This document shows, in pieces, positions 1-64,000 of a DNA stretch of 64,000 bases; the stretch's first letter is position 1, and every line of letters starts with the position of its first letter. The stretch lies in assembly GCF_900142625.1 (NCBI RefSeq), contig NZ_FRBN01000004.1, positions 1 to 64,000 on the forward strand, given 5' to 3'. The notes under the pieces were generated by a model that saw only the letters and a program-made list of their open reading frames with translations, searched no databases and was not told the origin of the DNA. Origin of the DNA: Roseovarius marisflavi (GTDB lineage Bacteria > Pseudomonadota > Alphaproteobacteria > Rhodobacterales > Rhodobacteraceae). A program made the position numbers and the translations under genes.

Positions 1-277
1 ACTGGGCCGGTTCCAGGCGCATCACCCCGTTCTTGACCGCGGGCCATGTGAAGCTGTTATCTTCGAGCCGTTTGTAGGCCATCACCAACCCGCTACCGTC
101 CCAGTAGATCAGCTTCAGCCGATCCGCGCGCTTGGCCCGGAACACATAGACCGACCCATCAAACGGCTTCTGGCGCAGGTGGCTCTGCACCAAAGCGGCC
201 AGACCATCATGGCCCTTGCGGAAGTCCACCGGATCACTGGCCACAAAAATCCGCACCTTGTGGGATGGCGTGATCAC
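1..277 (-). CDS. tnpB: IS66 family insertion sequence protein TnpB (Orf2), 3' end outside window
   Basis: Accessory protein of IS66-type transposition. The leftward frame starts with GTG at 277, and its start overlaps the stop of the upstream Orf1 (GTGA), the usual translational coupling in IS66 elements. The visible protein carries the TnpB core: a VASDPVDFRKGHDGLAALV stretch, then DGSVYVFRAKRADRLKLIYW, then the SGLVMAYKRLE segment. About 92 residues are seen of an expected 115 or so. The function of TnpB within transposition is not well defined; the family assignment is clear from the motifs. Confidence 0.88.
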   Translation of the reverse strand, partial: MITPSHKVRIFVASDPVDFRKGHDGLAALVQSHLRQKPFDGSVYVFRAKRADRLKLIYWDGSGLVMAYKRLEDNSFTWPAVKNGVMRLEPAQ

Positions 278-660
278 GGTGTCAAAGCCCGCGCAATCTC
301 GGCGATCCGAGCCGCTGGCGTTGCCGCATCAAGACGAACGGTGATGTCGCCCTTGATCACATCCAGCGTATTGGAGAAAGGGTTGGGCAAAGGCTGGGCA
401 ACTGGCACAGAGGCCTCAACCTCAACAGGCACAAAATCTATGCCGTTCAAATTTGGCAGAACCAGTTTGCCCTGCCGCGCCATCCGCCGCCAATCAGACA
501 CCGTGCTGGGGATCAACTCATACCGTTTCGCAACCGCATTGACCGTCTCGCCTTCAATCAGAGTCTCCGCCACGATCCGAGCCTTCAACTCCGGCGGCCA
601 ACTCCGCTTGCCGTCCGCCCGGCGCGGCACCCTTGCCAGAAACTCGCTTGTAGCTACCAT
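274..660 (-). CDS. tnpA: IS66 family transposase accessory protein Orf1 (TnpA-like, helix-turn-helix)
   Basis: A 128-residue protein if translated from the ATG at 660, which follows a strong GGGGAG ribosome site by seven bases; a GTG at 675 is also possible. The N-terminal half has the IS3/IS66 HTH_Tnp_1 pattern (SWPPELKARIVAETLIEGETV, then VAKRYELIPSTVSDWRR), expected to bind the element ends. The C-terminal half ends in the typical IS66 Orf1 tail (LDAATPAARIAEIARAL). Its stop overlaps the tnpB start. The frame looks intact. Confidence 0.85.
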   Translation of the reverse strand: MVATSEFLARVPRRADGKRSWPPELKARIVAETLIEGETVNAVAKRYELIPSTVSDWRRMARQGKLVLPNLNGIDFVPVEVEASVPVAQPLPNPFSNTLDVIKGDITVRLDAATPAARIAEIARALTP

Positions 661-744
661 CGAGAAACTCCCCACAAATCAAAGAAGCCTCTGAATCGCA
701 GATCAGGCGTCATGCCGTAAGTGTGGGAGCGGCGCACCGCTTAC

Positions 745-908
745 CGTCCATTCGTATCTCAGCATGATTTCATGCACCGGTATCCGAGTTGCGGGCCTCT
801 TTGCTGTTCAATGCTTGGCGGCACAAAAGGGCGAGAGATGACTGCGCCCCTGGTTAGGCGGCGCGTCTGTTGTTCTACAGGAACCATACAACGTTTCATG
901 CTTCCGAG
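745..908. other. Short intergenic gap, no gene seen
   Basis: This 164-base stretch separates the IS66 end from the histidine kinase stop. No supported reading frame or RNA was found. Confidence 0.4.
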
Positions 909-2918
909 TTAACGCAGCGCGTCTTTCAAAGAGCTCGCAAGGTCATTTATCGAATACGGCTTACCAAGAATATCGAGAGAATGATCATCCACCTCCGAGA
1001 ACTCGAAGTAGCCCGATGTGAGGAGTATCCTGATATGGGGTCGGTGCTCCTTTATCCATGCCGCCAGGTCGTATCCCGTCAACGCTCCGGGCATCTTGAT
1101 GTCGGAAAACACAAGCGACGCGGGTGATCCGCTTTCGAGCGTTTCAATCGCCTCGGCCACGCCCTTTGCTTCGAGGACGCTATACCCAAGTGCCTGCAAA
1201 CGTTGGCGTGTCAGCTTCAGGACCGCTTCATCATCCTCAACCGCCAGAACGACTTCCCGCTGTCCGAAAGGCATCTGCGCCTTGGAAGCGGCTGGCACGG
1301 TTTCAATCGGTGGCGGGTCAGCACATGGTAAGTAAACACTCACCGTCGTCCCAATTCCCTCGCGACTCTCGATTGTGACAAAGCCGCCGGACTGCTTGGC
1401 AAAGCCAAACACCGAGCTCAGGCCAAGACCGCTTCCTTTTCCAATTTCCTTCGTCGTGAAGAACGGAGTCATCGCCTGCTCCAAAATACCCCGCGACATG
1501 CCGATCCCGGTATCTGACACAGAAAGCCTGACATATCGGCCCGTCTTCAACGACGGATCACTCTTCAAATCATCACAATCAAAAGTCTTATTCCCCGTCA
1601 CAATGCGAATCTCACCGCCTGAAGGCATGGCGTCGCGCGCATTAATGACGAGATTCAAGAGCGCGCTATCAAACTCACCAGGGTCGACGAAAGCCGTATA
1701 GGTATCGCTATCGAGCTCTGTTATCAGCACGATGTTCTCGTCGAGCGTTCTCGCCAGGAACGACCGCACAAATTCCACCTTCTCGTTGATCGAGATGTTC
1801 GCGGCGTTGTGCGCTCTTTTCTGCGCAAACGACAGAAGGCGCATATTGAGATTTGCGCCCGCCTCGACAGCGCTTTGCGCATCCTCGATCATTCCCGCCA
1901 AGCGCGGATCCGACAGCTTCGCCGCAATAAGCTCGAGGTTTCCACCGATAATCGTCAAAAGGTTATTGAAATCGTGCGCTACACCGCCCGCGAGTTGCCC
2001 GACGGCTTCCAGTCGCTGAGAGTGCGCGAGCGCCTCGCGAGCCCTCTGACGCTCTTGCATCTCTCGCTCCAACTCATGCGTTCGCTCAGCAACACGCGCT
2101 TCTAGTTCTTCATTGACACTTGCCAGCTGAAGCTCTGCGGCCTTTCTCTCGGTAATGTCATAATTTATACCGGTCATGGCCTGCGGCTTACCATCGCTGT
2201 CATGGCGAAGCGGTCGGCCATGGCCAACGAGCCATCGGACTTCGCCGTTTCGGTGAACCACGCGAAACTCGTCCCGATACGGCCGGTTGTCTCTGATGGC
2301 AGAAAGGGTCGTCTTCACGACGCGATCAACATCGTCTGGATGAACTCGGGCGATTGCCGTTTCGAAGTCTAACTTTTCGGAGCCCCTCGGCACATCGAAT
2401 AACCTGAACTGCTGATCGTTCCAGTAAAGATCCTTAGTCTTCAGATCGAGGTCCCATGCCCCAATGTCCGCCGCATCGTAGGCCAGGCCCAGGCGCGCTT
2501 TGGTCTCTAGAAGGGCGGCCCTAGACTTTCTTATCTCTGTAATGTCACGAGCCTCGGGTGCCAGGAAGATCACCTCCCCAGCATCATTTCGGATCGGTGA
2601 AAGAGAAAAATCGGCATGGATGGTTCTGCCTTCTCGATTGGCCAGCTGGGCCTCGAAGCGCGATACCTCGCCTGATACGCCCCGGCGGATGGCCTCTTTA
2701 AGAGCGGTTCGCGACACCTCGCAGCCAAGCCACCATGGGGTGTCCCAAAATGGCATGCCGATCACGTCCTCAAGGTCAGCATCAATGAAATCAAGGGCGC
2801 TCTTGTTTGCATCTAGCAAAATTCCGTCAGTCGAGATGAGGCCAATGAAACTTTGAACAACATCGTAGATCTCACGAGTTTTGCTGCTATCGAACTTAGG
2901 ATTCTTTGAAGACGCCAT
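909..2918 (-). CDS. Hybrid sensor histidine kinase with two PAS domains and a C-terminal receiver
   Basis: A 669-residue cytoplasmic-looking kinase without membrane segments. Domains in order: PAS 1 (about 16-130), PAS/PAC 2 (about 140-258, ending DITERK), a coiled-coil linker (about 258-300, ELEARVAERTHELEREMQ), HisKA with the phospho-accepting His315 in VAHDFNNLLT, HATPase_c (N box LVINARDAM, G boxes DTGIGMS and GSGLGLSSV), and a receiver (about 540-669) with acidic residues VEDDEA and phospho-acceptor Asp606 in SDIKMPG. The architecture predicts PAS-sensed autophosphorylation followed by transfer to its own receiver. No partner output gene is adjacent. The start ATG at 2918 gives the full first PAS. 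The signal sensed cannot be told from sequence. Confidence 0.9.
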   Translation of the reverse strand: MASSKNPKFDSSKTREIYDVVQSFIGLISTDGILLDANKSALDFIDADLEDVIGMPFWDTPWWLGCEVSRTALKEAIRRGVSGEVSRFEAQLANREGRTIHADFSLSPIRNDAGEVIFLAPEARDITEIRKSRAALLETKARLGLAYDAADIGAWDLDLKTKDLYWNDQQFRLFDVPRGSEKLDFETAIARVHPDDVDRVVKTTLSAIRDNRPYRDEFRVVHRNGEVRWLVGHGRPLRHDSDGKPQAMTGINYDITERKAAELQLASVNEELEARVAERTHELEREMQERQRAREALAHSQRLEAVGQLAGGVAHDFNNLLTIIGGNLELIAAKLSDPRLAGMIEDAQSAVEAGANLNMRLLSFAQKRAHNAANISINEKVEFVRSFLARTLDENIVLITELDSDTYTAFVDPGEFDSALLNLVINARDAMPSGGEIRIVTGNKTFDCDDLKSDPSLKTGRYVRLSVSDTGIGMSRGILEQAMTPFFTTKEIGKGSGLGLSSVFGFAKQSGGFVTIESREGIGTTVSVYLPCADPPPIETVPAASKAQMPFGQREVVLAVEDDEAVLKLTRQRLQALGYSVLEAKGVAEAIETLESGSPASLVFSDIKMPGALTGYDLAAWIKEHRPHIRILLTSGYFEFSEVDDHSLDILGKPYSINDLASSLKDALR

Positions 2919-3360
2919 TTCGCGACAAGCTCATTGCAATTGAAACTTCATAACTCTGCTGAATTTTTCCCTGACATGCAACGAATCGTTGTGAACGGTG
3001 CGCGGTCAGGTTTTCGCGAACAGGACGTCTCGACCCATCGTAAAATCGAACATTGTCAGCCTCAAGTCTTCGTCTCTGAGCCAAGGGATGCCGCAACTTG
3101 CTAGCCTGTCGGCTCCGGGCTCTAAGCCGACTTGCGGCGGTGCAGCACGCGATACTGGAGCGTTTTGGCACCTGAGCGGTCCCCCAGATGACCGCAGTCA
3201 GCCCCAAAGCGGTCATGGCGCGGAACTGTGGGACTGGTCAGAGCGGACCTTCGCGTTGCGGCAGGAGATATAGCTAAAAGTTGGTGATGGCCCCTGAGGG
3301 GCGGCATATCATGGCGTTGTTCACGCGCCGCAATTCTCATCTGAGAAAAGGATATGCCAC
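2919..3360. other. Gene-poor stretch with relic-like intergenic sequence
   Basis: No convincing gene. It contains the phrase AGCGGACCTTCGC near 3242, which recurs near 37712, and a short GCCCC-TGA-GGGGC hairpin near 3288. The last part probably belongs to the left end of the broken IS256 copy that starts at 3361. Confidence 0.4.
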
Positions 3361-3531
3361 ATGACGACAAATACCATTACCCAACTGCCCGATCCACAGG
3401 GATTTTCGCCTGACCCTCTGACAGAACTTTTACGATCCGGCGCGCAGCGTTTGATTGAGCAAGCCGTCGAGGCCGAACTCGCTGTTCTGCTGGAGGCCTA
3501 TGCATCCGACAAAACGGACGATGTCCGATAG
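3361..3531 (+). pseudogene. IS256-family transposase, N-terminal fragment (56 aa)
   Basis: An ATG at 3361, with GAAAAGGA upstream, opens a frame beginning MTTNTITQLPDP and continuing LTELLRSGAQRLIEQAVEAE, the conserved N-terminus of IS256/mutator-type transposases (normally about 400 residues). Similarity ends at about VLLEAYASDKTDD and a TAG follows at 3529. The DDE catalytic part is missing, so this is a dead fragment. The break lies next to another broken gene (3607-3939), marking a deletion scar. Confidence 0.75.
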
Positions 3532-3606
3532 CGACACATTTCAAATGTGTCCAACACCAATACTCGACGGCAATTGATATTGGGTATCGCCAGATCGTCG
3601 CGTTGA

Positions 3607-3939
3607 CCTTCGCCTGTTCAATCTCAACTTGCACGGGACCAATCAGAATTGTGCCGCGAGGTGATCAATCAGGGCTCGAATATCCTGTTCCATTTGCAAT
3701 ACTATGCGTTGACCGCCGCCACGACCCACACAGGGTTTGAAGGAATGGTGATCAAGGATAAGAACCGGTTGAAGCTCGGCACGTTCCACCACCAGATGCA
3801 TCATCGCTATTTCGAATGTAACTACGGATCGCTCGAGTTGCCGTGGGACAAGTGGTTTGGATCATTCCATGACGGCACCGTTGAATCGGACACCAAAATC
3901 CGCAAACGACGCAAGAAATTTACGAATGGAGCCAAATGA
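3607..3939 (+). pseudogene. Fatty acid hydroxylase / sterol desaturase family, C-terminal fragment
   Basis: The frame is open from 3607, but the only usable start is a TTG at 3649 that would give 96 residues. It contains FHHQMHHRYFECNYGSLELP followed by WDKWFGSFHDGT, the final histidine cluster and tail of the membrane diiron fatty-acid hydroxylase superfamily, normally about 250-330 residues. The first histidine clusters and the transmembrane helices are absent, so it cannot be active. It ends one base before the PanB-like gene, suggesting the intact ancestor was the first gene of that operon. The 5' part was probably lost with the IS256 event just upstream. Confidence 0.75.
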
Positions 3940-3940
3940 T

Positions 3941-4720
3941 ATGGGTGGCATGACGGTCAAGGACCTGCGGGAAGCCAAGGGTAATCGCACCATCGCCTAT
4001 GTTCAGGTCGCAAGCGAGGAGGAAGCGGTCGCCGCCTCTGCCGCGGGCATGGATATGATCGGAACGGCCTTTGTGCCCGACCGCGCACATTTTGCACGGG
4101 CGGTCCCCGACACACATTTCCAGTTTGGTCTGCCTTGGGGCAAACACGCGGATTCAACCGAAGCGCTGCGCGATGCGATGGCGGCTATGATGGCAGGCGC
4201 GCAATCGGTCTATTGTGGGTGTAGCCCCAAGATCGTTGAGGCGCTGGCCGTTGAGGGTGTGCCAGTCATCTGCCATGTCGGCTTGGTCCCGCCCAAGGCC
4301 ACATGGACGGGCGGATTTAAGGCCGTAGGCAAGACGGTCGAACAGGCCCGCATGATCTGGCAACAGGTGCAGAATTTTGAGTCCGCCGGTGCCTTTGCCG
4401 TTGAGATGGAAGTCATCCCCGCCGCCCTTGCGACCGAGATAACAAAGCGCTCGAAGATGCTGACGATTTCGCTCGGTTCTGGTGCCGGCTGCGATGCACA
4501 ATACTTGTTTTCCGCTGACCTGCTGGGAGAAAATCGCGGCCATATTCCGCGCCACGCCAAGACTTATCGCAATTTCGCCGCCGAACGCGACCGGATGCAA
4601 GACGAACGCATCGCGGCGTATGGCGAATATATCGCAGATGTGCGTGGCGGGGTTTTCCCGAACGATGTGCAATCGGTGGCCACGGACGATGCGGTGCTGG
4701 CGCAGCTTTGGAAAGATTAG
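3941..4720 (+). CDS. PanB-like TIM-barrel protein lacking most ketopantoate hydroxymethyltransferase active-site residues
   Basis: A 259-residue protein from ATG 3941 (ATG 3950 is also possible). It follows the PanB fold order: GVPVICHVGLVPP matches the family's GIPVMGHIGLTPQ, and AFAVEMEVIP, ISLGSGAGCDAQYLFSADLL and the final SYxxF-like region also match. However, the metal-binding VGDS motif reads IGTA (Thr42), the DMPF motif reads FGLPWG (Gly63) and the VKLEG lysine/glutamate read VYCG (Tyr91, Gly93). Only the later glutamate (Glu157) remains. It is therefore unlikely to make ketopantoate. It may act as a lyase or carboxylate-binding relative in the PEP mutase/isocitrate lyase superfamily. 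It is close behind the hydroxylase remnant and is followed by a gap and a convergent LysR gene. Confidence 0.7.
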   Translation: MGGMTVKDLREAKGNRTIAYVQVASEEEAVAASAAGMDMIGTAFVPDRAHFARAVPDTHFQFGLPWGKHADSTEALRDAMAAMMAGAQSVYCGCSPKIVEALAVEGVPVICHVGLVPPKATWTGGFKAVGKTVEQARMIWQQVQNFESAGAFAVEMEVIPAALATEITKRSKMLTISLGSGAGCDAQYLFSADLLGENRGHIPRHAKTYRNFAAERDRMQDERIAAYGEYIADVRGGVFPNDVQSVATDDAVLAQLWKD

Positions 4721-5028
4721 AGCGGATTGCAGCGACGGAAGCCATGCAGAGGATTGCTTTCAGGTGGGCGTCCGAATGCCATTGTATTGATTTCCCGTTT
4801 CCAGACATTCGCTGCGAGGCAGAAAATCGGTAAAGAGGGCTCGAAGTTACCCTTCGCCGCGGCAGGCTCGAAGGTCCGCATTGGGAGGTTTGAGCACCCG
4901 AACATCTGCGGCGCCGGAATGCATCCCCATCGCATCCACGCAATTTCTCTAGGACTTCGTGCTGTCTATGGAGATCCTCATCAGTGGATCCCGAGATGTT
5001 GAGCCATTCCTCGCCCGGGGAAGCCGAG
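4721..5028. other. Intergenic stretch between convergent genes, nothing recognised
   Basis: About 300 bases between the stop codons of the PanB-like and LysR genes. Open frames exist on both strands but none has a recognisable product or a good ribosome site. Confidence 0.4.
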
Positions 5029-5928
5029 CTAACCACCTGCCTCAAGATCCGAGGTGATGGATTTGATCATATCTGAGATACGTGCGACCCGCGCGGGCAG
5101 CGCGCGGCCACGTTGAAAAATCATCCAAAGGTCATGATGGTGACTTTTGGGAAGCCGCAAAACGCACAGCTTGTCTTTGCCGGGGTATGAAATAACGCCA
5201 CTGCGCGGCAGCAGCGTGTAGCCTATGCCATGCGCGACGGGCGCCGGTATCTGGCTGATCTGGTTCACGAATGTGCGGATCCGCAAATGTTGTGCCCCCT
5301 TGAATTGATCAGGGAAGTTCAGCGAGAATAGCTCTTCCGCGTAGGTAAACCCATCAGGGTGCGCAACAAAGCCAAGGCCTTCAAGTGCCTCGAAACTGAT
5401 CGGCGATGTCACCGCATCGGGCGGTAGCACCAAGCATAGTTCTTCTTTCCCCAAATACTGCGCATCAAGGCGCGGCTGCCGCGGTTTGTGGTCAACAATG
5501 CCAATATCAAACCGGCCCTCAAGCACACCGGACAGAACGCTGTCCTGCGGGGTGGCCTCAAGATGTATGGTCAGGTCAGGAGAGGCGCGCATTGCCGCAA
5601 AAAGATGCGAATAGAGCACCATCGCGAAGCTTCCGGAACAGCCAACCACCACACGTCCGACAGCAGGATCGTCGCGCAGGATCGTCTCTTGCAAGGCCTT
5701 TTCCTCGATGCGCCGCGCGCGCCCCAAGGCAAGCACAGCCTCGCCAGCCGGTGTCACGCTAAAGCGCTTGCCCTGACGCGAAATCAGGGCTTGGCCAACC
5801 TGATCCTCAAGTTTGCGCAAATGCTGTGACACGCCGGGCTGGGTCATCCCCAGACGGTTGGCGGCACGGGTGAAATGCCCGATGTCACACAGCACGGTGA
5901 AGGTTTCCAACCATTGAGCGTTCAGCAT
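5029..5928 (-). CDS. LysR family transcriptional regulator
   Basis: A 299-residue LysR regulator: the N-terminal winged HTH (about 1-60, TRAANRLGMTQPGVSQHLRK) and linker helix are followed by a periplasmic-binding-like effector domain (about 90-290). It is divergent from the VOC gene at 6031, the classic arrangement for a LysR protein controlling its neighbour. The 102-base gap holds a perfect palindrome at 5965-5980 that could be its operator. The effector is unknown. The start ATG at 5928 gives the expected N-terminus MLNAQWLETF. Confidence 0.9.
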   Translation of the reverse strand: MLNAQWLETFTVLCDIGHFTRAANRLGMTQPGVSQHLRKLEDQVGQALISRQGKRFSVTPAGEAVLALGRARRIEEKALQETILRDDPAVGRVVVGCSGSFAMVLYSHLFAAMRASPDLTIHLEATPQDSVLSGVLEGRFDIGIVDHKPRQPRLDAQYLGKEELCLVLPPDAVTSPISFEALEGLGFVAHPDGFTYAEELFSLNFPDQFKGAQHLRIRTFVNQISQIPAPVAHGIGYTLLPRSGVISYPGKDKLCVLRLPKSHHHDLWMIFQRGRALPARVARISDMIKSITSDLEAGG

Positions 5929-5964
5929 GAGTCATTACTATTTGTTATCAAACCAGATTGAAAT

Positions 5965-5980
5965 GATTATTTTAATAATC
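5965..5980. promoter_or_regulatory. Palindrome between LysR and VOC genes, likely LysR operator
   Basis: GATTATT-TT-AATAATC is a perfect 7-bp inverted repeat with a 2-bp centre, AT-rich in a GC-rich context and placed midway between the two divergent starts. It fits the LysR T-N11-A type of site. Seen directly; the role is inferred. Confidence 0.5.
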
Positions 5981-6030
5981 GTCGCTCGCCACCTATCTCT
6001 GTCCCAACCAGACAGGACAAGGATATCACC

Positions 6031-6528
6031 ATGCTTCCGACACCCCGCACATTTTCCCATATCGGCCTCTCGGTGCCCGACCTTGACGGCGCAGTGAAAT
6101 TCTACACCGAGGTTTTTGGGTTCTACACCATCATGCCCCCCACCGAGGTGATCGAGGACGATAGCGATATCGGCAAGATGTGCACCGATGTGTTCGGCCC
6201 CGGCTGGACACGCCTGCGCATCGCGCATCTGGCAACGGCCGATCGTATCGGCTTCGAGCTGTTCGAGTTCGACGGCAACCATGCCCCACAGGACAACCTG
6301 TCCTTTCGCCAGCACGGCACCTTCCACTTTGCAATTCAAGATCCCGACCTTGAAGGTCTGCTTGCTAAAATCGTCGCCGCAGGCGGAAAACAGCGGATGC
6401 CGGTCCGGGAATACTTTCCCGATGAAAAGCCCTATCGGATGGTCTATGTCGAAGATCCGTTCGGCATCGTCTTTGAACTTTACAGCCATAGTTATGAGCT
6501 AACCTATTCGGCTGGCGCCTATACTTGA
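6031..6528 (+). CDS. VOC family (glyoxalase/dioxygenase-type) protein
   Basis: A 165-residue single-domain VOC protein. It opens with FSHIGLSVPDLDGAVKFYTE, the hallmark first beta-alpha unit, and has the second half-module GTFHFAIQDPD and the final VEDPFGIVFELYSH. The three usual metal ligands are visible as His10 (FSHIG), the histidine of TFHFAI and the glutamate of FELYS. VOC proteins include glyoxalase I, extradiol dioxygenases and epimerases; the substrate cannot be chosen here. It is divergent from, and probably controlled by, the LysR gene. A GGACAAGGA ribosome site precedes the ATG. Confidence 0.88.
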   Translation: MLPTPRTFSHIGLSVPDLDGAVKFYTEVFGFYTIMPPTEVIEDDSDIGKMCTDVFGPGWTRLRIAHLATADRIGFELFEFDGNHAPQDNLSFRQHGTFHFAIQDPDLEGLLAKIVAAGGKQRMPVREYFPDEKPYRMVYVEDPFGIVFELYSHSYELTYSAGAYT

Positions 6529-6609
6529 TCCCGCACATCTGCGACGCCGCAAAGGTGTCACCCCTCCCCTAACCGACAGACCGCAGGTATGATCAGAAAA
6601 GGACGCCGC

Positions 6610-6749
6610 ATGACGCAATCCAGCACCGCAGGTTCGTTCTGGCCGAGCGCCCCAAGGGCGAACCCGACGACAAGACGCTGCGCCTTGATGTCGGGGACCT
6701 GCTGAGGGGCGAGGCTTTTGGCAAGCGCGTCATCCACCTGACAACCTGA
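6610..6749 (+). pseudogene. Remnant of an MDR-type NADP-dependent oxidoreductase
   Basis: An ATG at 6610 starts MTQSS. After a frameshift of one base the sequence reads HRRFVLAERPKGEPDDKTLR, the typical N-terminus of the 2-alkenal reductase/NADP-dependent oxidoreductase family (about 340 residues). It then jumps to a short tail (FGKRVIHLTT) that resembles the family's last strand and reaches a TGA at 6747. Nearly all of the gene is gone, so this is a decayed, internally deleted copy between the VOC and DJ-1 genes. Confidence 0.55.
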
Positions 6750-6775
6750 ACACCAAAATAAAAAGGAAGATACCA

Positions 6776-7450
6776 ATGAAAATTCTAATGGTTCTCACAT
6801 CTCATAATCAACTGGGCGACACTGGCAAGAAGACCGGTTTCTGGCTCGAAGAATTCGCGGCCCCCTATTATGTCTTCAAGGACGCAGGTGCCGAGATCAC
6901 GCTGGCTTCGCCCAAGGGCGGCCAGCCGCCGCTTGACCCAAACAGTGACGCGGATGACGCCCAGACCGAGGCCACCAAACGCTTCAAGGGCGATGAGGCG
7001 GCGCAAAAAGAGTTGGCGCAGACCGCCGTGCTGTCGGAAATTTCGGCGGACGAGTTTGACGCGATCTTTTACCCCGGCGGTCACGGCCCGCTCTGGGATC
7101 TGGCCGAGGACGGCGACAGTGCCAAGCTGATCGAGACCTTTGCCGCAAGCGACCGCCCCATCGGCGCGGTCTGTCACGCCCCGGCAGTGTTCAAGCATCC
7201 CAAGGGCGCAGATGGCAAGCCACTTGTGTCGGGTCGCAAAGTGACCGGCTTTACCAATACCGAGGAAGACGCCGTTGGCCTGACCGACATCGTGCCGTTT
7301 CTGGTCGAGGACATGCTGGGTGCCAATGGGGCCACCTATCAGAAAGGCCCCGATTGGGGGTCCTTCGTGGTGGTCGATGGCAAGCTTGTCACCGGCCAGA
7401 ACCCGGCCTCCTCCGAAGAGGCCGCGCGCAAGCTGCTCTCGTTGCTGTGA
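6776..7450 (+). CDS. DJ-1/PfpI family class I glutamine amidotransferase-like protein
   Basis: A 224-residue member of the Hsp31-like branch. The nucleophile elbow is AVCHAP with Cys123 followed by His124; Glu25 or Glu26 in GFWLEEFAAP is the expected acidic partner; and IFYPGGHGPLWDLAE is the characteristic segment of Hsp31/glyoxalase III-like proteins. Such proteins act as methylglyoxal hydratases or chaperone/deglycase proteins; which applies here cannot be decided. An AAAAAGGAAG ribosome site fixes the ATG at 6776. It is complete and stands alone in the + direction. Confidence 0.88.
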   Translation: MKILMVLTSHNQLGDTGKKTGFWLEEFAAPYYVFKDAGAEITLASPKGGQPPLDPNSDADDAQTEATKRFKGDEAAQKELAQTAVLSEISADEFDAIFYPGGHGPLWDLAEDGDSAKLIETFAASDRPIGAVCHAPAVFKHPKGADGKPLVSGRKVTGFTNTEEDAVGLTDIVPFLVEDMLGANGATYQKGPDWGSFVVVDGKLVTGQNPASSEEAARKLLSLL

Positions 7451-7664
7451 AAAATTCGATCGGGGCAGTAACGAAATAGCTGCACCGATCCCGCAGCAGA
7501 TAATTTCGTGTCATACAGGCAGGATCGATGGCTACATGATCGAAGTGCACGCAAAAAAGGACAATTGAATTGGAATACAGGCGCAACGCTGGTGCATCTT
7601 TTTTGCCGGTATCACAAGTGGCTTGCGCCGTTAAGAAAAGCAGCGCACTGGATGATTTTCGTAT

Positions 7665-9299
7665 TCAGGCTGCGGCGGCGCGGCACAGGCAACTTGCACG
7701 GATCGGGATATCAGCGCGCGCAATAGCCTGATCAAGCAAGAGCTTCACATGCGGCAGTTCCACACTCTCGCCGCGTCTTGCCAGACACTCGTGCAAGCCG
7801 TGCAGCGCCCAGACGTTACGGGGGTGCTGGCTCGGACGCGGTAGTTTGCCATCCAGGCCCAGATCCGCGCGATAGGCTGCTTCGGCCTCGTTATATTCGC
7901 CTGCCTCCATGAGCAGTGCGCCCAAAGCGTGACGCGTGGGCTGCGGCCAAGACCAAGGTTCTTCGTATTCCAGATTGTCGTCCAGATCGACCGCCTTGCG
8001 AAGATGGTCCAGCCCTTCCTCGCGACGGCCTGCCTTGAAGGCGATCTCGCCTTTCATCATCTCTTCGGCCACGGCAAGCACATCGCGCGCCTTATTGTTG
8101 AACAGCATCCGGCTTTCAGGGACCTTCGCATAGGCCGAGGTGAAATTCGCCATTGCTGCTTTGGCTTCTTCGTGTCGGCCGAGATTAGCAAGCGCCACCG
8201 CCTTGGCATAATAGATCAGGGCGTTGGTGGTCACATACAGTTCCTTGTCTTCGGGTTGAGCGAGATCAAGTATCTCGGACCACATACCGAAGCGGATATA
8301 GACGTGCGGTGCAGCGGCCACAAAGGTCTCGAAGATATCTGGGTAAGAGCGGACGACCTCGTCGGGAACTTCTTCACGCAGACGTATGGCTGCATCGACC
8401 GCCGCGGCCTTCTGGCCAAGAAACATTGCGCCATAGAAGGCGAAATGCAGATTGTGAATCCGATAGAGCGCGTAGAAATTTGCCGGACCAGCGTAGGCCT
8501 TGAATTTTTCATCTACTCTGGCGGCCGCAAGATTTCTGTCGAGGACGTTCTGGTATTCACCGCACAGCACATCGATATGGGTCGCCATATGCACGAGGTG
8601 GCCGGCATCAGCGACCAAGTCCTTCAGGCGGTCGCCGTGGCGCAGGGCGCGTTCAGGATGCGGCGACATCTCCATCAGGTGGATATACATGTGCAGCAAG
8701 CCGGGATGGTCCCAGGCCCCGGAGGTTTGGTCGAAAGCCCGCTCAAGCACGGCCATCGCCTCGGGCGTCGAGGCATCAGGGTTGGGAACGCCCCTATGAA
8801 AGTCCCAAAGCTGCCAAGGGGTTCGGTTCATCATCGCTTCAGCATAGGCAAAGGCGATATCCAGATCATCGGGATTAGCCTCGTAAACCGGTTTCATTGC
8901 GGCTGCGAACCCGTCATTGAAGGGCTGGTAATCTTCGATTTCCGGATCAGTAGGGTAGCGCGACGCAAGCGCTTGGATCAGGGCGCGCTCCACCGGCTTG
9001 GCGTTTTCGAGCGCGAGGCCCGCTTTAAGCGCTGTATGTGCGCGTTCCAGGGCCGGTGCTTTCTCCTCTGGCGTAAAAAACTCCCACGGCTTGTTGTAAT
9101 TCGGACCGATGGCATAGGCGATCCCCCAGTGAGCCAAAGCGCAGGCCGGATCGGCCACCAGCGCCTTTTCGAAACACACAATGGCCTCTTCATGATTGTA
9201 AGCGAACAGCCAGACCAGGCCGCGGTCAAACCAGGTTTGTGCAATAGGAACATCACTCGCTGGACGCCTGTAGCTACCCAAGTTGAAATAATCTGACAT
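7665..9299 (-). CDS. Tetratricopeptide repeat protein, TTC38 family
   Basis: A 544-residue soluble protein from the ATG at 9299, whose first residues are MSDYFNLGSY; an open frame extends further upstream but has no family match. The start region RPASDVPIAQTWFDRGLVWL, then YNHEEAIVCFEKAL and CALAHWGIAYAIGPNYNKPW, are typical of the TTC38 (TPR38) family, with several degenerate TPR units through the sequence. There is no signal peptide. TPR proteins mediate protein contacts; the partners and role of bacterial TTC38 proteins are not known to me. Confidence 0.85.
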   Translation of the reverse strand: MSDYFNLGSYRRPASDVPIAQTWFDRGLVWLFAYNHEEAIVCFEKALVADPACALAHWGIAYAIGPNYNKPWEFFTPEEKAPALERAHTALKAGLALENAKPVERALIQALASRYPTDPEIEDYQPFNDGFAAAMKPVYEANPDDLDIAFAYAEAMMNRTPWQLWDFHRGVPNPDASTPEAMAVLERAFDQTSGAWDHPGLLHMYIHLMEMSPHPERALRHGDRLKDLVADAGHLVHMATHIDVLCGEYQNVLDRNLAAARVDEKFKAYAGPANFYALYRIHNLHFAFYGAMFLGQKAAAVDAAIRLREEVPDEVVRSYPDIFETFVAAAPHVYIRFGMWSEILDLAQPEDKELYVTTNALIYYAKAVALANLGRHEEAKAAMANFTSAYAKVPESRMLFNNKARDVLAVAEEMMKGEIAFKAGRREEGLDHLRKAVDLDDNLEYEEPWSWPQPTRHALGALLMEAGEYNEAEAAYRADLGLDGKLPRPSQHPRNVWALHGLHECLARRGESVELPHVKLLLDQAIARADIPIRASCLCRAAAA

Positions 9300-9387
9300 G
9301 GAAATACTCCTCGTTGGTTTAACAACGATATCACAAACTCGAGGCTCAGTCTGCCCAGCCCATGCCCATAGGCCTCGAACATTGCAG

Positions 9388-9430
9388 AATGCTGCACTAC
9401 GCACGAATGGCCGCTCTGGTGAAGCTGCAC
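9388..9430. repeat. Dispersed repeat copy 1
   Basis: About 40 bases (AATGCTGCACTACGCACGA, then ATGGCCGCTCTGGTG) match the segment at 11821-11862 in the same orientation at roughly four bases in five. A third, poorer match lies near 12896-12945. The two better copies bracket the nitrilase/SnoaL block. Confidence 0.45.
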
Positions 9431-9651
9431 CGCAGCGACGGACACTTCGGTCTATGTCGGATTTGGGCCGTCATCTCAATTCTTGAAATGCTTCCCAGCC
9501 GCGAAGTCTCGCATTGGCACTACGGCTAGATCCGCTTCTAGCTCCGTAGCTATTCCATCATGCAGCTTTATACACATTAAGCACAATTTTCACCCAACAG
9601 CTCCGTAAAGCGCAGGAAATTGTGGCGCATCTCAGGTAGTGTCGCCGCACC

Positions 9652-9870
9652 GCGGCGCCTCCCATTGCCGCAACGCAGCATATCGTTCGGTCAATGAAGC
9701 ATAAGATTTTTATGGCGGACTTTCTCCTCCCAGAGACCCCGACATAAATTTGCAGCACGCTTTCACCTCCTCCCGAGAGCAAGTTGCCAACTGAAAAGGT
9801 TCGCTGCACCTCCTCCCGTGGCGAACCATTCAATAATCGGTGGCCTCGCCTCCTGAGGTCACCGTTTTTT
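9652..9870 (+). ncRNA. Array of CCTCCTCCC-loop hairpins (cuckoo/CcsR-type small RNAs) with terminator
   Basis: Four hairpins each expose a pyrimidine-rich anti-Shine-Dalgarno loop. A: 9652-9671, arms GCGGC/GCCGC, loop GCCTCCCATT. B: 9721-9736, arms TTTCT/AGAGA, loop CCTCCC. C: 9759-9780, arms GCTTTC/GAGAGC, loop ACCTCCTCCC. D: 9798-9827, arms GGTTCGC/GCGAACC with inner CAC/GTG and loop CTCCTCCC. A strong terminator follows. Such loops define the cuckoo RNA family of alphaproteobacteria; in Rhodobacter sphaeroides the CcsR1-4 RNAs are stress-induced and lie behind a DUF1127 gene. I see no DUF1127 gene upstream here. The 5' end and promoter are not resolved; hairpin A is the weakest member. Confidence 0.65.
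9838..9870 (+). terminator. Rho-independent terminator closing the small RNA array
   Basis: Arms CGGTGGCCTC and GAGGTCACCG (one mismatch) flank the loop GCCTCCT and are followed by TTTTTTCTTTT. Its loop repeats part of the CCTCC motif of the preceding hairpins. Confidence 0.8.
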
Positions 9871-9905
9871 CTTTTAAGAAAATTTGGCGCTACTCGAGGC
9901 CCTTA

Positions 9906-10047
9906 TTAGGCAGCCGACTCATAAAACTCGATCCACAGGCGGACCGAGGCCAGTTTGATCATTGCCAGAAAGTTGCGTGATGTTTTCTCATACCGCGTGA
10001 CGATGCGGCGGAAAGAGGCTTTCACCAGCTTCGAGAACATGCTCTAC
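9906..10047 (-). pseudogene. IS5-family transposase, C-terminal fragment
   Basis: Read leftward, the frame gives FSKLVKASFRRIVTRYEKTS followed by NFLAMIKLASVRLWIEFYES and a TAA at 9906. TRYEKxxxNFLAMIKLASxRLWxxxYES is the end of IS5-type transposases. Only about 45 of roughly 250 residues remain and no start or terminal repeats are visible, so it is a relic. Confidence 0.75.
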
Positions 10048-10173
10048 CGATAGTCAATCTTCACTGCCCGCGCTTGAACTTTGCCCGCAATCCTCAAGAA
10101 CAGAAGCGGCTTGCCCTTTGCTGAAGCCGAAATCTCTGCAATTATCGGGACTGGAACAAGATCGGAGGGCAAT

Positions 10174-11115
10174 ATGACAAAAGTAGCCGCAGTTCAGTAT
10201 CCGCCTGTTTACTACGACCTAGCGAAATGCTTGGAACGAGCCGTTGAAATCATTGAAGAGGCTGCATCAGACGGAATTGAATGCCTTGTTTTTTCTGAAG
10301 CATGGCTGTCTGGTTATCCGATCCTCGTTTGGAACAATCTTCCCGAGAATGGCTTTGGCGGGTTGAGCGACATTTACCGAAGGATGTTTGAAAATTCCGT
10401 TGATCTCTCCAAGGATGACTTAAAACCAGTATGTTACGCCGCTCGAGAGCATGGCATCGTGGTCGTTATAGGCATCAATGAACGCGAAAGCGAAATGAGT
10501 GCCAGCACTCTCTACAACACGATGGTAATTGTCGACGCCACAGGCGAAATACTGAACGTTCACAGGAAGGTAATGCCAACTAACCCTGAACGCATGGTCT
10601 GGGGGTTCGGTGATGCCAGCGGCATCAACGTTGTGGAAACGGCTGTCGGACGTGTCGGTGGCCTTCTGTGTTGGGAAAACTACATGCCGCTCGCCCGCGC
10701 GGCGGTCTATGCACAGAATGTTGAGATTTACTGCGCCCCAACTGCTGCCGAAAACAATGTCTGGCATGCTGCCATGCAGCTTGTCGGTCGGGAGGGGTCT
10801 TGCTTTGTCGTGGGGGTGGCACCCACGGTCGAAAGATCAGACATCCCTAAGGACCTTCCATCCTATGCAGAATACGCGGGAGATGATGGCTGGGTCGCCG
10901 GTGGCAATGGAATTATCTGCGACCCTATGGGCGATGTCATTGCAGGTCCGATGCCGCAGAAGAAAGGTTTCTTGACGGCTGATATTGATGTTGGGCAAGT
11001 CCGGGAGGCGCGACGAGCGTTCGACGTGATGGGTCATTATTCAAGGCCGGATATTTTTCAGCTCTCCGTCAACAAAAGTAAGTTGTCACCGGTCAAGTTC
11101 GAGCGCGAGAACTGA
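10174..11115 (+). CDS. Nitrilase (carbon-nitrogen hydrolase family)
   Basis: A 313-residue enzyme of the nitrilase branch, hydrolysing R-CN to an acid plus ammonia in the cytoplasm. The catalytic triad is visible: Glu42 in FSEAWLSGYP, Lys132 in HRKVMPT and Cys166 in GGLLCWENYMPLAR, the CWEN form typical of true nitrilases rather than amidases. An internal ATG at 10174 is preferred because GGAGGG lies just before it; the open frame further upstream lacks family similarity. The gene is less GC-rich than the core genes and stands between an IS5 relic and a SnoaL-like gene in the accessory region, so it was probably acquired. Substrate (aliphatic or arylaceto-) is undetermined. Confidence 0.9.
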   Translation: MTKVAAVQYPPVYYDLAKCLERAVEIIEEAASDGIECLVFSEAWLSGYPILVWNNLPENGFGGLSDIYRRMFENSVDLSKDDLKPVCYAAREHGIVVVIGINERESEMSASTLYNTMVIVDATGEILNVHRKVMPTNPERMVWGFGDASGINVVETAVGRVGGLLCWENYMPLARAAVYAQNVEIYCAPTAAENNVWHAAMQLVGREGSCFVVGVAPTVERSDIPKDLPSYAEYAGDDGWVAGGNGIICDPMGDVIAGPMPQKKGFLTADIDVGQVREARRAFDVMGHYSRPDIFQLSVNKSKLSPVKFEREN

Positions 11116-11401
11116 AATAGCGAGCGCGTGTCGCCCTTAAGGCTTGTGTTGCATTCGCCAGAAACCAAATGTCGTGTTTGGTTCGACGCCGTCATGCGGC
11201 GCTGCAGCGGGTCAAGCTTGAACCGTCTCCCGAAAGCCGCCGTTCTTAGAACGCCGAAGCTTCACTCTTTTCAAACGGATGGCTCGGAGAGCGGACGTTT
11301 GGTGGTCGGAAGCGGCCGTCAGATGACGGGGCACTGAACGACTGCACCGAGTCCGAGCTGGACGCTTGGTCAATTTCCGCAATGCGCGTAACCTATCGAC
11401 C
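11116..11401. other. Intergenic stretch after the nitrilase
   Basis: No gene supported. A hairpin at 11163-11183 (AACCAAA/TTTGGTT) lacks a T-run. The phrase GAGAGCGGACGTTTGGTGGT near 11288 resembles relic-like intergenic text seen elsewhere in the window. Confidence 0.35.
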
Positions 11402-11770
11402 ATGACCGATTATCCTACAAAGCGGATGGACTTACTCAAGGAATACTTGGCGGGAGTTCAGTCGATGGACCCCAAGCGCGCTATGCGCGCGGCGGCTCCA
11501 GACTATCGATGGTATGATGGAATGGTATCCGAGCCCATCACCAAAGAACGGTTCTCCGAGTATCTTCTGAACTGGGAGGATAGGATGCGTTCAATTGGCG
11601 GGACTGGTCGTTACGAGGTTTCAGACGAGCTTTTGGCTGATCAGGAGGGGCATATTCTTCGCTGGGCGTGGTGGAAGTTTGTTGGCACGGATGTGGCGGG
11701 CTCGGCGCTTCTGAAGGTTGGCAACGATGGCGTCATTTATGAAAAGATTGCCTATTTCAAACCCATTTAG
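11402..11770 (+). CDS. SnoaL-like / NTF2-fold protein
   Basis: A 122-residue protein from ATG 11402. The pattern (MDLLKEYLAGVQSMDPKRAM, AAPDYRWYDGMVSEPITKERF, then WAWWKFVGTDVAGSALLKVG and a final DGVIYEKIAYF strand) matches the NTF2-like SnoaL superfamily, whose members are small isomerases/hydrolases or binding proteins. Active residues cannot be assigned. It lies alone 287 bases after the nitrilase and could have travelled with it. Confidence 0.65.
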   Translation: MTDYPTKRMDLLKEYLAGVQSMDPKRAMRAAAPDYRWYDGMVSEPITKERFSEYLLNWEDRMRSIGGTGRYEVSDELLADQEGHILRWAWWKFVGTDVAGSALLKVGNDGVIYEKIAYFKPI

Positions 11771-11820
11771 CTTTGCATCAACGGCAACTTTGTCCGCACT
11801 GCCGACCTTCGACCCTCCAA

Positions 11821-11862
11821 AATGCCGCACAATGCAGGAATGGCCGGTCTGGTGCAGCCGCA
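11821..11862. repeat. Dispersed repeat copy 2
   Basis: AATGCCGCACAATGCAGGA, then ATGGCCGGTCTGGTG match the copy at 9388-9430 in direct orientation with scattered substitutions. It lies directly after the SnoaL-like gene. Confidence 0.45.
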
Positions 11863-11992
11863 GCGCGGCATCGGTTCTACGGATGAAAGGCAGGTCAGGG
11901 CCGATTGCCAATGGCGAAGGATGGTATGACACAATAGACGGTTGTGACTGCGCCGAGTCGATGGTTTTGGCTTTTGCAAACAAGTTGGAAGT

Positions 11993-12616
11993 ATGGGCAG
12001 AATTTGCTTTAAATTAGTCAAACAAGAAAGGATCTATCGTATCAATAAGTTTGACCCTAAGACGCTATCAATAGCTCATCAAGACGTGGTAAAAAACACC
12101 CGTCGATGGCTTGAACAAATGGTAGTAGGATTAAATCTATGCCCATTTTCCTCTAGCGTCATAGCCCGAGACCAAGTGTATTATGCCATATGTGATGCCA
12201 CCACCGATGCACAACTAAAGCAGTTCTATGTGAATGAATTACAGCGCCTGCTTGGGACTAACGAAAATGACGTTGCCACTAGCTTGCTCATGTTTACCCA
12301 AGGTCTAGAAGAGTTCGGTGATTACCTCGCATTACTCGATTGGTTTCAGCAGCTATTGGAGAAAGCAGAGCTGACAGAGCATGTGCAATTAGCATCATTT
12401 CATCCTCAATATCAATTTGAGGGTGTGGCTGCAGACGATCTTAGCCACTTTACTAATCGCTCACCCTATCCAACCATACATCTTCTGCGTCAAGATCAGA
12501 TGACTAAAGTCCTCGCTCACGTTTTGGACCCCGAGAAGATTTATATAGATAACATAAAAACATTGAATAAACTTGGTCGCCGACAGGTCGAAGCACTCTG
12601 CCCCTGGGGTATATAA
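11993..12616 (+). CDS. DUF1415 family protein, probably horizontally acquired
   Basis: A 207-residue protein with the DUF1415 core: TRRWLEQMVVGLNLCPFSS, DVATSLLMFTQGLEEFGDYL, VQLASFHPQYQFEGVAADDL and FTNRSPYPTIHLLRQ. This family is known mainly from gammaproteobacteria and its function is unknown. The gene is strikingly AT-rich, with A/T-ending codons unlike any neighbour, and it ends with a canonical LNKLGRRQVEAL tail. The first 30 or so residues (before HQDVVKNTRRW) have no family match; GGAAG lies just before the ATG at 11993, but no closer in-frame start exists. It sits between relic sequences, consistent with a recent import. Confidence 0.85.
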   Translation: MGRICFKLVKQERIYRINKFDPKTLSIAHQDVVKNTRRWLEQMVVGLNLCPFSSSVIARDQVYYAICDATTDAQLKQFYVNELQRLLGTNENDVATSLLMFTQGLEEFGDYLALLDWFQQLLEKAELTEHVQLASFHPQYQFEGVAADDLSHFTNRSPYPTIHLLRQDQMTKVLAHVLDPEKIYIDNIKTLNKLGRRQVEALCPWGI

Positions 12617-13100
12617 AAACTGTTTGCATTGTCTTGTAACCGCATCCGTCGTCAGGGTTTCTGGGTCCAAAGGCGGCTTAAACTAAGAGAGAGTTTGGCT
12701 CATCTGGTTTGTTGCATTGCTATGGCCCAACTTTGTGGTGAGCGGCAGCAAAGTCCCGCACCGGAGACATCGAACAAGCCTGCGGCGAACGAGCGGTTTG
12801 GATTTCTGCCCTTCAGACCATTGCGAACGGCCGCTTCGGGGAAATCCTGCCGCAGTGCCGCGAAACTGTTGCCTTCTTGATTGGGCGGGTCCGGCGAATT
12901 GTGCTGCACTCGCATCAGGCCGGTTTGTCCGCACAGCTGTCCGCGATTCCAACCTGCACCAGCCGATCACGCAAACAAAGTATGGAATACCTGACCAACT
13001 TCCGCAAGTTGGTTCGGTTGGGTGCCCGGTCGCAGCCTGACGTTAGCGTAAGCCTGTGGGTAAATAGAGCTCAAGATCCTGGTGAGTGAATGAATGCTAT
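12617..13100. other. Gene-poor stretch with relic-like sequence
   Basis: No supported gene. Around 12896-12945 there is a diverged third match to the dispersed repeat of 9388/11821 (GTGCTGCACTCGCATCAGGC). Open frames on both strands lack ribosome sites and recognisable domains. Confidence 0.4.
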
Positions 13101-13276
13101 GGGCTTATTCCGTTGAAAAACTCGCCTGATCGCTCGAAAGGGCAAGATCAGCAGAATATTGTCCCGCTAAAACGCCATTCTGGAAGTACCGTTTGTCAAT
13201 TGGCCTGTGACGAGAACAGTGTTCCAAGTTTCCGAGGCGATTTTGGCGTAGCGGAGTTTTTCAACAGAATAGGCTC
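13101..13276. mobile_element. MITE-like element with imperfect terminal inverted repeats
   Basis: The left end GGGCTTATTCCGTTGAAAAA (continuing CTCGCC) and the complement of the right end GAGCCTATTCTGTTGAAAAA (continuing CTCCGC) match at nearly every position over 26 bases. The 176-bp interior codes for nothing. This is the form of a non-autonomous element mobilised by a transposase elsewhere. No clean target duplication was found and the parent IS is not in the window. Confidence 0.6.
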
Positions 13277-13372
13277 TAAGCGGTCATCTGAGGCCTTTCC
13301 TCAGATGTCGGCTCTGTCACTCTAAACGGTCATTGGTTGTTGTCAGTTTGAAAACTCAGTCCGCATGGATCG

Positions 13373-13630
13373 TTAGCCGTCTTTCCCGCTCTTCAACACC
13401 CTCGAAACGCTTTGCCTGACTGCTTCTTGTGCTTCTTCTAGTGTATCAACTCGACCTCCTTCGGCAGGGTGAACCCATGTGTTCCACAACCACGGAAGGG
13501 AGTCGTTCTGTGGATAGAAGTCACGTGAAATGCGCCCGACATCCTTACCGTCACGCAGGATGACCCAGTCGCTATCTGGATCTGGGCTATAAGTACCACC
13601 AATATGGGTTCTTTTCCGCGTCCAAAGCAT
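13373..13630 (-). CDS. Hypothetical protein (85 aa)
   Basis: A small soluble protein starting at 13630. It reads as a plausible domain: DSDWVILRDGKDVGRISRDF, then LPWLWNTWVHPAEGGRVDTL and EEAQEAVRQSVSRVLKSG. The 'DGKDVGRI...W.W......G.A.TLEEA' layout resembles small conserved hypothetical proteins of alphaproteobacteria, but I cannot name a family. No operon partner. Confidence 0.55.
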   Translation of the reverse strand: MLWTRKRTHIGGTYSPDPDSDWVILRDGKDVGRISRDFYPQNDSLPWLWNTWVHPAEGGRVDTLEEAQEAVRQSVSRVLKSGKDG

Positions 13631-13759
13631 CAGTACATAAGGTGAACATCATGAGGCATTGTCAATAGACTCAATTAATTCTGGACCATCATTACCTCAG
13701 CCAATCTTTTGCACCTCAAGCAATCGCGGGCGATGTCAGCACCGGGGGGAGGGTTGACG

Positions 13760-14035
13760 GTGAAAAGTGACGGTAACCCCATAGACCCCACCCAAAGGCT
13801 CAGAGATGCGCCCAGATGCTGCGCAACAGCAAAGAGCACCGGAGGGCGTTGCAAGGCTCCTGCGGTGCGCGGCTGGCGCGTCTGTCGCATGCATGGCGCT
13901 GGCGGTGGAGCGTCATCTGGTTCAGCACATCCGAACTATAGGCATGGACTGCGGACTAAGCAGATGCAGGAACTGCGGCGGTTGGTTACAGTTCTCAGCA
14001 GGGAGGCTCGAGATATTAGAAATGAAATCGATTAG
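13760..14035 (+). CDS. HGGxSTG-like small Cys/Gly-rich protein
   Basis: A 91-residue protein from the GTG at 13760, chosen because GGGGGAGGG lies nine bases before it; ATG 13733 is an alternative. It carries CCATAKSTGGRCKAPAVRGW, RVCRMHGAGGGASSGSAHPN and YRHGLRTKQ, the motif set of short proteins common in phage and island DNA of Rhodobacterales (paired Cys, then CxxHG with glycine-rich and PNYxHG segments). Function unknown; a compact metal-binding or DNA-associated fold is possible. A decayed second copy lies at 14333-14494. Confidence 0.6.
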   Translation: MKSDGNPIDPTQRLRDAPRCCATAKSTGGRCKAPAVRGWRVCRMHGAGGGASSGSAHPNYRHGLRTKQMQELRRLVTVLSREARDIRNEID

Positions 14036-14154
14036 CTCAAATGTAGAGTGATACTCCAGTTCGGATTTCATCCGGTCGGCAAACTTTCTCCCAAACGCAG
14101 TCACAATTCAAAATTAGAGTGTTTAGGGAAAAACCGGATTAGAAAACTATCAAG

Positions 14155-14319
14155 ATGGAAATATTGATCTTCTTGCTAATGATATGCGGCATGATAGGTT
14201 TTGTTGCAGCGGCATCACTGAATCCGGTGAGAAGATTTGTGCACGAAGCAATAGCAATCACTGGACTGATTGAATTCATATTTTTTGTCTCAGTCATAGT
14301 TTGCGTTTCGTTTGCTTAG
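14155..14319 (+). CDS. Small membrane protein (54 aa)
   Basis: ATG 14155 to TAG 14317 encodes two hydrophobic helices: about residues 3-22 (ILIFLLMICGMIGFVAAASL) and 35-53 (ITGLIEFIFFVSVIVCVSFA), joined by a short basic loop (NPVRRFVHEA). No obvious ribosome site precedes the ATG. The strongly hydrophobic, well-formed two-helix pattern and lack of frame damage support a real gene, but no family is recognised. Confidence 0.45.
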   Translation: MEILIFLLMICGMIGFVAAASLNPVRRFVHEAIAITGLIEFIFFVSVIVCVSFA

Positions 14320-14332
14320 CAACCCTAACCTA

Positions 14333-14494
14333 GACGCCACTCAGAGGCCCAGAGACAACGCAGATGCCGCGCAACGGCCAAGAGTACAGGGAACGCAGTC
14401 AATGCCCTTCTAAGCAAGGCTGGCGCGTCTGTCGCGTTCACGGCGCTGGCGGTGGTGCGCCGTCTGGCTCTGTCCATCCCAATTACAAACATGA
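14333..14494 (+). pseudogene. Decayed second copy of the HGGxSTG-like gene
   Basis: The segment repeats the DNA of 13790-13945 (GGCTGGCGCGTCTGTCGC is shared exactly) and still encodes GWRVCRVHGAGGGAPSGSVH and PNYKH. The N-terminal half is shifted (the CRCKAP part is scrambled) and the end runs into the next gene's upstream region. It is a tandem duplicate undergoing decay. Confidence 0.55.
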
Positions 14495-14562
14495 TCGGGT
14501 TGCGCAACTATCTCAAGACATGCATTCTCGAATTTTTACGCTTGCTCATAAGAGGGCTATTA

Positions 14563-15270
14563 ATGCTTAGAATTTTCTTTGCCGCGCTTTCCGCAATTAT
14601 TATCGTTTTTGCTGGTGTGGTTGCCTACGCCGCAGATTTCCAAAAGGGGTTAGATGCAGCTAAGGCGGGAGATTACGCAACAGCCCTTAAGGAATGGCAG
14701 CCCTTGGCTGAGCAGGGTAATGCCGACGCTCAATTCAACCTCGGCCTCATGTATGACAACGGCTGGGGTGTGTCGAAAGACGACGTTGAAGCTGTACGGT
14801 TGTATCGCCTCGCAGCCGAGCAGGGCGATGCCAGCGCCCAGATTAACCTCGGCATGATGTATGCGACCGGCAAGGGTGTGCTGAAAGATGACGTTGAAGC
14901 TGCGCAGTGGTATCGCCTCGCAGCCGAGCAGGGTAATGCCGACGCCCAGTACAACCTCGGCCTCATGTATTACTACGGCAGGGGCGTGCTGAAAGATGCC
15001 GTTGAAGCTGTGCGGTGGTATCGCCTCGCAGCCGATCAGGGCGATGCCAAAGCCCAGTACAACCTCGGCGTCTTGTATGGCAAAGGCGAAGGTGTGCTGA
15101 AAGACATGGTCTTCGCGCATATGTGGTCGAATATCGCCAGTGCCAACGGCCAAGAACTTGCAGCAGGAAACCGCGATATAGCTGAAAGCCAGATGACGTC
15201 TGAACAGATTGCTGACGCAACGCAACGGGCCAGGGCGTGCATGTCTTCTGGCTACAGCGACTGCGATTGA
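14563..15270 (+). CDS. Exported Sel1-repeat protein
   Basis: A 235-residue protein from ATG 14563 with AGAGGG upstream; longer upstream starts would bury the signal peptide. Residues 1-23 (MLRIFFAALSAIIIVFAGVV, cleavage near AYA-AD) are a Sec signal. Four 36-residue Sel1 repeats follow, of the form GNADAQFNLGLMYDNGWGV, repeated also at DNA level with 108-bp spacing, then a C-terminal AHMWSNIASANGQE segment and a Cys pair near the end. Sel1 proteins scaffold protein interactions in the envelope; the partner is unknown. Confidence 0.85.
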   Translation: MLRIFFAALSAIIIVFAGVVAYAADFQKGLDAAKAGDYATALKEWQPLAEQGNADAQFNLGLMYDNGWGVSKDDVEAVRLYRLAAEQGDASAQINLGMMYATGKGVLKDDVEAAQWYRLAAEQGNADAQYNLGLMYYYGRGVLKDAVEAVRWYRLAADQGDAKAQYNLGVLYGKGEGVLKDMVFAHMWSNIASANGQELAAGNRDIAESQMTSEQIADATQRARACMSSGYSDCD

Positions 15271-15373
15271 TGCATATCGAAAGCAAATACGCTGGGCAGT
15301 GACGGCTAGTGAAGGCCGTTAAAGTTCAAGACCTAACCCTAACTTACACACAGTTTGTTCTCGGAGATGTAAT

Positions 15374-15676
15374 TTGAGCCTGATTAAACTAATCGCTGCG
15401 CTTTTTGCACTTTCTGTGTTTCCCTACATTGCTGATGCTCAGGATTCATCGCTCTCAACCCTGAAGGAATTTCAACTTGCCCAAAGTTACTCCTGTGGTC
15501 GAACTTGTGGGCAAGTGAGAAGCTGCAAAGAAGCAGTCTACCAGTGGTGTGTATGTGGGTACGCCCGCGCTGATGGTGATAACGACGGGATTCCTTGCGA
15601 AAAACAATGTGGTCAAAGTTCGAAAGTGAACCTTGAGCGCGTACAGGCATATAAGAAGGAATTTGGTTGCAGATGA
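15374..15676 (+). CDS. Exported excalibur-domain protein
   Basis: A 100-residue protein starting with TTG at 15374 (CGGAGA upstream; no ATG fits). Signal peptide residues 1-22 (ending IADA-QD). The mature part contains CGRTCGQVRSCKEAVYQW and YARADGDNDGIPCEKQCG, the excalibur DxDxDGxxCE calcium-binding signature with its paired cysteines. It is followed 38 bases later by a thermonuclease gene; excalibur domains are often fused or adjacent to such nucleases, so they may act together outside the cell. Confidence 0.8.
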   Translation: MSLIKLIAALFALSVFPYIADAQDSSLSTLKEFQLAQSYSCGRTCGQVRSCKEAVYQWCVCGYARADGDNDGIPCEKQCGQSSKVNLERVQAYKKEFGCR

Positions 15677-15713
15677 CGGCCCATATGTTGCAGGCATTAG
15701 ACGGAGCGGACTT

Positions 15714-16127
15714 ATGAGAAAGATATTACAGGCGGCGCTGGTCGCGATGATGCTGGTGCCGACAGGCGCGATGGCACAAGTCAAGGAATTCGAAAGGTGT
15801 GGCTCAGCTAAGCGCATCACATGCGTTGTTGATGGCGACACGATTTGGTTCGAGGGCGAGAAAATCAGAATGATGGGCTACGATACCCCGGAGCCAATCA
15901 CCAACATCTGCGGTGGACAGCGCGAAGTTGACTTGGCAACTGCTGCTTCTGACAGATTGCTCCAACTTCTGAATGAGAACCAGTTCACCATCGTCCGCGA
16001 CGGAAAAGACAAGTACGGGCGTACTCTTGCAGTCGTTCGAGTTGGCGGAATGGACATTGGGGATATTCTTATCGCAGAGGGCTTGGCTCGAAGCTGGCCT
16101 GATGGTGCAGAGTTTTGGTGCGAGTGA
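15714..16127 (+). CDS. Exported thermonuclease (SNase-like) family protein
   Basis: A 137-residue protein from ATG 15714 (ACGGAGCGGA upstream). Signal peptide residues 1-22 (ending GAMA-Q). The staphylococcal-nuclease core follows: ITCVVDGDTIWFEGEKIRMM with DTPEP, and DKYGRTLAVVRVGGMDIGDI then LIAEGLARSW. The catalytic arginines (IRMM and YGRT) and the DTPE acidic residue are present. It should cleave nucleic acids in the periplasm or outside the cell in a calcium-dependent way. It is last in a run of small secreted proteins between the island and the tRNA. Confidence 0.85.
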   Translation: MRKILQAALVAMMLVPTGAMAQVKEFERCGSAKRITCVVDGDTIWFEGEKIRMMGYDTPEPITNICGGQREVDLATAASDRLLQLLNENQFTIVRDGKDKYGRTLAVVRVGGMDIGDILIAEGLARSWPDGAEFWCE

Positions 16128-16316
16128 ACAGCGGTCGGGGGCTAATGCCGATGGGAGTGTATGGGAGCCAAGATATCTTGATCACTGTGCTCCCCCGCTC
16201 AAATCCCATGCAATGAGACGAAGATTCGCTCACGGCTCAAGCATTTTTTCTATGTGGGGTATTATGTGGGGTAAGGTCGCCAAAACCAATTTTTAACAAA
16301 TTTTTTCAATGGGTAA

Positions 16317-16406
16317 TGGCGGAGGAGGTGGGATTCGAACCCACGGAGGACTTTCACCCTCGTCGGTTTTCAAGACCGGTGCATTCGACCACTCTGCCAC
16401 TCCTCC
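16317..16406 (-). tRNA. tRNA-Ser (anticodon TGA)
   Basis: Read leftward from 16406: the acceptor stem GGAGGAG pairs with CTCCTCC, the anticodon loop CTTGAAA gives TGA, a long variable arm is present as for class II tRNAs, the T arm is GTGGGTTCGAATCCCAC, and the 3' CCA is encoded (TGG at 16317-16319). It is a complete 90-nt gene at the boundary between the accessory region and the conserved chromosome block. Confidence 0.97.
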
Positions 16407-16612
16407 GACGCATGATCCTCTACAGCGGCTTTTGCGATTCTGAAAGATATTGTTTTGCGGGGAAATTCGCCCATCGTGCACCTGCGTGCTTTTCTTGGGC
16501 AAGGCAAGGCGCTAGACTGCGCGCGGGCGGGATGCCGCAAGTGAGTATCAACAGGACCGGACAAACCGGCGAGGCGCGCTTTTTGAGCGTGTTCACAGGC
16601 AAGGGGCAAAGC

Positions 16613-17542
16613 ATGTTTATTCAATCGGGTGGCAAGGGGTCACGACTACGCGCAGGCTGGAAAACGCTGGCGATGGCCGGACTTGGGCTTGCGGTTCTGG
16701 CAGGCTGTGACGACAGTGGGCAGTTCGCCAATCCGTTCCAGGCCAAACCGGGCCAGACGGCCGAGGGCACGGCCGGGACCTCGACCGTGAAACTGGTCGA
16801 ACGTGATGTCGAGGCGCCGGATGTCTTTCAGGTCACCGATATGGGCCTTTGGGATGGTCGCCCCTCGCTTGGCGGGGTCTGGGTGGCGCATCCGGATGTC
16901 AAAGACCCAGAGCGGGTGATTATCCGCAACACGGCCAATTCGAAATTCGTGATAGGCGCGCTGTTTCGTCGTGAGCGCGATAATCCCGGCCCGGCATTGC
17001 AGGTCTCTTCGGATGCCGCCAACGCCCTTGGCATGCTGGCCGGCGCGCCGGCGCAACTCAACGTGACCGCGCTGCGGCGCGAGGAAACCCCTGTTGCCGA
17101 CGCTGCCCCGGAGGATGCGCAGACCGCAGAGCTTGCCGCGCCGAGCGACATTGAGGCGACCTCGCTTGACCCGGTCGCAGGCGCTGCCGCCGCGATTGAC
17201 GCCGCCGAGGCCGAGGCCGCTGCACCTGCCACACCGGCCCCTGCGGCCGCCGCCCCGCCAAAACCCGCGCCGGCACCCGCAGCAGCGCCCGCGCGCCGCG
17301 CCTCGTCGCTTGAAAAGCCATTCATCCAGATCGGGATTTTCAGCGTCGAACAGAACGCCAGCAATACCGCCACCGCCATGCGGCAGGCCGGAATGGTGCC
17401 CACGGTGATCGAGCAGACATCGCAGGGCAAAAAGTTCTGGCGTGTCATTGTCGGTCCGGCCACAACCACATCTGAGCGGGGTGTTTTGCTCAAGAAGATC
17501 AAGGGCATCGGCTTTGATGATGCCTATCCTGTCACCAATTGA
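16613..17542 (+). CDS. SPOR-domain lipoprotein, RlpA-like
   Basis: A 309-residue envelope protein from ATG 16613; the long open frame upstream runs through the tRNA and is not coding. Residues 16-32 form a lipoprotein signal with lipobox LAGC (Cys32). A degenerate RlpA/double-psi-barrel-like region follows (VWVAHPDVKDPERVIIRNTA, FVIGALFRRERDNPGPALQV), then an Ala/Pro-rich linker (about 175-230) and a C-terminal SPOR domain (about 235-309, IQIGIFSVEQNASNTATAMR ... WRVIVGP) that binds denuded septal peptidoglycan. It lies 13 bases before dacC and likely works with it in cell-wall maturation at division. Confidence 0.85.
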   Translation: MFIQSGGKGSRLRAGWKTLAMAGLGLAVLAGCDDSGQFANPFQAKPGQTAEGTAGTSTVKLVERDVEAPDVFQVTDMGLWDGRPSLGGVWVAHPDVKDPERVIIRNTANSKFVIGALFRRERDNPGPALQVSSDAANALGMLAGAPAQLNVTALRREETPVADAAPEDAQTAELAAPSDIEATSLDPVAGAAAAIDAAEAEAAAPATPAPAAAAPPKPAPAPAAAPARRASSLEKPFIQIGIFSVEQNASNTATAMRQAGMVPTVIEQTSQGKKFWRVIVGPATTTSERGVLLKKIKGIGFDDAYPVTN

Positions 17543-17555
17543 TCCGGGGGGCGTC

Positions 17556-18725
17556 ATGACGCTTTTCTTCCGACGTATAGTGTCATCCATCGTGCTGGGC
17601 CTTGCTCTGGCGCATCCGGTGCAGGCATTTGACACCGGGGCCAAGGCGGCCTTTGTGTTTGACATGACCACCGGCACGGTGCTGCTGGACAGGAACGCCG
17701 ATACGCCATTGCCGCCGGCCTCGATGTCCAAGCTGATGACGCTTTACGTTGCCTTCGAGGCGATCCGCGATGGCCGCCTGTCGCTGGACGAGCGTCTGCC
17801 GGTGTCGCGTCACGCCATGAGCTATGGCGGCTCGACGATGTTTCTGGACACCACCGATCGCGTCAGGGTCGAGGATCTGCTGCGCGGCATTATCGTGTTG
17901 TCGGGCAATGACGCCTGCGCCGTGATCGCCGAAGCGCTAAGCCCCGACGGATCAGAGGCGGGCTTTGCCACCTTCATGACGCAGCGCGCCCAGCAGATGG
18001 GCATGACCAACTCGACCTTCAAGAATTCGAACGGCTGGCCCGCGCCGGGCCATGAGATGAGCATGCGTGACCTTGCGCTTCTGGCGCGTCACATCATCAC
18101 CGACTTCCCGGATTTCTATCCGATGTTTTCCGAAACCGAGTTTCAGTTTGATGGGCGCGCGCCGCGCAACTCGCAAAACCGCAATCCGCTTCTGAGTCTC
18201 GGGGTCGGCGCGGATGGCCTCAAGACCGGGCACACCCAACAGGCGGGCTATGGTCTGACCGGGTCGGCCAAACAGGGCGATCGTCGGGTGGTTTTCGTGC
18301 TGTCGGGTCTTGAAAGCGCACAGGCCCGCGCCCGCGAATCCGAGGCGGTGGTCAACTGGGCCTTTCGCCAGTTTGCCCGGAAATCCGTGGTAAAGGCGGG
18401 CGAAGAAGTGGCGCGCGCACCGATCTGGATGGGCGAGGCCGATAGCGTTGGCCTGACCCCGGCAGAGGACGTGAGCACCCTTATGCCAGTTCTCGGGAGC
18501 AGCGTTCTCAAGGCAGAGGTTGTCTTTACCGGGCCGGTTCGCGCGCCGGTCAAGAAGGGCGATCAGATCGCAGAGCTGGTCTTTGCGCCAGAGGGCTTGC
18601 CGGAAACCCGCGTGCCGCTGGTCGCTGCCGAAGACGTGGCCAAGGGCGGCTTTACCGCGCGTCTGCGCACGGTCTCGGGGCTGTTGCTGACGCGGTTGCA
18701 ACAAGGGCCCGAGGGGGCGCTTTGA
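17556..18725 (+). CDS. dacC: D-alanyl-D-alanine carboxypeptidase (PBP5/6 type)
   Basis: A 389-residue periplasmic serine DD-carboxypeptidase trimming the terminal D-Ala of peptidoglycan stems. A signal peptide is at 1-24; the three catalytic motifs are SMSK (Ser56, Lys59), SGN (116-118) and KTG (223-225). A PBP5-type C-terminal beta domain follows (about 280-370), ending in an amphipathic segment (RLRTVSGLLLTRLQQ) that may anchor it to the membrane. The start is at ATG 17556, just after the SPOR gene. Its stop overlaps the tmk start. Several dac alleles share this architecture, so the symbol is by convention. Confidence 0.92.
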   Translation: MTLFFRRIVSSIVLGLALAHPVQAFDTGAKAAFVFDMTTGTVLLDRNADTPLPPASMSKLMTLYVAFEAIRDGRLSLDERLPVSRHAMSYGGSTMFLDTTDRVRVEDLLRGIIVLSGNDACAVIAEALSPDGSEAGFATFMTQRAQQMGMTNSTFKNSNGWPAPGHEMSMRDLALLARHIITDFPDFYPMFSETEFQFDGRAPRNSQNRNPLLSLGVGADGLKTGHTQQAGYGLTGSAKQGDRRVVFVLSGLESAQARARESEAVVNWAFRQFARKSVVKAGEEVARAPIWMGEADSVGLTPAEDVSTLMPVLGSSVLKAEVVFTGPVRAPVKKGDQIAELVFAPEGLPETRVPLVAAEDVAKGGFTARLRTVSGLLLTRLQQGPEGAL

Positions 18726-19348
18726 GCGGGCCGGGCCTTTTCATCAGTTTCGAGGGCATCGACGGCTCCGGCAAATCCACGCAGGCCCGGCTTTTGGCCG
18801 AGGCCTTGCGCGCGCAGGGGCGCGATGTGGTGCTGACCCGCGAACCGGGCGGAAGCCCGGGCGCCGAGGAAATCCGCAAACTCGTGCTGACGGGCGACGG
18901 CGACCGCTGGTCGGCGGAAACCGAACTGCTTTTGTTCACGGCAGCTCGGCGCGACCACCTTGAGCGCACGATTGCCCCGGCGATTGCCGCCGGACAGGTG
19001 GTGATCTGCGACCGCTTTGCCGATAGCACGCGGATGTATCAGGGGCTAAGCCGCAGCGATTTGCGCGCGGCGGTGGATCAGTTGCACGACCTGATGATCG
19101 GGCGAGAACCGGACCTGACGCTGTTGATTGATATCGACCCTGCCACCGGGCTTGGCCGGGCCTTGTCGCGTGGTGGCCATGAAGAGCGATTTGAATCCTT
19201 CGGCGAGGGCCTCCAGCAAAAGATGCGCGCCGGATTTCTGGCGCTGGCCGAGGAATTTTCCGACCGGATCGTGGTTATCGACGGCAATCGCGCACTTGAG
19301 GATGTGGCGCTTGATGTGGCCGCCGCTGCCGGGGCGCGCCTGCCATGA
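18722..19348 (+). CDS. tmk: Thymidylate kinase (dTMP kinase)
   Basis: A 208-residue cytoplasmic kinase making dTDP from dTMP for DNA synthesis; essential in bacteria. P-loop FEGIDGSGKST (about 10-20), TREPGGSPGAEEIR with the DRx-type dTMP site, and CDRFADSTRMYQG. The lid RALSRGGHEERFE contains the arginines expected for the family. Translation begins at a TTG whose last bases overlap the dacC TGA (TTGA), so tmk is translationally coupled and weakly initiated. It is followed by holB with a four-base overlap. Confidence 0.95.
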   Translation: MSGPGLFISFEGIDGSGKSTQARLLAEALRAQGRDVVLTREPGGSPGAEEIRKLVLTGDGDRWSAETELLLFTAARRDHLERTIAPAIAAGQVVICDRFADSTRMYQGLSRSDLRAAVDQLHDLMIGREPDLTLLIDIDPATGLGRALSRGGHEERFESFGEGLQQKMRAGFLALAEEFSDRIVVIDGNRALEDVALDVAAAAGARLP

Positions 19349-20466
19349 GCACCAGCGATTTGCCGGAACCCGACCGCGTCGAGGGCGCGCCGCATCCGCG
19401 CGAAACCGCGCAGGTGATCGGGCAGGGGGCGGCCGAGGCCGAATTCCTTGACGCCTTCAACACCGGGCGGCTGCATCACGGCTGGCTGATCACCGGGCCG
19501 CGCGGCGTCGGCAAGGCGACGCTGGCCTGGTCAATCGCGCGGTTTCTTTTGGCCGCCCCGCTGGTGCAGGACGACGGGCTTTTCGGCGCACCGCCACTGC
19601 CCACATCGCTTGATGTCGCGCCGGATCATCCGGTGGCGCGCCGGGTTCTGGCGCTCTCGGATCCGGGGCTTTTTTTGTTGCGGCGCGGCGCGACCGAAAA
19701 GGGCGACCGGCTGGCCAGCGAGATCCTGGTCAAAGAAGTGCGTCGCCTTGGCAATTTCTTTTCCCTCTCGGCGGCGGATGGCGGGCGGCGGGTGGTGATC
19801 GTCGATGCCGCCGATGACCTCAACACCCAGGCCGCCAACGCGATCCTGAAAATGCTCGAAGAGCCGCCCGCGCGCACCACGATCCTGTTGATCAGCCATC
19901 AGCCCTCGGGGCTTTTGCCGACGATCCGCTCGCGCTGTCGCACGCTTCGGCTGCATCCCCTGGCGGCCCCCGAGATGGCGCAGGCGCTTGATCAGGCGGG
20001 GATTATCCCCGAAGGCGATGCGGGTGCCCTGGCCGAACTTTCGGGCGGGTCGGTCGGCGAGGCGGTGCGCCTGATCAATCTTGGCGGGCTCAAGATCTAT
20101 AGCGAACTCGTCGGCCTGCTCGACAGCCTGCCGCGGCTTGACCGGCCGCGCGCGCTCAAGCTGGCCGAGGCGGCGGCGACGCGCGGCGCCGAAGAGCGGC
20201 TTGACCTCTTGATGGGGCTGACCGACCTTTTGCTGGCGCGGCTGGCGCGCACGGGTGCGATTGGCCATCCCCCGGCAATCGAGGCCGCGAACGGCGAGGC
20301 GGTGCTTTTGGCGCGACTGTCCTCGACGCCGCAAATGGCGCGGGCCTGGGCCGATTGCGCGCAAGAGATCGGTGCGCGCGCCCGACACGGGCGGGCGGTC
20401 AACCTTGACCCGGCCGCTCTGGTGCTTGATACGGTGTTCAAAATCCAGAAAACCGCCGCAGGCTAA
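19345..20466 (+). CDS. holB: DNA polymerase III subunit delta'
   Basis: A 373-residue clamp-loader subunit. AAA+ P-loop-like GPRGVGKAT (about 51-59), SENSOR-type LLISHQPSGLLPTIRSRCRT and the preceding DDLNTQAANAILKMLEEPP are hallmarks of delta'. The C-terminal collar domain (about 240-373) is present. It acts with delta and gamma/tau to load the beta clamp. The tmk-holB-tatD order is the usual chromosomal one in alphaproteobacteria, which argues that this part of the window is chromosomal. Confidence 0.93.
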   Translation: MSTSDLPEPDRVEGAPHPRETAQVIGQGAAEAEFLDAFNTGRLHHGWLITGPRGVGKATLAWSIARFLLAAPLVQDDGLFGAPPLPTSLDVAPDHPVARRVLALSDPGLFLLRRGATEKGDRLASEILVKEVRRLGNFFSLSAADGGRRVVIVDAADDLNTQAANAILKMLEEPPARTTILLISHQPSGLLPTIRSRCRTLRLHPLAAPEMAQALDQAGIIPEGDAGALAELSGGSVGEAVRLINLGGLKIYSELVGLLDSLPRLDRPRALKLAEAAATRGAEERLDLLMGLTDLLLARLARTGAIGHPPAIEAANGEAVLLARLSSTPQMARAWADCAQEIGARARHGRAVNLDPAALVLDTVFKIQKTAAG

Positions 20467-20485
20467 GGCCCGCGCAAGGATAGAC

Positions 20486-21277
20486 ATGACCCAAACGATC
20501 AAGATCACCGACAGCCATTGCCATCTCGATTTCCCCGATTTCGACGCCGAGCGCGATCAGGTGATCGAGCGTGCGCTTGACGCGGGCGTGCATCGCATGG
20601 TCACGATCTGCACCAAGCTGCGCAGCGAACCCCAGGTGCGCGCCATCGCGGAAAAATACGCGCCGGTGTTTTATGCCGCCGGCACCCACCCGATGAGTGC
20701 CGCGTCAGAGCCGATGGTGAGTGTCGATGACCTCATTCGCCTTGCCGCCCATCCCAAGTTTGTCGGCATCGGCGAAACCGGGCTTGATTATCACTACACC
20801 TCTGAAAGCGCCGAGGTGCAAAAGCAAAGCCTGCGGGTGCATATCGAGGCCGCGCGCCAGACCGGCCTGCCGCTTATCATCCATGCGCGCGGGGCCGATG
20901 AGGACATGGCGCAGATTTTGACCGAGGAAATGAAAAACGGCGCCTATACCTGCGTCATGCATTGCTTTTCCTCGGGGCCAGAGCTGGCCAGGGCGGCGCT
21001 TGAGCTTGGGTTTTATTTGTCGATGTCGGGCATCGCCACATTCCCCAAAAGCCAGGACGTGCGCGATATCTTTGCGAGCGCCCCGGTGGACCGCATTCTG
21101 GTGGAAACCGACGCGCCTTACCTTGCGCCGCCGCCCTATCGCGGCAAACGCAACGAGCCGGCCTATACCTTTCACACCGCCCAAAGGGGCGCCGAGGTGT
21201 TCGGCATGGATTGGCCCGCCTTCGCCGCCCAGACCGAGGCGAATTTCGAGCGTCTTTTCTCCAAGGCGGTGCTGTGA
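20486..21277 (+). CDS. tatD: TatD family metal-dependent hydrolase
   Basis: A 263-residue TIM-barrel hydrolase from ATG 20486. Metal ligands: HCH (His11, His13) in TDSHCHLDF, the glutamate of GIGETGLDYH, the histidines of IIHARGADED and CVMHCFSSGP, and the aspartate of VETDAPYLAP. TatD proteins are 3'-5' exonuclease-type DNases or deacylases; the substrate is not fixed by sequence. It sits 19 bases after holB and overlaps the next start by one base. Confidence 0.92.
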   Translation: MTQTIKITDSHCHLDFPDFDAERDQVIERALDAGVHRMVTICTKLRSEPQVRAIAEKYAPVFYAAGTHPMSAASEPMVSVDDLIRLAAHPKFVGIGETGLDYHYTSESAEVQKQSLRVHIEAARQTGLPLIIHARGADEDMAQILTEEMKNGAYTCVMHCFSSGPELARAALELGFYLSMSGIATFPKSQDVRDIFASAPVDRILVETDAPYLAPPPYRGKRNEPAYTFHTAQRGAEVFGMDWPAFAAQTEANFERLFSKAVL

Positions 21278-22074
21278 TGGGCGAGCTGCGCTTTACCATT
21301 CTCGGCTGTGGGTCATCGGGTGGCGTGCCGCGCCTTGGCGGGCATTGGGGCGATTGCGACCCGGATAACCCCAGGAACACCCGTCGCCGCTGTTCGCTTT
21401 TGATCGAACGCGAAGACGAGGGCGGCGTGACCCGCATTCTGGTTGACAGCTCGCCTGATCTGCGCGCCCAGCTTCTGGATGCAGGCGTCGGCGCGCTTGA
21501 TGCGGTGGTCTATACCCATAGCCACGCCGATCATGTGCATGGCATCGACGATCTGCGCATGATCGTGTTCAACATGCGCCAACGCCTTCCGGTCTGGGCC
21601 GATGGCGACACGCAAAACGCGCTTTACGCGCGCTTTGGCTATGCCTTCACCCAGCCCGAGGATAGCCCCTATCCGCCGATCCTTGACATGCACACCATCA
21701 ACGGGCCGTTCGAGATCACCGGCGCCGGGGGGGCGGTGTCCTTGCACCCGTTCGAGGTCAATCACGGCTCGATTGAGGCGCTTGGCTTTCGGGTGGGCGG
21801 CTTTGCCTATCTGCCCGATGTGGCGGCGATCCCCGAGGATGTCTGGCCGGTGCTTGAGGGGCTGGATTGCTGGGTGCTGGATGCGCTGCGCCGCACGCCG
21901 CACCCGACCCATGCACATCTTGCGCAGGCGCTTGACTGGATGGCGCGCGCCGCGCCGCGCCGGGGGATCCTGACCAATATGCATATCGACATGGATTATC
22001 AGACCCTCGTCGAAGAACTGCCCGAGCATATAGCGCCGGCCTATGATGGGATGACCATCCGCTATCCGGTCTGA
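21277..22074 (+). CDS. MBL-fold metallohydrolase, PhnP-like
   Basis: A 265-residue metallo-beta-lactamase-fold enzyme starting at ATG 21277 inside the tatD stop. The metal motif is THSHADHVHGID (His81, His83, Asp85, His86), with later histidines in FEVNHGSIEALGFR and the NMHIDMDY end. The early GCGSSGGVPRLGGHWGDCDP, with paired Cys, is typical of the PhnP/RNase Z-like cyclic-phosphodiesterase branch. This gene follows tatD in most Rhodobacterales. Confidence 0.9.
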   Translation: MGELRFTILGCGSSGGVPRLGGHWGDCDPDNPRNTRRRCSLLIEREDEGGVTRILVDSSPDLRAQLLDAGVGALDAVVYTHSHADHVHGIDDLRMIVFNMRQRLPVWADGDTQNALYARFGYAFTQPEDSPYPPILDMHTINGPFEITGAGGAVSLHPFEVNHGSIEALGFRVGGFAYLPDVAAIPEDVWPVLEGLDCWVLDALRRTPHPTHAHLAQALDWMARAAPRRGILTNMHIDMDYQTLVEELPEHIAPAYDGMTIRYPV

Positions 22075-22078
22075 GGCG

Positions 22079-23008
22079 ATGCAGGCCCTGATCGAAGTCA
22101 TCCTGCCGGTCTTTCTTGTGATCGGCTTTGGCTATCTGGCGGTCTGGCGCGGCTGGTTCAGCCAGGCAGGCGTTGACGGGCTCATGGCCTTCACCCAGAA
22201 ATTCGCCATTCCCTGCCTGTTGTTCACCGCGATCTCGCGGCTCGATCTGGGCCAGAGCTTTGACTGGCGCCTGCTCACCAGCTTTTACGCCGGGGCGTTG
22301 TCGGGGTTTCTTCTGGGGCTGTTCGGCGCGCGCTATCTTTTCTCGCGCACCTGGGAAGACGCGGTCGCCATCGGCTTTTGCTGTTTGTTCTCAAACTCGG
22401 TTCTGCTTGGCCTTCCGATCATGGAGCGGGCCTATGGCGCGGCCGCGATGACCGCGAATTTCGCCATTATCTCAATGCACTCGCCGTTTTGCTATGGCAT
22501 CGGCATCACCGTGATGGAGGTCGTCAAGGCGCGCGGCGCGGCGGGGCCAGCGGTGCTGGTCAAGGTGCTCAAGGCGATGTTTTCCAACACGCTCATCATG
22601 GGCGTGGCGCTTGGTTTTGCGGTCAACCTCTCGGGGTTTGCCCTTCCGGGGCCGGTGAATGATGCGCTGGATCTGATGGTGCGCGCGGCGTTGCCGGCGG
22701 CCTTGTTCGGGCTTGGCGGGGTGTTGGTGCAATACCGCCCCGAGGGCGATTTGCGGGTGATCTTTTACGTTTGCGCGGTGGCGCTTGTGGCACATCCTCT
22801 GATCACCTTCGGGCTTGGCCGGGCGTTTGATCTCTCGGATGCGTCACTGCGCTCGGCGGTGGTGACCGGGGCGATGGCGCCGGGCGTTAACGCCTATATC
22901 TTCGCCAATATTTATGGTCACGCGAAACGCGTGGCGGCCTCAAGCGTGCTTTTGTCCACCGCGCTGACGATTGTCACCGCCTGGGTCTGGCTTCAGGTTC
23001 TGCCCTGA
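22079..23008 (+). CDS. AEC family transporter (auxin efflux carrier-like)
   Basis: A 309-residue inner-membrane permease with about ten hydrophobic segments in the AEC 5+5 arrangement: the first helix is LIEVILPVFLVIGFGYLAVW, a central crossover is near FSNSVLLGLPIMERAYGA and a second half contains VTGAMAPGVNAYIFANIYG. The family exports or imports weak organic acids (malate, malonate) and auxin-like compounds. It starts four bases after the MBL gene and converges on the catabolic cluster, so it may be read with either. Confidence 0.88.
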   Translation: MQALIEVILPVFLVIGFGYLAVWRGWFSQAGVDGLMAFTQKFAIPCLLFTAISRLDLGQSFDWRLLTSFYAGALSGFLLGLFGARYLFSRTWEDAVAIGFCCLFSNSVLLGLPIMERAYGAAAMTANFAIISMHSPFCYGIGITVMEVVKARGAAGPAVLVKVLKAMFSNTLIMGVALGFAVNLSGFALPGPVNDALDLMVRAALPAALFGLGGVLVQYRPEGDLRVIFYVCAVALVAHPLITFGLGRAFDLSDASLRSAVVTGAMAPGVNAYIFANIYGHAKRVAASSVLLSTALTIVTAWVWLQVLP

Positions 23009-23017
23009 GCGGGCGGG

Positions 23018-24250
23018 TTATTCGGTCTTGATGGGCGCACCGCCGACAAAGGCATTGCCATTGGCGTAATCGCAGGGCGCCTCCTGCATTTCCAGATGCA
23101 GGCCACTGTCGGTATAGGGATGCGCGCGCGCCAGATCCTCATCGACCTCGATGCCAAGACCGGGGGTGTCGGGCGGCACGACAAAGCCATGCTCGACGCG
23201 AATCGTGCCTTTGATCAGATCGTTGTGAAAGCCGGTCTCGATGGTTTCGGCCATCAGGATATTGGGGATCGAGGTGGCCAGGTGGATGTTGGCTGCCCAT
23301 TCCACCGGGCCTGCGTAAAGATGCGGGGCGATCTGGGCGTTATAGACCTCAGCCATGGCGGCAACCTTTTTCATCTCCCAGATACCACCCGCGCGCCCCA
23401 AGGCGGGTTGAAGGATGCTCGCGGCACCGGCGCGCAGGACGGGGGCGAATTCGGCCTTGGTGGTCAGCCGCTCGCCGGTGGCGACAGGGATGTTCACCGC
23501 GCCCGCAACCCGCGCCATCTCGGGGATATTGTCGGGCGGAACGGGTTCTTCATACCAGAGCGGCGCATAGGGCTCGATCGCCTTGCCAAGGCGGATCGCG
23601 CCGGCGGTGGTAAACTGACCATGGGTGCCGAACAACAGGTCAGCGCGATCCCCCACGGCCTCGCGGATGGCACGACAAAAGGCCACCGAGAGCGAGATGT
23701 CCGACATCGCAGGCATATGCCCGCCGCGCATCGTATAGGGGCCGGCCGGGTCGAACTTGATCGCGGTAAAGCCGCGCGCCACGCAATCAAGCGCCGACTC
23801 CGCCGCCATTTCGGGCGATGTCCAGAAGGCGGTAAGATCGTGATGCGGCAGCGGGTAGAGATAGGTATAGGCGCGGATGCGCTCATTCATCTTGCCGCCC
23901 AAAAGCGCATAGACCGGGCGGCCGCGCGCCTTGCCAAGGATATCCCAACAGGCGATTTCCAGGCCCGAAAAGGCGCCCATGACCGTGAGGTCGGGGCGTT
24001 GCGTGAAGCCCGAGGAATAGGCGCGGCGGAACATCAGCTCGATATTTTCGGGATTCTCGCCCTGAATGTGGCGGCTGAACACATCCTTGATGACGCCGCG
24101 CATCGCCTCTGGGCCGATGGTGCTTGCATAGCATTCGCCCCAGCCGGTGATGCCGTCGTCGGTGGTGAGCTTGACCAATATCCAGTAGCGCCCGCCCCAG
24201 CCCGGTGCGGGCGGGGCGGTGACGATGATGTCGAGGTCCCTGAGTTTCAT
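23018..24250 (-). CDS. Mandelate racemase/muconate lactonizing enzyme family (enolase superfamily) sugar-acid dehydratase
   Basis: A 410-residue protein from ATG 24250. An N-terminal capping domain (WGECYASTIG) is followed by the barrel: AIKFDPAGPY (first acid/base region), LLFGTHGQFT, WYEEPVPPDN (metal acid), VATGERLTTK (metal Glu) and APHLYAGPVEWAA with the catalytic histidine. These are the Mg-binding Asp/Glu/Glu set and acid/base residues of the MR subgroup, which dehydrates aldonic acids. Closest in style to D-galactonate/gluconate-type dehydratases; the exact sugar acid is undetermined. First of a leftward catabolic series. Confidence 0.85.
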   Translation of the reverse strand: MKLRDLDIIVTAPPAPGWGGRYWILVKLTTDDGITGWGECYASTIGPEAMRGVIKDVFSRHIQGENPENIELMFRRAYSSGFTQRPDLTVMGAFSGLEIACWDILGKARGRPVYALLGGKMNERIRAYTYLYPLPHHDLTAFWTSPEMAAESALDCVARGFTAIKFDPAGPYTMRGGHMPAMSDISLSVAFCRAIREAVGDRADLLFGTHGQFTTAGAIRLGKAIEPYAPLWYEEPVPPDNIPEMARVAGAVNIPVATGERLTTKAEFAPVLRAGAASILQPALGRAGGIWEMKKVAAMAEVYNAQIAPHLYAGPVEWAANIHLATSIPNILMAETIETGFHNDLIKGTIRVEHGFVVPPDTPGLGIEVDEDLARAHPYTDSGLHLEMQEAPCDYANGNAFVGGAPIKTE

Positions 24251-24362
24251 GTCATGCTCCGATCTGTGAGACGGGTTTCGGATCGCGTTCCGCGATCCGA
24301 CCGGGTGGGGGGCGCTGCCCCCCACACCCCCCGGGATATTTATGGCAAGAAGAAGGGGTGGG

Positions 24363-25448
24363 TCATTTGAAGAGGATCACGTTGCGCCGGGCGGCGCCGG
24401 TCTTGGTGTCGGCGATGGCCTCGTTGATCTGATCGAGGCGCCAGCGGCCCGAGATGAGTTCGTCGAGTTTGAGGCGGCCCTGTTGGTAGAGGTCGACCAT
24501 CCAGGGGATATCGCGGCGGATGACAACCTCGCCCGCGTAGGAGCCGATCATCGACTGGCCTGCGGCGGCGAAGCTTACGGCCTCGTAAGAAGAGGGTGAG
24601 CCGCTATGGGGCATGCCGACCATAATCATCTTGCCGCCCCCCGCGAGGTAGCGCGGGGCGACGTCATAAGCGGCGGCGGCGCCGACGGTGACGAGCACTA
24701 CATCGGCGCCGCGCCCCATCGCGGCCTTGGCGGCGCGCCAGGGTTTGTCGCCCGTGGCAAGCACGCCGTCGGTGGCGCCGAATTCGAGGGCGACGGCGAG
24801 TTTCTCCTCGTTCATGTCGACCGCTACGATGCGCCGGGCACCGGCGATGCGCGCGCCCTGAATGGCGTTGAGGCCGACGCCGCCGGCGCCGATCACCACC
24901 ACGTCCTGACCGGCACGCAGGCCTGCGGCGTTGACCACGGCGCCGACGCCGGTAATCACGCCGCAGGCCAGAAGGCAGGCCGAGGCCATGTCGATGCCCG
25001 CAGGCAGTTTCACGATCTGGCTTTGGTCGACCACGACCTTTTGCGCGAAGGCCCCGCAGGCCATCGCCTGATGCAGGGTGCCGCCCGAGGTGGTGCTGAG
25101 CGGGCCAAGGTCGCCGTCATAACGGGTTTCGCATCCTGTCGGGCGTCCCGAGCCGCAACTTGGGCAAGAGCCGCAGGAGCGGATCAGGGTGACGACGACC
25201 GGGTCGCCGGTTTCAAAGCCGGTAACGCCCTCGCCGATGGCGCTTATGCGGCCGGCGGCTTCGTGGCCATAGACCGCCGGCAACGACCCGCCCCAGCCAC
25301 CCTCGGCATAGGAAATGTCGGAGTGACAGACGGCCACGGCATCCAGATCGACCAGGACCTCGCCGCGTTCGGGCGCGCGCAGCTCGACGTCCTCGATGAC
25401 AAGCGGCGCGCCGAAGCTGTGACACACGGCGGCTTTGATGGTTGGCAT
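24363..25448 (-). CDS. Zinc-dependent alcohol dehydrogenase (MDR superfamily)
   Basis: A 361-residue enzyme from ATG 25448. Catalytic zinc ligands are visible as CHS (early) and GHEAAGRI; the structural zinc cysteines are in CGSCPSCGSGRPTGCETR. The Rossmann motif is VVIGAGGVGLNAIQGARIAG. It oxidises an alcohol or hydroxy acid with NAD(P). It lies between an enolase-superfamily dehydratase and a PcaD-like hydrolase, suggesting a shared catabolic route. GGAGCG precedes the start. The substrate cannot be named. Confidence 0.9.
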   Translation of the reverse strand: MPTIKAAVCHSFGAPLVIEDVELRAPERGEVLVDLDAVAVCHSDISYAEGGWGGSLPAVYGHEAAGRISAIGEGVTGFETGDPVVVTLIRSCGSCPSCGSGRPTGCETRYDGDLGPLSTTSGGTLHQAMACGAFAQKVVVDQSQIVKLPAGIDMASACLLACGVITGVGAVVNAAGLRAGQDVVVIGAGGVGLNAIQGARIAGARRIVAVDMNEEKLAVALEFGATDGVLATGDKPWRAAKAAMGRGADVVLVTVGAAAAYDVAPRYLAGGGKMIMVGMPHSGSPSSYEAVSFAAAGQSMIGSYAGEVVIRRDIPWMVDLYQQGRLKLDELISGRWRLDQINEAIADTKTGAARRNVILFK

Positions 25449-25548
25449 GGCGACGCTCCTTTTTGCGTTTCGGGCAGGTGACCCGGATTCGCGCGCCATC
25501 GCAAGGGGGGATTGCAGGATGGGCGCCCGCAACGGCGCCCTTGAGGTG

Positions 25549-26337
25549 TCAGATGTGGCCCGTGGCGCGGAGGAAGTCGCGCAGTTGGCGGGCATAGGCC
25601 TCTGGCTGATCTACCGGGGGCACATGGCCCGCGCGGCGGATAAGGTGAAACTGCGAGCCGGGGATAAGATCAACGGTTTCGCGCACAAGATCAGGCGGGG
25701 TCGAGCCATCCTCGGAGCCCGCAATGCCAAGCGTCGGCAGGCGCAGCCCCGAAGTTGGCGTGTAGAAATCCGTGCCTGAAATGGCTGAAGCGCAACCGAT
25801 GTAGCCCTCTGGATCATGCCGCGTCAAAACGTTGAGCCAGGGCAGGTGCCTGTTTTCCTTCATGAACGCGCGGGTGAACCAGCGCTCGCAAGAAGCGCGG
25901 GCAAGCTCTGCCATGCCGCCCGCGCGGGCGGTGGCGATGCGGCTGGCCCAGATCTCGGGGGTGGCGATTTTGGCGGCGGTATTGGACAGAACCATGGCGC
26001 GCACAAGATCGGGCCGCTTTACCGCCAGCCCCTGCGCCACCATCCCGCCAATCGAGAGGCCGACGAACATCGCCTCACGCACCGAAAGGTGATCCAAGAG
26101 ACGCTCAGCGTCGCGCACCAGGGTGCCCATCGAATAGGGCGCGGCCGGGCAGGACGAGAGGCCATGACCGCGCGCGTCATAGCGGATGATGCGCAGGCCC
26201 GGCGGCAAATGTGGCAGGATCGCACCCCAAAGCAGCGTGCCGGTGCCAAGCGCATGCGCGAACACAATCGGCGCGCCCTTTGGGTCACCCTCGTCGAGAT
26301 AATGCAGCCTTATGTCGTCAAATTCCGCAAACGCCAT
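25549..26337 (-). CDS. Alpha/beta hydrolase, 3-oxoadipate enol-lactonase-like
   Basis: A 262-residue alpha/beta-hydrolase. The nucleophile elbow GLSIGGMVAQ (Ser in SxGG), the oxyanion segment HALGTGTLLW and the C-terminal RRAGHVPPVDQPEAYAR (catalytic His) match PcaD-type enol-lactonases. RYDARGHGLS is also typical of that branch. Beta-ketoadipate pathway genes are not adjacent, so its true substrate may be another lactone or ester. It is separated from the dehydrogenase by about 100 bases on the same strand. Confidence 0.8.
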   Translation of the reverse strand: MAFAEFDDIRLHYLDEGDPKGAPIVFAHALGTGTLLWGAILPHLPPGLRIIRYDARGHGLSSCPAAPYSMGTLVRDAERLLDHLSVREAMFVGLSIGGMVAQGLAVKRPDLVRAMVLSNTAAKIATPEIWASRIATARAGGMAELARASCERWFTRAFMKENRHLPWLNVLTRHDPEGYIGCASAISGTDFYTPTSGLRLPTLGIAGSEDGSTPPDLVRETVDLIPGSQFHLIRRAGHVPPVDQPEAYARQLRDFLRATGHI

Positions 26338-26346
26338 GGCCAGACC

Positions 26347-27321
26347 TCAGGCAAACCGGGCGAGGGCGGTCTGAAAGACCTCGGCATCGACATTGCCGCC
26401 CGAAATGGTGGCAAATACCGCGTCGCCCTCGATCTGATCGGCGTGAAACAGGGCGGCTGCAAGCGCCACGGCGCCGCCCGGTTCGGCGACGACCTTGAGC
26501 CGCGACCAGGCGAGGGCCATGGCGTGCAGGCATTGATCCTCGCTCACGACAAGGCCGGGACCACACAGCCGCTGCATGATCGGAAAAGTGATCTCGCCGG
26601 GCTGTGGCGTTACGATGGCGTCGCAGAGGCTTCCGGAAAGACGCGCGTTACGCTCGATCTTGCCAGAGACAAGCGAGCGGGTGACATCGTCGAACCCCTG
26701 CGGCTCGCAGGGGCGGGCGCGCAGACCCGGCGCATCGGCCTCAAGTGCAAGCGCGATGCCAGAGGTCAGTCCGCCACCGCCACAACAGACCAGAACGTCG
26801 GCCTTGGCCACGCCAAGCGCGACCGCGTCCTCGGCGATCTCAAGGCCGATGGTGCCTTGCCCGGCAATCACCTGTGGCTCGTCATAGGGTTTGATCAGGG
26901 TCAGGCCGCGTTCGCCCGCAAGACGCGCGCCGATGGCATCGCGATCCTCGGTGGCGCGATCATAAAGCACCACCTCGGCCCCAAGCGCGCGGGTGTTGTC
27001 GATTTTCATGCGCGGTGAATCGCCCGGCATGATGATCACCGAAGCCACGCCATGTTCGCGCGCCGCCAGGGCCACGCCCTGGGCATGGTTGCCGCTTGAA
27101 AATGCGATCACACCACGGGCGCGGGCGTCGGGGTCAAGCGCTGAAACCGCCGAGCGCGCGCCGCGATACTTGAAGCTTCCGGTGTGTTGCAGGCATTCGG
27201 GTTTCACGAACACCCGCCGCCCGGCGATCTCATCCAGAAACGGCGAGGACAACAGAGGCGTGCGCCGCGCGTGCCCCTTGAGGCGCGCGGCGGCAGAGCG
27301 GATCATGGTGATGTCGGTCAT
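26347..27321 (-). CDS. Threonine/serine dehydratase-like PLP enzyme
   Basis: A 324-residue fold-type II PLP protein. The PLP lysine is Lys51 in TGSFKYRGA; the substrate loop is FSSGNHAQGVAL, the phosphate-binding glycine loop is CCGGGGLTSG and the C-terminal serine-type SGGNVD is present. It would deaminate serine/threonine or racemise hydroxyaspartate/serine; there is no ACT regulatory domain, as in catabolic or racemase forms. Its start overlaps the stop of the upstream hydrolase by four bases (ATGA), so they are co-translated. Confidence 0.88.
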   Translation of the reverse strand: MTDITMIRSAAARLKGHARRTPLLSSPFLDEIAGRRVFVKPECLQHTGSFKYRGARSAVSALDPDARARGVIAFSSGNHAQGVALAAREHGVASVIIMPGDSPRMKIDNTRALGAEVVLYDRATEDRDAIGARLAGERGLTLIKPYDEPQVIAGQGTIGLEIAEDAVALGVAKADVLVCCGGGGLTSGIALALEADAPGLRARPCEPQGFDDVTRSLVSGKIERNARLSGSLCDAIVTPQPGEITFPIMQRLCGPGLVVSEDQCLHAMALAWSRLKVVAEPGGAVALAAALFHADQIEGDAVFATISGGNVDAEVFQTALARFA

Positions 27322-28151
27322 GCTGTTTGCTCCAGCAGCGCGTGAATGGCGGCAAGCGCCGGGGCTTCGTCAAGAAAGGGCACATGGCCGCGATCGGGCA
27401 CCACGGCGGCAATAAGGCCGGGGTGATGCTCTTGCATCTTGGCCAGGGTCGCAGCGGTCAGCAGGTCCGAGTTCTCACCCTTGATCACCGCCAGCGGGAT
27501 ATCTTTGAGTGCGTCGAACAACAGCCAGAGATCGGCCGCCTCGCCGGTGCCGGCCTGACCTGTGAGGGCGTCGCGCAGCTTGGCATCATAGCGCAGCCCA
27601 AGCCCGCCGCCGGGTTTTTCGTAAAACATGAACTCGGCCTGCTGGCGCCAACGCTCAAGGCTGACCCCGGCGAAATCGGGGCCATGCACATGGGCAAGCG
27701 CTGCGGCGCAGCTGTCAAGGTCGGGCAGGCCTGGTTCCTTGCCGACATAATCCATGATCCGCTCAAGGCCCTTGGCATCCACATCCGGCCCGATATCGTT
27801 GAGCACCACCGCCCGGAGGCGCGCCGGGTGGCCATAGGCAAGGGCCATCGCGATCAGCCCGCCGCGCGAGGTGCCGATCAGGGTGACCTGATCAAGCCCG
27901 AGGTGGTCGAGCAGTTCAAGCGCATCCTGACCTTCGCGCAGGATGTTGTAATTGGTGAAATCCGCGTCATAGGCCGACTTTCCGCGCCCGCGATAATCCA
28001 TGCAGATCAACCGGTTATCGGATAGGTGAGGCGCCAAAAAGTTGAAGTCGGCGCTGTTGCGCGTCAGCCCCGCAAGGCAGAGGATCGCACGGCCGTTGCC
28101 CGTATCGGTGTAATAAATCTCAAGCCCGTCCGAGGTGGTGAAATGCGCCAT
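27318..28151 (-). CDS. Alpha/beta hydrolase
   Basis: A 277-residue hydrolase with nucleophile elbow IGTSRGGLIAM (GxSxG), CMDYRGRGKSAYDADFTNYN and a C-terminal VPDRGHVPFLDEAPAL (His). An acidic residue lies in GLKDIPLAVIKGENSDLL-type context. Family members cleave esters, epoxides or C-C bonds. It overlaps both neighbours (HAD gene upstream, dehydratase downstream) at start and stop codons, indicating an operon of three. Confidence 0.87.
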   Translation of the reverse strand: MAHFTTSDGLEIYYTDTGNGRAILCLAGLTRNSADFNFLAPHLSDNRLICMDYRGRGKSAYDADFTNYNILREGQDALELLDHLGLDQVTLIGTSRGGLIAMALAYGHPARLRAVVLNDIGPDVDAKGLERIMDYVGKEPGLPDLDSCAAALAHVHGPDFAGVSLERWRQQAEFMFYEKPGGGLGLRYDAKLRDALTGQAGTGEAADLWLLFDALKDIPLAVIKGENSDLLTAATLAKMQEHHPGLIAAVVPDRGHVPFLDEAPALAAIHALLEQTA

Positions 28152-28837
28152 CAGGAGCCCGCCAGTGCGGGGATGCCCGTCAGATCGTGGCGTATGCTTG
28201 TCGGGCGCGCCGGCAGGCGATCCACCGGATCGCCGGCGCGATTGACCCAGGCCGTAGTAAAGCCATAGCCCGCCGCCGCGCTTGCATCCCAGCCGTTTGA
28301 GGACACGAACAGCACCTCGTCGGGCGCACAGCCAAAGCGCGCGCCGACAAGGTCATAGACCACGCGCGCCGGCTTGAATATCCCGACGCTTTCAACCGAG
28401 AGAACATCGTCAAGCACATCCCCGATGCCCGCCGATCTGACCGCCCCGTCAAGCATATCCGGCGACCCGTTGGACAGGATCGCGGTGTTCATCCCGGCGT
28501 CTTTCAACGCGTGCAGCATGGCGGGGACCTCTGGATAGGCCTCAAGCTCCCAGTAGAGTTGTAACAGGCGCTCGCGCAGATCCCTGTCGTCGCCAAGCCC
28601 CTCGGAATCCATCGCCCAGTCAAGCCCGTCCTGCGTGACCTGCCAGAACCCCGTATGCTCGCCCATGACCGCGCGCAGCCAGGTGTATTGCAACTGCTTA
28701 AGGCGCCATTTCTCGGCAATCGCGGGCCAATGGCGGGCAAAGACCTCGCGGCCGGGTTCTTGTGCGGCGTTGCGGGCGGCGGCGGCGACGTCGAACAGCG
28801 TGCCATAGGCGTCGAAAACACAGGTGGTTATGGGCAT
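28151..28837 (-). CDS. Haloacid dehalogenase type II (HAD superfamily)
   Basis: A 228-residue HAD hydrolase. The nucleophile aspartate is in VFDAYGTLFD (motif I), motif II ILSNGSPDML, Lys in KPARVVYDLV and motif IV VSSNGWDASAAAGYG are all in L-2-haloacid dehalogenase form. It hydrolyses L-2-haloalkanoates to D-2-hydroxy acids. First gene of the co-translated run down to 26347; its start at 28837 has a CGGAGGC ribosome site. The 250-base gap upstream holds the operon's promoter. Confidence 0.9.
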   Translation of the reverse strand: MPITTCVFDAYGTLFDVAAAARNAAQEPGREVFARHWPAIAEKWRLKQLQYTWLRAVMGEHTGFWQVTQDGLDWAMDSEGLGDDRDLRERLLQLYWELEAYPEVPAMLHALKDAGMNTAILSNGSPDMLDGAVRSAGIGDVLDDVLSVESVGIFKPARVVYDLVGARFGCAPDEVLFVSSNGWDASAAAGYGFTTAWVNRAGDPVDRLPARPTSIRHDLTGIPALAGS

Positions 28838-29086
28838 GGGGCCTCCGGGGGCAGGGGCGCGCGACTGGGGAAATCCCGGCGCGGCAGACTATGGATTGCG
28901 CGCAGAGTGGCACGGATTTTCAGGGGTGGAAAGGCCCTGTCGCATAACGCCCACGTGACCGGCCCGCGGGCAAATCAGGATCGGTTTGCAAATCGTGGCA
29001 GGGGTGGTTAGGTTTGCGCATCACTCAAAGCACCCGCGCGATGCGCGGCCTTTAAAACCCATCCCCCCATCACGATTGGATATTTC

Positions 29087-29515
29087 ATGACGCAAGTTAA
29101 ATCGGGCGATACCGTTCGCATTCATTACACGGGTACGCTGGCCGATGGCAGCACCTTTGACAGCAGCGCAGGCCGCGATCCGCTGGAATTTGCGGTCGGC
29201 TCGGGCCAGATCATTCCGGGCCTTGACGCGGCGATACCGGGCATGACCGTGGGCGACAAGAAAACCGTCGAAGTGCCCGCCGATCAGGCCTATGGCCACT
29301 CCGATCCCAACGCCCAGCAGGCCGTGCCGCGCGCCGAAATTCCGGCCGATATCCCGCTTGAGGTAGGCACGCAGCTTCAGGTTCAGACGCCCCAGGGGCA
29401 GGTCATGCCGGTCACCGTGGTCGAGCTGACCGAAGAACAGGTGGTGCTGGACGCCAACCACCCGCTGGCGGGCAAGGATCTGACCTTTGCCATCGAGCTT
29501 GTCGAGATCGCCTGA
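29087..29515 (+). CDS. FKBP-type peptidyl-prolyl cis-trans isomerase (SlyD-like)
   Basis: A 142-residue cytoplasmic isomerase. VRIHYTGTLADGSTFDSSAG, PLEFAVGSGQIIPGLDAAIP and MTVGDKKTVEVPADQAYG are the FKBP core; an insert-in-flap domain like that of SlyD follows (about 72-125) with LDANHPLAGKDLTFAIELVE closing the fold. There is no histidine-rich metal tail. It assists folding by proline isomerisation. Monocistronic, followed by a hairpin-rich region. Confidence 0.92.
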   Translation: MTQVKSGDTVRIHYTGTLADGSTFDSSAGRDPLEFAVGSGQIIPGLDAAIPGMTVGDKKTVEVPADQAYGHSDPNAQQAVPRAEIPADIPLEVGTQLQVQTPQGQVMPVTVVELTEEQVVLDANHPLAGKDLTFAIELVEIA

Positions 29516-29544
29516 ACGCGCGTTTGCCAATTGGCACAACGATA

Positions 29545-29580
29545 AAAAACGCGCGCCGTGGACCATCCACGGCGCGCGTT
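29545..29580 (-). terminator. Terminator of the leftward quinone reductase gene
   Basis: AACGCGCGCCGTGG and CCACGGCGCGCGTT (14-bp perfect arms, loop ACCAT) are flanked on the minus-strand 3' side by six Ts (AAAAAA on +). It therefore serves the leftward unit, though the symmetric stem may also stop the FKBP transcript. Confidence 0.7.
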
Positions 29581-29592
29581 GCGGTTTCCGGG

Positions 29593-29617
29593 CCAGATTT
29601 TTCGGCGAAAAATCTGG
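29593..29617. repeat. Palindrome CCAGATTTTT-CGGCG-AAAAATCTGG
   Basis: A perfect 10-bp inverted repeat around a 5-bp loop, lying between two 3' ends next to the terminator. It could act as a second bidirectional terminator or be a copy of a palindromic repeat; no other copy is in this window. Confidence 0.5.
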
Positions 29618-29627
29618 CGGTTGCGCG

Positions 29628-30617
29628 TCAGGCGATGTCGAGCAGAACCGCACCGGCGCGCCCCGGTGTCATCACTGCATCCTGCGCGGCGGCGCACTCC
29701 TCTAACGGGTAATGGGCGTGAATGGCCGGGGTCAGGCTGCCATCGGCCAAGGCGCTGTGCAGCCGCGCGATGGCGGCCTGTCGCGGCGCATCGGGCAGAA
29801 TGTAGATCAGCGTGATATCAATCGTGATCGCCTTGAACAAATACGGCCCGAACGGCAGCACCGGCGTCATGTTGCGGCCCGAGCCATAGGCGGCGATGGT
29901 GCCATTGGGGGCCATCACCTCGCCGAGGAGCGCCGCGTTTTCGCCAAACTCGACCTCGATCGCGCGCTCCACGCCCTTGCCCTCCGTATCCTCGATGATC
30001 TTGGCCGCAAGGTCGGGATCGGCGTAGTCATACACCTGATCCGCGCCCGCCGCCTTTACACGCTCGACCGCGCCCGCAGAGCAGGTTGCGATCACGCGGG
30101 CGCCTGCGCCATGGGCCAGTTGCACTGCGTTATGGCCCACCGCACCGGCCCCCCCTGAGATCAAAAGGGTTTGCCCTGCCACATCGCCGCCGCCAAACAC
30201 CGTGTGCGCCGCTGTCAGCCCCGGAATGCCAAGTGTCGCGCCGGCGTCAAAGCTCATAGCCTCGGGCAGGGGCACGGCCTGAGTCGCAGGCAGGGCGATA
30301 TACTCGGCGGCGGTGCCATGGGCGCGTTGCCACTGACCATTCCAGATCCAGACCCGCTCGCCGATGCGGGCGGTGTCAACGCCGCTCCCGACCGCCTCGA
30401 TCACGCCGGCGCCGTCGGAATGGGGGATGATTCGATCAAAGGCGGGCTTGGTCACGCCGGGGCGCGCACCGGCACGGGCCTTGGCATCCGACGGGTTCAC
30501 CCCCGAGACATGAAGCCGTACCAGAACCTCGCCCGGTGCCGGGCTTGGGGTGTCGATCTCGATCAGGCCAAGCACATCGCTTGCGGGGCCGAAGGCTGAA
30601 TAGGAAATTGCGCGCAT
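29628..30617 (-). CDS. NADPH:quinone reductase-like oxidoreductase (MDR family, zinc-independent)
   Basis: A 329-residue enzyme: GVNPSDAKARAG and the Rossmann LLISGGAGAVGHNAVQLAHG with a QOR-type sequence and no zinc ligands. It reduces quinones or enones with NADPH. It is the last gene of a leftward run (irr, phosphoesterase, QOR), 18 bases after the phosphoesterase, and ends at a strong terminator. The position beside the iron regulator irr may indicate a redox-related role. Confidence 0.88.
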   Translation of the reverse strand: MRAISYSAFGPASDVLGLIEIDTPSPAPGEVLVRLHVSGVNPSDAKARAGARPGVTKPAFDRIIPHSDGAGVIEAVGSGVDTARIGERVWIWNGQWQRAHGTAAEYIALPATQAVPLPEAMSFDAGATLGIPGLTAAHTVFGGGDVAGQTLLISGGAGAVGHNAVQLAHGAGARVIATCSAGAVERVKAAGADQVYDYADPDLAAKIIEDTEGKGVERAIEVEFGENAALLGEVMAPNGTIAAYGSGRNMTPVLPFGPYLFKAITIDITLIYILPDAPRQAAIARLHSALADGSLTPAIHAHYPLEECAAAQDAVMTPGRAGAVLLDIA

Positions 30618-30635
30618 GTCAGAGGGGCCTTTTTG

Positions 30636-31484
30636 TCAGTGGGGGACACCGTTCACGCCTAAGCTGACGGCGCAGAACGGCAGGAAAGCAATGTTGGTTT
30701 GATCGTCGTGCAGGGTGATGATCCCAAGGTCGGGCGCCTCGGCGGCTGGCGTGAAACTCTCCCAATTCCAGGTCGGCACCGGTGGTGGCGCCTGGTAGAG
30801 CGCCGAGCGCAGGCTACTGAAGGCGATCCGGCCGATATGCCCCGAGACCGGGCGATGCACATGCCCGAAACAAAGCTGGCGCACCGCCGGGAACCGCGCC
30901 AGTAGATCCAGAAGCGCGGCCCCGTTTTCCAACCGGTCCGGGTCAAGCATCGGCAGATCGAGGGCCATCGGCGGGTGATGCAGAAAGACGAGGGTTGCCT
31001 TGTCGGGGTTTGCCAGCAACGCGCGTTCAAGCCAGTCAAGCCGTTCGGCGCAAAGCAGGCCAGAGGCCACGCCGGGGTTCAGGCTGTCAAGGCAGAGAAC
31101 GCGCGCCTGCGGCAGCTCGATCGCATATTGCGCAAAGCCGGGCATCGCGCCATCCGGCAGGCCTAGATGCTCAGGAACCATCGCGCGGTCGTCATGGTTG
31201 CCGGTCATCGGCCACCAAGGAATAGCAAGCCGGTCAAGCTCTGTGGCAAGCGCGCGGTAATTCGCGGGTGTGGCGGTTTCAACCATATCGCCCGAGATCA
31301 GGCAAAGATCGGCAGCGCCATAGTTCTTGTTGATAAAGGAAATCGTCACATCCAGCCGCGCGCGCGGATCGTGGCCCAGAACCGTGCCGTATTCTTCAAA
31401 ATGCAGATCGCTCAGCCAGATGATCCGGGTATCGCCTGTCCGGGTGTTGCCTGTCTGTGTCGACTCAGCCCTGTCGGCTGTCAT
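30636..31484 (-). CDS. Calcineurin-like metallophosphoesterase (CpdA/GpdQ-type)
   Basis: A 282-residue dinuclear metallophosphoesterase with all core motifs: WLSDLHF (Asp, His), SGDMVET (Asp), TGNHDDRAM (Asn, His), VFLHHPP (His) and FGHVHRPVSG (two His). This set fits cyclic-nucleotide or glycerophosphodiester phosphodiesterases. Its start overlaps the irr stop by four bases, so it is co-translated with the iron regulator. The substrate is not determined. Confidence 0.9.
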   Translation of the reverse strand: MTADRAESTQTGNTRTGDTRIIWLSDLHFEEYGTVLGHDPRARLDVTISFINKNYGAADLCLISGDMVETATPANYRALATELDRLAIPWWPMTGNHDDRAMVPEHLGLPDGAMPGFAQYAIELPQARVLCLDSLNPGVASGLLCAERLDWLERALLANPDKATLVFLHHPPMALDLPMLDPDRLENGAALLDLLARFPAVRQLCFGHVHRPVSGHIGRIAFSSLRSALYQAPPPVPTWNWESFTPAAEAPDLGIITLHDDQTNIAFLPFCAVSLGVNGVPH

Positions 31485-31897
31485 TTCCGGCGCAGGCGGA
31501 TGACCACATCGACCGAGGCAATCTCGGCGCCCTCTGGCGCGTCAGGCACCTGCGTGATCTTGAGCTGATCGGCGGGCGCATCCGACAGGGTGCCGGTGTC
31601 TTCCCAATAGAAATGCGGGTGATCATGGGTGTTGGTGTCAAAATAGCTTTTTGAGCCGTCAACCGTTACCTCTTGCACAAGGCCGACCTCGCAAAACGCG
31701 CGCAGCGTATTATAAACCGTGGCCAGAGAGACGCTCTCGCCCATGTCCTGAACATTGGCAAACAGGCTTTCCGCAGTGACATGGCGGTGCTGGCCATCGC
31801 CGACCAGAAGCGTGGCAAGCGCGACACGCTGTCGTGTCGGGCGAAGCCCGGCGCCCGAAAGCCACTGCGTTGCGGTGTTGGTCGCTTGCACTGTCAT
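31481..31897 (-). CDS. irr: Fur-family iron response regulator Irr
   Basis: A 138-residue Fur-family protein from ATG 31897. Winged HTH about 15-85 (LRPTRQRVALATLLVGDGQH, VSLATVYNTLRAF). The dimerisation part has THDHPHFYWEDTG, the His-rich region characteristic of Irr rather than Fur; the CxxC zinc sites are absent. In alphaproteobacteria Irr senses iron via haem and represses or activates iron genes. It is divergent from fabA across about 175 bases, a conserved Rhodobacterales arrangement. Confidence 0.9.
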   Translation of the reverse strand: MTVQATNTATQWLSGAGLRPTRQRVALATLLVGDGQHRHVTAESLFANVQDMGESVSLATVYNTLRAFCEVGLVQEVTVDGSKSYFDTNTHDHPHFYWEDTGTLSDAPADQLKITQVPDAPEGAEIASVDVVIRLRRK

Positions 31898-32072
31898 TTT
31901 TCCGTCTTTCCCGTGTTCCTGGGTAATATAGAGGTGGGTCGGGGCTGAATTCAAATAAAAATCACAGGCGTTTCCTTGGGCGGGCATGACGTCGCAGGCT
32001 TGCATGCGCCTTTTGCCCGATGATAGAGGGTTTGTTAACACAGGGTTTGGAAAATAAAAGGGGGCCGCCTGA

Positions 32073-32582
32073 ATGGCCGATTATCCTAGCAGCTTTGATC
32101 GCGACGACTTGCTGAAATGTGCGCGCGGGGAATTGTTTGGCGAGGGCAATGCGCAATTGCCGGAACCGCCCATGCTCATGATGGACCGCATCACCGAGAT
32201 TTCCGGCGACGGCGGTGCGCATGGCAAGGGTCATGTGGTGGCCGAATTCGATATCCACCCTGATCTGTGGTTCTTCAAATGCCATTTCCCCGGCAATCCG
32301 ATCATGCCCGGCTGTCTCGGCCTTGATGGCCTGTGGCAGCTGACCGGGTTCAACCTTGGCTGGCGCGGCTGGAAGGGGCGCGGCTATGCGCTTGGCGTGG
32401 GCGAGGTCAAACTGACCGGCATGGTGCGCCCGGACCGCAAGATGCTGACCTATTACGTGGATTTCACAAAAGCAGTGCAGAGCCGCCGCCTGACGATGGG
32501 GGTTGCCGACGGCCGGGTTGAGGCCGATGGTGAGGTCATCTATCAGGTGAGTGACATGAAGGTTGCATTGTCGGAAAACTAA
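32073..32582 (+). CDS. fabA: 3-hydroxydecanoyl-[ACP] dehydratase/isomerase
   Basis: A 169-residue hot-dog enzyme making trans-2- and cis-3-decenoyl-ACP, the branch point of anaerobic unsaturated fatty acid synthesis. Catalytic His71 ([13 protein letters not shown]) and Asp85 ([11 protein letters not shown]) match the E. coli His70/Asp84 pair. Length is standard. First gene of fabA-fabB-fabI; a GGGGGCC segment precedes the ATG. Confidence 0.97.
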
Positions 32583-32607
32583 GCCTCGCGGAAAAAGGAG
32601 TACGCAA

Positions 32608-33837
32608 ATGCGTCGAGTTGTGGTGACTGGTCTGGGAGTTGTCTCCAGTATCGGGAACAATGCCCAAGAGGTGCTGGCCTCGCTCAAGGAGGGGCGGTCG
32701 GGTATTACCGCAAATGAGGCGATGGCCGAGCACGGCTTTCGCAGCCAGATCGCCGGGGCGGTGAATATTGACCCGAGCGAGCATATCGACAAACGCGCGC
32801 TGCGCTTCATGGGGCCGGGCGCGGCCTATGCCCATATCGCCATGCAGCAGGCGATTGCCGACAGCGGGCTTGAGGACAGCGATATCGTCAATCCGCGCAC
32901 CGGTCTTGTGGCCGGCTCGGGCGGGCCCTCGACAAGCGCGATGCTTCAGGCCCATCAGGCGGTTCTGAGCAGCGGCGCGACCAAGCGGATCGGGCCCTTT
33001 GCGGTGCCCAAATGCATGTGTTCGACGATTTCGGCCAATCTGAGCACGGCGTTCAAGATCAAGGGCATCAACTATTCGATCACCTCGGCCTGTTCGACCA
33101 GCCTGCATTGCATCGGCAATGCCGCCGAACAGATCATGATGGGCAAACAGGACGTGATGTTTGCGGGCGGCGGAGAAGAGCTTGACTGGACCCTGTCGTG
33201 CCTGTTCGACGCCATGGGTGCGATGAGCAGCAAATATAACGACACCCCCGACAAGGCCAGCCGCGCCTTTGATGCGGGCCGTGATGGCTTTGTCATTTCC
33301 GGCGGCGGCGGCATTCTTGTGCTCGAAGAGCTGGATCATGCGCTTGCGCGCGGAGCCAAGATTTACGCCGAGGTGACCGGCTATGCCGCCACCAGCGACG
33401 GGCACGACATGGTGGCCCCCTCGGGCGAGGGCGGCGAACGCGCGATGCGGCTTGCGCTTGGCCAGCTCAGCACCGATCGCAAGGTCAGCTATATCAACGC
33501 CCACGGCACCAGCACGCCGGTCGGCGATGTCGGCGAAGTCGAGGCCGTGCGCCGCGTCTTCGGCCAGGGGGCAACCCCGCCGATCAGTTCGACAAAATCC
33601 ATGACCGGCCACAGCCAGGGCGCCACCGGCGCGCAAGAGGCGGTTTATTGCCTGCTCGCTCTGGAACATGATTTCATAATTCCCTCGATCAATGTCGAAA
33701 CGCTTGATCCCGCGCTGAACCCGGCAGAAATCGCCACCAAGCGGGTGGACAATGCCGGGCTTGATACGGTCATGACCAACAGTTTCGGCTTTGGCGGCAC
33801 AAACGGCTCGATGCTTCTGAGCAAATATCACGGATGA
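32608..33837 (+). CDS. fabB: 3-oxoacyl-[ACP] synthase I
   Basis: A 409-residue condensing enzyme from ATG 32608 (AAAAAGGAG upstream). Nucleophile Cys162 in SACSTSLHC, first histidine in [13 protein letters not shown], lysine/second histidine in [14 protein letters not shown]. FabB elongates the cis-3-decenoyl-ACP produced by FabA. The distance to fabA (25 bases) and to fabI (7 bases) shows an operon. Confidence 0.96.
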
Positions 33838-33844
33838 CAAATAT

Positions 33845-34636
33845 ATGAACACGTCAATGAAGGGCAAACGCGGGCTGATCATGGGGGTGGCGAATGACCG
33901 CTCGATCGCCTGGGGCATTGCCCGCGCGCTGCATGAGGCCGGGGCCGAACTGGCCTTTAGCTATCAGGGTGAGGCGTTTGGCAAGCGGTTGGAGCCACTG
34001 GCGGCAAGTGTCGGGTCGGATTTCATGGTCGATGTGGATGTGACCGATGATGCATCGCTGGACGCCGCGTTCGAGGCTCTTGGCGCGCGGTGGCCGACGA
34101 TTGATTTTGTCGTGCATGCGATTGCGTTTTCCGACAAGTCCGAGCTTACCGGCCGGTTTTTGAACACCAGTCGGGCGAATTTCAAAAACTCGATGGATAT
34201 CTCGTGTTACTCCTTCATCGAAGTGGCGCGCCGGGCGCACCCGTTGATGAAGGAAAACGGCGGCACGTTGCTGACACTGACCTATCAGGGATCAAACCGG
34301 GTTGTGCCCAGCTATAACGTGATGGGCGTGGCCAAGGCGGCGCTTGAGGCGGCGACCCGCTATCTGGCCAATGACCTTGGTCCCGATGGCATCCGCGTCA
34401 ACGCCATCAGCCCCGGCCCGATGAAAACCCTCGCCGGCGCGGCGATTGGCGGCGCGCGCAAGACCTTCAAGCATACCGAGCAGAATGCGCCGCTGCGCGC
34501 CAATGCCACGCTTGAGGCGATTGGCGGAACGGCGGTTTACCTGGCCTCGGATGCGGGCGCCTGCACCTCGGGCGAGATCATTCGCGTCGATGGTGGCTAT
34601 CACGTGCTTGGCATGCCGCAGGCCGACAACCTGTAA
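33845..34636 (+). CDS. fabI: Enoyl-[ACP] reductase (NADH)
   Basis: A 263-residue SDR-type reductase completing each fatty acid elongation round. GVANDRSIAWGIARAL is the FabI nucleotide motif; the catalytic Tyr-x6-Lys is in SYNVMGVAKAALE; ISPGPMKTLAGAAIGG is the substrate loop. A hairpin (CCGAAACGG/CCGTTTTCGG) just after the stop may weakly terminate the operon. Confidence 0.95.
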   Translation: MNTSMKGKRGLIMGVANDRSIAWGIARALHEAGAELAFSYQGEAFGKRLEPLAASVGSDFMVDVDVTDDASLDAAFEALGARWPTIDFVVHAIAFSDKSELTGRFLNTSRANFKNSMDISCYSFIEVARRAHPLMKENGGTLLTLTYQGSNRVVPSYNVMGVAKAALEAATRYLANDLGPDGIRVNAISPGPMKTLAGAAIGGARKTFKHTEQNAPLRANATLEAIGGTAVYLASDAGACTSGEIIRVDGGYHVLGMPQADNL

Positions 34637-34695
34637 GTCCGAAACGGACCGTTTTCGGCCCAAAAAATGCCATTATGCGATAATACCTCATTCGC

Positions 34696-34965
34696 ATGAT
34701 GACCCAAAGATATAGTACCCCCCAGCGACAAGAACGTTATCAGGCCCGCGCCAAACGGGCCCGCTTTTGGGCTTGGCCAGTGCGGATCGCGATGATCGGC
34801 TGTGTCGGCGCAGCAATCTGGCAGGAGCCGGCTTTGTCGCCCAAAGCGCATGCCATGCTCAAGGATGTTGCAGGGCGCGCCAACGAGCGGCTTGAACGCT
34901 CTGGCGTGGCGCAATCCTATCTGACCGCCCTGTCCGGGCCAGCGGTGAGTGCGACGGACAAATAA
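34696..34965 (+). CDS. Hypothetical single-pass membrane protein (89 aa)
   Basis: An 89-residue protein with a basic N-terminus (RQERYQARAKRARFW) and one short hydrophobic segment (about 29-43, PVRIAMIGCVGAAIWQEPA), followed by a soluble C-terminal helix. The positive-inside pattern predicts a cytoplasmic N-terminus. No family recognised. Its stop is in the same frame as the truncated glutamate-synthase-like gene that follows, right where that gene's N-terminus is missing. Confidence 0.55.
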   Translation: MMTQRYSTPQRQERYQARAKRARFWAWPVRIAMIGCVGAAIWQEPALSPKAHAMLKDVAGRANERLERSGVAQSYLTALSGPAVSATDK

Positions 34966-35055
34966 AGCCTGCAAAGGACTGCCGCGGATCGCGCGATCCC
35001 CGCGAGGGGCAGCAGCCAAGCGGCGCATTTTCGTGCGGGACTGCGTAAGAAACAT

Positions 35056-36078
35056 GTGATCCCTGAGGCCCTTGGCCGTGGCGCGACCCTTGCGGGCACC
35101 TTGACCACCACCGGCGACGGCGGCATGACCGAAGAAGAGCGCGGCCATTCCAAAACGCTGGTCTACCAGGTGCTGCCCTCGCGCTATGGCATGAACCCCG
35201 ATGACCTGCGGCGCGCCGATGCGATCGAGGTCGTGATCGGTCAGGGCGCCAAGCCGGGCGGCGGCGGCATGCTTCTGGGGCAAAAGATCACCGACCGGGT
35301 CGCCGAGATGCGCACCCTGCCCAAGGGCATCGACCAGCGCTCGGCCTGTCGTCACCCCGATTGGACCGGCCCCGACGATCTTGAAATCAAGATCCTCGAA
35401 CTGCGCGAAATCACCGGCTGGGAAAAGCCGATCTATGTGAAAATCGGCGGCACGCGGCCCTATTATGACACCACTCTGGCGGTCAAGGCGGGGGCCGATG
35501 TGGTGGTTCTCGACGGCATGCAAGGCGGCACAGCAGCCACCCAGGACGTGTTCATCGAACACGTCGGCCTGCCGACGCTGGCCTGTATCCGCCCCGCCGT
35601 TCAGGCGCTTCAGGACATGGGCCTGCACCGCGAGGTACAGCTTGTGGTTTCGGGCGGCATCCGCACCGGGGCCGATGTGGCCAAGGCGCTTGCGCTTGGC
35701 GCGGATGCAGTTGCCATCGGCACCGCCGCCATGGTCGCACTTGGCGACAACGATCCGCGATGGGAATCCGAGTATAACGCGCTTGGCACCACCACCGGCG
35801 CCTATGACGACTGGCACGAAGGCCGCGACCCGGCCGGCATCACCACCCAGGACCCGACCCTTTCGGCGCGCCTTGATCCGGTTGCGGCGGGTCGGCGTCT
35901 GCGCAATTATCTGGCCGTTCTCACGCTTGAGGCCCAGACAATCGCGCGCGCCTGCGGTCACAACAACCTGCACAACCTTGAACCCGAAGACCTCTGCGCG
36001 CTGACGATGGAAGCGGCCGCAATGGCGCGCGTGCCGCTTGCCGGCACCACGTGGATCCCCGGTCAGGGCGGGTTCTGA
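35056..36078 (+). pseudogene. FMN-binding glutamate synthase family protein (GlxD/MgsC type), N-terminally truncated
   Basis: Similarity to the about 440-residue GlxD/methylglutamate-synthase subunit begins abruptly at EALGRGATLAGT (about 35065) and continues intact to the end (TTTGDGGMTEEERGHSKTLV, QGAKPGGGGMLLGQKITDR, QRSACRHPDWTGPDDLEIKI, GGIRTGADVAKALALGADAV). About 100 N-terminal residues, including the GMSFG-type FMN-site strand, are absent. A GTG at 35056 could give 340 residues, and the frame stays open back to 34966 without family-like sequence. The glxB and glxC partners expected upstream are missing. It is probably inactive. It lies 67 bases before glnT, its usual neighbour. Confidence 0.75.
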
Positions 36079-36145
36079 ACACACCTGCCCCCGGCACAGA
36101 TGTCCGGGGGCCAATTAATGAACGACAACAGGGAAAAGCAAAGAC

Positions 36146-37453
36146 ATGGCCAAGGATCTTGCTCAATTCGCCGCCGAGAACGGCGTAAAATATTTCATGG
36201 TATCCTACACCGATCTGTTCGGCGCGCAGCGCGCCAAGATGGTCCCCGCCCAGGCGATTGCCGGCATGCAAAAGGACGGCGCCGGCTTTGCGGGTTTTGC
36301 CACATGGCTTGACCTGACCCCGGCGCATCCCGACATGCTTGCCGTGCCTGACCCGGAGGCGGTCATCCAACTTCCCTGGAAGCCCGAGGTCGCCTGGGTG
36401 CCCGCCAATTGCGTGATGGATGACGCCAAGCTTTCGCAGGCGCCGCGCAACGTGCTTTTGCGCCAGATCAAAGCCGCCGCCGATATGGGGCTGACCATCA
36501 AGACCGGCATCGAGGCGGAATTCTTCCTGCTTGATCCCACCGGGGTCGAGGTCTCGGACAAGTTCGATACCGCCGAGAAACCCTGTTACGATCAACAGGC
36601 GATCATGCGCCGCTATGACGTGATTGCCGAGATCAGCGATTACATGCTCGATCTGGGCTGGGGCCCCTATCAGAGCGACCACGAAGACGCCAACGGCCAG
36701 TTCGAGATGAACTGGGAATTCGACGATGTGCTGGCCACCGCCGACAAGCATTCCTTCTTCAAGTTCATGGTCAAATCCGTCGCCGAGAAACACGGGCTGC
36801 GCGCCACCTTCATGCCCAAACCCATTCAGGGGCTGACCGGCAACGGCTGTCACGCGCATATCTCGATCTGGGACAAGGCGGGCAAGACCAACCTCTTTAC
36901 CGACGGCACCCACGACCTTGGCATGTCCGACACCGGCTGGCATTTCCTTGGCGGGATCATGAAACACGCCTCGGCGCTTGCGGCGATCACCAACCCGACC
37001 GTCAACAGCTATAAGCGCATCAATGCCCCGCGCACCATGTCGGGGGCCACATGGGCGCCCAATACCGTGACATGGACCGGCAACAACCGCACCCATATGG
37101 TGCGCGTGCCCGGCGCCGGGCGGTTTGAATTGCGCCTTCCCGATGGCGCGGCCAACCCCTACCTCATGCAGGCGGTGATCATCGCCGCGGGTCTGTCGGG
37201 CATCAACAGCAAGGCCGACCCCGGCAAGCGGCTTGATATCGACATGTACAAGGACGGCCACACCGTCAAGGATGCGCCGCCCCTGCCCCTCAACATGCTC
37301 GACGCCCTGCGCTTTTTCGATCAGGACAGCGCGCTTAAATCCGCCCTCGGCGATGAGTTTTCAGCCGCCTTCATGAAGCTCAAGCATCAGGAATGGAATG
37401 CCTTCGTGTCGCATTTCTCTCACTGGGAACGCGAAAACACACTCGATATCTAA
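36146..37453 (+). CDS. glnT: Type III glutamine synthetase
   Basis: A 435-residue ATP-dependent amide ligase of the GlnT/GMA-synthetase group. Catalytic features: GIEAEFFLLDPTG, the beta-grasp N-terminus (MAKDLAQFAAENGVKYFMVS), ANGQFEMNWEF, GNGCHAHISIWD and RVPGAGRFELRLPDG (metal and ATP sites). Members make glutamine or gamma-glutamylmethylamide from methylamine; the link with GlxD-type genes fits N-methylglutamate chemistry, but here the partner is truncated. A strong terminator follows 38 bases later. Confidence 0.9.
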   Translation: MAKDLAQFAAENGVKYFMVSYTDLFGAQRAKMVPAQAIAGMQKDGAGFAGFATWLDLTPAHPDMLAVPDPEAVIQLPWKPEVAWVPANCVMDDAKLSQAPRNVLLRQIKAAADMGLTIKTGIEAEFFLLDPTGVEVSDKFDTAEKPCYDQQAIMRRYDVIAEISDYMLDLGWGPYQSDHEDANGQFEMNWEFDDVLATADKHSFFKFMVKSVAEKHGLRATFMPKPIQGLTGNGCHAHISIWDKAGKTNLFTDGTHDLGMSDTGWHFLGGIMKHASALAAITNPTVNSYKRINAPRTMSGATWAPNTVTWTGNNRTHMVRVPGAGRFELRLPDGAANPYLMQAVIIAAGLSGINSKADPGKRLDIDMYKDGHTVKDAPPLPLNMLDALRFFDQDSALKSALGDEFSAAFMKLKHQEWNAFVSHFSHWERENTLDI

Positions 37454-37490
37454 GTCCCTCCCCCGCCACCTTTTCCCGAGGGCGGGGCAC

Positions 37491-37528
37491 CTGCGCCGGT
37501 ATCGCACTTGCGACCGGCGCAGTTTTTT
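37491..37528 (+). terminator. Rho-independent terminator after glnT
   Basis: CTGCGCCGGT and ACCGGCGCAG (10-bp perfect arms, 12-base loop) followed by six Ts. Confidence 0.9.
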
Positions 37529-37958
37529 ATCTGCACCCGCCTTTGGGGGTCTGATGCCAGAGGGCGCAGACCTGTATCAAATAGCTGGCAGATGTTTTCA
37601 TCAGAAAACACCTCTTAATCTTACACCCGCACGAACTGACAAGCCGCAGACTTTCCCGCCCATAACCACAGCCCTGCGATCAAGTCAGCTGCAACCGCAG
37701 CATTCAGAAATAGCGGCGGACAGCGGACCTTCGCTGCAATCTGCATAGAGGTCTGCAATGCGGACGAAACCGCCATCGGGGGCGTCGGACGCAGATGACC
37801 GCCGCGCACAACAAACTTGCAGGTCTCAGGGTGGAACTGCCGCCTGCCTTTGGCAGGCCGCAAGGCCAACATCTGGATGCAGGTCAACGCAAAACACCGG
37901 CCAAGCGACCGGTGTTCTGGATATGTCACGACATTCGATTAATGTCGCAGGCCCGCAG
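37529..37958. other. Gene-poor stretch with relic-like intergenic text
   Basis: No supported gene. Contains the phrase AGCGGACCTTCGC near 37712, shared with 3242, and short palindromes. The last 100 bases hold the downstream region of the broken Cys-rich gene. Confidence 0.4.
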
Positions 37959-38453
37959 TCACCGTTCCGGAGCGGCTTCGCACACACCAGCGCGACAACG
38001 TTTGCCCTCACGGAAACAGGCTATGATTTTGGGGAAATCACAAACTAAAGGCTCCTCGGGGGCTTCGCCGCAGTTTCCGTCTGAACCACCAAGCAAGTCG
38101 GCCATTCTGATTTCGAAATTGGTTGCGTTTGCGGTGTTGTGTGCCTCCAGCAACGGATCAATCTTGGTCTGCATTTTCAAGCAGGCATTGACACTCGCGT
38201 CGGCGTCGAGTGAATCGCAATCCATGGCAGTACAGAATGCGTTGCACAGCCCGTTAAGCTTTCAGTCAAATTCTACCCCGCAGAAAAATTCCTCTTGTGC
38301 CGTTTTTGCCTCCGGGTCGAACCCTTCGGGTATAGTCTGCGCATAAGCCGCCGGGCCGAAAAATACGATCGCGACGAAACCAAGCCTGACGCATGCGGCG
38401 CCAAGTCTTGACGCCATGGATAAAAACAGAGCCAATACCGGTGATAATTTCAT
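37959..38453 (-). pseudogene. Exported Cys-rich hypothetical protein interrupted by an in-frame TGA
   Basis: From ATG 38453 a signal peptide (ending AYA-QT) and a short domain (FDPEAKTAQEEFFCGVEFD) run to a TGA at 38262. The same frame continues without shift: KLNGLCNAFCTAMDCDSLDA then DASVNACLKMQTKIDPLLEA, ending at 37959. The GLCNAFCTAMDC segment is a recognisable alphaproteobacterial/gammaproteobacterial exported Cys-rich pattern (GLCNAYCEAMDCD in relatives). A single TGG-to-TGA change would explain the break. Total would be 164 residues. I treat it as a nonsense-mutated gene; recoding is not supported. Confidence 0.6.
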
Positions 38454-39034
38454 TTATTCCAACCCCTTAGCCACCCACCTTTGTGGTGGCAATTATTATT
38501 GAGCGGACAGGCCATTGCGTGTCGCGCATGCGTTAATGTCGTTTGGTCGTAAGGCGCAAATACCCGGGCCGACGCTCCGGTTTCATCTCTGCGGGTCAGT
38601 TGCCGCTTAGCAAGATCGTGCGACGATTAGACACGATTCCGTGACCAAGTCGAGTTTTTATGCACATTGGCCCTGACATTCACGCTATGGTTGTCAGGTG
38701 CGCAATTTTCTCTTGGCGGCGTCCAAAAGGACCGCGCCCAAGCTCGCCTCATCCCCAGGCGATGCCTTTTTTTGATGGGGCACCATGTGAAGGCCCGTTG
38801 GCTCCATGTTGTTACCATTGCAGAAGGACTCTTACGTGCCGTTAGCTGCGCTCTGCAACAAGGTCCGGTAAGGGCCGTTACCGTAGCATTCTACCCTCTC
38901 CCTTATCAGCCCCTCTTTGCCGCTCCTGATACCTTAGCTTACAGATACCATTAGCATTTATTCCTTTTGGTTAGCTTAGCTGATAATTATAACCAAGGTC
39001 ACAGCCAGACACCCACCCGAAAAGGGGCCCGCCC
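38454..39034. other. 580-base upstream region of the SDH-like operon
   Basis: No gene supported. The last 100 bases are AT-rich and contain the inverted pair TTGGTTA (38967-38973) / TAACCAA (38990-38996), a possible operator. A hairpin-like CGGTAA/TTACCG near 38867 and a run of seven Ts near 38766 are also seen. The promoter of the operon starting at 39035 should lie here. Confidence 0.45.
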
Positions 39035-39769
39035 GTGACCGCCGCCCAAGAAACGCTTGATGTCACCGTCCATCGCGGCACCACCCGTGGCGCGCGCTAT
39101 GACAGCTTTCAGGTCCCCGCCCACGCAAGCCAGACCGTGCTTGATGTGGTCTCGTGGATTCAGCAGTTCGCCGATCCGACCCTTAGCTATCGCTTTGCCT
39201 GTCGGGTTGGCATGTGCGGGTCTTGCGCGATGATGGTCAACGGCACCCCGCGCTGGACCTGCCGCACCCATATCAAAAAGGTCGCGCCCGACGGCAAGCT
39301 GTTGATCGAGCCGCTGCGCAATCTGCCGGTGATCAAGGATCTGGCCGCCGACATGGACCCGTTCTTTGACAAATGGACCGCCGCCGAGGCCCAGCATCAC
39401 CCAAGCCAGACCCGCCATGACCCGATTGAACCCATCGACCCGACCGACGCCACCCGCGCCGAGGCCGATCTTGGCGTCGAATGCATCAACTGCGCGATCT
39501 GCTATGCCGCCTGTGACACGGTGGCGGGCAATCCCGATTATCTCGGCCCCGCCGCCCTGCAACGCGCCTGGACCCTTTTGAACGATAGCCGCGACGATGG
39601 CCGTCAGAGCATCCTTGACGCGGTCTCGGGCACCGGGGGCTGTCACAACTGTCACTCGATGGGAAGCTGCGCGCAATATTGCCCCAACGACCTTAACCCG
39701 ATGCGCGCCATTGCCGGGCTGAAACGCGAAACCGCGAAATCGTTTTTCAAGGGTAAACGCAATGCTTGA
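39035..39769 (+). CDS. Succinate dehydrogenase/fumarate reductase-like iron-sulfur subunit
   Basis: A 244-residue ferredoxin-fold electron carrier starting with GTG at 39035. [2Fe-2S] ligands in CRVGMCGSCAMMVNGTPRWT with a following Cys; [4Fe-4S]/[3Fe-4S] ligands in CINCAICYAACD and CHNCHSMGSCAQYCPND. It transfers electrons between the flavoprotein (40435) and the membrane quinone site. It precedes, rather than follows, the other subunits, unlike canonical sdhCDAB. Confidence 0.88.
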   Translation: MTAAQETLDVTVHRGTTRGARYDSFQVPAHASQTVLDVVSWIQQFADPTLSYRFACRVGMCGSCAMMVNGTPRWTCRTHIKKVAPDGKLLIEPLRNLPVIKDLAADMDPFFDKWTAAEAQHHPSQTRHDPIEPIDPTDATRAEADLGVECINCAICYAACDTVAGNPDYLGPAALQRAWTLLNDSRDDGRQSILDAVSGTGGCHNCHSMGSCAQYCPNDLNPMRAIAGLKRETAKSFFKGKRNA

Positions 39770-40094
39770 TCTGCGTCTTTACATGCTGCAACGGCTCACC
39801 GCGCTTGTGATGGCGCCCTTGGTTCTGGGCCACCTCGCGGTGATGATCTATGCCATTCAGGGCGGGCTAAGCACCGCCGAAATCCTTGGGCGCACACAGG
39901 GCAGCGCGCTTTGGTTCGCCTTTTACGGCCTCTTCGTCATTGCCGTTTCGATCCACGCCGCCATCGGCCTGCGGGTGATCGCGCATGAATGGCTCGCCCT
40001 CAAAGGCGCGGCGCTCTCGCTCCTCACATGGGGCGCCTGCGCCGCCCTGCTCTTTCTTGGCCTCAGCGCCGTTTTCGTGGTGACCGTGCCATGA
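39762..40094 (+). CDS. SDH/fumarate reductase-like membrane anchor subunit 1
   Basis: A 110-residue protein with three helices (for example LTALVMAPLVLGHLAVMIYA, FAFYGLFVIAVSIHAAIGLR, LLTWGACAALLFLGLSAVFV). The histidines in VLGHLAVM and SIHAAIG are candidate haem b ligands. It overlaps the iron-sulfur gene by eight bases and the second anchor by four (ATGA). Confidence 0.8.
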   Translation: MLDLRLYMLQRLTALVMAPLVLGHLAVMIYAIQGGLSTAEILGRTQGSALWFAFYGLFVIAVSIHAAIGLRVIAHEWLALKGAALSLLTWGACAALLFLGLSAVFVVTVP

Positions 40095-40432
40095 AGGCCC
40101 CTGCCCGCTCTCATCCGCTTTGGTTTGCCTTTGTGTTGCACCGGGTCTCGGGCCTTGGCCTTGCGCTGTTCCTGCCCGCGCATTTTTGGCTGTTGTCACA
40201 GGCGTTGACCAACCCTGCGCGCCTTGACGGGTTTCTGGCCTTCGCCGAAATGCCTCTGGTCAAGCTGGCCGAGTTCGGCCTCGTCTTCCTGCTTGCGGTG
40301 CATATGTTCGGCGGTCTTCGCCTTTTGGCGCTTGAATTCCTGCCCTGGTCGGACCGCCAGAAGACCCTGGCGGCGGGGGCGGCTGGCGTCGCTTTCCTGA
40401 TCTCTACCACCTTTTTCCTGAAAGCGATATAG
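40091..40432 (+). CDS. SDH/fumarate reductase-like membrane anchor subunit 2
   Basis: A 113-residue protein from ATG 40091 with three predicted helices. LHRVSGLGLALFLPAHFWLL is the classic SdhC-type HRxSG quinone-site motif; a histidine in LAVHMFGGLRLLALE may bind haem. It pairs with the preceding anchor to hold the complex in the inner membrane. Two bases separate it from the flavoprotein gene. Confidence 0.82.
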   Translation: MKAPARSHPLWFAFVLHRVSGLGLALFLPAHFWLLSQALTNPARLDGFLAFAEMPLVKLAEFGLVFLLAVHMFGGLRLLALEFLPWSDRQKTLAAGAAGVAFLISTTFFLKAI

Positions 40433-40434
40433 CC

Positions 40435-42198
40435 ATGGCCTCCCCCACAGAGATCGATCGCCATGACACCGATATCCTGATCATCGGCACCGGCGGCGCG
40501 GGGCTTTTCGCGGCCCTTCACGCCCAGCAATCCGCACCGCCGGGCACCCGCATCACCATCGCCGTCAAGGGGTTGATCGGCAAATGCGGCTGCACCCGGA
40601 TGGTGCAGGGCGGCTATAACGTGGCGCTTGGCGGCGGTGATACCGTCGAGCGGCATTTCATGGATACAATCCGGGGCGGCAAATGGCTCCCCAATCAGGA
40701 TATGGCCTGGAAGCTTTGCGAACAGGCGGTCGTGCGCATTCGCGAGCTTGAGAACGAAGTCGGCTGTTTCTTTGACCGCAATCCGGACGGAAGCCTGCAC
40801 CAGAAGGCCTTCGCCGGGCAGACGGCGGATCGCACCGTGCACAAGGGCGACCTTACGGGGATCGAGATCATCAGCCGCCTGATGGAACAGGTGCTGTCGC
40901 GCCCGGTTGAAAAGCTTCAGGAACACCGCGCCATCGGCCTTATCCCGACGGCGGACAAAAGCGCGCTTGCCGGGGTCCTGTTCATCGACATGCGCACGGG
41001 CCGCTTTCGCCTTGTGCGCGCCAAGACGGTGATGATGGCGACGGGCGGCGGCCCGACCATGTACAAATATAACACCCCCTCGGGCGACAAGACGATGGAT
41101 GGCCTTGCCATGGCCCTGCGCGCCGGGCTTGAACTGCGCGATATGGAAATGGTGCAGTTTCATCCCACCGGTCTTCTGGCGGGCGATCACACCCGGATGA
41201 CCGGCACCGTCCTCGAAGAGGGTCTGCGCGGCGCGGGCGGGCAATTGCTCAACGGTGCACAGAACCGCTTTATGTTCGATTACGACCCAAAGGGCGAACG
41301 CGCCACCCGCGATGTGGTCAGCCGGGGCATCTATTCCGAGATGCGCAAGAACAACACCTCGGAAAATGGCGGCGTGTTCATCTCGATGGCGCATCTTGGC
41401 CCCGACAACGTGCGCGCCAAGTTTCCCGGCATGGTCAAACGCTGCGCCGACAGCGGCTTTGATCTCGCCGCCGGTCTGGTCGAGGTGGTGCCGACCGCGC
41501 ATTACTTCATGGGCGGCGTGGTGGTTGATGCCGATACCCGCACCGCGCTTGAAGGGCTTTACGTGGCCGGTGAGGATGCCGGCGGCGCGCATGGCTCCAA
41601 CCGTCTTGGCGGCAACGGCGTGGCCAATTCCACCGTCTATGGCGGCGTCGCGGGCGACACGATGGGCGCCGACATTCGCAAGATGGGCGCCCTGCGCGAC
41701 CCCTGCCCCACAACGTTGCAGGCCGAGGTTGACCGCGCCCTGCACCCGCTCACCCGCAAGCCCGATCTTGTCCAACCCCTGCGCCACGCCCTGCAAGAGG
41801 CGATGTGGGAAGATGTCGGCGTGTTGCGCACCGAAACCGGCCTCACGCGCGCACAGACCCGCGTTGCCGATATTTCGGATGCGCTCATGGAGGTCGGCGT
41901 CGCCTCCGACAACCTCGCCTTCAACCTGACATGGCATGACTGGCTGAATTTGCGCTCGCTTTGTGATATATCTCAGGCCATCGCCCTGGCCGGCCTTGAA
42001 CGCGAAAATTCCCGCGGCGCGCATTACCGCGAGGATTTCCCCGACGAGGGCGACCTTGATGCGTCTTACTTCACCGTCGTGACGCAAACCGGCGGCGACC
42101 TCGCCGTGCGCCGCGACCCCGTCGATTTCAGCATCGTTCGCCCCGGCGAGACCATCCTGCCCGACGGCGAACCCGAAACACTGGTAGCTGCACAATGA
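40435..42198 (+). CDS. SDH/fumarate reductase-like flavoprotein subunit with altered FAD site
   Basis: A 587-residue FAD protein. ADP-binding LIIGTGGAGLFAALHA at the start, catalytic HPTGLLAGD, substrate Arg in LEEGLRGAGGQL, VVPTAHYFMGGV and SNRLGGNGVANSTVYG. The covalent-FAD histidine of SdhA/FrdA (SHT) is replaced by GCT (Cys53), so FAD is probably non-covalent. With its own FeS and membrane subunits it should exchange electrons with quinone. Operon context (class I fumarase-like hydratase) suggests a C4/C5 dicarboxylate other than, or besides, succinate. Confidence 0.88.
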   Translation: MASPTEIDRHDTDILIIGTGGAGLFAALHAQQSAPPGTRITIAVKGLIGKCGCTRMVQGGYNVALGGGDTVERHFMDTIRGGKWLPNQDMAWKLCEQAVVRIRELENEVGCFFDRNPDGSLHQKAFAGQTADRTVHKGDLTGIEIISRLMEQVLSRPVEKLQEHRAIGLIPTADKSALAGVLFIDMRTGRFRLVRAKTVMMATGGGPTMYKYNTPSGDKTMDGLAMALRAGLELRDMEMVQFHPTGLLAGDHTRMTGTVLEEGLRGAGGQLLNGAQNRFMFDYDPKGERATRDVVSRGIYSEMRKNNTSENGGVFISMAHLGPDNVRAKFPGMVKRCADSGFDLAAGLVEVVPTAHYFMGGVVVDADTRTALEGLYVAGEDAGGAHGSNRLGGNGVANSTVYGGVAGDTMGADIRKMGALRDPCPTTLQAEVDRALHPLTRKPDLVQPLRHALQEAMWEDVGVLRTETGLTRAQTRVADISDALMEVGVASDNLAFNLTWHDWLNLRSLCDISQAIALAGLERENSRGAHYREDFPDEGDLDASYFTVVTQTGGDLAVRRDPVDFSIVRPGETILPDGEPETLVAAQ

Positions 42199-43151
42199 TC
42201 TCCATCGACCTCATTCAAAAGACCGCCGAAACCCTGATGGACAAGGCCGCCATCGAGATCCCCGACGATTACCTCTCGGGTCTCAAATCCGCCGCCAAAA
42301 CCGAGGATGGCGATCTGTCGTCTTTCGTCCTGCAGGCGATGCTTGAAAACTATCAGGCCGCCAAGGAAGACCGCCGCGCCATGTGCGGCGATACCGGCAC
42401 CCCGCGCTGGTACGTCAAGATGGGCAACAAAACGCAGATCGAAGGCGGCCCCATCGCGCTAGAGGCCGCTTTGCGCCGCGCCACCGCCAATGCCACCAAC
42501 GGCGTGCCGTTGCGGCCCAACCGGGTGCATCCGCTCTGGCGCACCGATCACAACAACAACGTCGGCATCGGCGCGCCCGAGATCGAATACGGCTATGAAC
42601 CGGGCGGCGAATGGATCGACCTCATTACCGTTCACAAGGGCGGCCTTTTCGGCACCGATTACCGCATGCTGTTCCCGAGCGACGGCATTCAGGGCATCAA
42701 ACGCTTTTATCTCGATAGCCTTGTCGCCTTTGGCAAACGCGGTCTTGCCTGCCAGCCGGCGATCATCGGCATCGGCCTTGGCGGGTGTAAGGATACCTGC
42801 ATGGTGCTTGGCAAACGCGCCGCCTGTCTTCGGGTGGTCGGCGATCGCAACCCCGACCCCAAGATCGCCGCGCTTGAGGATGAATTCAAAGAGCTAGGCA
42901 ATTCCATCGGCATGGGCGCCATGGGCTTTGTCGGCAAGAATATGGTGATCGATTGCAATATCGAGGTCGGCTATTGCCACACTGGCGGCATGCAGATGTC
43001 GGTGCATGCCTTCTGCCTCTCGTCACGTCGCGCGGTGGCGCGGGTGCATGCCGACGGGCGCGTCGAATACCGCACCGATCCTGAATGGTTCACCGATTAT
43101 CAGCGCCGCGATACCATCGAGTGGCACCCCGAGATGGCCGCCGCCGAATGA
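42195..43151 (+). CDS. Class I fumarase-like hydro-lyase, alpha subunit
   Basis: A 318-residue subunit equivalent to the N-terminal half of class I fumarase or TtdA of tartrate dehydratase. FeS-cluster cysteines are visible in AMCGDTGTPRWYVK, GIGLGGCKDTCMV and GYCHTGGMQMSV. With the beta subunit at 43618 it would reversibly hydrate fumarate, mesaconate or tartrate-type acids. It overlaps the flavoprotein stop by four bases and the CoA-transferase start by four. Confidence 0.87.
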   Translation: MISIDLIQKTAETLMDKAAIEIPDDYLSGLKSAAKTEDGDLSSFVLQAMLENYQAAKEDRRAMCGDTGTPRWYVKMGNKTQIEGGPIALEAALRRATANATNGVPLRPNRVHPLWRTDHNNNVGIGAPEIEYGYEPGGEWIDLITVHKGGLFGTDYRMLFPSDGIQGIKRFYLDSLVAFGKRGLACQPAIIGIGLGGCKDTCMVLGKRAACLRVVGDRNPDPKIAALEDEFKELGNSIGMGAMGFVGKNMVIDCNIEVGYCHTGGMQMSVHAFCLSSRRAVARVHADGRVEYRTDPEWFTDYQRRDTIEWHPEMAAAE

Positions 43152-43621
43152 TCGCCACCGGCCCCCTTTCCGGCCTTCGGGTGCTTGATCTCACCCATGT
43201 GCTGGCCGGGCCCTATGCCACCGGGCAACTGGCCCTGATGGGCGCCGAGGTGATCCGCGTCGAGCGCCCCGACAGCGACGATTTCGTCCGCACCCACGGC
43301 GGCACGCCGGACATGCGCGCAAAAGGTCTTGGCGCGTCCTTTCTCAGCCAGAACAGCGGCAAGAAATCCGTGGTGCTTGATCTCAAATCCGACACCGGGC
43401 GCGCCACTTTCCTCGATCTCGCCGCCACCGCCGATATCGTGACCGAAAACTTTCGCCCCGGCGTGACCGAGCGCCTTGGAGTCGATTACGACAGCCTGCG
43501 CGCGCCCGCGCTGCCGTTTCGCGCGCCTTGGGCGCCGCGCACCCTTGCCCCGGCTCCGACATGCGGGCGCGACACGTCCGAGATCCTCGCCACCCTTACC
43601 CCACAGGAGGCCCCCCGATGA
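43148..43621 (+). pseudogene. Class III (CaiB/BaiF) CoA-transferase with internal deletion
   Basis: A 157-residue product against the usual 380-400. Residues 1-117 are a perfect family N-terminus (LSGLRVLDLTHVLAGPYATG, EVIRVERPDSDDF, NSGKKSVVLDLKSDTGR, VTENFRPGVTERLGVDY). The sequence then jumps, in frame, to the family C-terminus (APAPTCGRDTSEILATL). About 230 residues, including the catalytic aspartate, are gone. It remains translationally coupled to both fumarase-like subunits by ATGA overlaps. It is unlikely to be active. Confidence 0.75.
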
Positions 43622-44286
43622 AAGTGCGCGAAGTCCGCCTGAGCACCACCCCGACGCCAGAGGCCATCGCCGATCTGCGGCTTGGCGATATCGTCTATCT
43701 CGACGGGCTGCTCTATACGGCGCGCGAGGGCGTCTACATGCGCGCGCTCGAAGAACAGGCGAATATCCCGATGGAATTGCCAAGCCAGAGCGCCGCCAAT
43801 TTCCATTGCTCCCCCGCCGCCGCCATTCGCGAGGACGGTAGTTTTGACATGGGCGCGGTGACCGCCACCGCCTCGTTCCGCTTCGCCAAATGGCTGCCGG
43901 AATGGATCGCCAAGACCGGCGCGAAACTGATCATCGGCAAGGGCGGCATGTCGTCCAGGGACTACAAGGAATACTTCGTGCCCAACGGCGCGGTCTACCT
44001 CTCGACCGTCGGCTATGGCACCGGCGCTTTGCTGGGCCGCGGCATCGAAAAGGTCGAGGCCGTGCATTGGCAAGACGAGCTTGGTTTGGCCCAGGCCATG
44101 TGGGTGATCCGCTGCAACCGCATGGGGCCCTTCATCGTCGCCTCGGACATGGAGGGCAACTGCCTGTTCGAGCGCGAAAACGCCAAGATCGTGCAAAATC
44201 TCGACCGGGTGTACGAGGGCACCCGCCCGGCGGTACTCAAGCGCTATGGCGAAACCGATGACCGCTCCGACGAAGTTATCGGCTAA
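43618..44286 (+). CDS. Class I fumarase-like hydro-lyase, beta subunit
   Basis: A 222-residue subunit equivalent to the C-terminal half of class I fumarase/TtdB: YLDGLLYTAREGVYMRALEE, ASFRFAKWLPEWIAKTG, LIIGKGGMSSRDYKEYFVPN and VHWQDELGLAQAMWV. It forms the (alpha beta)2-type enzyme with the 42195 product and starts inside the stop of the deleted CoA-transferase. Last gene of the operon. Confidence 0.88.
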   Translation: MKVREVRLSTTPTPEAIADLRLGDIVYLDGLLYTAREGVYMRALEEQANIPMELPSQSAANFHCSPAAAIREDGSFDMGAVTATASFRFAKWLPEWIAKTGAKLIIGKGGMSSRDYKEYFVPNGAVYLSTVGYGTGALLGRGIEKVEAVHWQDELGLAQAMWVIRCNRMGPFIVASDMEGNCLFERENAKIVQNLDRVYEGTRPAVLKRYGETDDRSDEVIG

Positions 44287-44782
44287 CCCCGCGAGACGGC
44301 CCGTCAGGGCTGGCGGGCCACCCCGCTCACCCTATCGCGCCGCATTTCAGTCCTGCCAATGCACCGCCTCGACCTGTTCGCAAGCCGCCGGATACCTTCT
44401 TGGTGTGCTTGATAATGTAAGCTCAGCCGCTTTGGATGATGGTGAGTTCGACGAAAGGGACTATATCCTGACCGACGGCGTTTCCTATAACATCGGCAAA
44501 ATTCAGGAACCGACCAACAGCGGCCGTTTACGCTCGGGGATGGAACCAATCTGAGCTTTGATCCCTCGTTGCGTCGAGGCGTGTCAATTACGCAACCCAA
44601 TCAGGTCTGGTGCCGCTTGGCATCCCGGTTTGGTCTGACCCAAACAGCGACCGACCTGACAGGTGTCTTTCCCTGGACCTGTCGACTGCCCGGGAACGCC
44701 TTGCGAAAAGGCTTGATCGCGGCGCACAACTGCACGATGCTAGACGTATCCGCATTCCACTTAGAGTAACGTCAGTTTAGGA
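44287..44782. other. Intergenic stretch after the fumarase-like operon
   Basis: No gene is recognised. A frame around 44400-44550 reads YLLGVLDNVSSAALDDGEFD then ERDYILTDGVSYNIGKI, protein-like but without a start, a ribosome site or a known family; it may be a gene remnant. Confidence 0.35.
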
Positions 44783-45307
44783 ATGGGAAAGCCAATGATC
44801 AGGAATTCATTTATCGCGGCGGGGCTGTTGACTGTGATGTTTGGCGGGATCGCTGATGCGGCGACGTTTAACCTTGAGTATACGTTGGGATCCGGCGATG
44901 TTGTGACCGCCACAGTCCAAGGGGCTGTGAATTCAGGCGATGCCAATCTGGTGAACGTGGCGTCGGTAAGCGATGCGGCGTTCAACGGTTTATCTTTTGG
45001 GCCGCTGGGATTTTCGGCGTCGACACTCGGTGCCGCAGATGGAAGCGGAATCCTGAGCTTTGATGGGTTGGCGACAGAGTTCCTTGCCTGCGACAGCAGC
45101 GCTTGCAGTGAGGGTTTTCTGATCTCCGTTGCCGATACATTCGGTGCGCCAGTGTACATCAGCTCGACTTTCTTTTCAGGGGCTTTTGAAGAATTCGACT
45201 CTGCCCGCTACTCGCTTTCGGCGGTGCCGCTGCCAGCGGCGATGCCTTTGTTGCTGGCGGCACTTGGCGGTCTGGGTTTCATTGCCCGCCGTCGCAAGGC
45301 CGCCTGA
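44783..45307 (+). CDS. VPLPA-CTERM sorting-domain protein
   Basis: A 174-residue exported protein (ATG 44783 or 44795). An N-terminal signal (ending AIADA-AT) precedes a beta-rich body and a C-terminal sorting signal SAVPLPAAMPLLLAALGGLG followed by ARRRKAA: a PLPA motif, a hydrophobic helix and basic tail. VPLPA-CTERM proteins are thought to be recognised by an exosortase-type system and displayed at the envelope or in exopolysaccharide. The body has no known domain. A strong terminator follows. No exosortase gene is in the window. Confidence 0.88.
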   Translation: MGKPMIRNSFIAAGLLTVMFGGIADAATFNLEYTLGSGDVVTATVQGAVNSGDANLVNVASVSDAAFNGLSFGPLGFSASTLGAADGSGILSFDGLATEFLACDSSACSEGFLISVADTFGAPVYISSTFFSGAFEEFDSARYSLSAVPLPAAMPLLLAALGGLGFIARRRKAA

Positions 45308-45335
45308 CACAGCACCGCTCGTTAAAAGTAACATG

Positions 45336-45362
45336 CGGGCGGCTTCGGTCGCCCGTTTTTGT
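45336..45362 (+). terminator. Terminator after the VPLPA-CTERM gene
   Basis: CGGGCG and CGCCCG arms around GCTTCGGT, followed by five Ts, G and three Ts. Confidence 0.85.
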
Positions 45363-45397
45363 TTGCATCCTCAAGATCTGCAGCCTATCTAAAAGGA

Positions 45398-45763
45398 ATG
45401 ATGAATTTGCGGACCATATTTCAAACCTTCCTGCTGAGCCTGATCATGGCGATGGCGGCGAATGGTATGGCGATGGCCTCAAATAGCGTGATGCATCAAG
45501 GTCAATGCGCGCATGCGGCATCAGATGCGACACAAACCGCGCCGATGGTCATGGATCACACACACCAAACCGCGACGAGCGGCGAAACGGCATCTGATCA
45601 TGACCACGAGACCTGCATGATGCATGCCTGCTCGGCTGTGGCCTATGAGTCGCACGGGGCTTTTGCGATCTCTGTTTTGCTTTCTGCGGCAATCGCGTCG
45701 AACGAGAAAGAGCTTGTGGCGCTTGAGCGCGCCGATAGCCTTTTGAGGCCTCCAAATACCTGA
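45398..45763 (+). CDS. Exported His/Met-rich hypothetical protein
   Basis: A 121-residue protein from ATG 45398 (or 45401; AAAAGGA is upstream). A signal peptide ends near AMAS. The mature part is rich in His, Met and Cys (MDHTHQTATSGETASDHDHE followed by TCMMHACS), resembling periplasmic copper-handling proteins. It precedes the copper operon and may bind Cu(I). No named family is recognised. Confidence 0.6.
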   Translation: MMNLRTIFQTFLLSLIMAMAANGMAMASNSVMHQGQCAHAASDATQTAPMVMDHTHQTATSGETASDHDHETCMMHACSAVAYESHGAFAISVLLSAAIASNEKELVALERADSLLRPPNT

Positions 45764-45847
45764 TCTCCGGCTGTGCCGGATCTGAATGAGCGGGACGCAC
45801 GGTTGACGTGATTGTCCTGCATTGCGTTCTATCGATCAGGAAAAATC

Positions 45848-46081
45848 ATGAAATTTTATATTGTTCTGGGCTTTCCCATAGCCCTTGCGGCCTGTGGCGC
45901 GGTGACCGAGCCGCAAGCGCCAACCCGATTGGCAGCCGCCGCCACCCCTGAGGCCACCCATAGCCATGCCAGCTCGCCTTCGCTGCTGACCGGCTATGCA
46001 GCGCGCGCCATCAAAGGGCCCGCCTCCTGGCGCGAACTGAATGAGCGGCAATCGCCCGATCACAAGGGGGCTCACGAATGA
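45848..46081 (+). CDS. Small lipoprotein of the copper-efflux operon
   Basis: A 77-residue protein from ATG 45848 (AGGAAAAATC upstream). Lipobox ALAAC (Cys16) in a short signal; mature part APTRLAAAATPEATHSHASS and a C-terminal SWRELNERQSP. It overlaps the TolC-family gene by four bases, so it belongs to the export system; similar short proteins with a PxSWxxLN motif accompany such operons. Function unknown. Confidence 0.6.
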   Translation: MKFYIVLGFPIALAACGAVTEPQAPTRLAAAATPEATHSHASSPSLLTGYAARAIKGPASWRELNERQSPDHKGAHE

Positions 46082-47550
46082 GAGTATCCCGCAAATCAGG
46101 GCTGGCGCTGTCCGTGGCCCTGCTGATCTCGGCCTGTACCTCGCCACAGCAGGTGGCAAAGTTTGCCGATCCAAAAGCCGCGTTTGCACCGGTTTCCGAC
46201 AGTGGGCGCAAGGTCTTGGGCAAGGACACCGCCCTTTTGATGGATGTCCCCGCGATCGAGGCCAATGCCAAGCGCGTGCATGCCATGGTTCAGGGCAAGA
46301 CGCTTGACGCGGATACCGCCGTGCAAGTGGCGCTCTTGAACAATCGCGGCCTTCAGGCGGCCTATGCGCAGCTGGGCGTGTCCTCGGCCGAGGCCTGGCA
46401 ATCCGTCATGATGCCCAATCCGGTGGTTTCCATCGGGGTACTTGGGATCAATGCTGACGGGGTCGGGGCGTTCCGCTCCATCGAGGGGGTGATTGCCAAC
46501 AACCTGCTGGCGGCGTTCACACAAGAGGGCCGCAGCCACGCGGCGGATGTCAAATTTCGTCAGGCACAGCTTACTGCGGTCGAGAAGACCCTGAGCGTTG
46601 CGGTCGATACCCGGCGCGCCTGGGTCGATGCCGTGGCCGCCTTCGAGGCCGCCGGGTTGATCCGCGAGGCCCAGGGAACCGCCGATGCCGCGTCGGAACT
46701 GGCGGCACGGCTTGGCGATACCGGCTATCTCAACAAGGCCGATCAGGCGCGCGAACATGCGTTCTACGCCGAGCTGACCGGCCAGCGGGCACAGGCCAAA
46801 CTTGCCGCCACGCTGGCGAAAGAGGCGTTGACCCGGCAAATGGGTCTTTGGGGGCAGGACGTGACTTATTTCGTGCCCAATGCCCTGCCACGCCTGCCCG
46901 GACAGGTGAAAAGCCGCCCGCATATCGAGCGCGATGCGCTCAAGTCGCGGGTCGACCTGGCGATTGCGCGGCTTGATCTGGACAGCATGGCAAAAGCGCG
47001 CGGAATGACCGAAGCGACGCGATACGTCACCGATCTGGAACTGGTGGTCGGGGCCGAACTGGAACGCGAGAATGACGGCGGCGGCATCGAAACGAAGACC
47101 ACGCCACAGGTCGAGCTTGATTTCGCGATCCCGATTTTCGACAGCGGCAAGGCGCGCCTGAAACGGGCCGAAGCGGCCTATATGCTGGCGGCGCATCAGC
47201 TCGCCGAACGGGCGGTGAATGTGCGCTCCGAGGCGCGCGCGGCCCATGCGTCTTACCTCGGAACGCACCAGATCGCGCGTCACTATCGCAATGCGGTTCT
47301 GCCGCTGCGCCAGACCATCGAGGAAGAGGCGCTGCTGTCTTACAACGGCATGATCACCAACACATTCGAGCTTTTGGCAGACACCCGCGCGCGGTTGAAT
47401 TCCAACCTGACCGAGGCGAGTGCACGACGCGACTTCTGGCAGGCCGAGGCCAATCTTGTGGCCGCAGTGCATGGCGGCGGTGGCGGTGGCGCGGGCAGCG
47501 GTGGTGATACTCAGGCATCGGTGGCCGGTGACGGCTCCGGCGGGCATTGA
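46078..47550 (+). CDS. TolC family outer-membrane efflux lipoprotein
   Basis: A 490-residue protein with a lipoprotein signal (LISAC, Cys about 20) like CusC-type factors. Two outer-membrane efflux repeats are expected: VQVALLNNRGLQAAYAQLGV (first) and ALKSRVDLAIARLDLDSMAK (second), with coiled-coil helices between. A glycine-rich C-terminal tail (GGGGGGAGSGGDTQASV) is unusual. No inner-membrane pump or adaptor is adjacent. It likely exports copper or another substrate with a pump encoded elsewhere. Confidence 0.82.
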   Translation: MRVSRKSGLALSVALLISACTSPQQVAKFADPKAAFAPVSDSGRKVLGKDTALLMDVPAIEANAKRVHAMVQGKTLDADTAVQVALLNNRGLQAAYAQLGVSSAEAWQSVMMPNPVVSIGVLGINADGVGAFRSIEGVIANNLLAAFTQEGRSHAADVKFRQAQLTAVEKTLSVAVDTRRAWVDAVAAFEAAGLIREAQGTADAASELAARLGDTGYLNKADQAREHAFYAELTGQRAQAKLAATLAKEALTRQMGLWGQDVTYFVPNALPRLPGQVKSRPHIERDALKSRVDLAIARLDLDSMAKARGMTEATRYVTDLELVVGAELERENDGGGIETKTTPQVELDFAIPIFDSGKARLKRAEAAYMLAAHQLAERAVNVRSEARAAHASYLGTHQIARHYRNAVLPLRQTIEEEALLSYNGMITNTFELLADTRARLNSNLTEASARRDFWQAEANLVAAVHGGGGGGAGSGGDTQASVAGDGSGGH

Positions 47551-47563
47551 AAAGGAACATAAG

Positions 47564-48919
47564 ATGATGAACAGACGTCAACTTCTCACTGCCGGCGCGG
47601 GCCTGATGGCCACCGGTGCAATGGCAAAATCCCAAAATATGGGCCTCCCCGAGGCGGCGGTGATGGACAATGCCTCCACGCAAGCCCCGCTCAGGCCCAA
47701 TTCCGGTCCCGACTATAACCCGGTGGTCACGCTCAATGGCTGGACGCTGCCCTATCGCATGAACGGCAACGTCAAGGAATTCCATCTGGTCGCCGAGCCG
47801 GTGGAACGCGAGCTTGCCGATGGCATGACCGCCTATCTCTGGGGCTATAATGGCCAATCCACCGGCCCCACGATCGAGGCGGTCGAGGGCGACAGGGTAC
47901 GCATTTTCGTCACCAACAAGCTGCCGGAACATACCACGGTGCATTGGCACGGCCTCATCCTGCCCTCGGGCATGGATGGCGTCGGCGGGCTTAGTCATCC
48001 CGGCATTCCGCCCGGCAAAACCTTTGTCTACGAGTTCGATCTCGTGAAATCGGGCACCTTCATGTATCACCCGCATGCCGATGAAATGGTGCAGATGGCA
48101 ATGGGGATGATGGGCATGTTCATCGTCCACCCCAAAGACCCGACCTTCATGCCGGTGGATCGCGATTTCTGCATCATGCTCAACGCCTTCGACATTGATC
48201 CGGGCACCTATATTCCGCGTGTGATGACGATGACCGAGTTCAATCTCTGGACCTGGAACAGCCGGGTCTTTCCCGATATCGACCCGCTGGTGGTGGGCCT
48301 TGGCGACCGGGTGCGCGTGCGCGTCGGAAATCTGACCATGACAAATCACCCGATCCACATGCATGGCTATGACTTCGAGGTGACCTGCACCGATGGTGGC
48401 TGGGTTCCGCCCGAGGCGCGTTGGCCCGAGGTGTCGATCGACATTCCCGTCGGCGCGATGCGCGCCTACGAGTTTGACGCGGTTCATCCCGGCGATTGGG
48501 CGATCCACTGTCACAAGTCACATCACACGATGAACGCCATGGGCCATGACGTGCCCAATTTCATCGGGGCAGACAAACGCGCGCTCACAAACATGATCCG
48601 CAAACATCAGCCGGAGTATATGCCGATGGGCACTGCGGGCATGGCGGATATGGCTGTAATGTCTATGGAAATCCCCGACAATACCGTGCCGATGATGACC
48701 GGCTGGGGTCCGCATGGGCCGATTGAAATGGGCGGCATGTTTTCGGTCGTGAAGGTGCGTGATGGCATCGAGGCGAACGATTACTCCGATCCCGGCTGGT
48801 ACGAGAACCCGCCCGGCACCGAGGCCTATGAATGGACCGGCGAGTTGCCGGAATTCACCTCTAATGAAAAAGCTCAAACCATCCTGACACCCCGCCCGGA
48901 CACGGCGCGGAAATCCTGA
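47564..48919 (+). CDS. Multicopper oxidase
   Basis: A 451-residue periplasmic oxidase (ATG 47564 or 47567). A Tat-like signal begins NRRQLLTAGAGLMATGAMA. Copper ligands: HWHGLILP, YHPHADEM, NHPIHMHGYDF and IHCHKSHHTMNAMGH (the HCHxxxH type-1/3 signature). A Met-rich C-terminal region (MPMGTAGMADMAVMSMEIP) resembles copper-tolerance oxidases that oxidise Cu(I) to the less toxic Cu(II). It lies between the TolC gene and the cupredoxin. Confidence 0.92.
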   Translation: MMNRRQLLTAGAGLMATGAMAKSQNMGLPEAAVMDNASTQAPLRPNSGPDYNPVVTLNGWTLPYRMNGNVKEFHLVAEPVERELADGMTAYLWGYNGQSTGPTIEAVEGDRVRIFVTNKLPEHTTVHWHGLILPSGMDGVGGLSHPGIPPGKTFVYEFDLVKSGTFMYHPHADEMVQMAMGMMGMFIVHPKDPTFMPVDRDFCIMLNAFDIDPGTYIPRVMTMTEFNLWTWNSRVFPDIDPLVVGLGDRVRVRVGNLTMTNHPIHMHGYDFEVTCTDGGWVPPEARWPEVSIDIPVGAMRAYEFDAVHPGDWAIHCHKSHHTMNAMGHDVPNFIGADKRALTNMIRKHQPEYMPMGTAGMADMAVMSMEIPDNTVPMMTGWGPHGPIEMGGMFSVVKVRDGIEANDYSDPGWYENPPGTEAYEWTGELPEFTSNEKAQTILTPRPDTARKS

Positions 48920-48936
48920 ATCAACGGAGAGACACA

Positions 48937-49476
48937 ATGAGAAAACTTATCCTGACGACAAGCATCCTGGCAGTATCGGCAAGTCTGGCATTCGCCGCCG
49001 GAACCCATGGTGGCGGCCACGGCCACGACGCAGGTCATATGAAAACGCAAGACGGTCACGGCCATGGCGCGGGTCATATGGACATGATGCAGATCGGCAT
49101 GACGGGCGACACGACGAAAATTGATCGCATCGTCACGGTTACCATGATGGAAACCGCCGATGGCGATATGCTTTTTGAACCGCGCGACCTGATGTTTGCC
49201 GAAGGCGAGACCGTTCATTTCAAGATCACCAATGCCGGTGAGATCGACCATGAGTTTGTCATGGATACCTTCGCCAATAACGAAAAGCACCGTGCGCTGA
49301 TGATGAAGTTCCCCGAGATGGAACATGATGATCCCAATTCGGTGCGCCTGGCTCCCGGCGAAAACGGCGAGATCATCTGGACCTTCGCTAATGCAGGCGA
49401 ATTCAACTTTGCCTGCCTGATACCGGGCCACATGGAAATGGGCATGCATGGCCCGCTCAATGTGACGTCTAATTGA
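48937..49476 (+). CDS. Cupredoxin-domain copper protein
   Basis: A 179-residue exported protein. A signal ends at FAA; a His/Gly/Met-rich linker (about 20-60, GGGHGHDAGHMKTQ) leads to a plastocyanin/azurin-like domain with type-1 ligands His (EIDHEFVMD) and Cys-His-Met (ACLIPGHMEMGM). It would bind one copper and pass electrons or copper to the oxidase or cytochrome nearby. It is 17 bases after the oxidase gene, in one operon. Confidence 0.9.
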   Translation: MRKLILTTSILAVSASLAFAAGTHGGGHGHDAGHMKTQDGHGHGAGHMDMMQIGMTGDTTKIDRIVTVTMMETADGDMLFEPRDLMFAEGETVHFKITNAGEIDHEFVMDTFANNEKHRALMMKFPEMEHDDPNSVRLAPGENGEIIWTFANAGEFNFACLIPGHMEMGMHGPLNVTSN

Positions 49477-49500
49477 CCCCATAACCCGAAAGGAAACGCT

Positions 49501-49782
49501 ATGAACCTCATCAAATCCACCCTTCTGGGCTTTGCGATCACAACCGCAACCGGTGCCTTCGCAGAGCCGGTCTTTACCAAGGGCGTCGTCAAGAAAGTGG
49601 CCCCTGATGCGGGCAAGGTCACCATAATTCACGAAGAGCTGGTCAATCTGGACATGCCCGCGATGACCATGGTCTTTCGCGTCGCCGACGAGGCCATGTT
49701 CGAACAGCTTGAACCCGGCGACGATATCGAATTCGTCGCGGACCGGGTGAATGGAAAGCTGACCGTCACCGACCTGAAATAG
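49501..49782 (+). CDS. CusF-like periplasmic copper-binding protein
   Basis: A 93-residue exported protein with the CusF beta-barrel: KKVAPDAGKVTIIHEELVNL, then DMPAMTMVFRV. The Cu(I) ligands His44, Met55 and Met57 match CusF His/Met/Met, but the cation-pi tryptophan of CusF is Met52 here, which would alter copper protection. It probably ferries Cu(I) to the efflux system. A GAAAGGAAAC ribosome site precedes the ATG. Confidence 0.85.
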   Translation: MNLIKSTLLGFAITTATGAFAEPVFTKGVVKKVAPDAGKVTIIHEELVNLDMPAMTMVFRVADEAMFEQLEPGDDIEFVADRVNGKLTVTDLK

Positions 49783-49890
49783 GCAACAGCTTTTGGGCGC
49801 AGGATGAATGTGCGCCCAAACCGCCACCCGGATGGGCGATGCCACCGCAATTACCCGGCCATCTAATCAACGCAGAAAGAGGATTTCCAT

Positions 49891-50316
49891 ATGCGAAAAC
49901 CCATCATTTTCATCGGAGTTGTTGCTGTCGGTATTGCGGCCTATTTCCTTGCTCAGCCCCCAAAACCGACGCCTGCGCCAGCCGCAGGTCAAGCCGGTGC
50001 AATCGCGTCGGTACGGCTGCCGGAAACACTATCGCCGGATGCATCAATTGGAAAAACCGCATATCAGGCGAAATGCGCAAACTGCCACGGAGACAACGCG
50101 GCCGGAAAGCACGGTGTCGGCCCACCTTTGGTTCATAAAGTCTATGAGCCGTCCCATCATGGCGATGAGGCCTTTCAACGCGCAGCCGCACTTGGCGTGC
50201 GTGGCCATCATTGGCCTTTTGGGGATATGCCCCCGATCAAGGGTGTAACCCGCGCCGATGTTACAATGATCGTCGCCTATGTTCGGGACTTGCAGCGTTT
50301 TAACGGTATCAACTGA
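49891..50316 (+). CDS. Membrane-anchored cytochrome c
   Basis: A 141-residue monohaem cytochrome with an uncleaved-looking N-terminal helix (IIFIGVVAVGIAAYFLAQ), a linker rich in Pro/Ala, CANCHG haem attachment (about 66-71) and a distal Met in GDMPPIKG. It probably accepts electrons from the oxidase or cupredoxin system. Last clear gene of the copper operon. Confidence 0.87.
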   Translation: MRKPIIFIGVVAVGIAAYFLAQPPKPTPAPAAGQAGAIASVRLPETLSPDASIGKTAYQAKCANCHGDNAAGKHGVGPPLVHKVYEPSHHGDEAFQRAAALGVRGHHWPFGDMPPIKGVTRADVTMIVAYVRDLQRFNGIN

Positions 50317-50706
50317 TAAGGATCGGCTCCGGCTGAGTGCAAAACAGGGCGGTAAGGACGTTGTCCCATTCGCACAGGTGAGATAGCGGCCCTCCGCTGC
50401 GTAGGGTATGAACCGAGAAGATGCGGATAAAGCGCCATGTCGCTGCGGCTTCGCCAACGGCTTTTAAGGTCTCAATTATTCAATTTGTTCAAAACCAAAG
50501 AGACACGCCAAGGGCTTTGAATATAAATCAAGCGCTTGCACCGCGATAGTTTGCCAGTGTTCCAGCCAAAAGCAGCCGAGACAGAGGCGGCAATAAACGG
50601 CGCCATTCCGAACAGCGGCGACGAAGCCGGTGGATGAGGGGGATTCCGGCATAGAGGGCGGACAGCATGACAAGCTGCAAAATGATCAGCCTGGACAGGG
50701 CCGCGA
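50317..50706. other. Intergenic stretch before the TetR remnant
   Basis: No gene supported. A minus-strand open frame around 50530-50750 (LSRLIILQLVMLSALYAGIP) is hydrophobic but has no start context; it may be a small remnant. Confidence 0.35.
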
Positions 50707-51213
50707 TTGCAGGGCATCGCGAAACAGGCGCGTGCATCAAATGAAACACTGTACAACTGGTACGGGGACAAGCAGGGCCTGTTCAAGGCTCTGGTCACCC
50801 GCAACGCCGCCGAAGTCAAAACCCTGCTTGAGGCGGGACTGGCCGCAGATCGCGATGCACTGTCGATCCTTGGCCTGCTCGGCCCAAGACTGCTCGCCCT
50901 ATTGCTGGGCAACCGCGCAATTGCGCTGAACCGTGCTGCCGCAGCAGACCCAAGTGGGGCACTCGGGAGGACTTTGTCGCAGGCAGGGCGCGAATCCATT
51001 TTGCCGTTGTTGATGGAGGTGCTCGAGGCTGCCAGGCACAAGGGCCAGCTGACATTCGACACGACAGAAACAGCGGTGGGTCTCTACCTCGATCTCTTGC
51101 TCGGGGATTTGCAAATCAGGCGCGTGATCGGACGCCAGCCACCGCCCACAGCCGAGTTTTTCGTCGCTCGCTCCGAAAGGGCAATGAAACTCTTGCGGCA
51201 CGTCCTGTCGTGA
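50707..51213 (+). pseudogene. TetR/AcrR family regulator, N-terminus lost
   Basis: The frame from 50707 (TTG) opens inside the HTH: GIAKQARASNETLYNWYGDK, then QGLFKALVTRNAAEV, and continues as a normal TetR ligand-binding domain (LLGNRAIALNRAAAADPSGA, ending AMKLLRHVL). The first helices of the DNA-binding domain, about 30 residues, are absent and no upstream sequence supplies them. It probably no longer binds DNA. It adjoins the copper operon, which it may once have regulated. Confidence 0.6.
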
Positions 51214-51455
51214 CCATGCAGCCAAAACGTGACGCACCGTATTGATCGCGCGACTGAACTGAAACCAGCAGAGGGCTTGCCTGCCAAAACACCAGCCAGG
51301 CTGGCAGAAGTGTTGAGCAATGTCCGGGCAAAGGCGGAAATGGCTGGATGGGATCAGGCCTGGCCGAAACGGTGTTGTCGCGTTAACTGTGCGAAAAACG
51401 CGGAAAGGCATCCTTATCAAGGGTCTTGTGGCTCACGCAGATCGATATTCGGCAC

Positions 51456-52199
51456 CTACATCAGCTCGCGCGCCAAAAGCACCGCGCCTGACACAAAGGT
51501 CATCACGATAAGCAAGCGCCGGAAAACCGCATCCGGCAGGCGGCGAAAGATCGCGATGCCGATCTGGGCGGCGGCAATCGCCACCGGCGCCGCGACCGCC
51601 AGATAGATCAGCGTCTCGCGCGTATAGGCCCCCTTGAGCGCCAAAAGCATCGCCGTCAGCCCCAGAACCACAAAGTTGAACGGCTGTAACACCGCGCGGG
51701 TCTCGGCTTTGGGCCAGGGCCTGAGCGCGCACCACATCATCGGCAAGGCCCCCGATAGCGAGGCCGCGCCGCCCAGAATGCCGCCCAGAAACCCCACCAC
51801 CATATCAAGGTAAGGCGTCGGGCGTTCAAACCGGGGCAAGACCGTGCGCAGACTGAAATAGCCACCATAAAGCAAAAGGAATGCGGCAATCACAAGCTTG
51901 AGCGTGCGCGCATCCAGCACCGACAGCGTCAGCACCCCCAGCGGAATGCCCACCAGCGCCGGCACCATGAACCGCGCCAGCCGCCTCGGGTTCTGGCCAA
52001 TCGCGTGTCGCACCACCCAAAGCCCCTGTGTGCCGGTGATCACCGAGATCATCACCACCACCGCCACCGCCTGTACCGGAGGCATCACCGTCAGAAAAAA
52101 TCCAAGCGCGAAAAGTGCAGTGCCAAAGCCGGCAAGCCCGTTGATCAACCCGCCCGCCGCCGCCCCGGCGGCCACGTAAACCATCACATCCGGGCTCAT
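51456..52199 (-). CDS. TauE/SafE (TSUP) family sulfite/organosulfonate exporter
   Basis: A 247-residue inner-membrane protein with about eight helices. GAAAGGLINGLAGFGTALFA and GFLGGILGGAASLSGALPMM are the two duplicated TSUP repeats. Family members export sulfite, sulfonate or other small anions. Its start overlaps the stop of the LysR gene by four bases, so it is its target or partner. Confidence 0.88.
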   Translation of the reverse strand: MSPDVMVYVAAGAAAGGLINGLAGFGTALFALGFFLTVMPPVQAVAVVVMISVITGTQGLWVVRHAIGQNPRRLARFMVPALVGIPLGVLTLSVLDARTLKLVIAAFLLLYGGYFSLRTVLPRFERPTPYLDMVVGFLGGILGGAASLSGALPMMWCALRPWPKAETRAVLQPFNFVVLGLTAMLLALKGAYTRETLIYLAVAAPVAIAAAQIGIAIFRRLPDAVFRRLLIVMTFVSGAVLLARELM

Positions 52200-53110
52200 G
52201 GCGCGCTTTCCTTCATCTGGGGCGTCTGTTGGAACACGCCGATTTTGACCGCCTCAAGCAACGCCTTGTGAATCTCTTCGATCACCGGCAGGCGCGGGTT
52301 GTCACGCCGATAGGCCAGCGTCAGCCGCCGCGCCGGTGCGCCATCGGGAAGCGGCAGGCGTTTGAGCGGCAGCGGATTGAAATCACGTACACAGCGCGCG
52401 GGCACGATCGACACGCCAAGCCCGGCCAGAACCATGCTTGAAATCGCCTCAAGCCCCTCAAGCTCCATCGTGGCGTTCACCCGGATACCGCTTTCCTGAA
52501 GCCAGCCGTCTATCAGATTGCCAACCACCGCATCGCGGCTGAAGCGGATGAACGGATAGTTGGCGAGCAATTCCAGCGGGTCATCGCTTGGCATATTCTG
52601 CGCCGCGATCAACTGCATCGGCTCAAGCGCGATATCGCTATACTCCATGTCCGGCGGCAACGGCCTGTGCCGCGACAGGATCGCCGCATCCACCGCGCCG
52701 CGATCCACCTGCGCGATCAACTGCGTGGTCAGGCCCGGAAATATCCGCACATGCAAATCCGGATAACTGTCCTTGAGATGGCGCACCGCCAGCGGCGTCA
52801 GCCCGGTCAGCGTCATCGGCACCGCCCCCAAAAGGATCTCGCCCTGAAACCCTGCATCGCCAATCACCGAGGGCACGATGGTATCATAGGCGCGCACGAT
52901 CTCTTTCGCCTTCGCCACAAGCGCGCGCCCCACCGGGGTAAGCTGCGGCGTGCGCCGACTGCGATCAAACAGCGTGACCTGCCATTCCTCTTCCAGCATG
53001 CGCATTTGCTGGCTCACGGCGGCATGGGTGATGAACACCGAATCCGCTGCGGCACTGAAGGTGCTGTGTTCTTCGACCGCAATCAGCGTTCGCAACCGCC
53101 GGATTGACAT
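52196..53110 (-). CDS. LysR family transcriptional regulator
   Basis: A 304-residue LysR regulator: HTH FSAAADSVFITHAAVSQQMR and a C-terminal effector domain. It is divergent from tctC (53257) and co-translated with the exporter at 51456. It is probably a regulator of the tripartite transporter and/or the exporter. The 146-base gap to tctC is AT-rich and should hold its operator. Confidence 0.9.
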   Translation of the reverse strand: MSIRRLRTLIAVEEHSTFSAAADSVFITHAAVSQQMRMLEEEWQVTLFDRSRRTPQLTPVGRALVAKAKEIVRAYDTIVPSVIGDAGFQGEILLGAVPMTLTGLTPLAVRHLKDSYPDLHVRIFPGLTTQLIAQVDRGAVDAAILSRHRPLPPDMEYSDIALEPMQLIAAQNMPSDDPLELLANYPFIRFSRDAVVGNLIDGWLQESGIRVNATMELEGLEAISSMVLAGLGVSIVPARCVRDFNPLPLKRLPLPDGAPARRLTLAYRRDNPRLPVIEEIHKALLEAVKIGVFQQTPQMKESAP

Positions 53111-53256
53111 GACGCCCCTTTATCGTAAGTTTATCTAACAAATGCTGTAACGCAATATTGCTTATCTTAAGGTTCTCTTAACGATACTACTGATCGCGAC
53201 GGCGTTGCAATGAGCCATTGATAAGGCCGCATAAAAAGACAGTGGAGGAGGAAATC

Positions 53257-54234
53257 ATGACTTTCAAAAAGCTGGGCGCGGCCTGCGCCCTTGGTCTCGG
53301 CCTTTTGGCGACAACTGCCATGGCCGAATACCCCGAACGCCCGATCAACATGGTCATTCCCTATGGCGCGGGTGGGGCCACAGACATTTCCGCCCGCACC
53401 ATCGCCGAGCCCCTTGGCACGGCCGTGGGCAAACCTCTGGTGATGTCCAACATCACCGGCGCCGGCGGGGCCATCGGCTCAGTTGCGGTGCAAAACGCCA
53501 AGCCGGATGGCTATACCATGCTGTTCGCGCGCGTCGGCTCGCATTCCGTCAACCCGGCGATGAAGGCCACCCTGCCCTACAGCCTCGATGACTTCCGCTT
53601 TGTCACCGTCTATGAAATCAACCCGGTCGCCTGCGCGGTGCGCCCGGATTCCGGCATCAACTCCATGGAAGACCTGATCGCCAAGACCGAATCCGACGGC
53701 ACCACCTATAGCTCCTCTGGCGTCGGCTCGCTGCTGCACCTCGCGGCGGTCTATGTGCTGTCGGAATACGGCGTCGAAAACCCGCTCGATAAGGCCACGC
53801 ATATCCCGCAAAAAGGCGGCGGCGCAGCGGCCACGGCGGTTCTGAATGGCACGGCGACGTTCCTTTGCACCAACACCTCGGCCCTGGCGAGCTTTGTCGC
53901 AAATGGCCAGCTCAGGCCGATCCTTGTCACCACCGCCGAACCCGTGCCCGGCTTTGACGCCCCCACCTCGGCCGATGTCGGCAAACCCGGCCTGACCCAG
54001 CTTGTCGGCTGGACCGGCATTGCCGGCCCCAAGGATCTGCCCGATGATGTCGCCGCCAAATGGGGCGAGTGGATGGCCGCCGCCGCTGGCGATCAGACCT
54101 TCCTCGATCAGATGACGGCGCGTGGCTCGGTGATCAACGTCATGAGCCCCGAAGACGCCAACGCCTTCATTCAAAAGCAATACGAAACCTTCCGCGCCCT
54201 TGTCGACAAACTGGGCATGCGGATCGAAGGCTGA
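53257..54234 (+). CDS. tctC: Tripartite tricarboxylate transporter substrate-binding protein
   Basis: A 325-residue periplasmic solute receptor from ATG 53257 (GGAGGAGG upstream). Signal peptide ends AMA-EYPERP. The Bug/TctC signature MVIPYGAGGATDISARTIAE and NITGAGGAIGSVAVQNAKPD are present. It captures a carboxylate and delivers it to TctA/TctB. A stable hairpin separates it from tctB, favouring higher tctC expression. Confidence 0.9.
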   Translation: MTFKKLGAACALGLGLLATTAMAEYPERPINMVIPYGAGGATDISARTIAEPLGTAVGKPLVMSNITGAGGAIGSVAVQNAKPDGYTMLFARVGSHSVNPAMKATLPYSLDDFRFVTVYEINPVACAVRPDSGINSMEDLIAKTESDGTTYSSSGVGSLLHLAAVYVLSEYGVENPLDKATHIPQKGGGAAATAVLNGTATFLCTNTSALASFVANGQLRPILVTTAEPVPGFDAPTSADVGKPGLTQLVGWTGIAGPKDLPDDVAAKWGEWMAAAAGDQTFLDQMTARGSVINVMSPEDANAFIQKQYETFRALVDKLGMRIEG

Positions 54235-54252
54235 TACCACTTTTGCAATAAC

Positions 54253-54278
54253 GCCGGGCGCCCGAAATCGCGCCCGGC
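54253..54278 (+). terminator. Intercistronic hairpin between tctC and tctB
   Basis: GCCGGGCG pairs with CGCCCGGC around a ten-base loop, without a T-run. Such structures protect the upstream message and limit read-through into the membrane genes. Confidence 0.6.
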
Positions 54279-54313
54279 CAACAACAAAATCAATCTGATC
54301 GGGGAGGATCGGG

Positions 54314-54805
54314 GTGAGCATTCGCACAATACAGGTGCATCTTGGCATCGGGGCCTGCCTCGTCGCCCTTTTCCTGATCCTTTACGGCATACCAAACTGG
54401 GTGTCTTCGCCCAGCAATGTGCGCAAGATCATCCTGTCGCCGCTGTTCTGGCCCTATACCATCGCCGGATTGACCGGATTGGTTGGGCTTGGCCTGATCG
54501 TCTTCGGGCGTGGCCCGGATGATGACGACACCCCCGTCAACGAGGCCATAGAAGACCCGCGCGCAGGCATGATGCGACTCGCGGCGATGGCGGTGCTGAT
54601 GACGGTCACCTTCTGGGCAATGCCCCGGATCGGCATGGTCTGGGCCTCGATGGGGGCCTTTGCGGCGCTCGCCTTTCTGGTCAGGACCCGTCACCCCAAA
54701 ATCGCCCTCGCCTGCGCGGTGCTGGTGCCGCTGGTGCTCTATGCCTTCTTCGCGCATGTCGCCAGCGTCGCCATCCCGCAGGGCAATTACGTGAGACTGC
54801 CATGA
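54314..54805 (+). CDS. tctB: Tripartite tricarboxylate transporter small membrane subunit (TctB)
   Basis: A 163-residue protein with four predicted helices (for example HLGIGACLVALFLILYGIPN, YTIAGLTGLVGLGLIVFGR). It is the small subunit of the TTT permease. Starts with GTG/ATG choices near 54314; it overlaps tctA by four bases (ATGA). Confidence 0.85.
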   Translation: MSIRTIQVHLGIGACLVALFLILYGIPNWVSSPSNVRKIILSPLFWPYTIAGLTGLVGLGLIVFGRGPDDDDTPVNEAIEDPRAGMMRLAAMAVLMTVTFWAMPRIGMVWASMGAFAALAFLVRTRHPKIALACAVLVPLVLYAFFAHVASVAIPQGNYVRLP

Positions 54806-56292
54806 GCCTTTTGGATAGCATCATGGCAGGCTTTGCGCTTGTCGGGAATTTCAACGCCTTCCTGTCACTGGCCATTGGCATCGTGATCGGCGTGGTCGGC
54901 GGTGCCATTCCTGGCATTTCGGCGACCATGGCGGTGGCGCTTGCCCTGCCCTTCACCTTTCCGATGCAGCCGATCAACGGCATCCTCTTGCTGCTTGGCG
55001 TCTACAAGGGCGGCATTTTCGGCGGCTCTATCCCGGCGATCCTGATCAAGACACCGGGCACCCCGGCCTCTTCCGCGACCATCCTTGACGGTCACCCGAT
55101 GGCCGAACGCGGCGAGGCGGGGCGCGCCCTTGGCATGGCGCTTTGGGCCTCCTGCACGGCCGATATCATCTCGAACCTGTCGCTGATCCTCTTCGCGGGC
55201 TGGCTGGCATCCTTCGCTCTCAACTTTGGCCCGCCCGAGTTTTTTGCCCTGATGCTGTTCTCGCTGACCATCATCGCGGGCGTCTCGGGCGACAGCCTGT
55301 TGCGTGGCGCGCTCTCGGCGCTTCTCGGGCTGTTGCTGGCCACGATCGGGCTTGATCTGGTCTATGGCACCAGCCGCTTTACCTTCGGCGACCCGAGCCT
55401 GATGGGCGGCTTGAATTTCATCGCCGTTCTGATCGGGTTGTTCGCCATCCCCGAGGTGATCAACATGGTCTGGCACCCCACCGGCCATATCGGCAAGGTT
55501 CAGTCCTTGGGCAGCAAATGGGTCACTTTCGCCGATTACAAACGCTGCTTCCGCTCTATCGTGAGGGGAAGCTTTATCGGCGTCTTCCTCGGCTCTATCC
55601 CCGGCATCGGCGCGGCCCCGGCGGCGTTCCTGTCCTATTCCGAGGCCCGGCGCAAATCGCCCAACAAGGCCAATTTCGGCAAGGGCGAGATCGAAGGCGT
55701 CGCCGCCTCCGAAGCGGGCAACAACGGCGTGGCCGGCGCCACCCTGATCCCTCTGCTGGCGCTTGGCGTGCCGGGCGATGTGATCACCGCCATCATCATC
55801 GGCGCGTTCATGGTGCACGGGTTGCAACCGGGGCCGATGATGTTCGTGATGAATGTCGATATCATCTATGGGCTGTTCATCGGGCTGATCTTCAGCTCTG
55901 GCCTGCTTCTGATCGTCGGGTCACTGGCCATTCGCGGCTTTCGACCGGTGGCCGACATCCCCAAGCGCATCCTGATGCCCTGCGTACTGGTGCTCTGCAT
56001 TTACGGGGTGTTTGCGGTCAATAATAACATCTTCGATGTGGGCGTGATGTTCGTCATGGGCTGGGTCGGCTTTGTCATGAGTCGCTATCACATCCCCGCC
56101 GCGCCCTTCCTGATCGCCTTCATCCTCGGCCCGCTGCTAGAGGATAATTTCCGCCAAGCCATGCTGATGTCCGGCGGCAGCCCCGAGATCCTGTTGCGCG
56201 GCCCGATCACCTGGTTCTTCTGGGCGCTCACCGTAATCACCGTCGTCGCCATAAGCCGCGGCACCCTCAACAAGGCGCGCGAAGCCGGTTAG
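54802..56292 (+). CDS. tctA: Tripartite tricarboxylate transporter large permease subunit
   Basis: A 496-residue protein with about twelve helices. GAIPGISATMAVALALPFTF, LLLGVYKGGIFGGSIPAILI and GSIPGIGAAPAAFLSYSEAR are the duplicated TctA motifs. It forms the sodium-driven channel for TctC-bound carboxylates. Its stop overlaps the convergent DUF1612 gene by four bases, so the plasmid-like module begins right here. Confidence 0.93.
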   Translation: MSLLDSIMAGFALVGNFNAFLSLAIGIVIGVVGGAIPGISATMAVALALPFTFPMQPINGILLLLGVYKGGIFGGSIPAILIKTPGTPASSATILDGHPMAERGEAGRALGMALWASCTADIISNLSLILFAGWLASFALNFGPPEFFALMLFSLTIIAGVSGDSLLRGALSALLGLLLATIGLDLVYGTSRFTFGDPSLMGGLNFIAVLIGLFAIPEVINMVWHPTGHIGKVQSLGSKWVTFADYKRCFRSIVRGSFIGVFLGSIPGIGAAPAAFLSYSEARRKSPNKANFGKGEIEGVAASEAGNNGVAGATLIPLLALGVPGDVITAIIIGAFMVHGLQPGPMMFVMNVDIIYGLFIGLIFSSGLLLIVGSLAIRGFRPVADIPKRILMPCVLVLCIYGVFAVNNNIFDVGVMFVMGWVGFVMSRYHIPAAPFLIAFILGPLLEDNFRQAMLMSGGSPEILLRGPITWFFWALTVITVVAISRGTLNKAREAG

Positions 56293-57281
56293 GCCCCGTT
56301 GATACTCCAGAACCGGTAACGCCCCTGCCCGGTGACCTCGCGGATCAACCCGTGATCCATCAGCAATGTCAGGTTGCGTTGCACCGCCGCGCGGCTGGCC
56401 CCGGTCAGGTGCTCCGCCATCGGGGCCGACACAAGCGGCCATTCCGCCAGCACCGCCAGCAATTGCCCCGGCGTGCGCCCCGAGAGCTTGGCGGTTTTCG
56501 CCTGCGCGTCGCTCTGCCAGCGTTCCAATTGATCAAGCTGGCGCATCGCCTTGAGAATGGCGCTCTCCACGCCCTCGATCCAGGCCCGCAACCGCGCCTC
56601 GGCCTCTTTCGATCCGCGCCCCGCACCGGGCAGCGAAAGTGGCGCGAAAATCGCCCCGCCCCGGCAGTCACCCGCCGCCAGCCGCGCCGCCGTCACCGTC
56701 GCCTCAAGCCGGTCGCCCTGATGCCCAAGCCCCGCCATCGGCCAAAGGTAAAACCCGAAGGCCGCGCGCACCAGCGGATGCAACCCACCCGCGTGCGCCA
56801 TCACGCTCTGCCAGCCTTCAATCCGCTCGCCAAGCGGCTCTGCCCCCTGCCCCGGCTCGTGCCGCCCCAGAAAGGCCTGCAACCCCTCCTCCGGCCCAGG
56901 CCCGCCCGACAGCCGCCGCATTGCCCAGCCGACCCGCGTCAGCGCCTGCGCATCCTCCTGCGCCCCCGCAAGGCGCAACGACAGCCAAAGCGCCAACCGC
57001 TCGGGCGCCACCCTCTCTCCTGCAAACCAACTTAAATCAGCGGCCGCGCTCAACGCCAACCGATGCCGCCATCCCGGTGGCGCGCGCAACAACCGGTCAT
57101 CCAGCGCCCCAAGCCGCGCCGCGGCCCGCGCCAGCGGCAAGGCCAAAGCCGCCTGCGCCCTCTCCCAGGGCACAAGCTGATCGCGCTCGCCCACGCCTGC
57201 CCTCGGCAATGGCGCAAGCATCGCGTCCTCGTCCGGCGGGCCGGGCAGAAACCAAAGATCGTCGTCAGCACCCTCATTCAT
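56289..57281 (-). CDS. DUF1612 / helix-turn-helix plasmid-associated protein
   Basis: A 330-residue protein. The central part (WQSVMAHAGGLHPLVRAAFG, FYLWPMAGLGHQGDRLEATV) matches DUF1612, and the C-terminus (LVSAPMAEHLTGASRAAVQR, NLTLLMDHGLIREVTGQGRY) is a winged HTH. Such proteins accompany replication genes on rhizobial and Rhodobacterales plasmids; function is unknown. The ATG at 57281 directly abuts a 28-bp inverted-repeat motif (57282-57309) and has no Shine-Dalgarno, suggesting operator-controlled or leaderless translation. Confidence 0.82.
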   Translation of the reverse strand: MNEGADDDLWFLPGPPDEDAMLAPLPRAGVGERDQLVPWERAQAALALPLARAAARLGALDDRLLRAPPGWRHRLALSAAADLSWFAGERVAPERLALWLSLRLAGAQEDAQALTRVGWAMRRLSGGPGPEEGLQAFLGRHEPGQGAEPLGERIEGWQSVMAHAGGLHPLVRAAFGFYLWPMAGLGHQGDRLEATVTAARLAAGDCRGGAIFAPLSLPGAGRGSKEAEARLRAWIEGVESAILKAMRQLDQLERWQSDAQAKTAKLSGRTPGQLLAVLAEWPLVSAPMAEHLTGASRAAVQRNLTLLMDHGLIREVTGQGRYRFWSINGA

Positions 57282-57309
57282 ATGCGCAAAATACCGCTAT
57301 TTTGCACAT
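57282..57309. promoter_or_regulatory. 28-bp inverted-repeat motif, copy 1 (11-6-11)
   Basis: ATGCGCAAAAT - ACCGCT - ATTTTGCACAT, with near-perfect 11-bp arms. A TATAAT (minus strand, just beyond it) makes it a likely operator of the DUF1612 gene; the architecture also resembles dif-like recombination sites. A similar copy is at 62436-62463. Confidence 0.6.
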
Positions 57310-57320
57310 TATAAAAGACC

Positions 57321-58592
57321 TCACACCTCAAGGTCGTCAAACGCTCCGGGCACCATATCCTCCCAGAACGCGACCATCTCAGCCACACAAAGCGCCGCCG
57401 CCCAGCCAAGGCGCGCAAATTCGGCGCGCTTCACCTCATCCTCGACCCCGGCCAGAAACAGCCGCCGGTCGGCATCGCGCTGCGTCGGGCTTCGCGTGCC
57501 GGTCAACTCCCTGACCCGCGCCATCTGCGCCGCCCTGATCCTGCGCCCTTCGGCAACCACCGCACCGCGCGCCTCGGCCTCCACCTCGGCCTTGCTCTGC
57601 GCCGCGCGCCGCGCCTTCTCGGCCTCGACAACCTCGGGTCGCGGCTCTGGCACAGGCTCGGCGCGATAATCATCGCGCAACGCGGCCGAGAGATACCGCA
57701 CCGGATGCTCGACCCCTCCGCGCCCCTTGAGATACTCCAACTTCTGGCTCACATAATCTTCGCCATGCTCGGCAATCCACTGCCGTGCCAGCCGGTCACT
57801 GACCCCAACCTCAAGCAGCCTCGCATAAACCCGGCCCTGCCTTACTCCCTCGCCATCGTCGATATTCATCATCGCCAGTTGCGGGTTTTCCTTGATGCGG
57901 AACCTGATCTCGCTCACCTGCCGCCCCATCTTGCGCAATTCCGGCTCGACAAGGATGTTCGAGGTCTTGTTGACCTCGCTCACCGCAGGCTTGATCACCT
58001 TGGCATTGAGATGCTTGAAACTCTCGTAATAGGCGCTGCCATCGACCCCCATCAGACGCCGGAAAAGATCAATTGGCCACCAGCCGGTGCTTCCGGTGCG
58101 CACAAACCGATAACAATTCTCGTAAAGGGCAAGCGCGTGACCGCTGGTGAACCGCCGCTGGATATTGAGATTGATAAGCGCAAAGACCTTCGGATCATGA
58201 AGCTTTTCCGCCAAGGCCGGGGAATAGGCATATTCGCACACCCCGCTCTTGAGCTTGGCATAAGACAAAAGCGAGCTGACCCCCCATTCCTGACGGCCCT
58301 CTTCATCAAGCATGTCCCATTCCGCCGTGGTCTCGGCCAACGAGCGCAGGGATTGCTTGAGCGTCGCCATATCGTTGGAATTATACCCCACCATCAAACA
58401 GAGCGTCTGCGCGTCGATCTGATGCTTAGGTTTCGTGATCAGCGCATCATAGGCATTGAGCAACAACACATTCGACAGCTTGCGCTGCAACAGCGTCAAC
58501 TTGCCCGACACATGAATAGCTGCCACATTCTTTTTCACCGATTGACGCCTTAGCGCCCCGGTCAGCCTGTCATGCTGAATCTCTTGCTGCAT
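57321..58592 (-). CDS. Plasmid replication initiator, Rep_3 (RepB/RepA-type) family
   Basis: A 423-residue initiator. The N-terminal winged-helix Rep_3 region (GKLTLLQRKLSNVLLLNAYD, FTSGHALALYENCYRFVRTG, STGWWPIDLFRRLMGVDGSA) and the second WH with MGRQVSEIRFRIKE are typical; a C-terminal region rich in Arg/Glu (about 320-370) follows. It should bind the iterons at 58815-58924 and open the origin. It is transcribed away from them, with inverted iterons just in front as a likely autoregulatory operator. Confidence 0.9.
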   Translation of the reverse strand: MQQEIQHDRLTGALRRQSVKKNVAAIHVSGKLTLLQRKLSNVLLLNAYDALITKPKHQIDAQTLCLMVGYNSNDMATLKQSLRSLAETTAEWDMLDEEGRQEWGVSSLLSYAKLKSGVCEYAYSPALAEKLHDPKVFALINLNIQRRFTSGHALALYENCYRFVRTGSTGWWPIDLFRRLMGVDGSAYYESFKHLNAKVIKPAVSEVNKTSNILVEPELRKMGRQVSEIRFRIKENPQLAMMNIDDGEGVRQGRVYARLLEVGVSDRLARQWIAEHGEDYVSQKLEYLKGRGGVEHPVRYLSAALRDDYRAEPVPEPRPEVVEAEKARRAAQSKAEVEAEARGAVVAEGRRIRAAQMARVRELTGTRSPTQRDADRRLFLAGVEDEVKRAEFARLGWAAALCVAEMVAFWEDMVPGAFDDLEV

Positions 58593-58655
58593 CGCCCTGC
58601 CCTCTTCTGCCCCAGGATTTTTTCCTGTCGGCGCCTGCTCTCACCCTCTAGTATG

Positions 58656-58735
58656 CCTCAAAAGGCACCCGTCCTCAATCATTCTCTAGGCACCCGTTTA
58701 CGGGGGGCGGTGATCCCGCAAACGGGTACTTATGA
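58656..58735. promoter_or_regulatory. Inverted and direct iteron copies in front of rep
   Basis: AGGCACCCGTTTACGGGG (58688-58705) is the reverse complement of the iteron unit; TCCCGCAAACGGGTACTTAT (58714-58733) is in direct orientation; AAAGGCACCCGT near 58661 is a partial third. Opposed half-iterons at a rep promoter commonly mediate Rep autorepression. Confidence 0.6.
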
Positions 58736-58814
58736 GCTTTCGGGGTATGGTTTTGGGGATAACTTGGTGGATATGTCTCGGTCCGATGGCGCATTTTGGC
58801 CTAAATAGACTCTG

Positions 58815-58924
58815 TCCCGTGCTCCGGTCCCCCTGCCCCCGCGAATCGCCACCCTTCGCCCCGTGTCCGGGCACCTTTGACCCCGTAGATGGGTGCCTTT
58901 CATCCCGTAGTCTGGCACCCAAAC
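58815..58924 (+). repeat. Five tandem 22-bp iterons
   Basis: Units begin at 58815, 58837, 58859, 58881 and 58903, exactly 22 bp apart, without spacers. Best unit: CCCCGTAGATGGGTGCCTTT (plus CA); the consensus is CCCCGTnnnCGGGCACCTTT with two degenerate units first. Spacing of two helical turns puts all Rep sites on the same face. Confidence 0.85.
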
Positions 58925-59036
58925 ATATCTAAGGTATTGATATTAAACGGCGTATACGGGTTAAAGATTCTATAGATTCCTAAAGAATTACAATCTTTAG
59001 CGTGGTGTTTTTCTTTCTGATATACTGATTTATGTG

Positions 59037-59053
59037 GGTTTCGCCGCGAAACC
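59037..59053. promoter_or_regulatory. parS-like palindrome, copy 1 (17 bp)
   Basis: GGTTTCGCCGCGAAACC is the same palindrome as at 60613 and 61663 with one base less in the centre. It lies between the iterons and parA, about 115 bases before the parA start, so it may also be a parA operator. Confidence 0.55.
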
Positions 59054-59168
59054 TTCCCTTTTCCTTTCTGGTATCGGTCTCTTCTTAGTGATTCACAATC
59101 TCGTCCCGATGTGCGATGATTTGTGCAATAGCACCGAAAAACGGTGATCTTAGTGAGGCTTCCCATAC

Positions 59169-60575
59169 ATGGACAAGAAACCAGAGATTCCCCTTCCCCC
59201 CTATTTCAATCTCAATCCCGAGGCCGCCGCGGCCAAGCTTGGGCCGATCGTCGATACCGCCCGATTCGCCCGCGCCGCCGCTTTTGCCGGTCGCGGACGC
59301 GTTGATCTGGCCAAGCGTGGCTATGCCCCGGATGGCAAGAAGCGTCTGCGCAAGTTCTCCACATGGGAGGTGTGCCGCTATCTCATTCCCGTTGCCCCGG
59401 CCCACCTGCGCCGGGTTCTGAACAAGCACCCCGAATTGCCGCAAGGCGAAGGTCAGGGCAATTCCCGCTGGTTCAGCCTTGAAGAAATCCTGATCCTGCG
59501 CGATCATTTCGCCGAAGAAGGCAGCAGCGCCAAGGAATACCGCCCCTATCGCCCCAAGGGCCAACCGGCCAAAATCACCGCCGTGGCCAACTTCAAGGGC
59601 GGCGTCGGCAAGACCTCGACCGCCGCCCATCTCGCGATGAGTGCCGCGCTTGATGGCTACAAGGTTCTTGTCATCGACCTCGATAGCCAGGGATCGATGA
59701 CCTCGATCCTTGGCGGCGATGTGCCCGATGAATGGCGCACGGTGTTCCCGCTTCTGGCGCGCGATTACGCCACCCATCTCGAGGCTGAAAATCGCGTGCG
59801 CGAGGCCTCCGGCGACCCTGTCCTGCCGCTTGACGAAACCTTGACCGAGGCCTTGCAGGTTTCCTTCGCCGATGTGGTTCAGAAAACCCATTGGCCCAAT
59901 ATTGATCTGATCGGTGCACAGCTTAACCTCTACTGGGCCGAGTTTCAGATTCCGGTCTGGCGCATGGGTCTGCGCAACTGGCCGCTCTGGGATGCGCTCA
60001 CCTCTGCGCTCTCTGAGAGCGGCGCGCTCGATGACTATGACGTGATCATTCTCGATACCCCGCCTGCCCTTGGCTATCTCACCATCAACGCGCTTGCGGC
60101 GGCGGATATCATTCTTGTGCCGCTTGGCGCCTCGTTTCTCGAGTTCGATTCGACGGGGCGGTTCTTTGACATGCTCTATTCGACCTTTGCCTCGATCGAG
60201 GATGGTGAAAACACGGCACGCCGTCGCGCGGGCCTGCCTGAGATGAAGTTCGAATGGGACGTGGTGCGCGCCATCATCACCCGCTTTGACGCCAGCCAGC
60301 AGACCGATCTCGCCAATGTCATTCAGGCCTATTTTGGCGATATGACCAACGCTTACCGCCAGGACTATACCGCCATGGTCGGGCAGGCGGGCGAGACCGT
60401 GTCGGGCATCTACGAGGCCGATTACCGCGACTTTAACAGAGAGACCTATACCCGTGGGCGCGAAACCTTTGATCGCACCTATGCGGAATTCAAGGAAATG
60501 CTGATTGGCGCCTGGTGGCGTGATGAACAACTCGCAAAGAAGGAGGCCGGTCATGGCGAAACGCAGACAGCTTGA
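59169..60575 (+). CDS. parA: Plasmid partition ATPase ParA
   Basis: A 468-residue type I partition ATPase. The N-terminal about 120 residues form an HTH-containing region (RKFSTWEVCRYLIPVAPAHL, WFSLEEILILRDHF), as in type Ia ParA autoregulators. The deviant Walker A is KGGVGKTS (Lys143, Lys148), Walker A' VIDLDSQGSMTSIL and Walker B LDTPPALGYLTINAL. It moves the plasmid along the nucleoid with ParB. Its stop overlaps the parB start by 23 bases. Confidence 0.93.
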   Translation: MDKKPEIPLPPYFNLNPEAAAAKLGPIVDTARFARAAAFAGRGRVDLAKRGYAPDGKKRLRKFSTWEVCRYLIPVAPAHLRRVLNKHPELPQGEGQGNSRWFSLEEILILRDHFAEEGSSAKEYRPYRPKGQPAKITAVANFKGGVGKTSTAAHLAMSAALDGYKVLVIDLDSQGSMTSILGGDVPDEWRTVFPLLARDYATHLEAENRVREASGDPVLPLDETLTEALQVSFADVVQKTHWPNIDLIGAQLNLYWAEFQIPVWRMGLRNWPLWDALTSALSESGALDDYDVIILDTPPALGYLTINALAAADIILVPLGASFLEFDSTGRFFDMLYSTFASIEDGENTARRRAGLPEMKFEWDVVRAIITRFDASQQTDLANVIQAYFGDMTNAYRQDYTAMVGQAGETVSGIYEADYRDFNRETYTRGRETFDRTYAEFKEMLIGAWWRDEQLAKKEAGHGETQTA

Positions 60576-61650
60576 GATCCCGAGCGCCGAGGCCCTGAAG
60601 GAAATCGAAGAGGGTTTCGCGCGCGAAACCCCCACCGGCCCCGGCCTTCGTCCCCCTATCGCCGACGTCGTCGCCGACGCGGCGATGCATTCTGATCCCT
60701 TGCCGCCCTCTGAAAGAGCAGATGCCGCGCGCGATAAATCCGAGGCCCGGCAATTGCGCGAGGCGGTCGAGAAAGGCCTGATCGCGCGCGAAATTCCGAT
60801 CCATGACATCACCGCAGATGCCCTGACCCGCGACCGGATTCATCTTGATGAAGAGGAAATGGTCGAGCTATGCACCTCGATTTCTGCGCATGGTTTACGG
60901 CTCCCCATCGAGGTGTTCGAGCCCGCAAATCCAGAGGCTGCGGGCAAATATGCCCTGATCTCCGGCTTTCGTCGTCTTGCCGCAGTTCGTCGCCTGAATG
61001 CCATGTCGGGGGGCGAAAAACACCTCACGATTGCGGCCTTTGTACGCCAGCCGGATAGCATTGCCGATTCGGTTATTGCGATGGTCGAAGAGAACGAAAT
61101 TCGCGCCGGTCTGAGCCAATACGAACGGGGCAGGGCGGCCGCCATGGCGGTTTATGATGGGGTTTTTCCCTCGATGGATGAGGCGGTTCAACGGCTGTTC
61201 GGGGCAGCCTCGAAAGCCAAGCGATCCAAGATTCGTTCCTTTGCTCTGGTGCATGAAGAATTGGGCGATATGCTGACCTTTGCAACCCAACTGAGCGAGC
61301 GGCAATGCCTGCGTCTTGCAGCGGCCCTCAGGGCCGGTTTGGCGCAGGATATTCGCAGAGTTCTGGAGAATCATGTGATCGAATCCGCCGAGGCAGAATG
61401 GGCGGTTTTGACTCCTTTGGTCGAGCAGGCCGAAGGGGTTGGGCCGGACCCGAGCCGGGGAGGGCGGCCCAAGGTTGCGAGTAGGGTCAGGAAAGGCACG
61501 CCGATTTCATTGGCGAACGGGGTGTCGATCGAGCGGGTCGAGCGGCCTGAGGGCTATGCTATCCAGTTTCGTGGCGCGGCGGTGAATAGCGAGATGATCG
61601 ACAAGGTCATCGACCATATCCGCTATTTGCTGGAAGAGGTGAAAGACTAG
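60553..61650 (+). CDS. parB: Plasmid partition protein ParB
   Basis: A 365-residue protein from ATG 60553 (AAGGAGGCCGG upstream). A ParB/Srx nuclease-like NTP-binding fold (about 80-180: SAHGLRLPIEVFEP, YALISGFRRLAAVRRLNAM) and an HTH KorB-type region (about 180-260). The conserved GENERRS box is MVEENEIRAGLSQYERG. A perfect palindrome at 60612-60631 lies inside the 5' coding region (encoding GFARET). Confidence 0.92.
   Translation: MAKRRQLEIPSAEALKEIEEGFARETPTGPGLRPPIADVVADAAMHSDPLPPSERADAARDKSEARQLREAVEKGLIAREIPIHDITADALTRDRIHLDEEEMVELCTSISAHGLRLPIEVFEPANPEAAGKYALISGFRRLAAVRRLNAMSGGEKHLTIAAFVRQPDSIADSVIAMVEENEIRAGLSQYERGRAAAMAVYDGVFPSMDEAVQRLFGAASKAKRSKIRSFALVHEELGDMLTFATQLSERQCLRLAAALRAGLAQDIRRVLENHVIESAEAEWAVLTPLVEQAEGVGPDPSRGGRPKVASRVRKGTPISLANGVSIERVERPEGYAIQFRGAAVNSEMIDKVIDHIRYLLEEVKD
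60612..60631. promoter_or_regulatory. parS-like palindrome, copy 2 (20 bp, inside parB)
   Basis: GGGTTTCGCGCGCGAAACCC is a perfect palindrome inside the parB reading frame. Confidence 0.6.
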
Positions 61651-61662
61651 GGCAGGTGGGTG

Positions 61663-61680
61663 GGTTTCGCGCGCGAAACC
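61663..61680. promoter_or_regulatory. parS-like palindrome, copy 3 (18 bp, after parB)
   Basis: GGTTTCGCGCGCGAAACC is a perfect palindrome 13 bases after the parB stop. Identical core to copy 2. It resembles a GC-variant of the chromosomal parS TGTTTCACGTGAAACA. parS sites are commonly clustered just downstream of parB. Confidence 0.65.
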
Positions 61681-61716
61681 TGCCGTTGCCACCTGACTTG
61701 AAATTGGCAAAAAAAC

Positions 61717-61741
61717 AGACTAAGTCTAATTAGCTAAGTCT
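61717..61741. promoter_or_regulatory. Direct repeats upstream of the antitoxin (probable operator)
   Basis: CTAAGTCT occurs at 61720-61727 and 61734-61741 around TAATTA, 14 bp apart, ending 12 bases before the antitoxin ATG. This is the layout expected for Phd-type antitoxin autoregulation. Confidence 0.55.
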
Positions 61742-61753
61742 GGAGTGGCCAAA

Positions 61754-62014
61754 ATGAAAACCGTCAATATGCACGAGGCGAAAACGCACCTCTCGAAGCT
61801 GGTCGAGCAGGCCTTGCAGGGCCAGCCCTTTGTTATCGCAAAGGCCGGTAAGCCTTTGGTGCAGGTTACCATGATAGAGACTGTTTCGCCGCAAAGAACA
61901 GGTTTTCTGAAAGGGCAGGTCGAAATCCCGGAGGATTTTGATGATATGGCCGCAGAGGATATAAAACAGCTGTTCGAGGGTGAAACAGAGACTGAATCGG
62001 CGGCGAAGGGGTGA
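61754..62014 (+). CDS. Phd/YefM family antitoxin
   Basis: An 86-residue protein from ATG 61754 (GGAG eight bases upstream; a GTG at 61745 is less likely). VNMHEAKTHLSKLVEQALQG and PFVIAKAGKPLVQVTMI are the Phd/YefM DNA-binding and dimerisation part; the acidic tail (about 60-86) should wrap the toxin. It overlaps the PIN toxin start by four bases. Confidence 0.9.
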   Translation: MKTVNMHEAKTHLSKLVEQALQGQPFVIAKAGKPLVQVTMIETVSPQRTGFLKGQVEIPEDFDDMAAEDIKQLFEGETETESAAKG

Positions 62015-62397
62015 ATTTTTTGCTGGATACCCATTTACTCTTATGGGCGGCCGCGAATGACGATCTGATGTCTCGCAAAGCCGATCAGATGATCAAGAAT
62101 CCGCAGAACCGGTTATGGTTCAGTGTGGCCAGCCTCTGGGAAATTACCATCAAGCGCGCGTTGGATCGGCCGGATTTTCGTGCCGATGCCGGGCAGATGC
62201 GCGCGGGGCTTTTGGCCAACGGCTATGAGGAATTGCAAATTGACGGGCGGCATTGGCTTGCGCTGGCGACCTTGCCGCCCATTCATGGTGATCCGTTTGA
62301 TCGTATGTTGATTGCGCAGGCGGCGACAGAGGGGATGACCCTTGTCACATCCGATAAAAAGGTGGCGCAATATACCGGACCTATCGAGCTGGTCTGA
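62011..62397 (+). CDS. PIN-domain toxin (VapC family)
   Basis: A 128-residue Mg-dependent ribonuclease toxin starting with GTG at 62011 inside the antitoxin stop. Acidic PIN residues: Asp6 (LLDTHLLLW), Glu44 (SLWEITIK), Asp94/Asp97 (HGDPFDRML) and Asp115 (TSDKK). With the preceding antitoxin it forms a post-segregational killing system that helps keep the plasmid module. Confidence 0.92.
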   Translation: MNFLLDTHLLLWAAANDDLMSRKADQMIKNPQNRLWFSVASLWEITIKRALDRPDFRADAGQMRAGLLANGYEELQIDGRHWLALATLPPIHGDPFDRMLIAQAATEGMTLVTSDKKVAQYTGPIELV

Positions 62398-62406
62398 GGT
62401 CTGGTT

Positions 62407-62426
62407 TCAGCCGTAAAATCGGCTGA
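62407..62426. terminator. Hairpin after the toxin gene
   Basis: TCAGCCG/CGGCTGA, 7-bp perfect arms around TAAAAT, ten bases after the toxin stop; no T-run, so only terminator-like. Confidence 0.4.
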
Positions 62427-62435
62427 GTCAGGGTA

Positions 62436-62463
62436 ATGTGCAAAACATCGCAATTATGCACAT
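62436..62463. promoter_or_regulatory. 28-bp inverted-repeat motif, copy 2
   Basis: ATGTGCAAAAC - ATCGCA - ATTATGCACAT matches the motif at 57282-57309 (same arm layout and same flanking TTA). It lies between two convergent 3' ends and therefore serves no obvious start codon. Together the two copies bracket the rep/par/TA module. Confidence 0.6.
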
Positions 62464-62583
62464 TAAATTTTTCGGCCAATTGAGGTTATTCACCTTTCGC
62501 CGACGCTTGCAAATACCCCGCCAGAGCGCCGGAGAGGCTCCGTGAGGGTCGTTGAGGTGACTCTGGGTAAGCCCCCCCCCCGC

Positions 62584-63972
62584 CTAGCCCGCAGGCGTGC
62601 CGCCCTCGCCGATATCCCAGAACAACCCGGCCATAAGCCTAAGGGCATCGCGGCAGAGCGGTTTGAGGACATGTTCATCGGGGGCGTGTTGCGAGCAGCC
62701 GCGATAGGAATGCGGCACCCAGACCGTGGGCAGGCCGAGAATATCGGTAAAGCAGTCATTGGGCAGCGAACCGGCCAGATTGGGCAGGATATGGGGCGCT
62801 TGCCCCGAGGTCTGTTCAAGGGAACGGGCGACGAAGGTGACCCAAGGGTGACCCGGATCGAGCCGCGTCGCGCGGAAAAAGCCCCGGTCATGCGGCTCGA
62901 TGCGCACCGCATCAAAGCCATGCGCGTCAAGGTGACGGCGCAGGGCGGGCAGGATGTCTTCGGGCGTGGTGCCGACCACATAGCGCAATTGACAGGTGGC
63001 GCGGGCATGGGCGGAAATCGCGTTCACCGGGGCCTCGGGCACGCCGCTTTTCATCGCAAGGATGGCAAAGCTGTTCCAGCCATAGGCGCGCTCGACCGGG
63101 GTCAGGCTTTCTTCGCCCCAATCAGGGTCGATCGTCGGGCCATCGCCGCCCTCGATCGGCAGGCCATGCAGGGCGGCGCGCACCTCGTCGGTCAGGCTAT
63201 CGGGGCGCCATTCGGGGATCTTGATCTGGCCGCGGGCATCGGTGATGCAAGACAGCGCCTGCGCCAGAATCATCGCGGGGTCGGCCAGAAGGCCACCCCA
63301 GTTGCCCGAGTGATGCGCGCCGTCGCGCAGATCGACGATCAGATCAAAGGTAACCCCGCCACGCGAGCCCATGAACATGGTCGGCGTTTCGGGTTGCAGG
63401 CGAGGGCCGTCAGAGGCGATCAGCACATCGGCGTTGAGCTGTTTCTTATGCGCGGCAAAGAATTCGGCAAGGCCGGGCGAGCCGGTTTCTTCGCCGGTTT
63501 CGATCACGATGCGACAGTTGAAGCCAAGCGCGCCACGGGTTTGCAGAACCGCGTCGAGAGCGGCGATATTGATCAGGTGCTGGCCCTTGTTGTCGGCGGT
63601 GCCGCGACCGTAAAGGCGCTCGCCCTCTTCGACGATCGTGAACGGGTGCAGGCCCGCGCGCCATTGATCGGTCTGGGCGCGGATCACATCGCCATGCCCA
63701 TAGCTAAGCACGGTCGGGAGGTCGTCGCCCTCGTGCCGCTCGGCGATCAGGAAGGGGCCGGCATTGGCAACGGGGTTGGGATAGGTACTGCAGGTAAATC
63801 CCATGGCCGTGAGGCGGGGCAGCATGGCCTCGTTCAGATAGCGGGTCAGTTCGGGAGCCTGATCGGGATTCTGGCTTTCGGTTTCAAAGCTGACCAGCTC
63901 GGCAAGCTCTGCCTGGAAGCGATTATCGTCGAAATAGGCCGAAATAGTCTCGATTGCGGTGCTGCGGGTCAT
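62584..63972 (-). CDS. M20 family metallopeptidase
   Basis: A 462-residue di-zinc peptidase/amidohydrolase. Metal ligands: [10 protein letters not shown] (His), [12 protein letters not shown] (Asp, His), [12 protein letters not shown] (Glu pair) and further histidines in [10 protein letters not shown] and [17 protein letters not shown]. The length and RxxAxxNKGQ motif fit the dipeptidase/carnosinase-like branch, acting on dipeptides or acylated amino acids. A run of ten Cs (62572-62581) lies just after the stop, a spot prone to sequencing or slippage error. It is the first gene outside the plasmid-like module. Confidence 0.9.
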
Positions 63973-64000
63973 TGCGGTGTCTCTTGGTTTATGGCGTCGC

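Follow-up and report, generated by a model that had tools for sequence, protein, structure and literature searches.

An operon of Roseovarius marisflavi appears to encode a sulfonate-specific copy of the sequence from succinate via fumarate to malate, and we give this reading a probability of roughly two in three: a 3-sulfopropanoate dehydrogenase and a 3-sulfoacrylate hydratase would together yield 3-sulfolactate. 3-Sulfopropanoate is succinate with a sulfonate in place of one carboxylate. In the proposed pathway, a TctCBA transporter would import 3-sulfopropanoate or a related sulfonate, an SdhABCD-like complex would oxidize 3-sulfopropanoate to 3-sulfoacrylate and pass the electrons to quinone, and the class-I-fumarase-like iron-sulfur enzyme HydAB would add water to form 3-sulfolactate. 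Enzymes encoded elsewhere would convert 3-sulfolactate via sulfopyruvate to sulfite, ComE being present in the same genome, and a TauE-family permease could export sulfite or a sulfonate. It is the substrate, regiochemistry, electron acceptor and transport direction that we infer.

The literature supports this reading in three ways. R. nubinhibens ISM, which belongs to the same genus as the window's nearest relatives, reportedly degrades homotaurine via 3-sulfopropanoate, sulfoacrylate and sulfolactate (J. Mayer thesis, as cited in a passage of the 2024 paper PMC11489063); these are the steps proposed here, known as a route alone, and the citing passage names no genes. R. nubinhibens also carries sulfolactate by a TTT transporter, according to a passage of PMC5812351. 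In Paracoccus wurundjeri grown on a sulfosugar, a 'fumarate and tartrate metabolism' cluster and a TauE homologue were induced (excerpt of PMC12421959), and this cluster, matched by description rather than sequence, seems to fit the present operon. Sulfofucose breakdown gives sulfolactate, not 3-sulfopropanoate, so the observation agrees with our reading only where the product acts as the inducer.

If our reading is true, genes can be assigned to a 3-sulfopropanoate route that is otherwise known from a thesis citation (PMC11489063), SDH and class I fumarase would have been re-tooled for sulfonates as isosteres, and the operon would be a marker for C3 sulfonate turnover among marine and soil bacteria. 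The series homotaurine, 3-sulfopropanal, 3-sulfopropanoate, sulfoacrylate, sulfolactate and sulfopyruvate would then run parallel to GABA, succinic semialdehyde, succinate, fumarate, malate and oxaloacetate. Anaerobic degradation of sulfoquinovose and of DHPS also yields 3-sulfopropanoate (passage of PMC11489063). Should the P. wurundjeri cluster be the present operon, its proteins were read as possibly Krebs-cycle proteins despite their induction by a sulfosugar (excerpt of PMC12421959).

Layout and extent of the gene cluster

The operon occupies positions 39035-44286 of the window, the 64,000-nucleotide stretch of contig NZ_FRBN01000004.1 that was analysed. Its gene coordinates bear out the abutting and overlapping gene set described in the earlier note, with overlaps or gaps of a few bases throughout, and all seven proteins passed the Pfam gathering score:

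39035-39769, + strand: SdhB-like iron-sulfur protein, assigned to the proposed 3-sulfopropanoate dehydrogenase; GTG start; Pfam Fer2_3 and Fer4_17; TIGR00384 dhsB, 191 bits against a cut-off of 88
39762-40094, + strand: membrane anchor 1, SdhD-like; Pfam Sdh_cyt, 37.8 bits, cut-off 25.8
40091-40432, + strand: membrane anchor 2, SdhC-like; Pfam Sdh_cyt, 42.3 bits; TIGR02970, 57.5 bits, cut-off 52.3
40435-42198, + strand: SdhA-like flavoprotein; Pfam FAD_binding_2 and Succ_DH_flav_C; alignment to solved SDH/FRD; conservation
42195-43151, + strand: class I fumarase/tartrate-dehydratase-like alpha subunit (hydA) of the proposed 3-sulfoacrylate hydratase; Pfam Fumerase, 220 bits; cysteine conservation
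43148-43621, + strand: truncated class III CoA-transferase gene, 157 aa left; Pfam CoA_transf_3, positions 1-109 of 366; comparison with L005, L006 and L007
43618-44286, + strand: class I fumarase-like beta subunit (hydB); Pfam Fumerase_C, 71.9 bits, cut-off 22.2

Conservation was counted over 109 sequences, a few positions being covered by 108, and locus counts refer to 108 other loci, across which the six-gene core (the operon without the CoA-transferase) is nearly constant. A scan of genome contigs kept 80 loci, R. nubinhibens ISM not being among those. The same genome encodes another SdhA relative (contig C34:83402-85093, 34% identity) and another class I fumarase relative (contig C37:9846-10664, 26% identity); the operon thus does not hold the organism's only SDH and fumarase, a case that the earlier note had named as speaking against its proposal.

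The cluster itself appears to be larger than 39035-44286, its further genes at 51456-56292 having been cut off by an insertion of copper genes:

44300-51455, no strand assigned: stretch of ~7.16 kb with copper-resistance-type genes between hydB and tauE; absent from R. gaetbuli (L007) and R. lutimaris (L005) by blastn
51456-52199, - strand: TauE/SafE-family permease; PF01925, 108 bits; synteny, adjoining hydB in L005 and L007
52196-53110, - strand: LysR-type regulator; Pfam HTH_1 and LysR_substrate
53218-54234, + strand: TctC solute-binding protein, start uncertain (Pfam scan from 53260); PF03401, 116 bits
54314-54805, + strand: TctB small permease subunit; PF07331, 48.7 bits
54802-56292, + strand: TctA large permease subunit; PF01970, 482 bits

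The inserted stretch encodes an outer-membrane efflux protein, a multicopper oxidase, a copper-binding protein, a cytochrome c and a TetR C-domain protein. In R. lutimaris and R. gaetbuli the cluster runs on into TauE, LysR and TctB/TctA, and in R. lutimaris also into TctC.

The dehydrogenase complex and the hydratase

The flavoprotein, the iron-sulfur subunit and the two Sdh_cyt-type anchors share the four-subunit layout of the complex II superfamily (E. coli SdhA/FrdA, M. smegmatis Sdh1, methanogen TfrA), as well as its FAD and iron-sulfur domains and its catalytic His/Glu/Arg/His/Arg set. The operon differs in its gene order, B-anchor-anchor-A and not sdhCDAB, as had been noticed earlier, and in Cys53, which in alignments to solved SDH/FRD stands at the position of a histidine that we take to be the FAD-linking residue. 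This replacement, likewise pointed out before, holds in all 108 sequences that cover the position. His243 (108/108) and Glu262, Arg292, His356 and Arg390 (109/109 each) are kept; they presumably match FrdA His232, Glu245, Arg287, His355 and Arg390, with their catalytic and carboxylate-binding roles. The position of FrdA Thr244, which is Thr or Ser in five alignments to solved SDH/FRD, is Glu261 in 109/109, and the operon flavoprotein has a longer loop with a basic residue, Arg or Lys, at position 254 in every sequence. That succinate-type catalytic residues are kept while Glu261 and the basic-residue loop are changed argues for 3-sulfopropanoate. Among the best 25 of 30 matches, the flavoprotein lies under the cut-off of every model listed, including the SDH/FRD equivalogs (TIGR01816, 331.5 against 727; TIGR01176, 295 against 933; TfrA, 477 against 718).

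HydAB carries the Fumerase and Fumerase_C domains, and its alpha subunit passes the subfamily model TIGR00722. It has in common with the two-subunit class I fumarase/L-tartrate dehydratase (PDB 7xky alpha; TtdAB) the split into alpha and beta and three cysteines, which align with those of 7xky and which we take to be [4Fe-4S] cluster ligands: Cys64 and Cys186 (109/109) and Cys261 (104/109). It nevertheless forms a separate group with an additional, near-invariant Cys202 (108/109), and it stays under the curated equivalog cut-offs for fumarase and tartrate dehydratase (NF004885, 195/276; NF006084, 145/365; NF004708, 116/269; NF006082, 123.5/264). This group is sharply set apart, with at least 80% identity in 24 of 198 family genomes and no match at 1e-60 in the others.

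Sulfonate and sulfite genes near the operon

Gene content, conservation, the link to sulfonate and sulfite genes and the co-occurrence with ComE were all seen directly. A TauE-family permease is encoded near the operon in 76/108 loci and a YeiH-type putative sulfate exporter in 17/108; on the tree, the TauE label changes 23 times and the YeiH label 10 times. Of 34 genomes with the operon, at least 21 encode TauE no more than 15 kb from hydA, where 1.6 are expected from TauE density. Sulfite dehydrogenases recur in two lineages: SorT (667/570) in Pseudomonas sp. MPC6, and SorA (696/600) and SoxC (607/420) in Methylobacterium nodulans, exceed their NCBIfam equivalog cut-offs near the operon. At locus L124, ComD (157/148), ComE (233/221.5) and HisD-family and FMN-dependent dehydrogenases stand beside the operon, and ComD and ComE together are, judged by sequence, a predicted sulfopyruvate decarboxylase. 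ComE exceeds its cut-off in 18/34 operon-bearing genomes, the present one included, versus 6/40 operon-free genomes of the same family (Fisher P = 6e-4), and within the same family alone in 17/29 versus 6/40 (P = 2e-4). These neighbours and this co-occurrence point to 3-sulfopropanoate, with the sulfolactate pathway (SlcC/ComC, SuyAB, ComDE, Xsc, TauE, TTT SlcHFG) as the probable downstream route: it shares neighbours with the operon, but starts at sulfolactate and lacks the operon's dehydrogenase and hydratase. At L067 and L072, SSADH-like and zinc alcohol dehydrogenase genes run directly into sdhB (model scores come from L067), which would suit a supply of 3-sulfopropanoate from 3-hydroxypropanesulfonate or 3-sulfopropanal.

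TauE-family proteins number 2 to 10 per genome in the genomes counted; the family is called poorly characterised in PMC8873060.

Several observations count against the 3-sulfopropanoate reading. No TauE, YeiH or SorA/SoxC match was found at 29/108 loci, some on short contigs and some not, TauE is widespread, and ComE over the cut-off is absent from 16/34 operon-bearing genomes. The SorA-like protein directly 3' of hydB in seven loci lacks the Arg common to SorA, SorT and SoxC, and anchor 2 exceeds the SDH cytochrome b equivalog cut-off.

Alternative routes and the CoA-transferase remnant

Pseudomonas, Cupriavidus and Methylobacterium-like loci have MMSDH genes close to the operon: one overlaps the hydB stop in MPC6 and one precedes the operon in L123 (TIGR01722, 695 and 702 bits, cut-off 448.5), and a homologue (61%) is found upstream on two Cupriavidus plasmids. 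They fit malonate semialdehyde better than sulfolactate and thereby also count against our reading. HydAB could instead place the hydroxyl group of 3-sulfoacrylate hydration on the carbon that bears the sulfonate; the resulting bisulfite adduct would break into malonate semialdehyde and sulfite, with MMSDH leading on to acetyl-CoA, and the operon itself would desulfonate. Sulfite exporters and dehydrogenases near the operon agree with this route, but we consider it unlikely, given MMSDH or weaker aldehyde dehydrogenase matches at just 10/108 loci, the ComE co-occurrence and a thesis route that, in the passage citing it (PMC11489063), runs through sulfolactate. Just as doubtful is the corresponding lyase-free desulfonation by SDH-type and fumarase-type enzymes with a spontaneous C-S break and an FAD possibly held by Cys where SDH uses His; if true, sulfonate C-S cleavage would be built wholly from Krebs-cycle-type enzymes. 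If sulfosuccinate were the substrate instead, it would be oxidized to sulfofumarate, hydrated at the sulfonated carbon and, with loss of sulfite, turned into oxaloacetate. Succinate-type catalytic residues, the TTT and dicarboxylate transporters of annotated plasmid neighbourhoods and sulfite genes would suit this reading, yet it leaves the SSADH-like, MMSDH and ComDE neighbours, the changed Thr244 position and the loop unexplained, no paper on such a route stood among those our literature searches listed, and we regard it as improbable.

A further, ordinary pair of SDH and fumarase used under different growth conditions would account for the homology, for the names in annotated plasmid records (succinate dehydrogenase, FAD-binding protein, fumarate hydratase) and for anchor 2 (57.5/52.3); it is very improbable in view of the altered residues, the company of sulfur genes and scores well under equivalog cut-offs for flavoprotein (332/727) and hydratase (195/276 and 116/269). 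Mesaconate hydration is possible for class I fumarase relatives, and the earlier note had suggested a CoA-transferase-activated route for a branched C5 dicarboxylate, from methylsuccinate via mesaconate to citramalate and its CoA ester. What stands of that proposal is a membrane dehydrogenase with a hydratase after it, set apart from the housekeeping SDH and fumarase and keeping succinate-type catalytic residues; the C5 pathway is hardly credible, as neighbourhoods point to sulfonates and the sulfite genes would go unexplained. Eight annotated plasmid neighbourhoods, whose gene tables are incomplete, list neither a citramalyl-CoA nor a malyl-CoA lyase, and the methylsuccinate route of PMC12290011 uses itaconate CoA transferase, acyl-CoA dehydrogenase and isomerase. 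One further support for the C5 pathway is the likeness of the CoA-transferase to succinyl-CoA:mesaconate and other types, at scores far under the cut-offs.

This gene is indeed deleted in part, as had been observed: compared with R. gaetbuli, whose protein has 382 aa, 675 bp are absent in frame, bounded by 11-bp direct repeats, with the junction within 43494-43505 and one repeat copy left at 43495-43505. A near-full-length copy lies inside the operon at just 12/108 other loci, dispersed over the tree, which disagrees with a CoA-transferase in the ancestral set. The best explanation is an optional extra, mostly lost in this genome. The protein shares the CoA_transf_3 fold with class III enzymes and resembles succinate-glutarate, CoA:oxalate and succinyl-CoA:mesaconate CoA-transferases, but the operon member is optional and here truncated, and the two full-length copies scored reached none of the class III cut-offs. 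3-Sulfinopropionate CoA-transferase is presumably a further class III relative to compare.

Enzymes of the operon and their distribution

The operon encodes members of the complex II superfamily and of the class I fumarase superfamily, and it is a variant of known enzyme kinds. Gene coordinates, Pfam matches and the deletion relative to Roseovarius gaetbuli confirm the arrangement described in the earlier note, an overlapping or abutting operon with a deleted CoA-transferase:

39035-44286, plus strand: seven abutting genes, for an SdhB-like FeS protein, two Sdh_cyt anchors, an SdhA-like flavoprotein, HydA (Fumerase), the remnant of a class III CoA-transferase and HydB (Fumerase_C)

All seven products pass their Pfam gathering scores. 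Anchor 2 also passes the NCBIfam equivalog cut-off for the SDH cytochrome b, and the flavoprotein, HydA and HydB (the proposed hydratase subunits) lie far under the equivalog cut-offs for SDH, fumarate reductase, fumarate hydratase and tartrate dehydratase. In the flavoprotein, the equivalents of Glu245, Arg287, His355 and Arg390 of E. coli FrdA are retained in 109 of 109 sequences, as is that of His232 in all 108 sequences spanning the position. The position of the FAD-linking histidine is occupied by Cys53 (108/108), as the earlier note had read it. Directly before the catalytic Glu stands Glu261 (109/109), where five solved relatives that we aligned have Thr or Ser; the preceding loop is longer, and in all 109 sequences its residue 253 is Thr or Ser and its residue 254 Arg or Lys. 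From these residues we infer that the enzyme keeps one carboxylate site and has a remodelled second one, which would suit a substrate in which one acid group is not a carboxylate. Because of the catalytic-subunit cut-offs and the residues tested, the operon probably does not encode a plain SDH, fumarate reductase, fumarase or tartrate dehydratase. An ordinary SDH/fumarase isozyme was likewise rejected as the sole explanation, given the missed cut-offs, the changed residues and the presence in the same genome of a second SdhA relative (34% identity) and a second class I fumarase relative (26%), both separate from the operon, which is thus not the genome's only source of such enzymes.

The 108 loci that we compared comprise 80 from a scan, eight plasmid regions (selected among 12 records with 65-91% identity) and 20 genome regions; as only the best 80 of 381 HydA relatives were kept from the scan, the set is biased toward close relatives. 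SdhA and HydA are identical in three locus pairs (L026/L138, L034/L139 and L032/L105), and loci L145, L146 and L147 were added after the count and stand outside it. The core is near-constant: all 108 loci have HydA and SdhA, and each of the remaining core genes (SdhB, the two anchors, HydB) is present in 106. The HydA orthologues are sharply set apart. Within the family 24 genomes out of 198 (own included) have one, always at 80% identity or more, and the rest have no match at 1e-60; orthologues also occur in 10 of 398 genomes of the phylum at 1e-90, and in 2 of 300 genomes in the order of one genome from another class. Bearers among the named records belong to Rhodobacterales, Rhizobiaceae, Kiloniellaceae, Methylobacterium, Cupriavidus and Pseudomonas. 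On plasmid pPAN3 of Paracoccus pantotrophus DSM 11072, SdhA, HydA, HydB, YeiH and NIPSNAP matches were recorded, and none for SdhB or the anchors.

The CoA-transferase remnant and the split gene cluster

The CoA-transferase is exactly 675 bp shorter than in the R. gaetbuli locus (L007). The deletion is in frame and lies between 11-bp direct repeats, of which a single copy remains at 43495-43505; the overlaps of the remnant with hydA and hydB are undamaged. A near-full-length CoA-transferase of this kind was found inside the operon in 12 of 108 loci, between hydA and hydB in 11 and behind hydB in one; three further CaiB matches (L052, L058 and L126) that had brought the count to 15 were removed by hand as unrelated (30-34% identity, outside hydA-hydB), and the check for internal stops covered some of the 12 copies. 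Its presence is scattered over the locus tree, and the enzyme is therefore an optional member of the operon. The comparison of operons thus speaks against an intact CoA-transferase as part of the ancestral set, and with it we reject the CoA-activated pathway from methylsuccinate via mesaconate proposed in the earlier note.

A stretch of 7.16 kb (44300-51455) occurs neither in R. gaetbuli nor in R. lutimaris (L005). It carries copper-resistance-type genes (for an outer-membrane efflux protein, a multicopper oxidase, a copper-binding protein, a cytochrome c and a TetR-type protein) and divides the sulfonate cluster, whose second part lies beyond it:

51456-56292: TauE, LysR, TctC, TctB, TctA

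In both of these relatives the TauE-LysR-Tct genes follow directly after hydB; since they are split off here, the earlier note saw half a cluster.

Neighbouring genes and a candidate sulfonate route

The reading that we favour is a route for 3-sulfopropanoate, in which each enzyme would be a homologue of the enzyme for the corresponding carboxylate isostere. The flavoprotein would oxidize 3-sulfopropanoate to 3-sulfoacrylate, passing electrons via the FeS protein and the anchors to quinone, and HydAB would hydrate 3-sulfoacrylate to 3-sulfolactate, which other genes could convert to sulfopyruvate and eventually sulfite. TctCBA would serve as importer, and TauE, with the PSE protein where present, would remove sulfite and sulfate or transport sulfonates; quinone as acceptor, sulfolactate as product and the direction of TauE are what we infer. 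The dehydrogenase-hydratase chemistry put forward earlier is thereby kept, and its substrate was probably wrong, considering the sulfonate genes in the neighbourhood.

Near the 108 loci we counted a TauE-family permease in 76, a YeiH-type putative sulfate exporter in 17, TctA in 51, LysR in 81, a ThDP enzyme in 29 and a SorA-like protein in 9, leaving out tblastn matches with less than 40% query coverage; many loci are cut short, less than 8 kb from hydA or by the end of their contig, so that these counts come out low and the tree gains extra label changes. No match to TauE, YeiH or SorA/SoxC was found in 29 of 108 loci, and none to the YeiH family in the own genome. Of 34 operon-bearing genomes, at least 21 have TauE no more than 15 kb from hydA, against 1.6 expected (223 TauE genes in about 143 Mb), and six have a PF00174 protein within that distance, one of them 11 kb off (0.7 expected); these proximity counts ignore shared descent, and the binomial and Fisher values treat related loci as independent. 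On the tree of 109 loci TauE changes 23 times and YeiH 10 times, in part due to short contigs. A small NIPSNAP-family protein was observed in 13 of 108 loci (e.g. L102:15381-15707 and L105:14654-14968), 12 of which also have the YeiH exporter.

Neighbours pass curated sulfite dehydrogenase cut-offs in two distant lineages, SorT in Pseudomonas sp. MPC6 and SorA and SoxC in M. nodulans. Directly behind hydB, seven loci (L020, L056, L073, L075, L125, L132 and L136) encode a SorA-like molybdopterin protein in which an ECxGN motif is present. The Arg common to SorA, SorT and SoxC, a sulfite-binding residue, is missing from it in all seven, and no hydrophobic leader was seen by eye in the five loci with clean starts; it may therefore not be a sulfite dehydrogenase, and possibly has a new function in sulfonate metabolism.

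ComE passes its cut-off in 18 of 34 operon-bearing genomes (own included; the sample contains the close relatives G376/G400 and G577/G579) versus 6 of 40 same-family genomes without the operon, which were those reported matchless and not a random draw; in 16 of the 34 no ComE passes its cut-off. In one locus (L124) the operon adjoins ComD and ComE, both over cut-off, as well as a HisD-family and an FMN-dependent dehydrogenase. The ThDP enzyme, found in alpha- and non-alpha lineages (e.g. L034:1623-3254, L121:8606-10231), might replace ComDE as sulfopyruvate decarboxylase; the L034 copy resembles acetolactate synthase and 2-hydroxyacyl-CoA lyase and lies under the cut-offs of the 25 models listed. 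Among the genomes for which a region of 12.5 to 20 kb was at hand, a hand tally places the enzyme near the operon in 7 of the 13 that lack ComE and in 2 of the 7 that have it, which is not significant (P 0.27). Beyond LysR, Paracoccus versutus and P. ferrooxidans have an Ldh-family protein and a hydroxyacid dehydrogenase; the best NCBIfam model for the P. versutus Ldh-family protein is L-sulfolactate dehydrogenase (204 bits, cut-off 500).

Malonate semialdehyde as an intermediate would fit better than sulfolactate to the MMSDH genes near the operon in Pseudomonas sp. MPC6 (L102), L103, L123 and L146. In L067 and L072 an SSADH-like gene (628 bits in L067 against a cut-off of 646) and a zinc alcohol dehydrogenase lead directly into sdhB. 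Sulfosuccinate, which we had first favoured and for whose catabolism a literature search yielded nothing useful, was demoted in favour of 3-sulfopropanoate because of the MMSDH, SSADH-like and ComDE neighbours and the literature. Mercaptosuccinate, considered because sulfinosuccinate yields succinate and sulfite according to passages of PMC5373536, was dropped as a substrate, since the succinate released would require no special dehydrogenase.

For 3-sulfopropanoate, an excerpt of PMC11489063 cites the thesis of J. Mayer for a route via sulfoacrylate and sulfolactate in R. nubinhibens ISM and regards a TauE homologue as the likely exporter of 3-sulfopropionate. Cupriavidus necator H16 is reported to form 3-sulfopropanoate as a side product when it uses homotaurine (PMC11489063, PMC5320631), and C. 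necator N-1 carries the operon on plasmid pBB1. In the same strain's species, the TTT transporter SlcHFG imports sulfolactate (PMC5812351, in part). TauE is presented as a sulfite exporter and the PSE protein as a sulfate exporter in passages of PMC5373536, and an excerpt of PMC8873060 describes TauE permeases in sulfonate clusters as poorly characterised, with sulfolactate export suggested. In our Paracoccus loci the YeiH exporter comes after the six core genes, and TauE stands two genes further on; by analogy, the P. wurundjeri cluster (MDP0926751-0926761) of PMC12421959, which also reports homotaurine degradation by P. pantotrophus NKNCYSA, would be the same operon. Within excerpts of the open-licence PMC literature, neither 3-sulfopropanoate dehydrogenase nor sulfoacrylate hydratase had a named gene.

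Further genes at the loci and on the contig

An amidohydrolase-2 protein stands behind hydB in the Cupriavidus-like and Methylobacterium-like loci L103, L104, L120, L121, L123 and L146 (57-94% identical to the L103 copy). On a Sulfitobacter plasmid (L108:22745-23917), a gene annotated as 3-sulfinopropanoyl-CoA desulfinase lies about 9 kb past hydB.

Just past TctA, at 57321-61650, lie a minus-strand gene for a Rep3-type replication initiator, a ParA gene and a weak match to ParB, and genes upstream on the same contig resemble, by eye, fatty-acid synthesis genes. This may be an integrated plasmid or a chromid-like contig. At 35056-37453, a glutamate-synthase-domain protein (best stretch from profile position 85 of 369) lies beside a glutamine-synthetase-family gene, a pair which could belong to methylamine (N-methylglutamate) metabolism.
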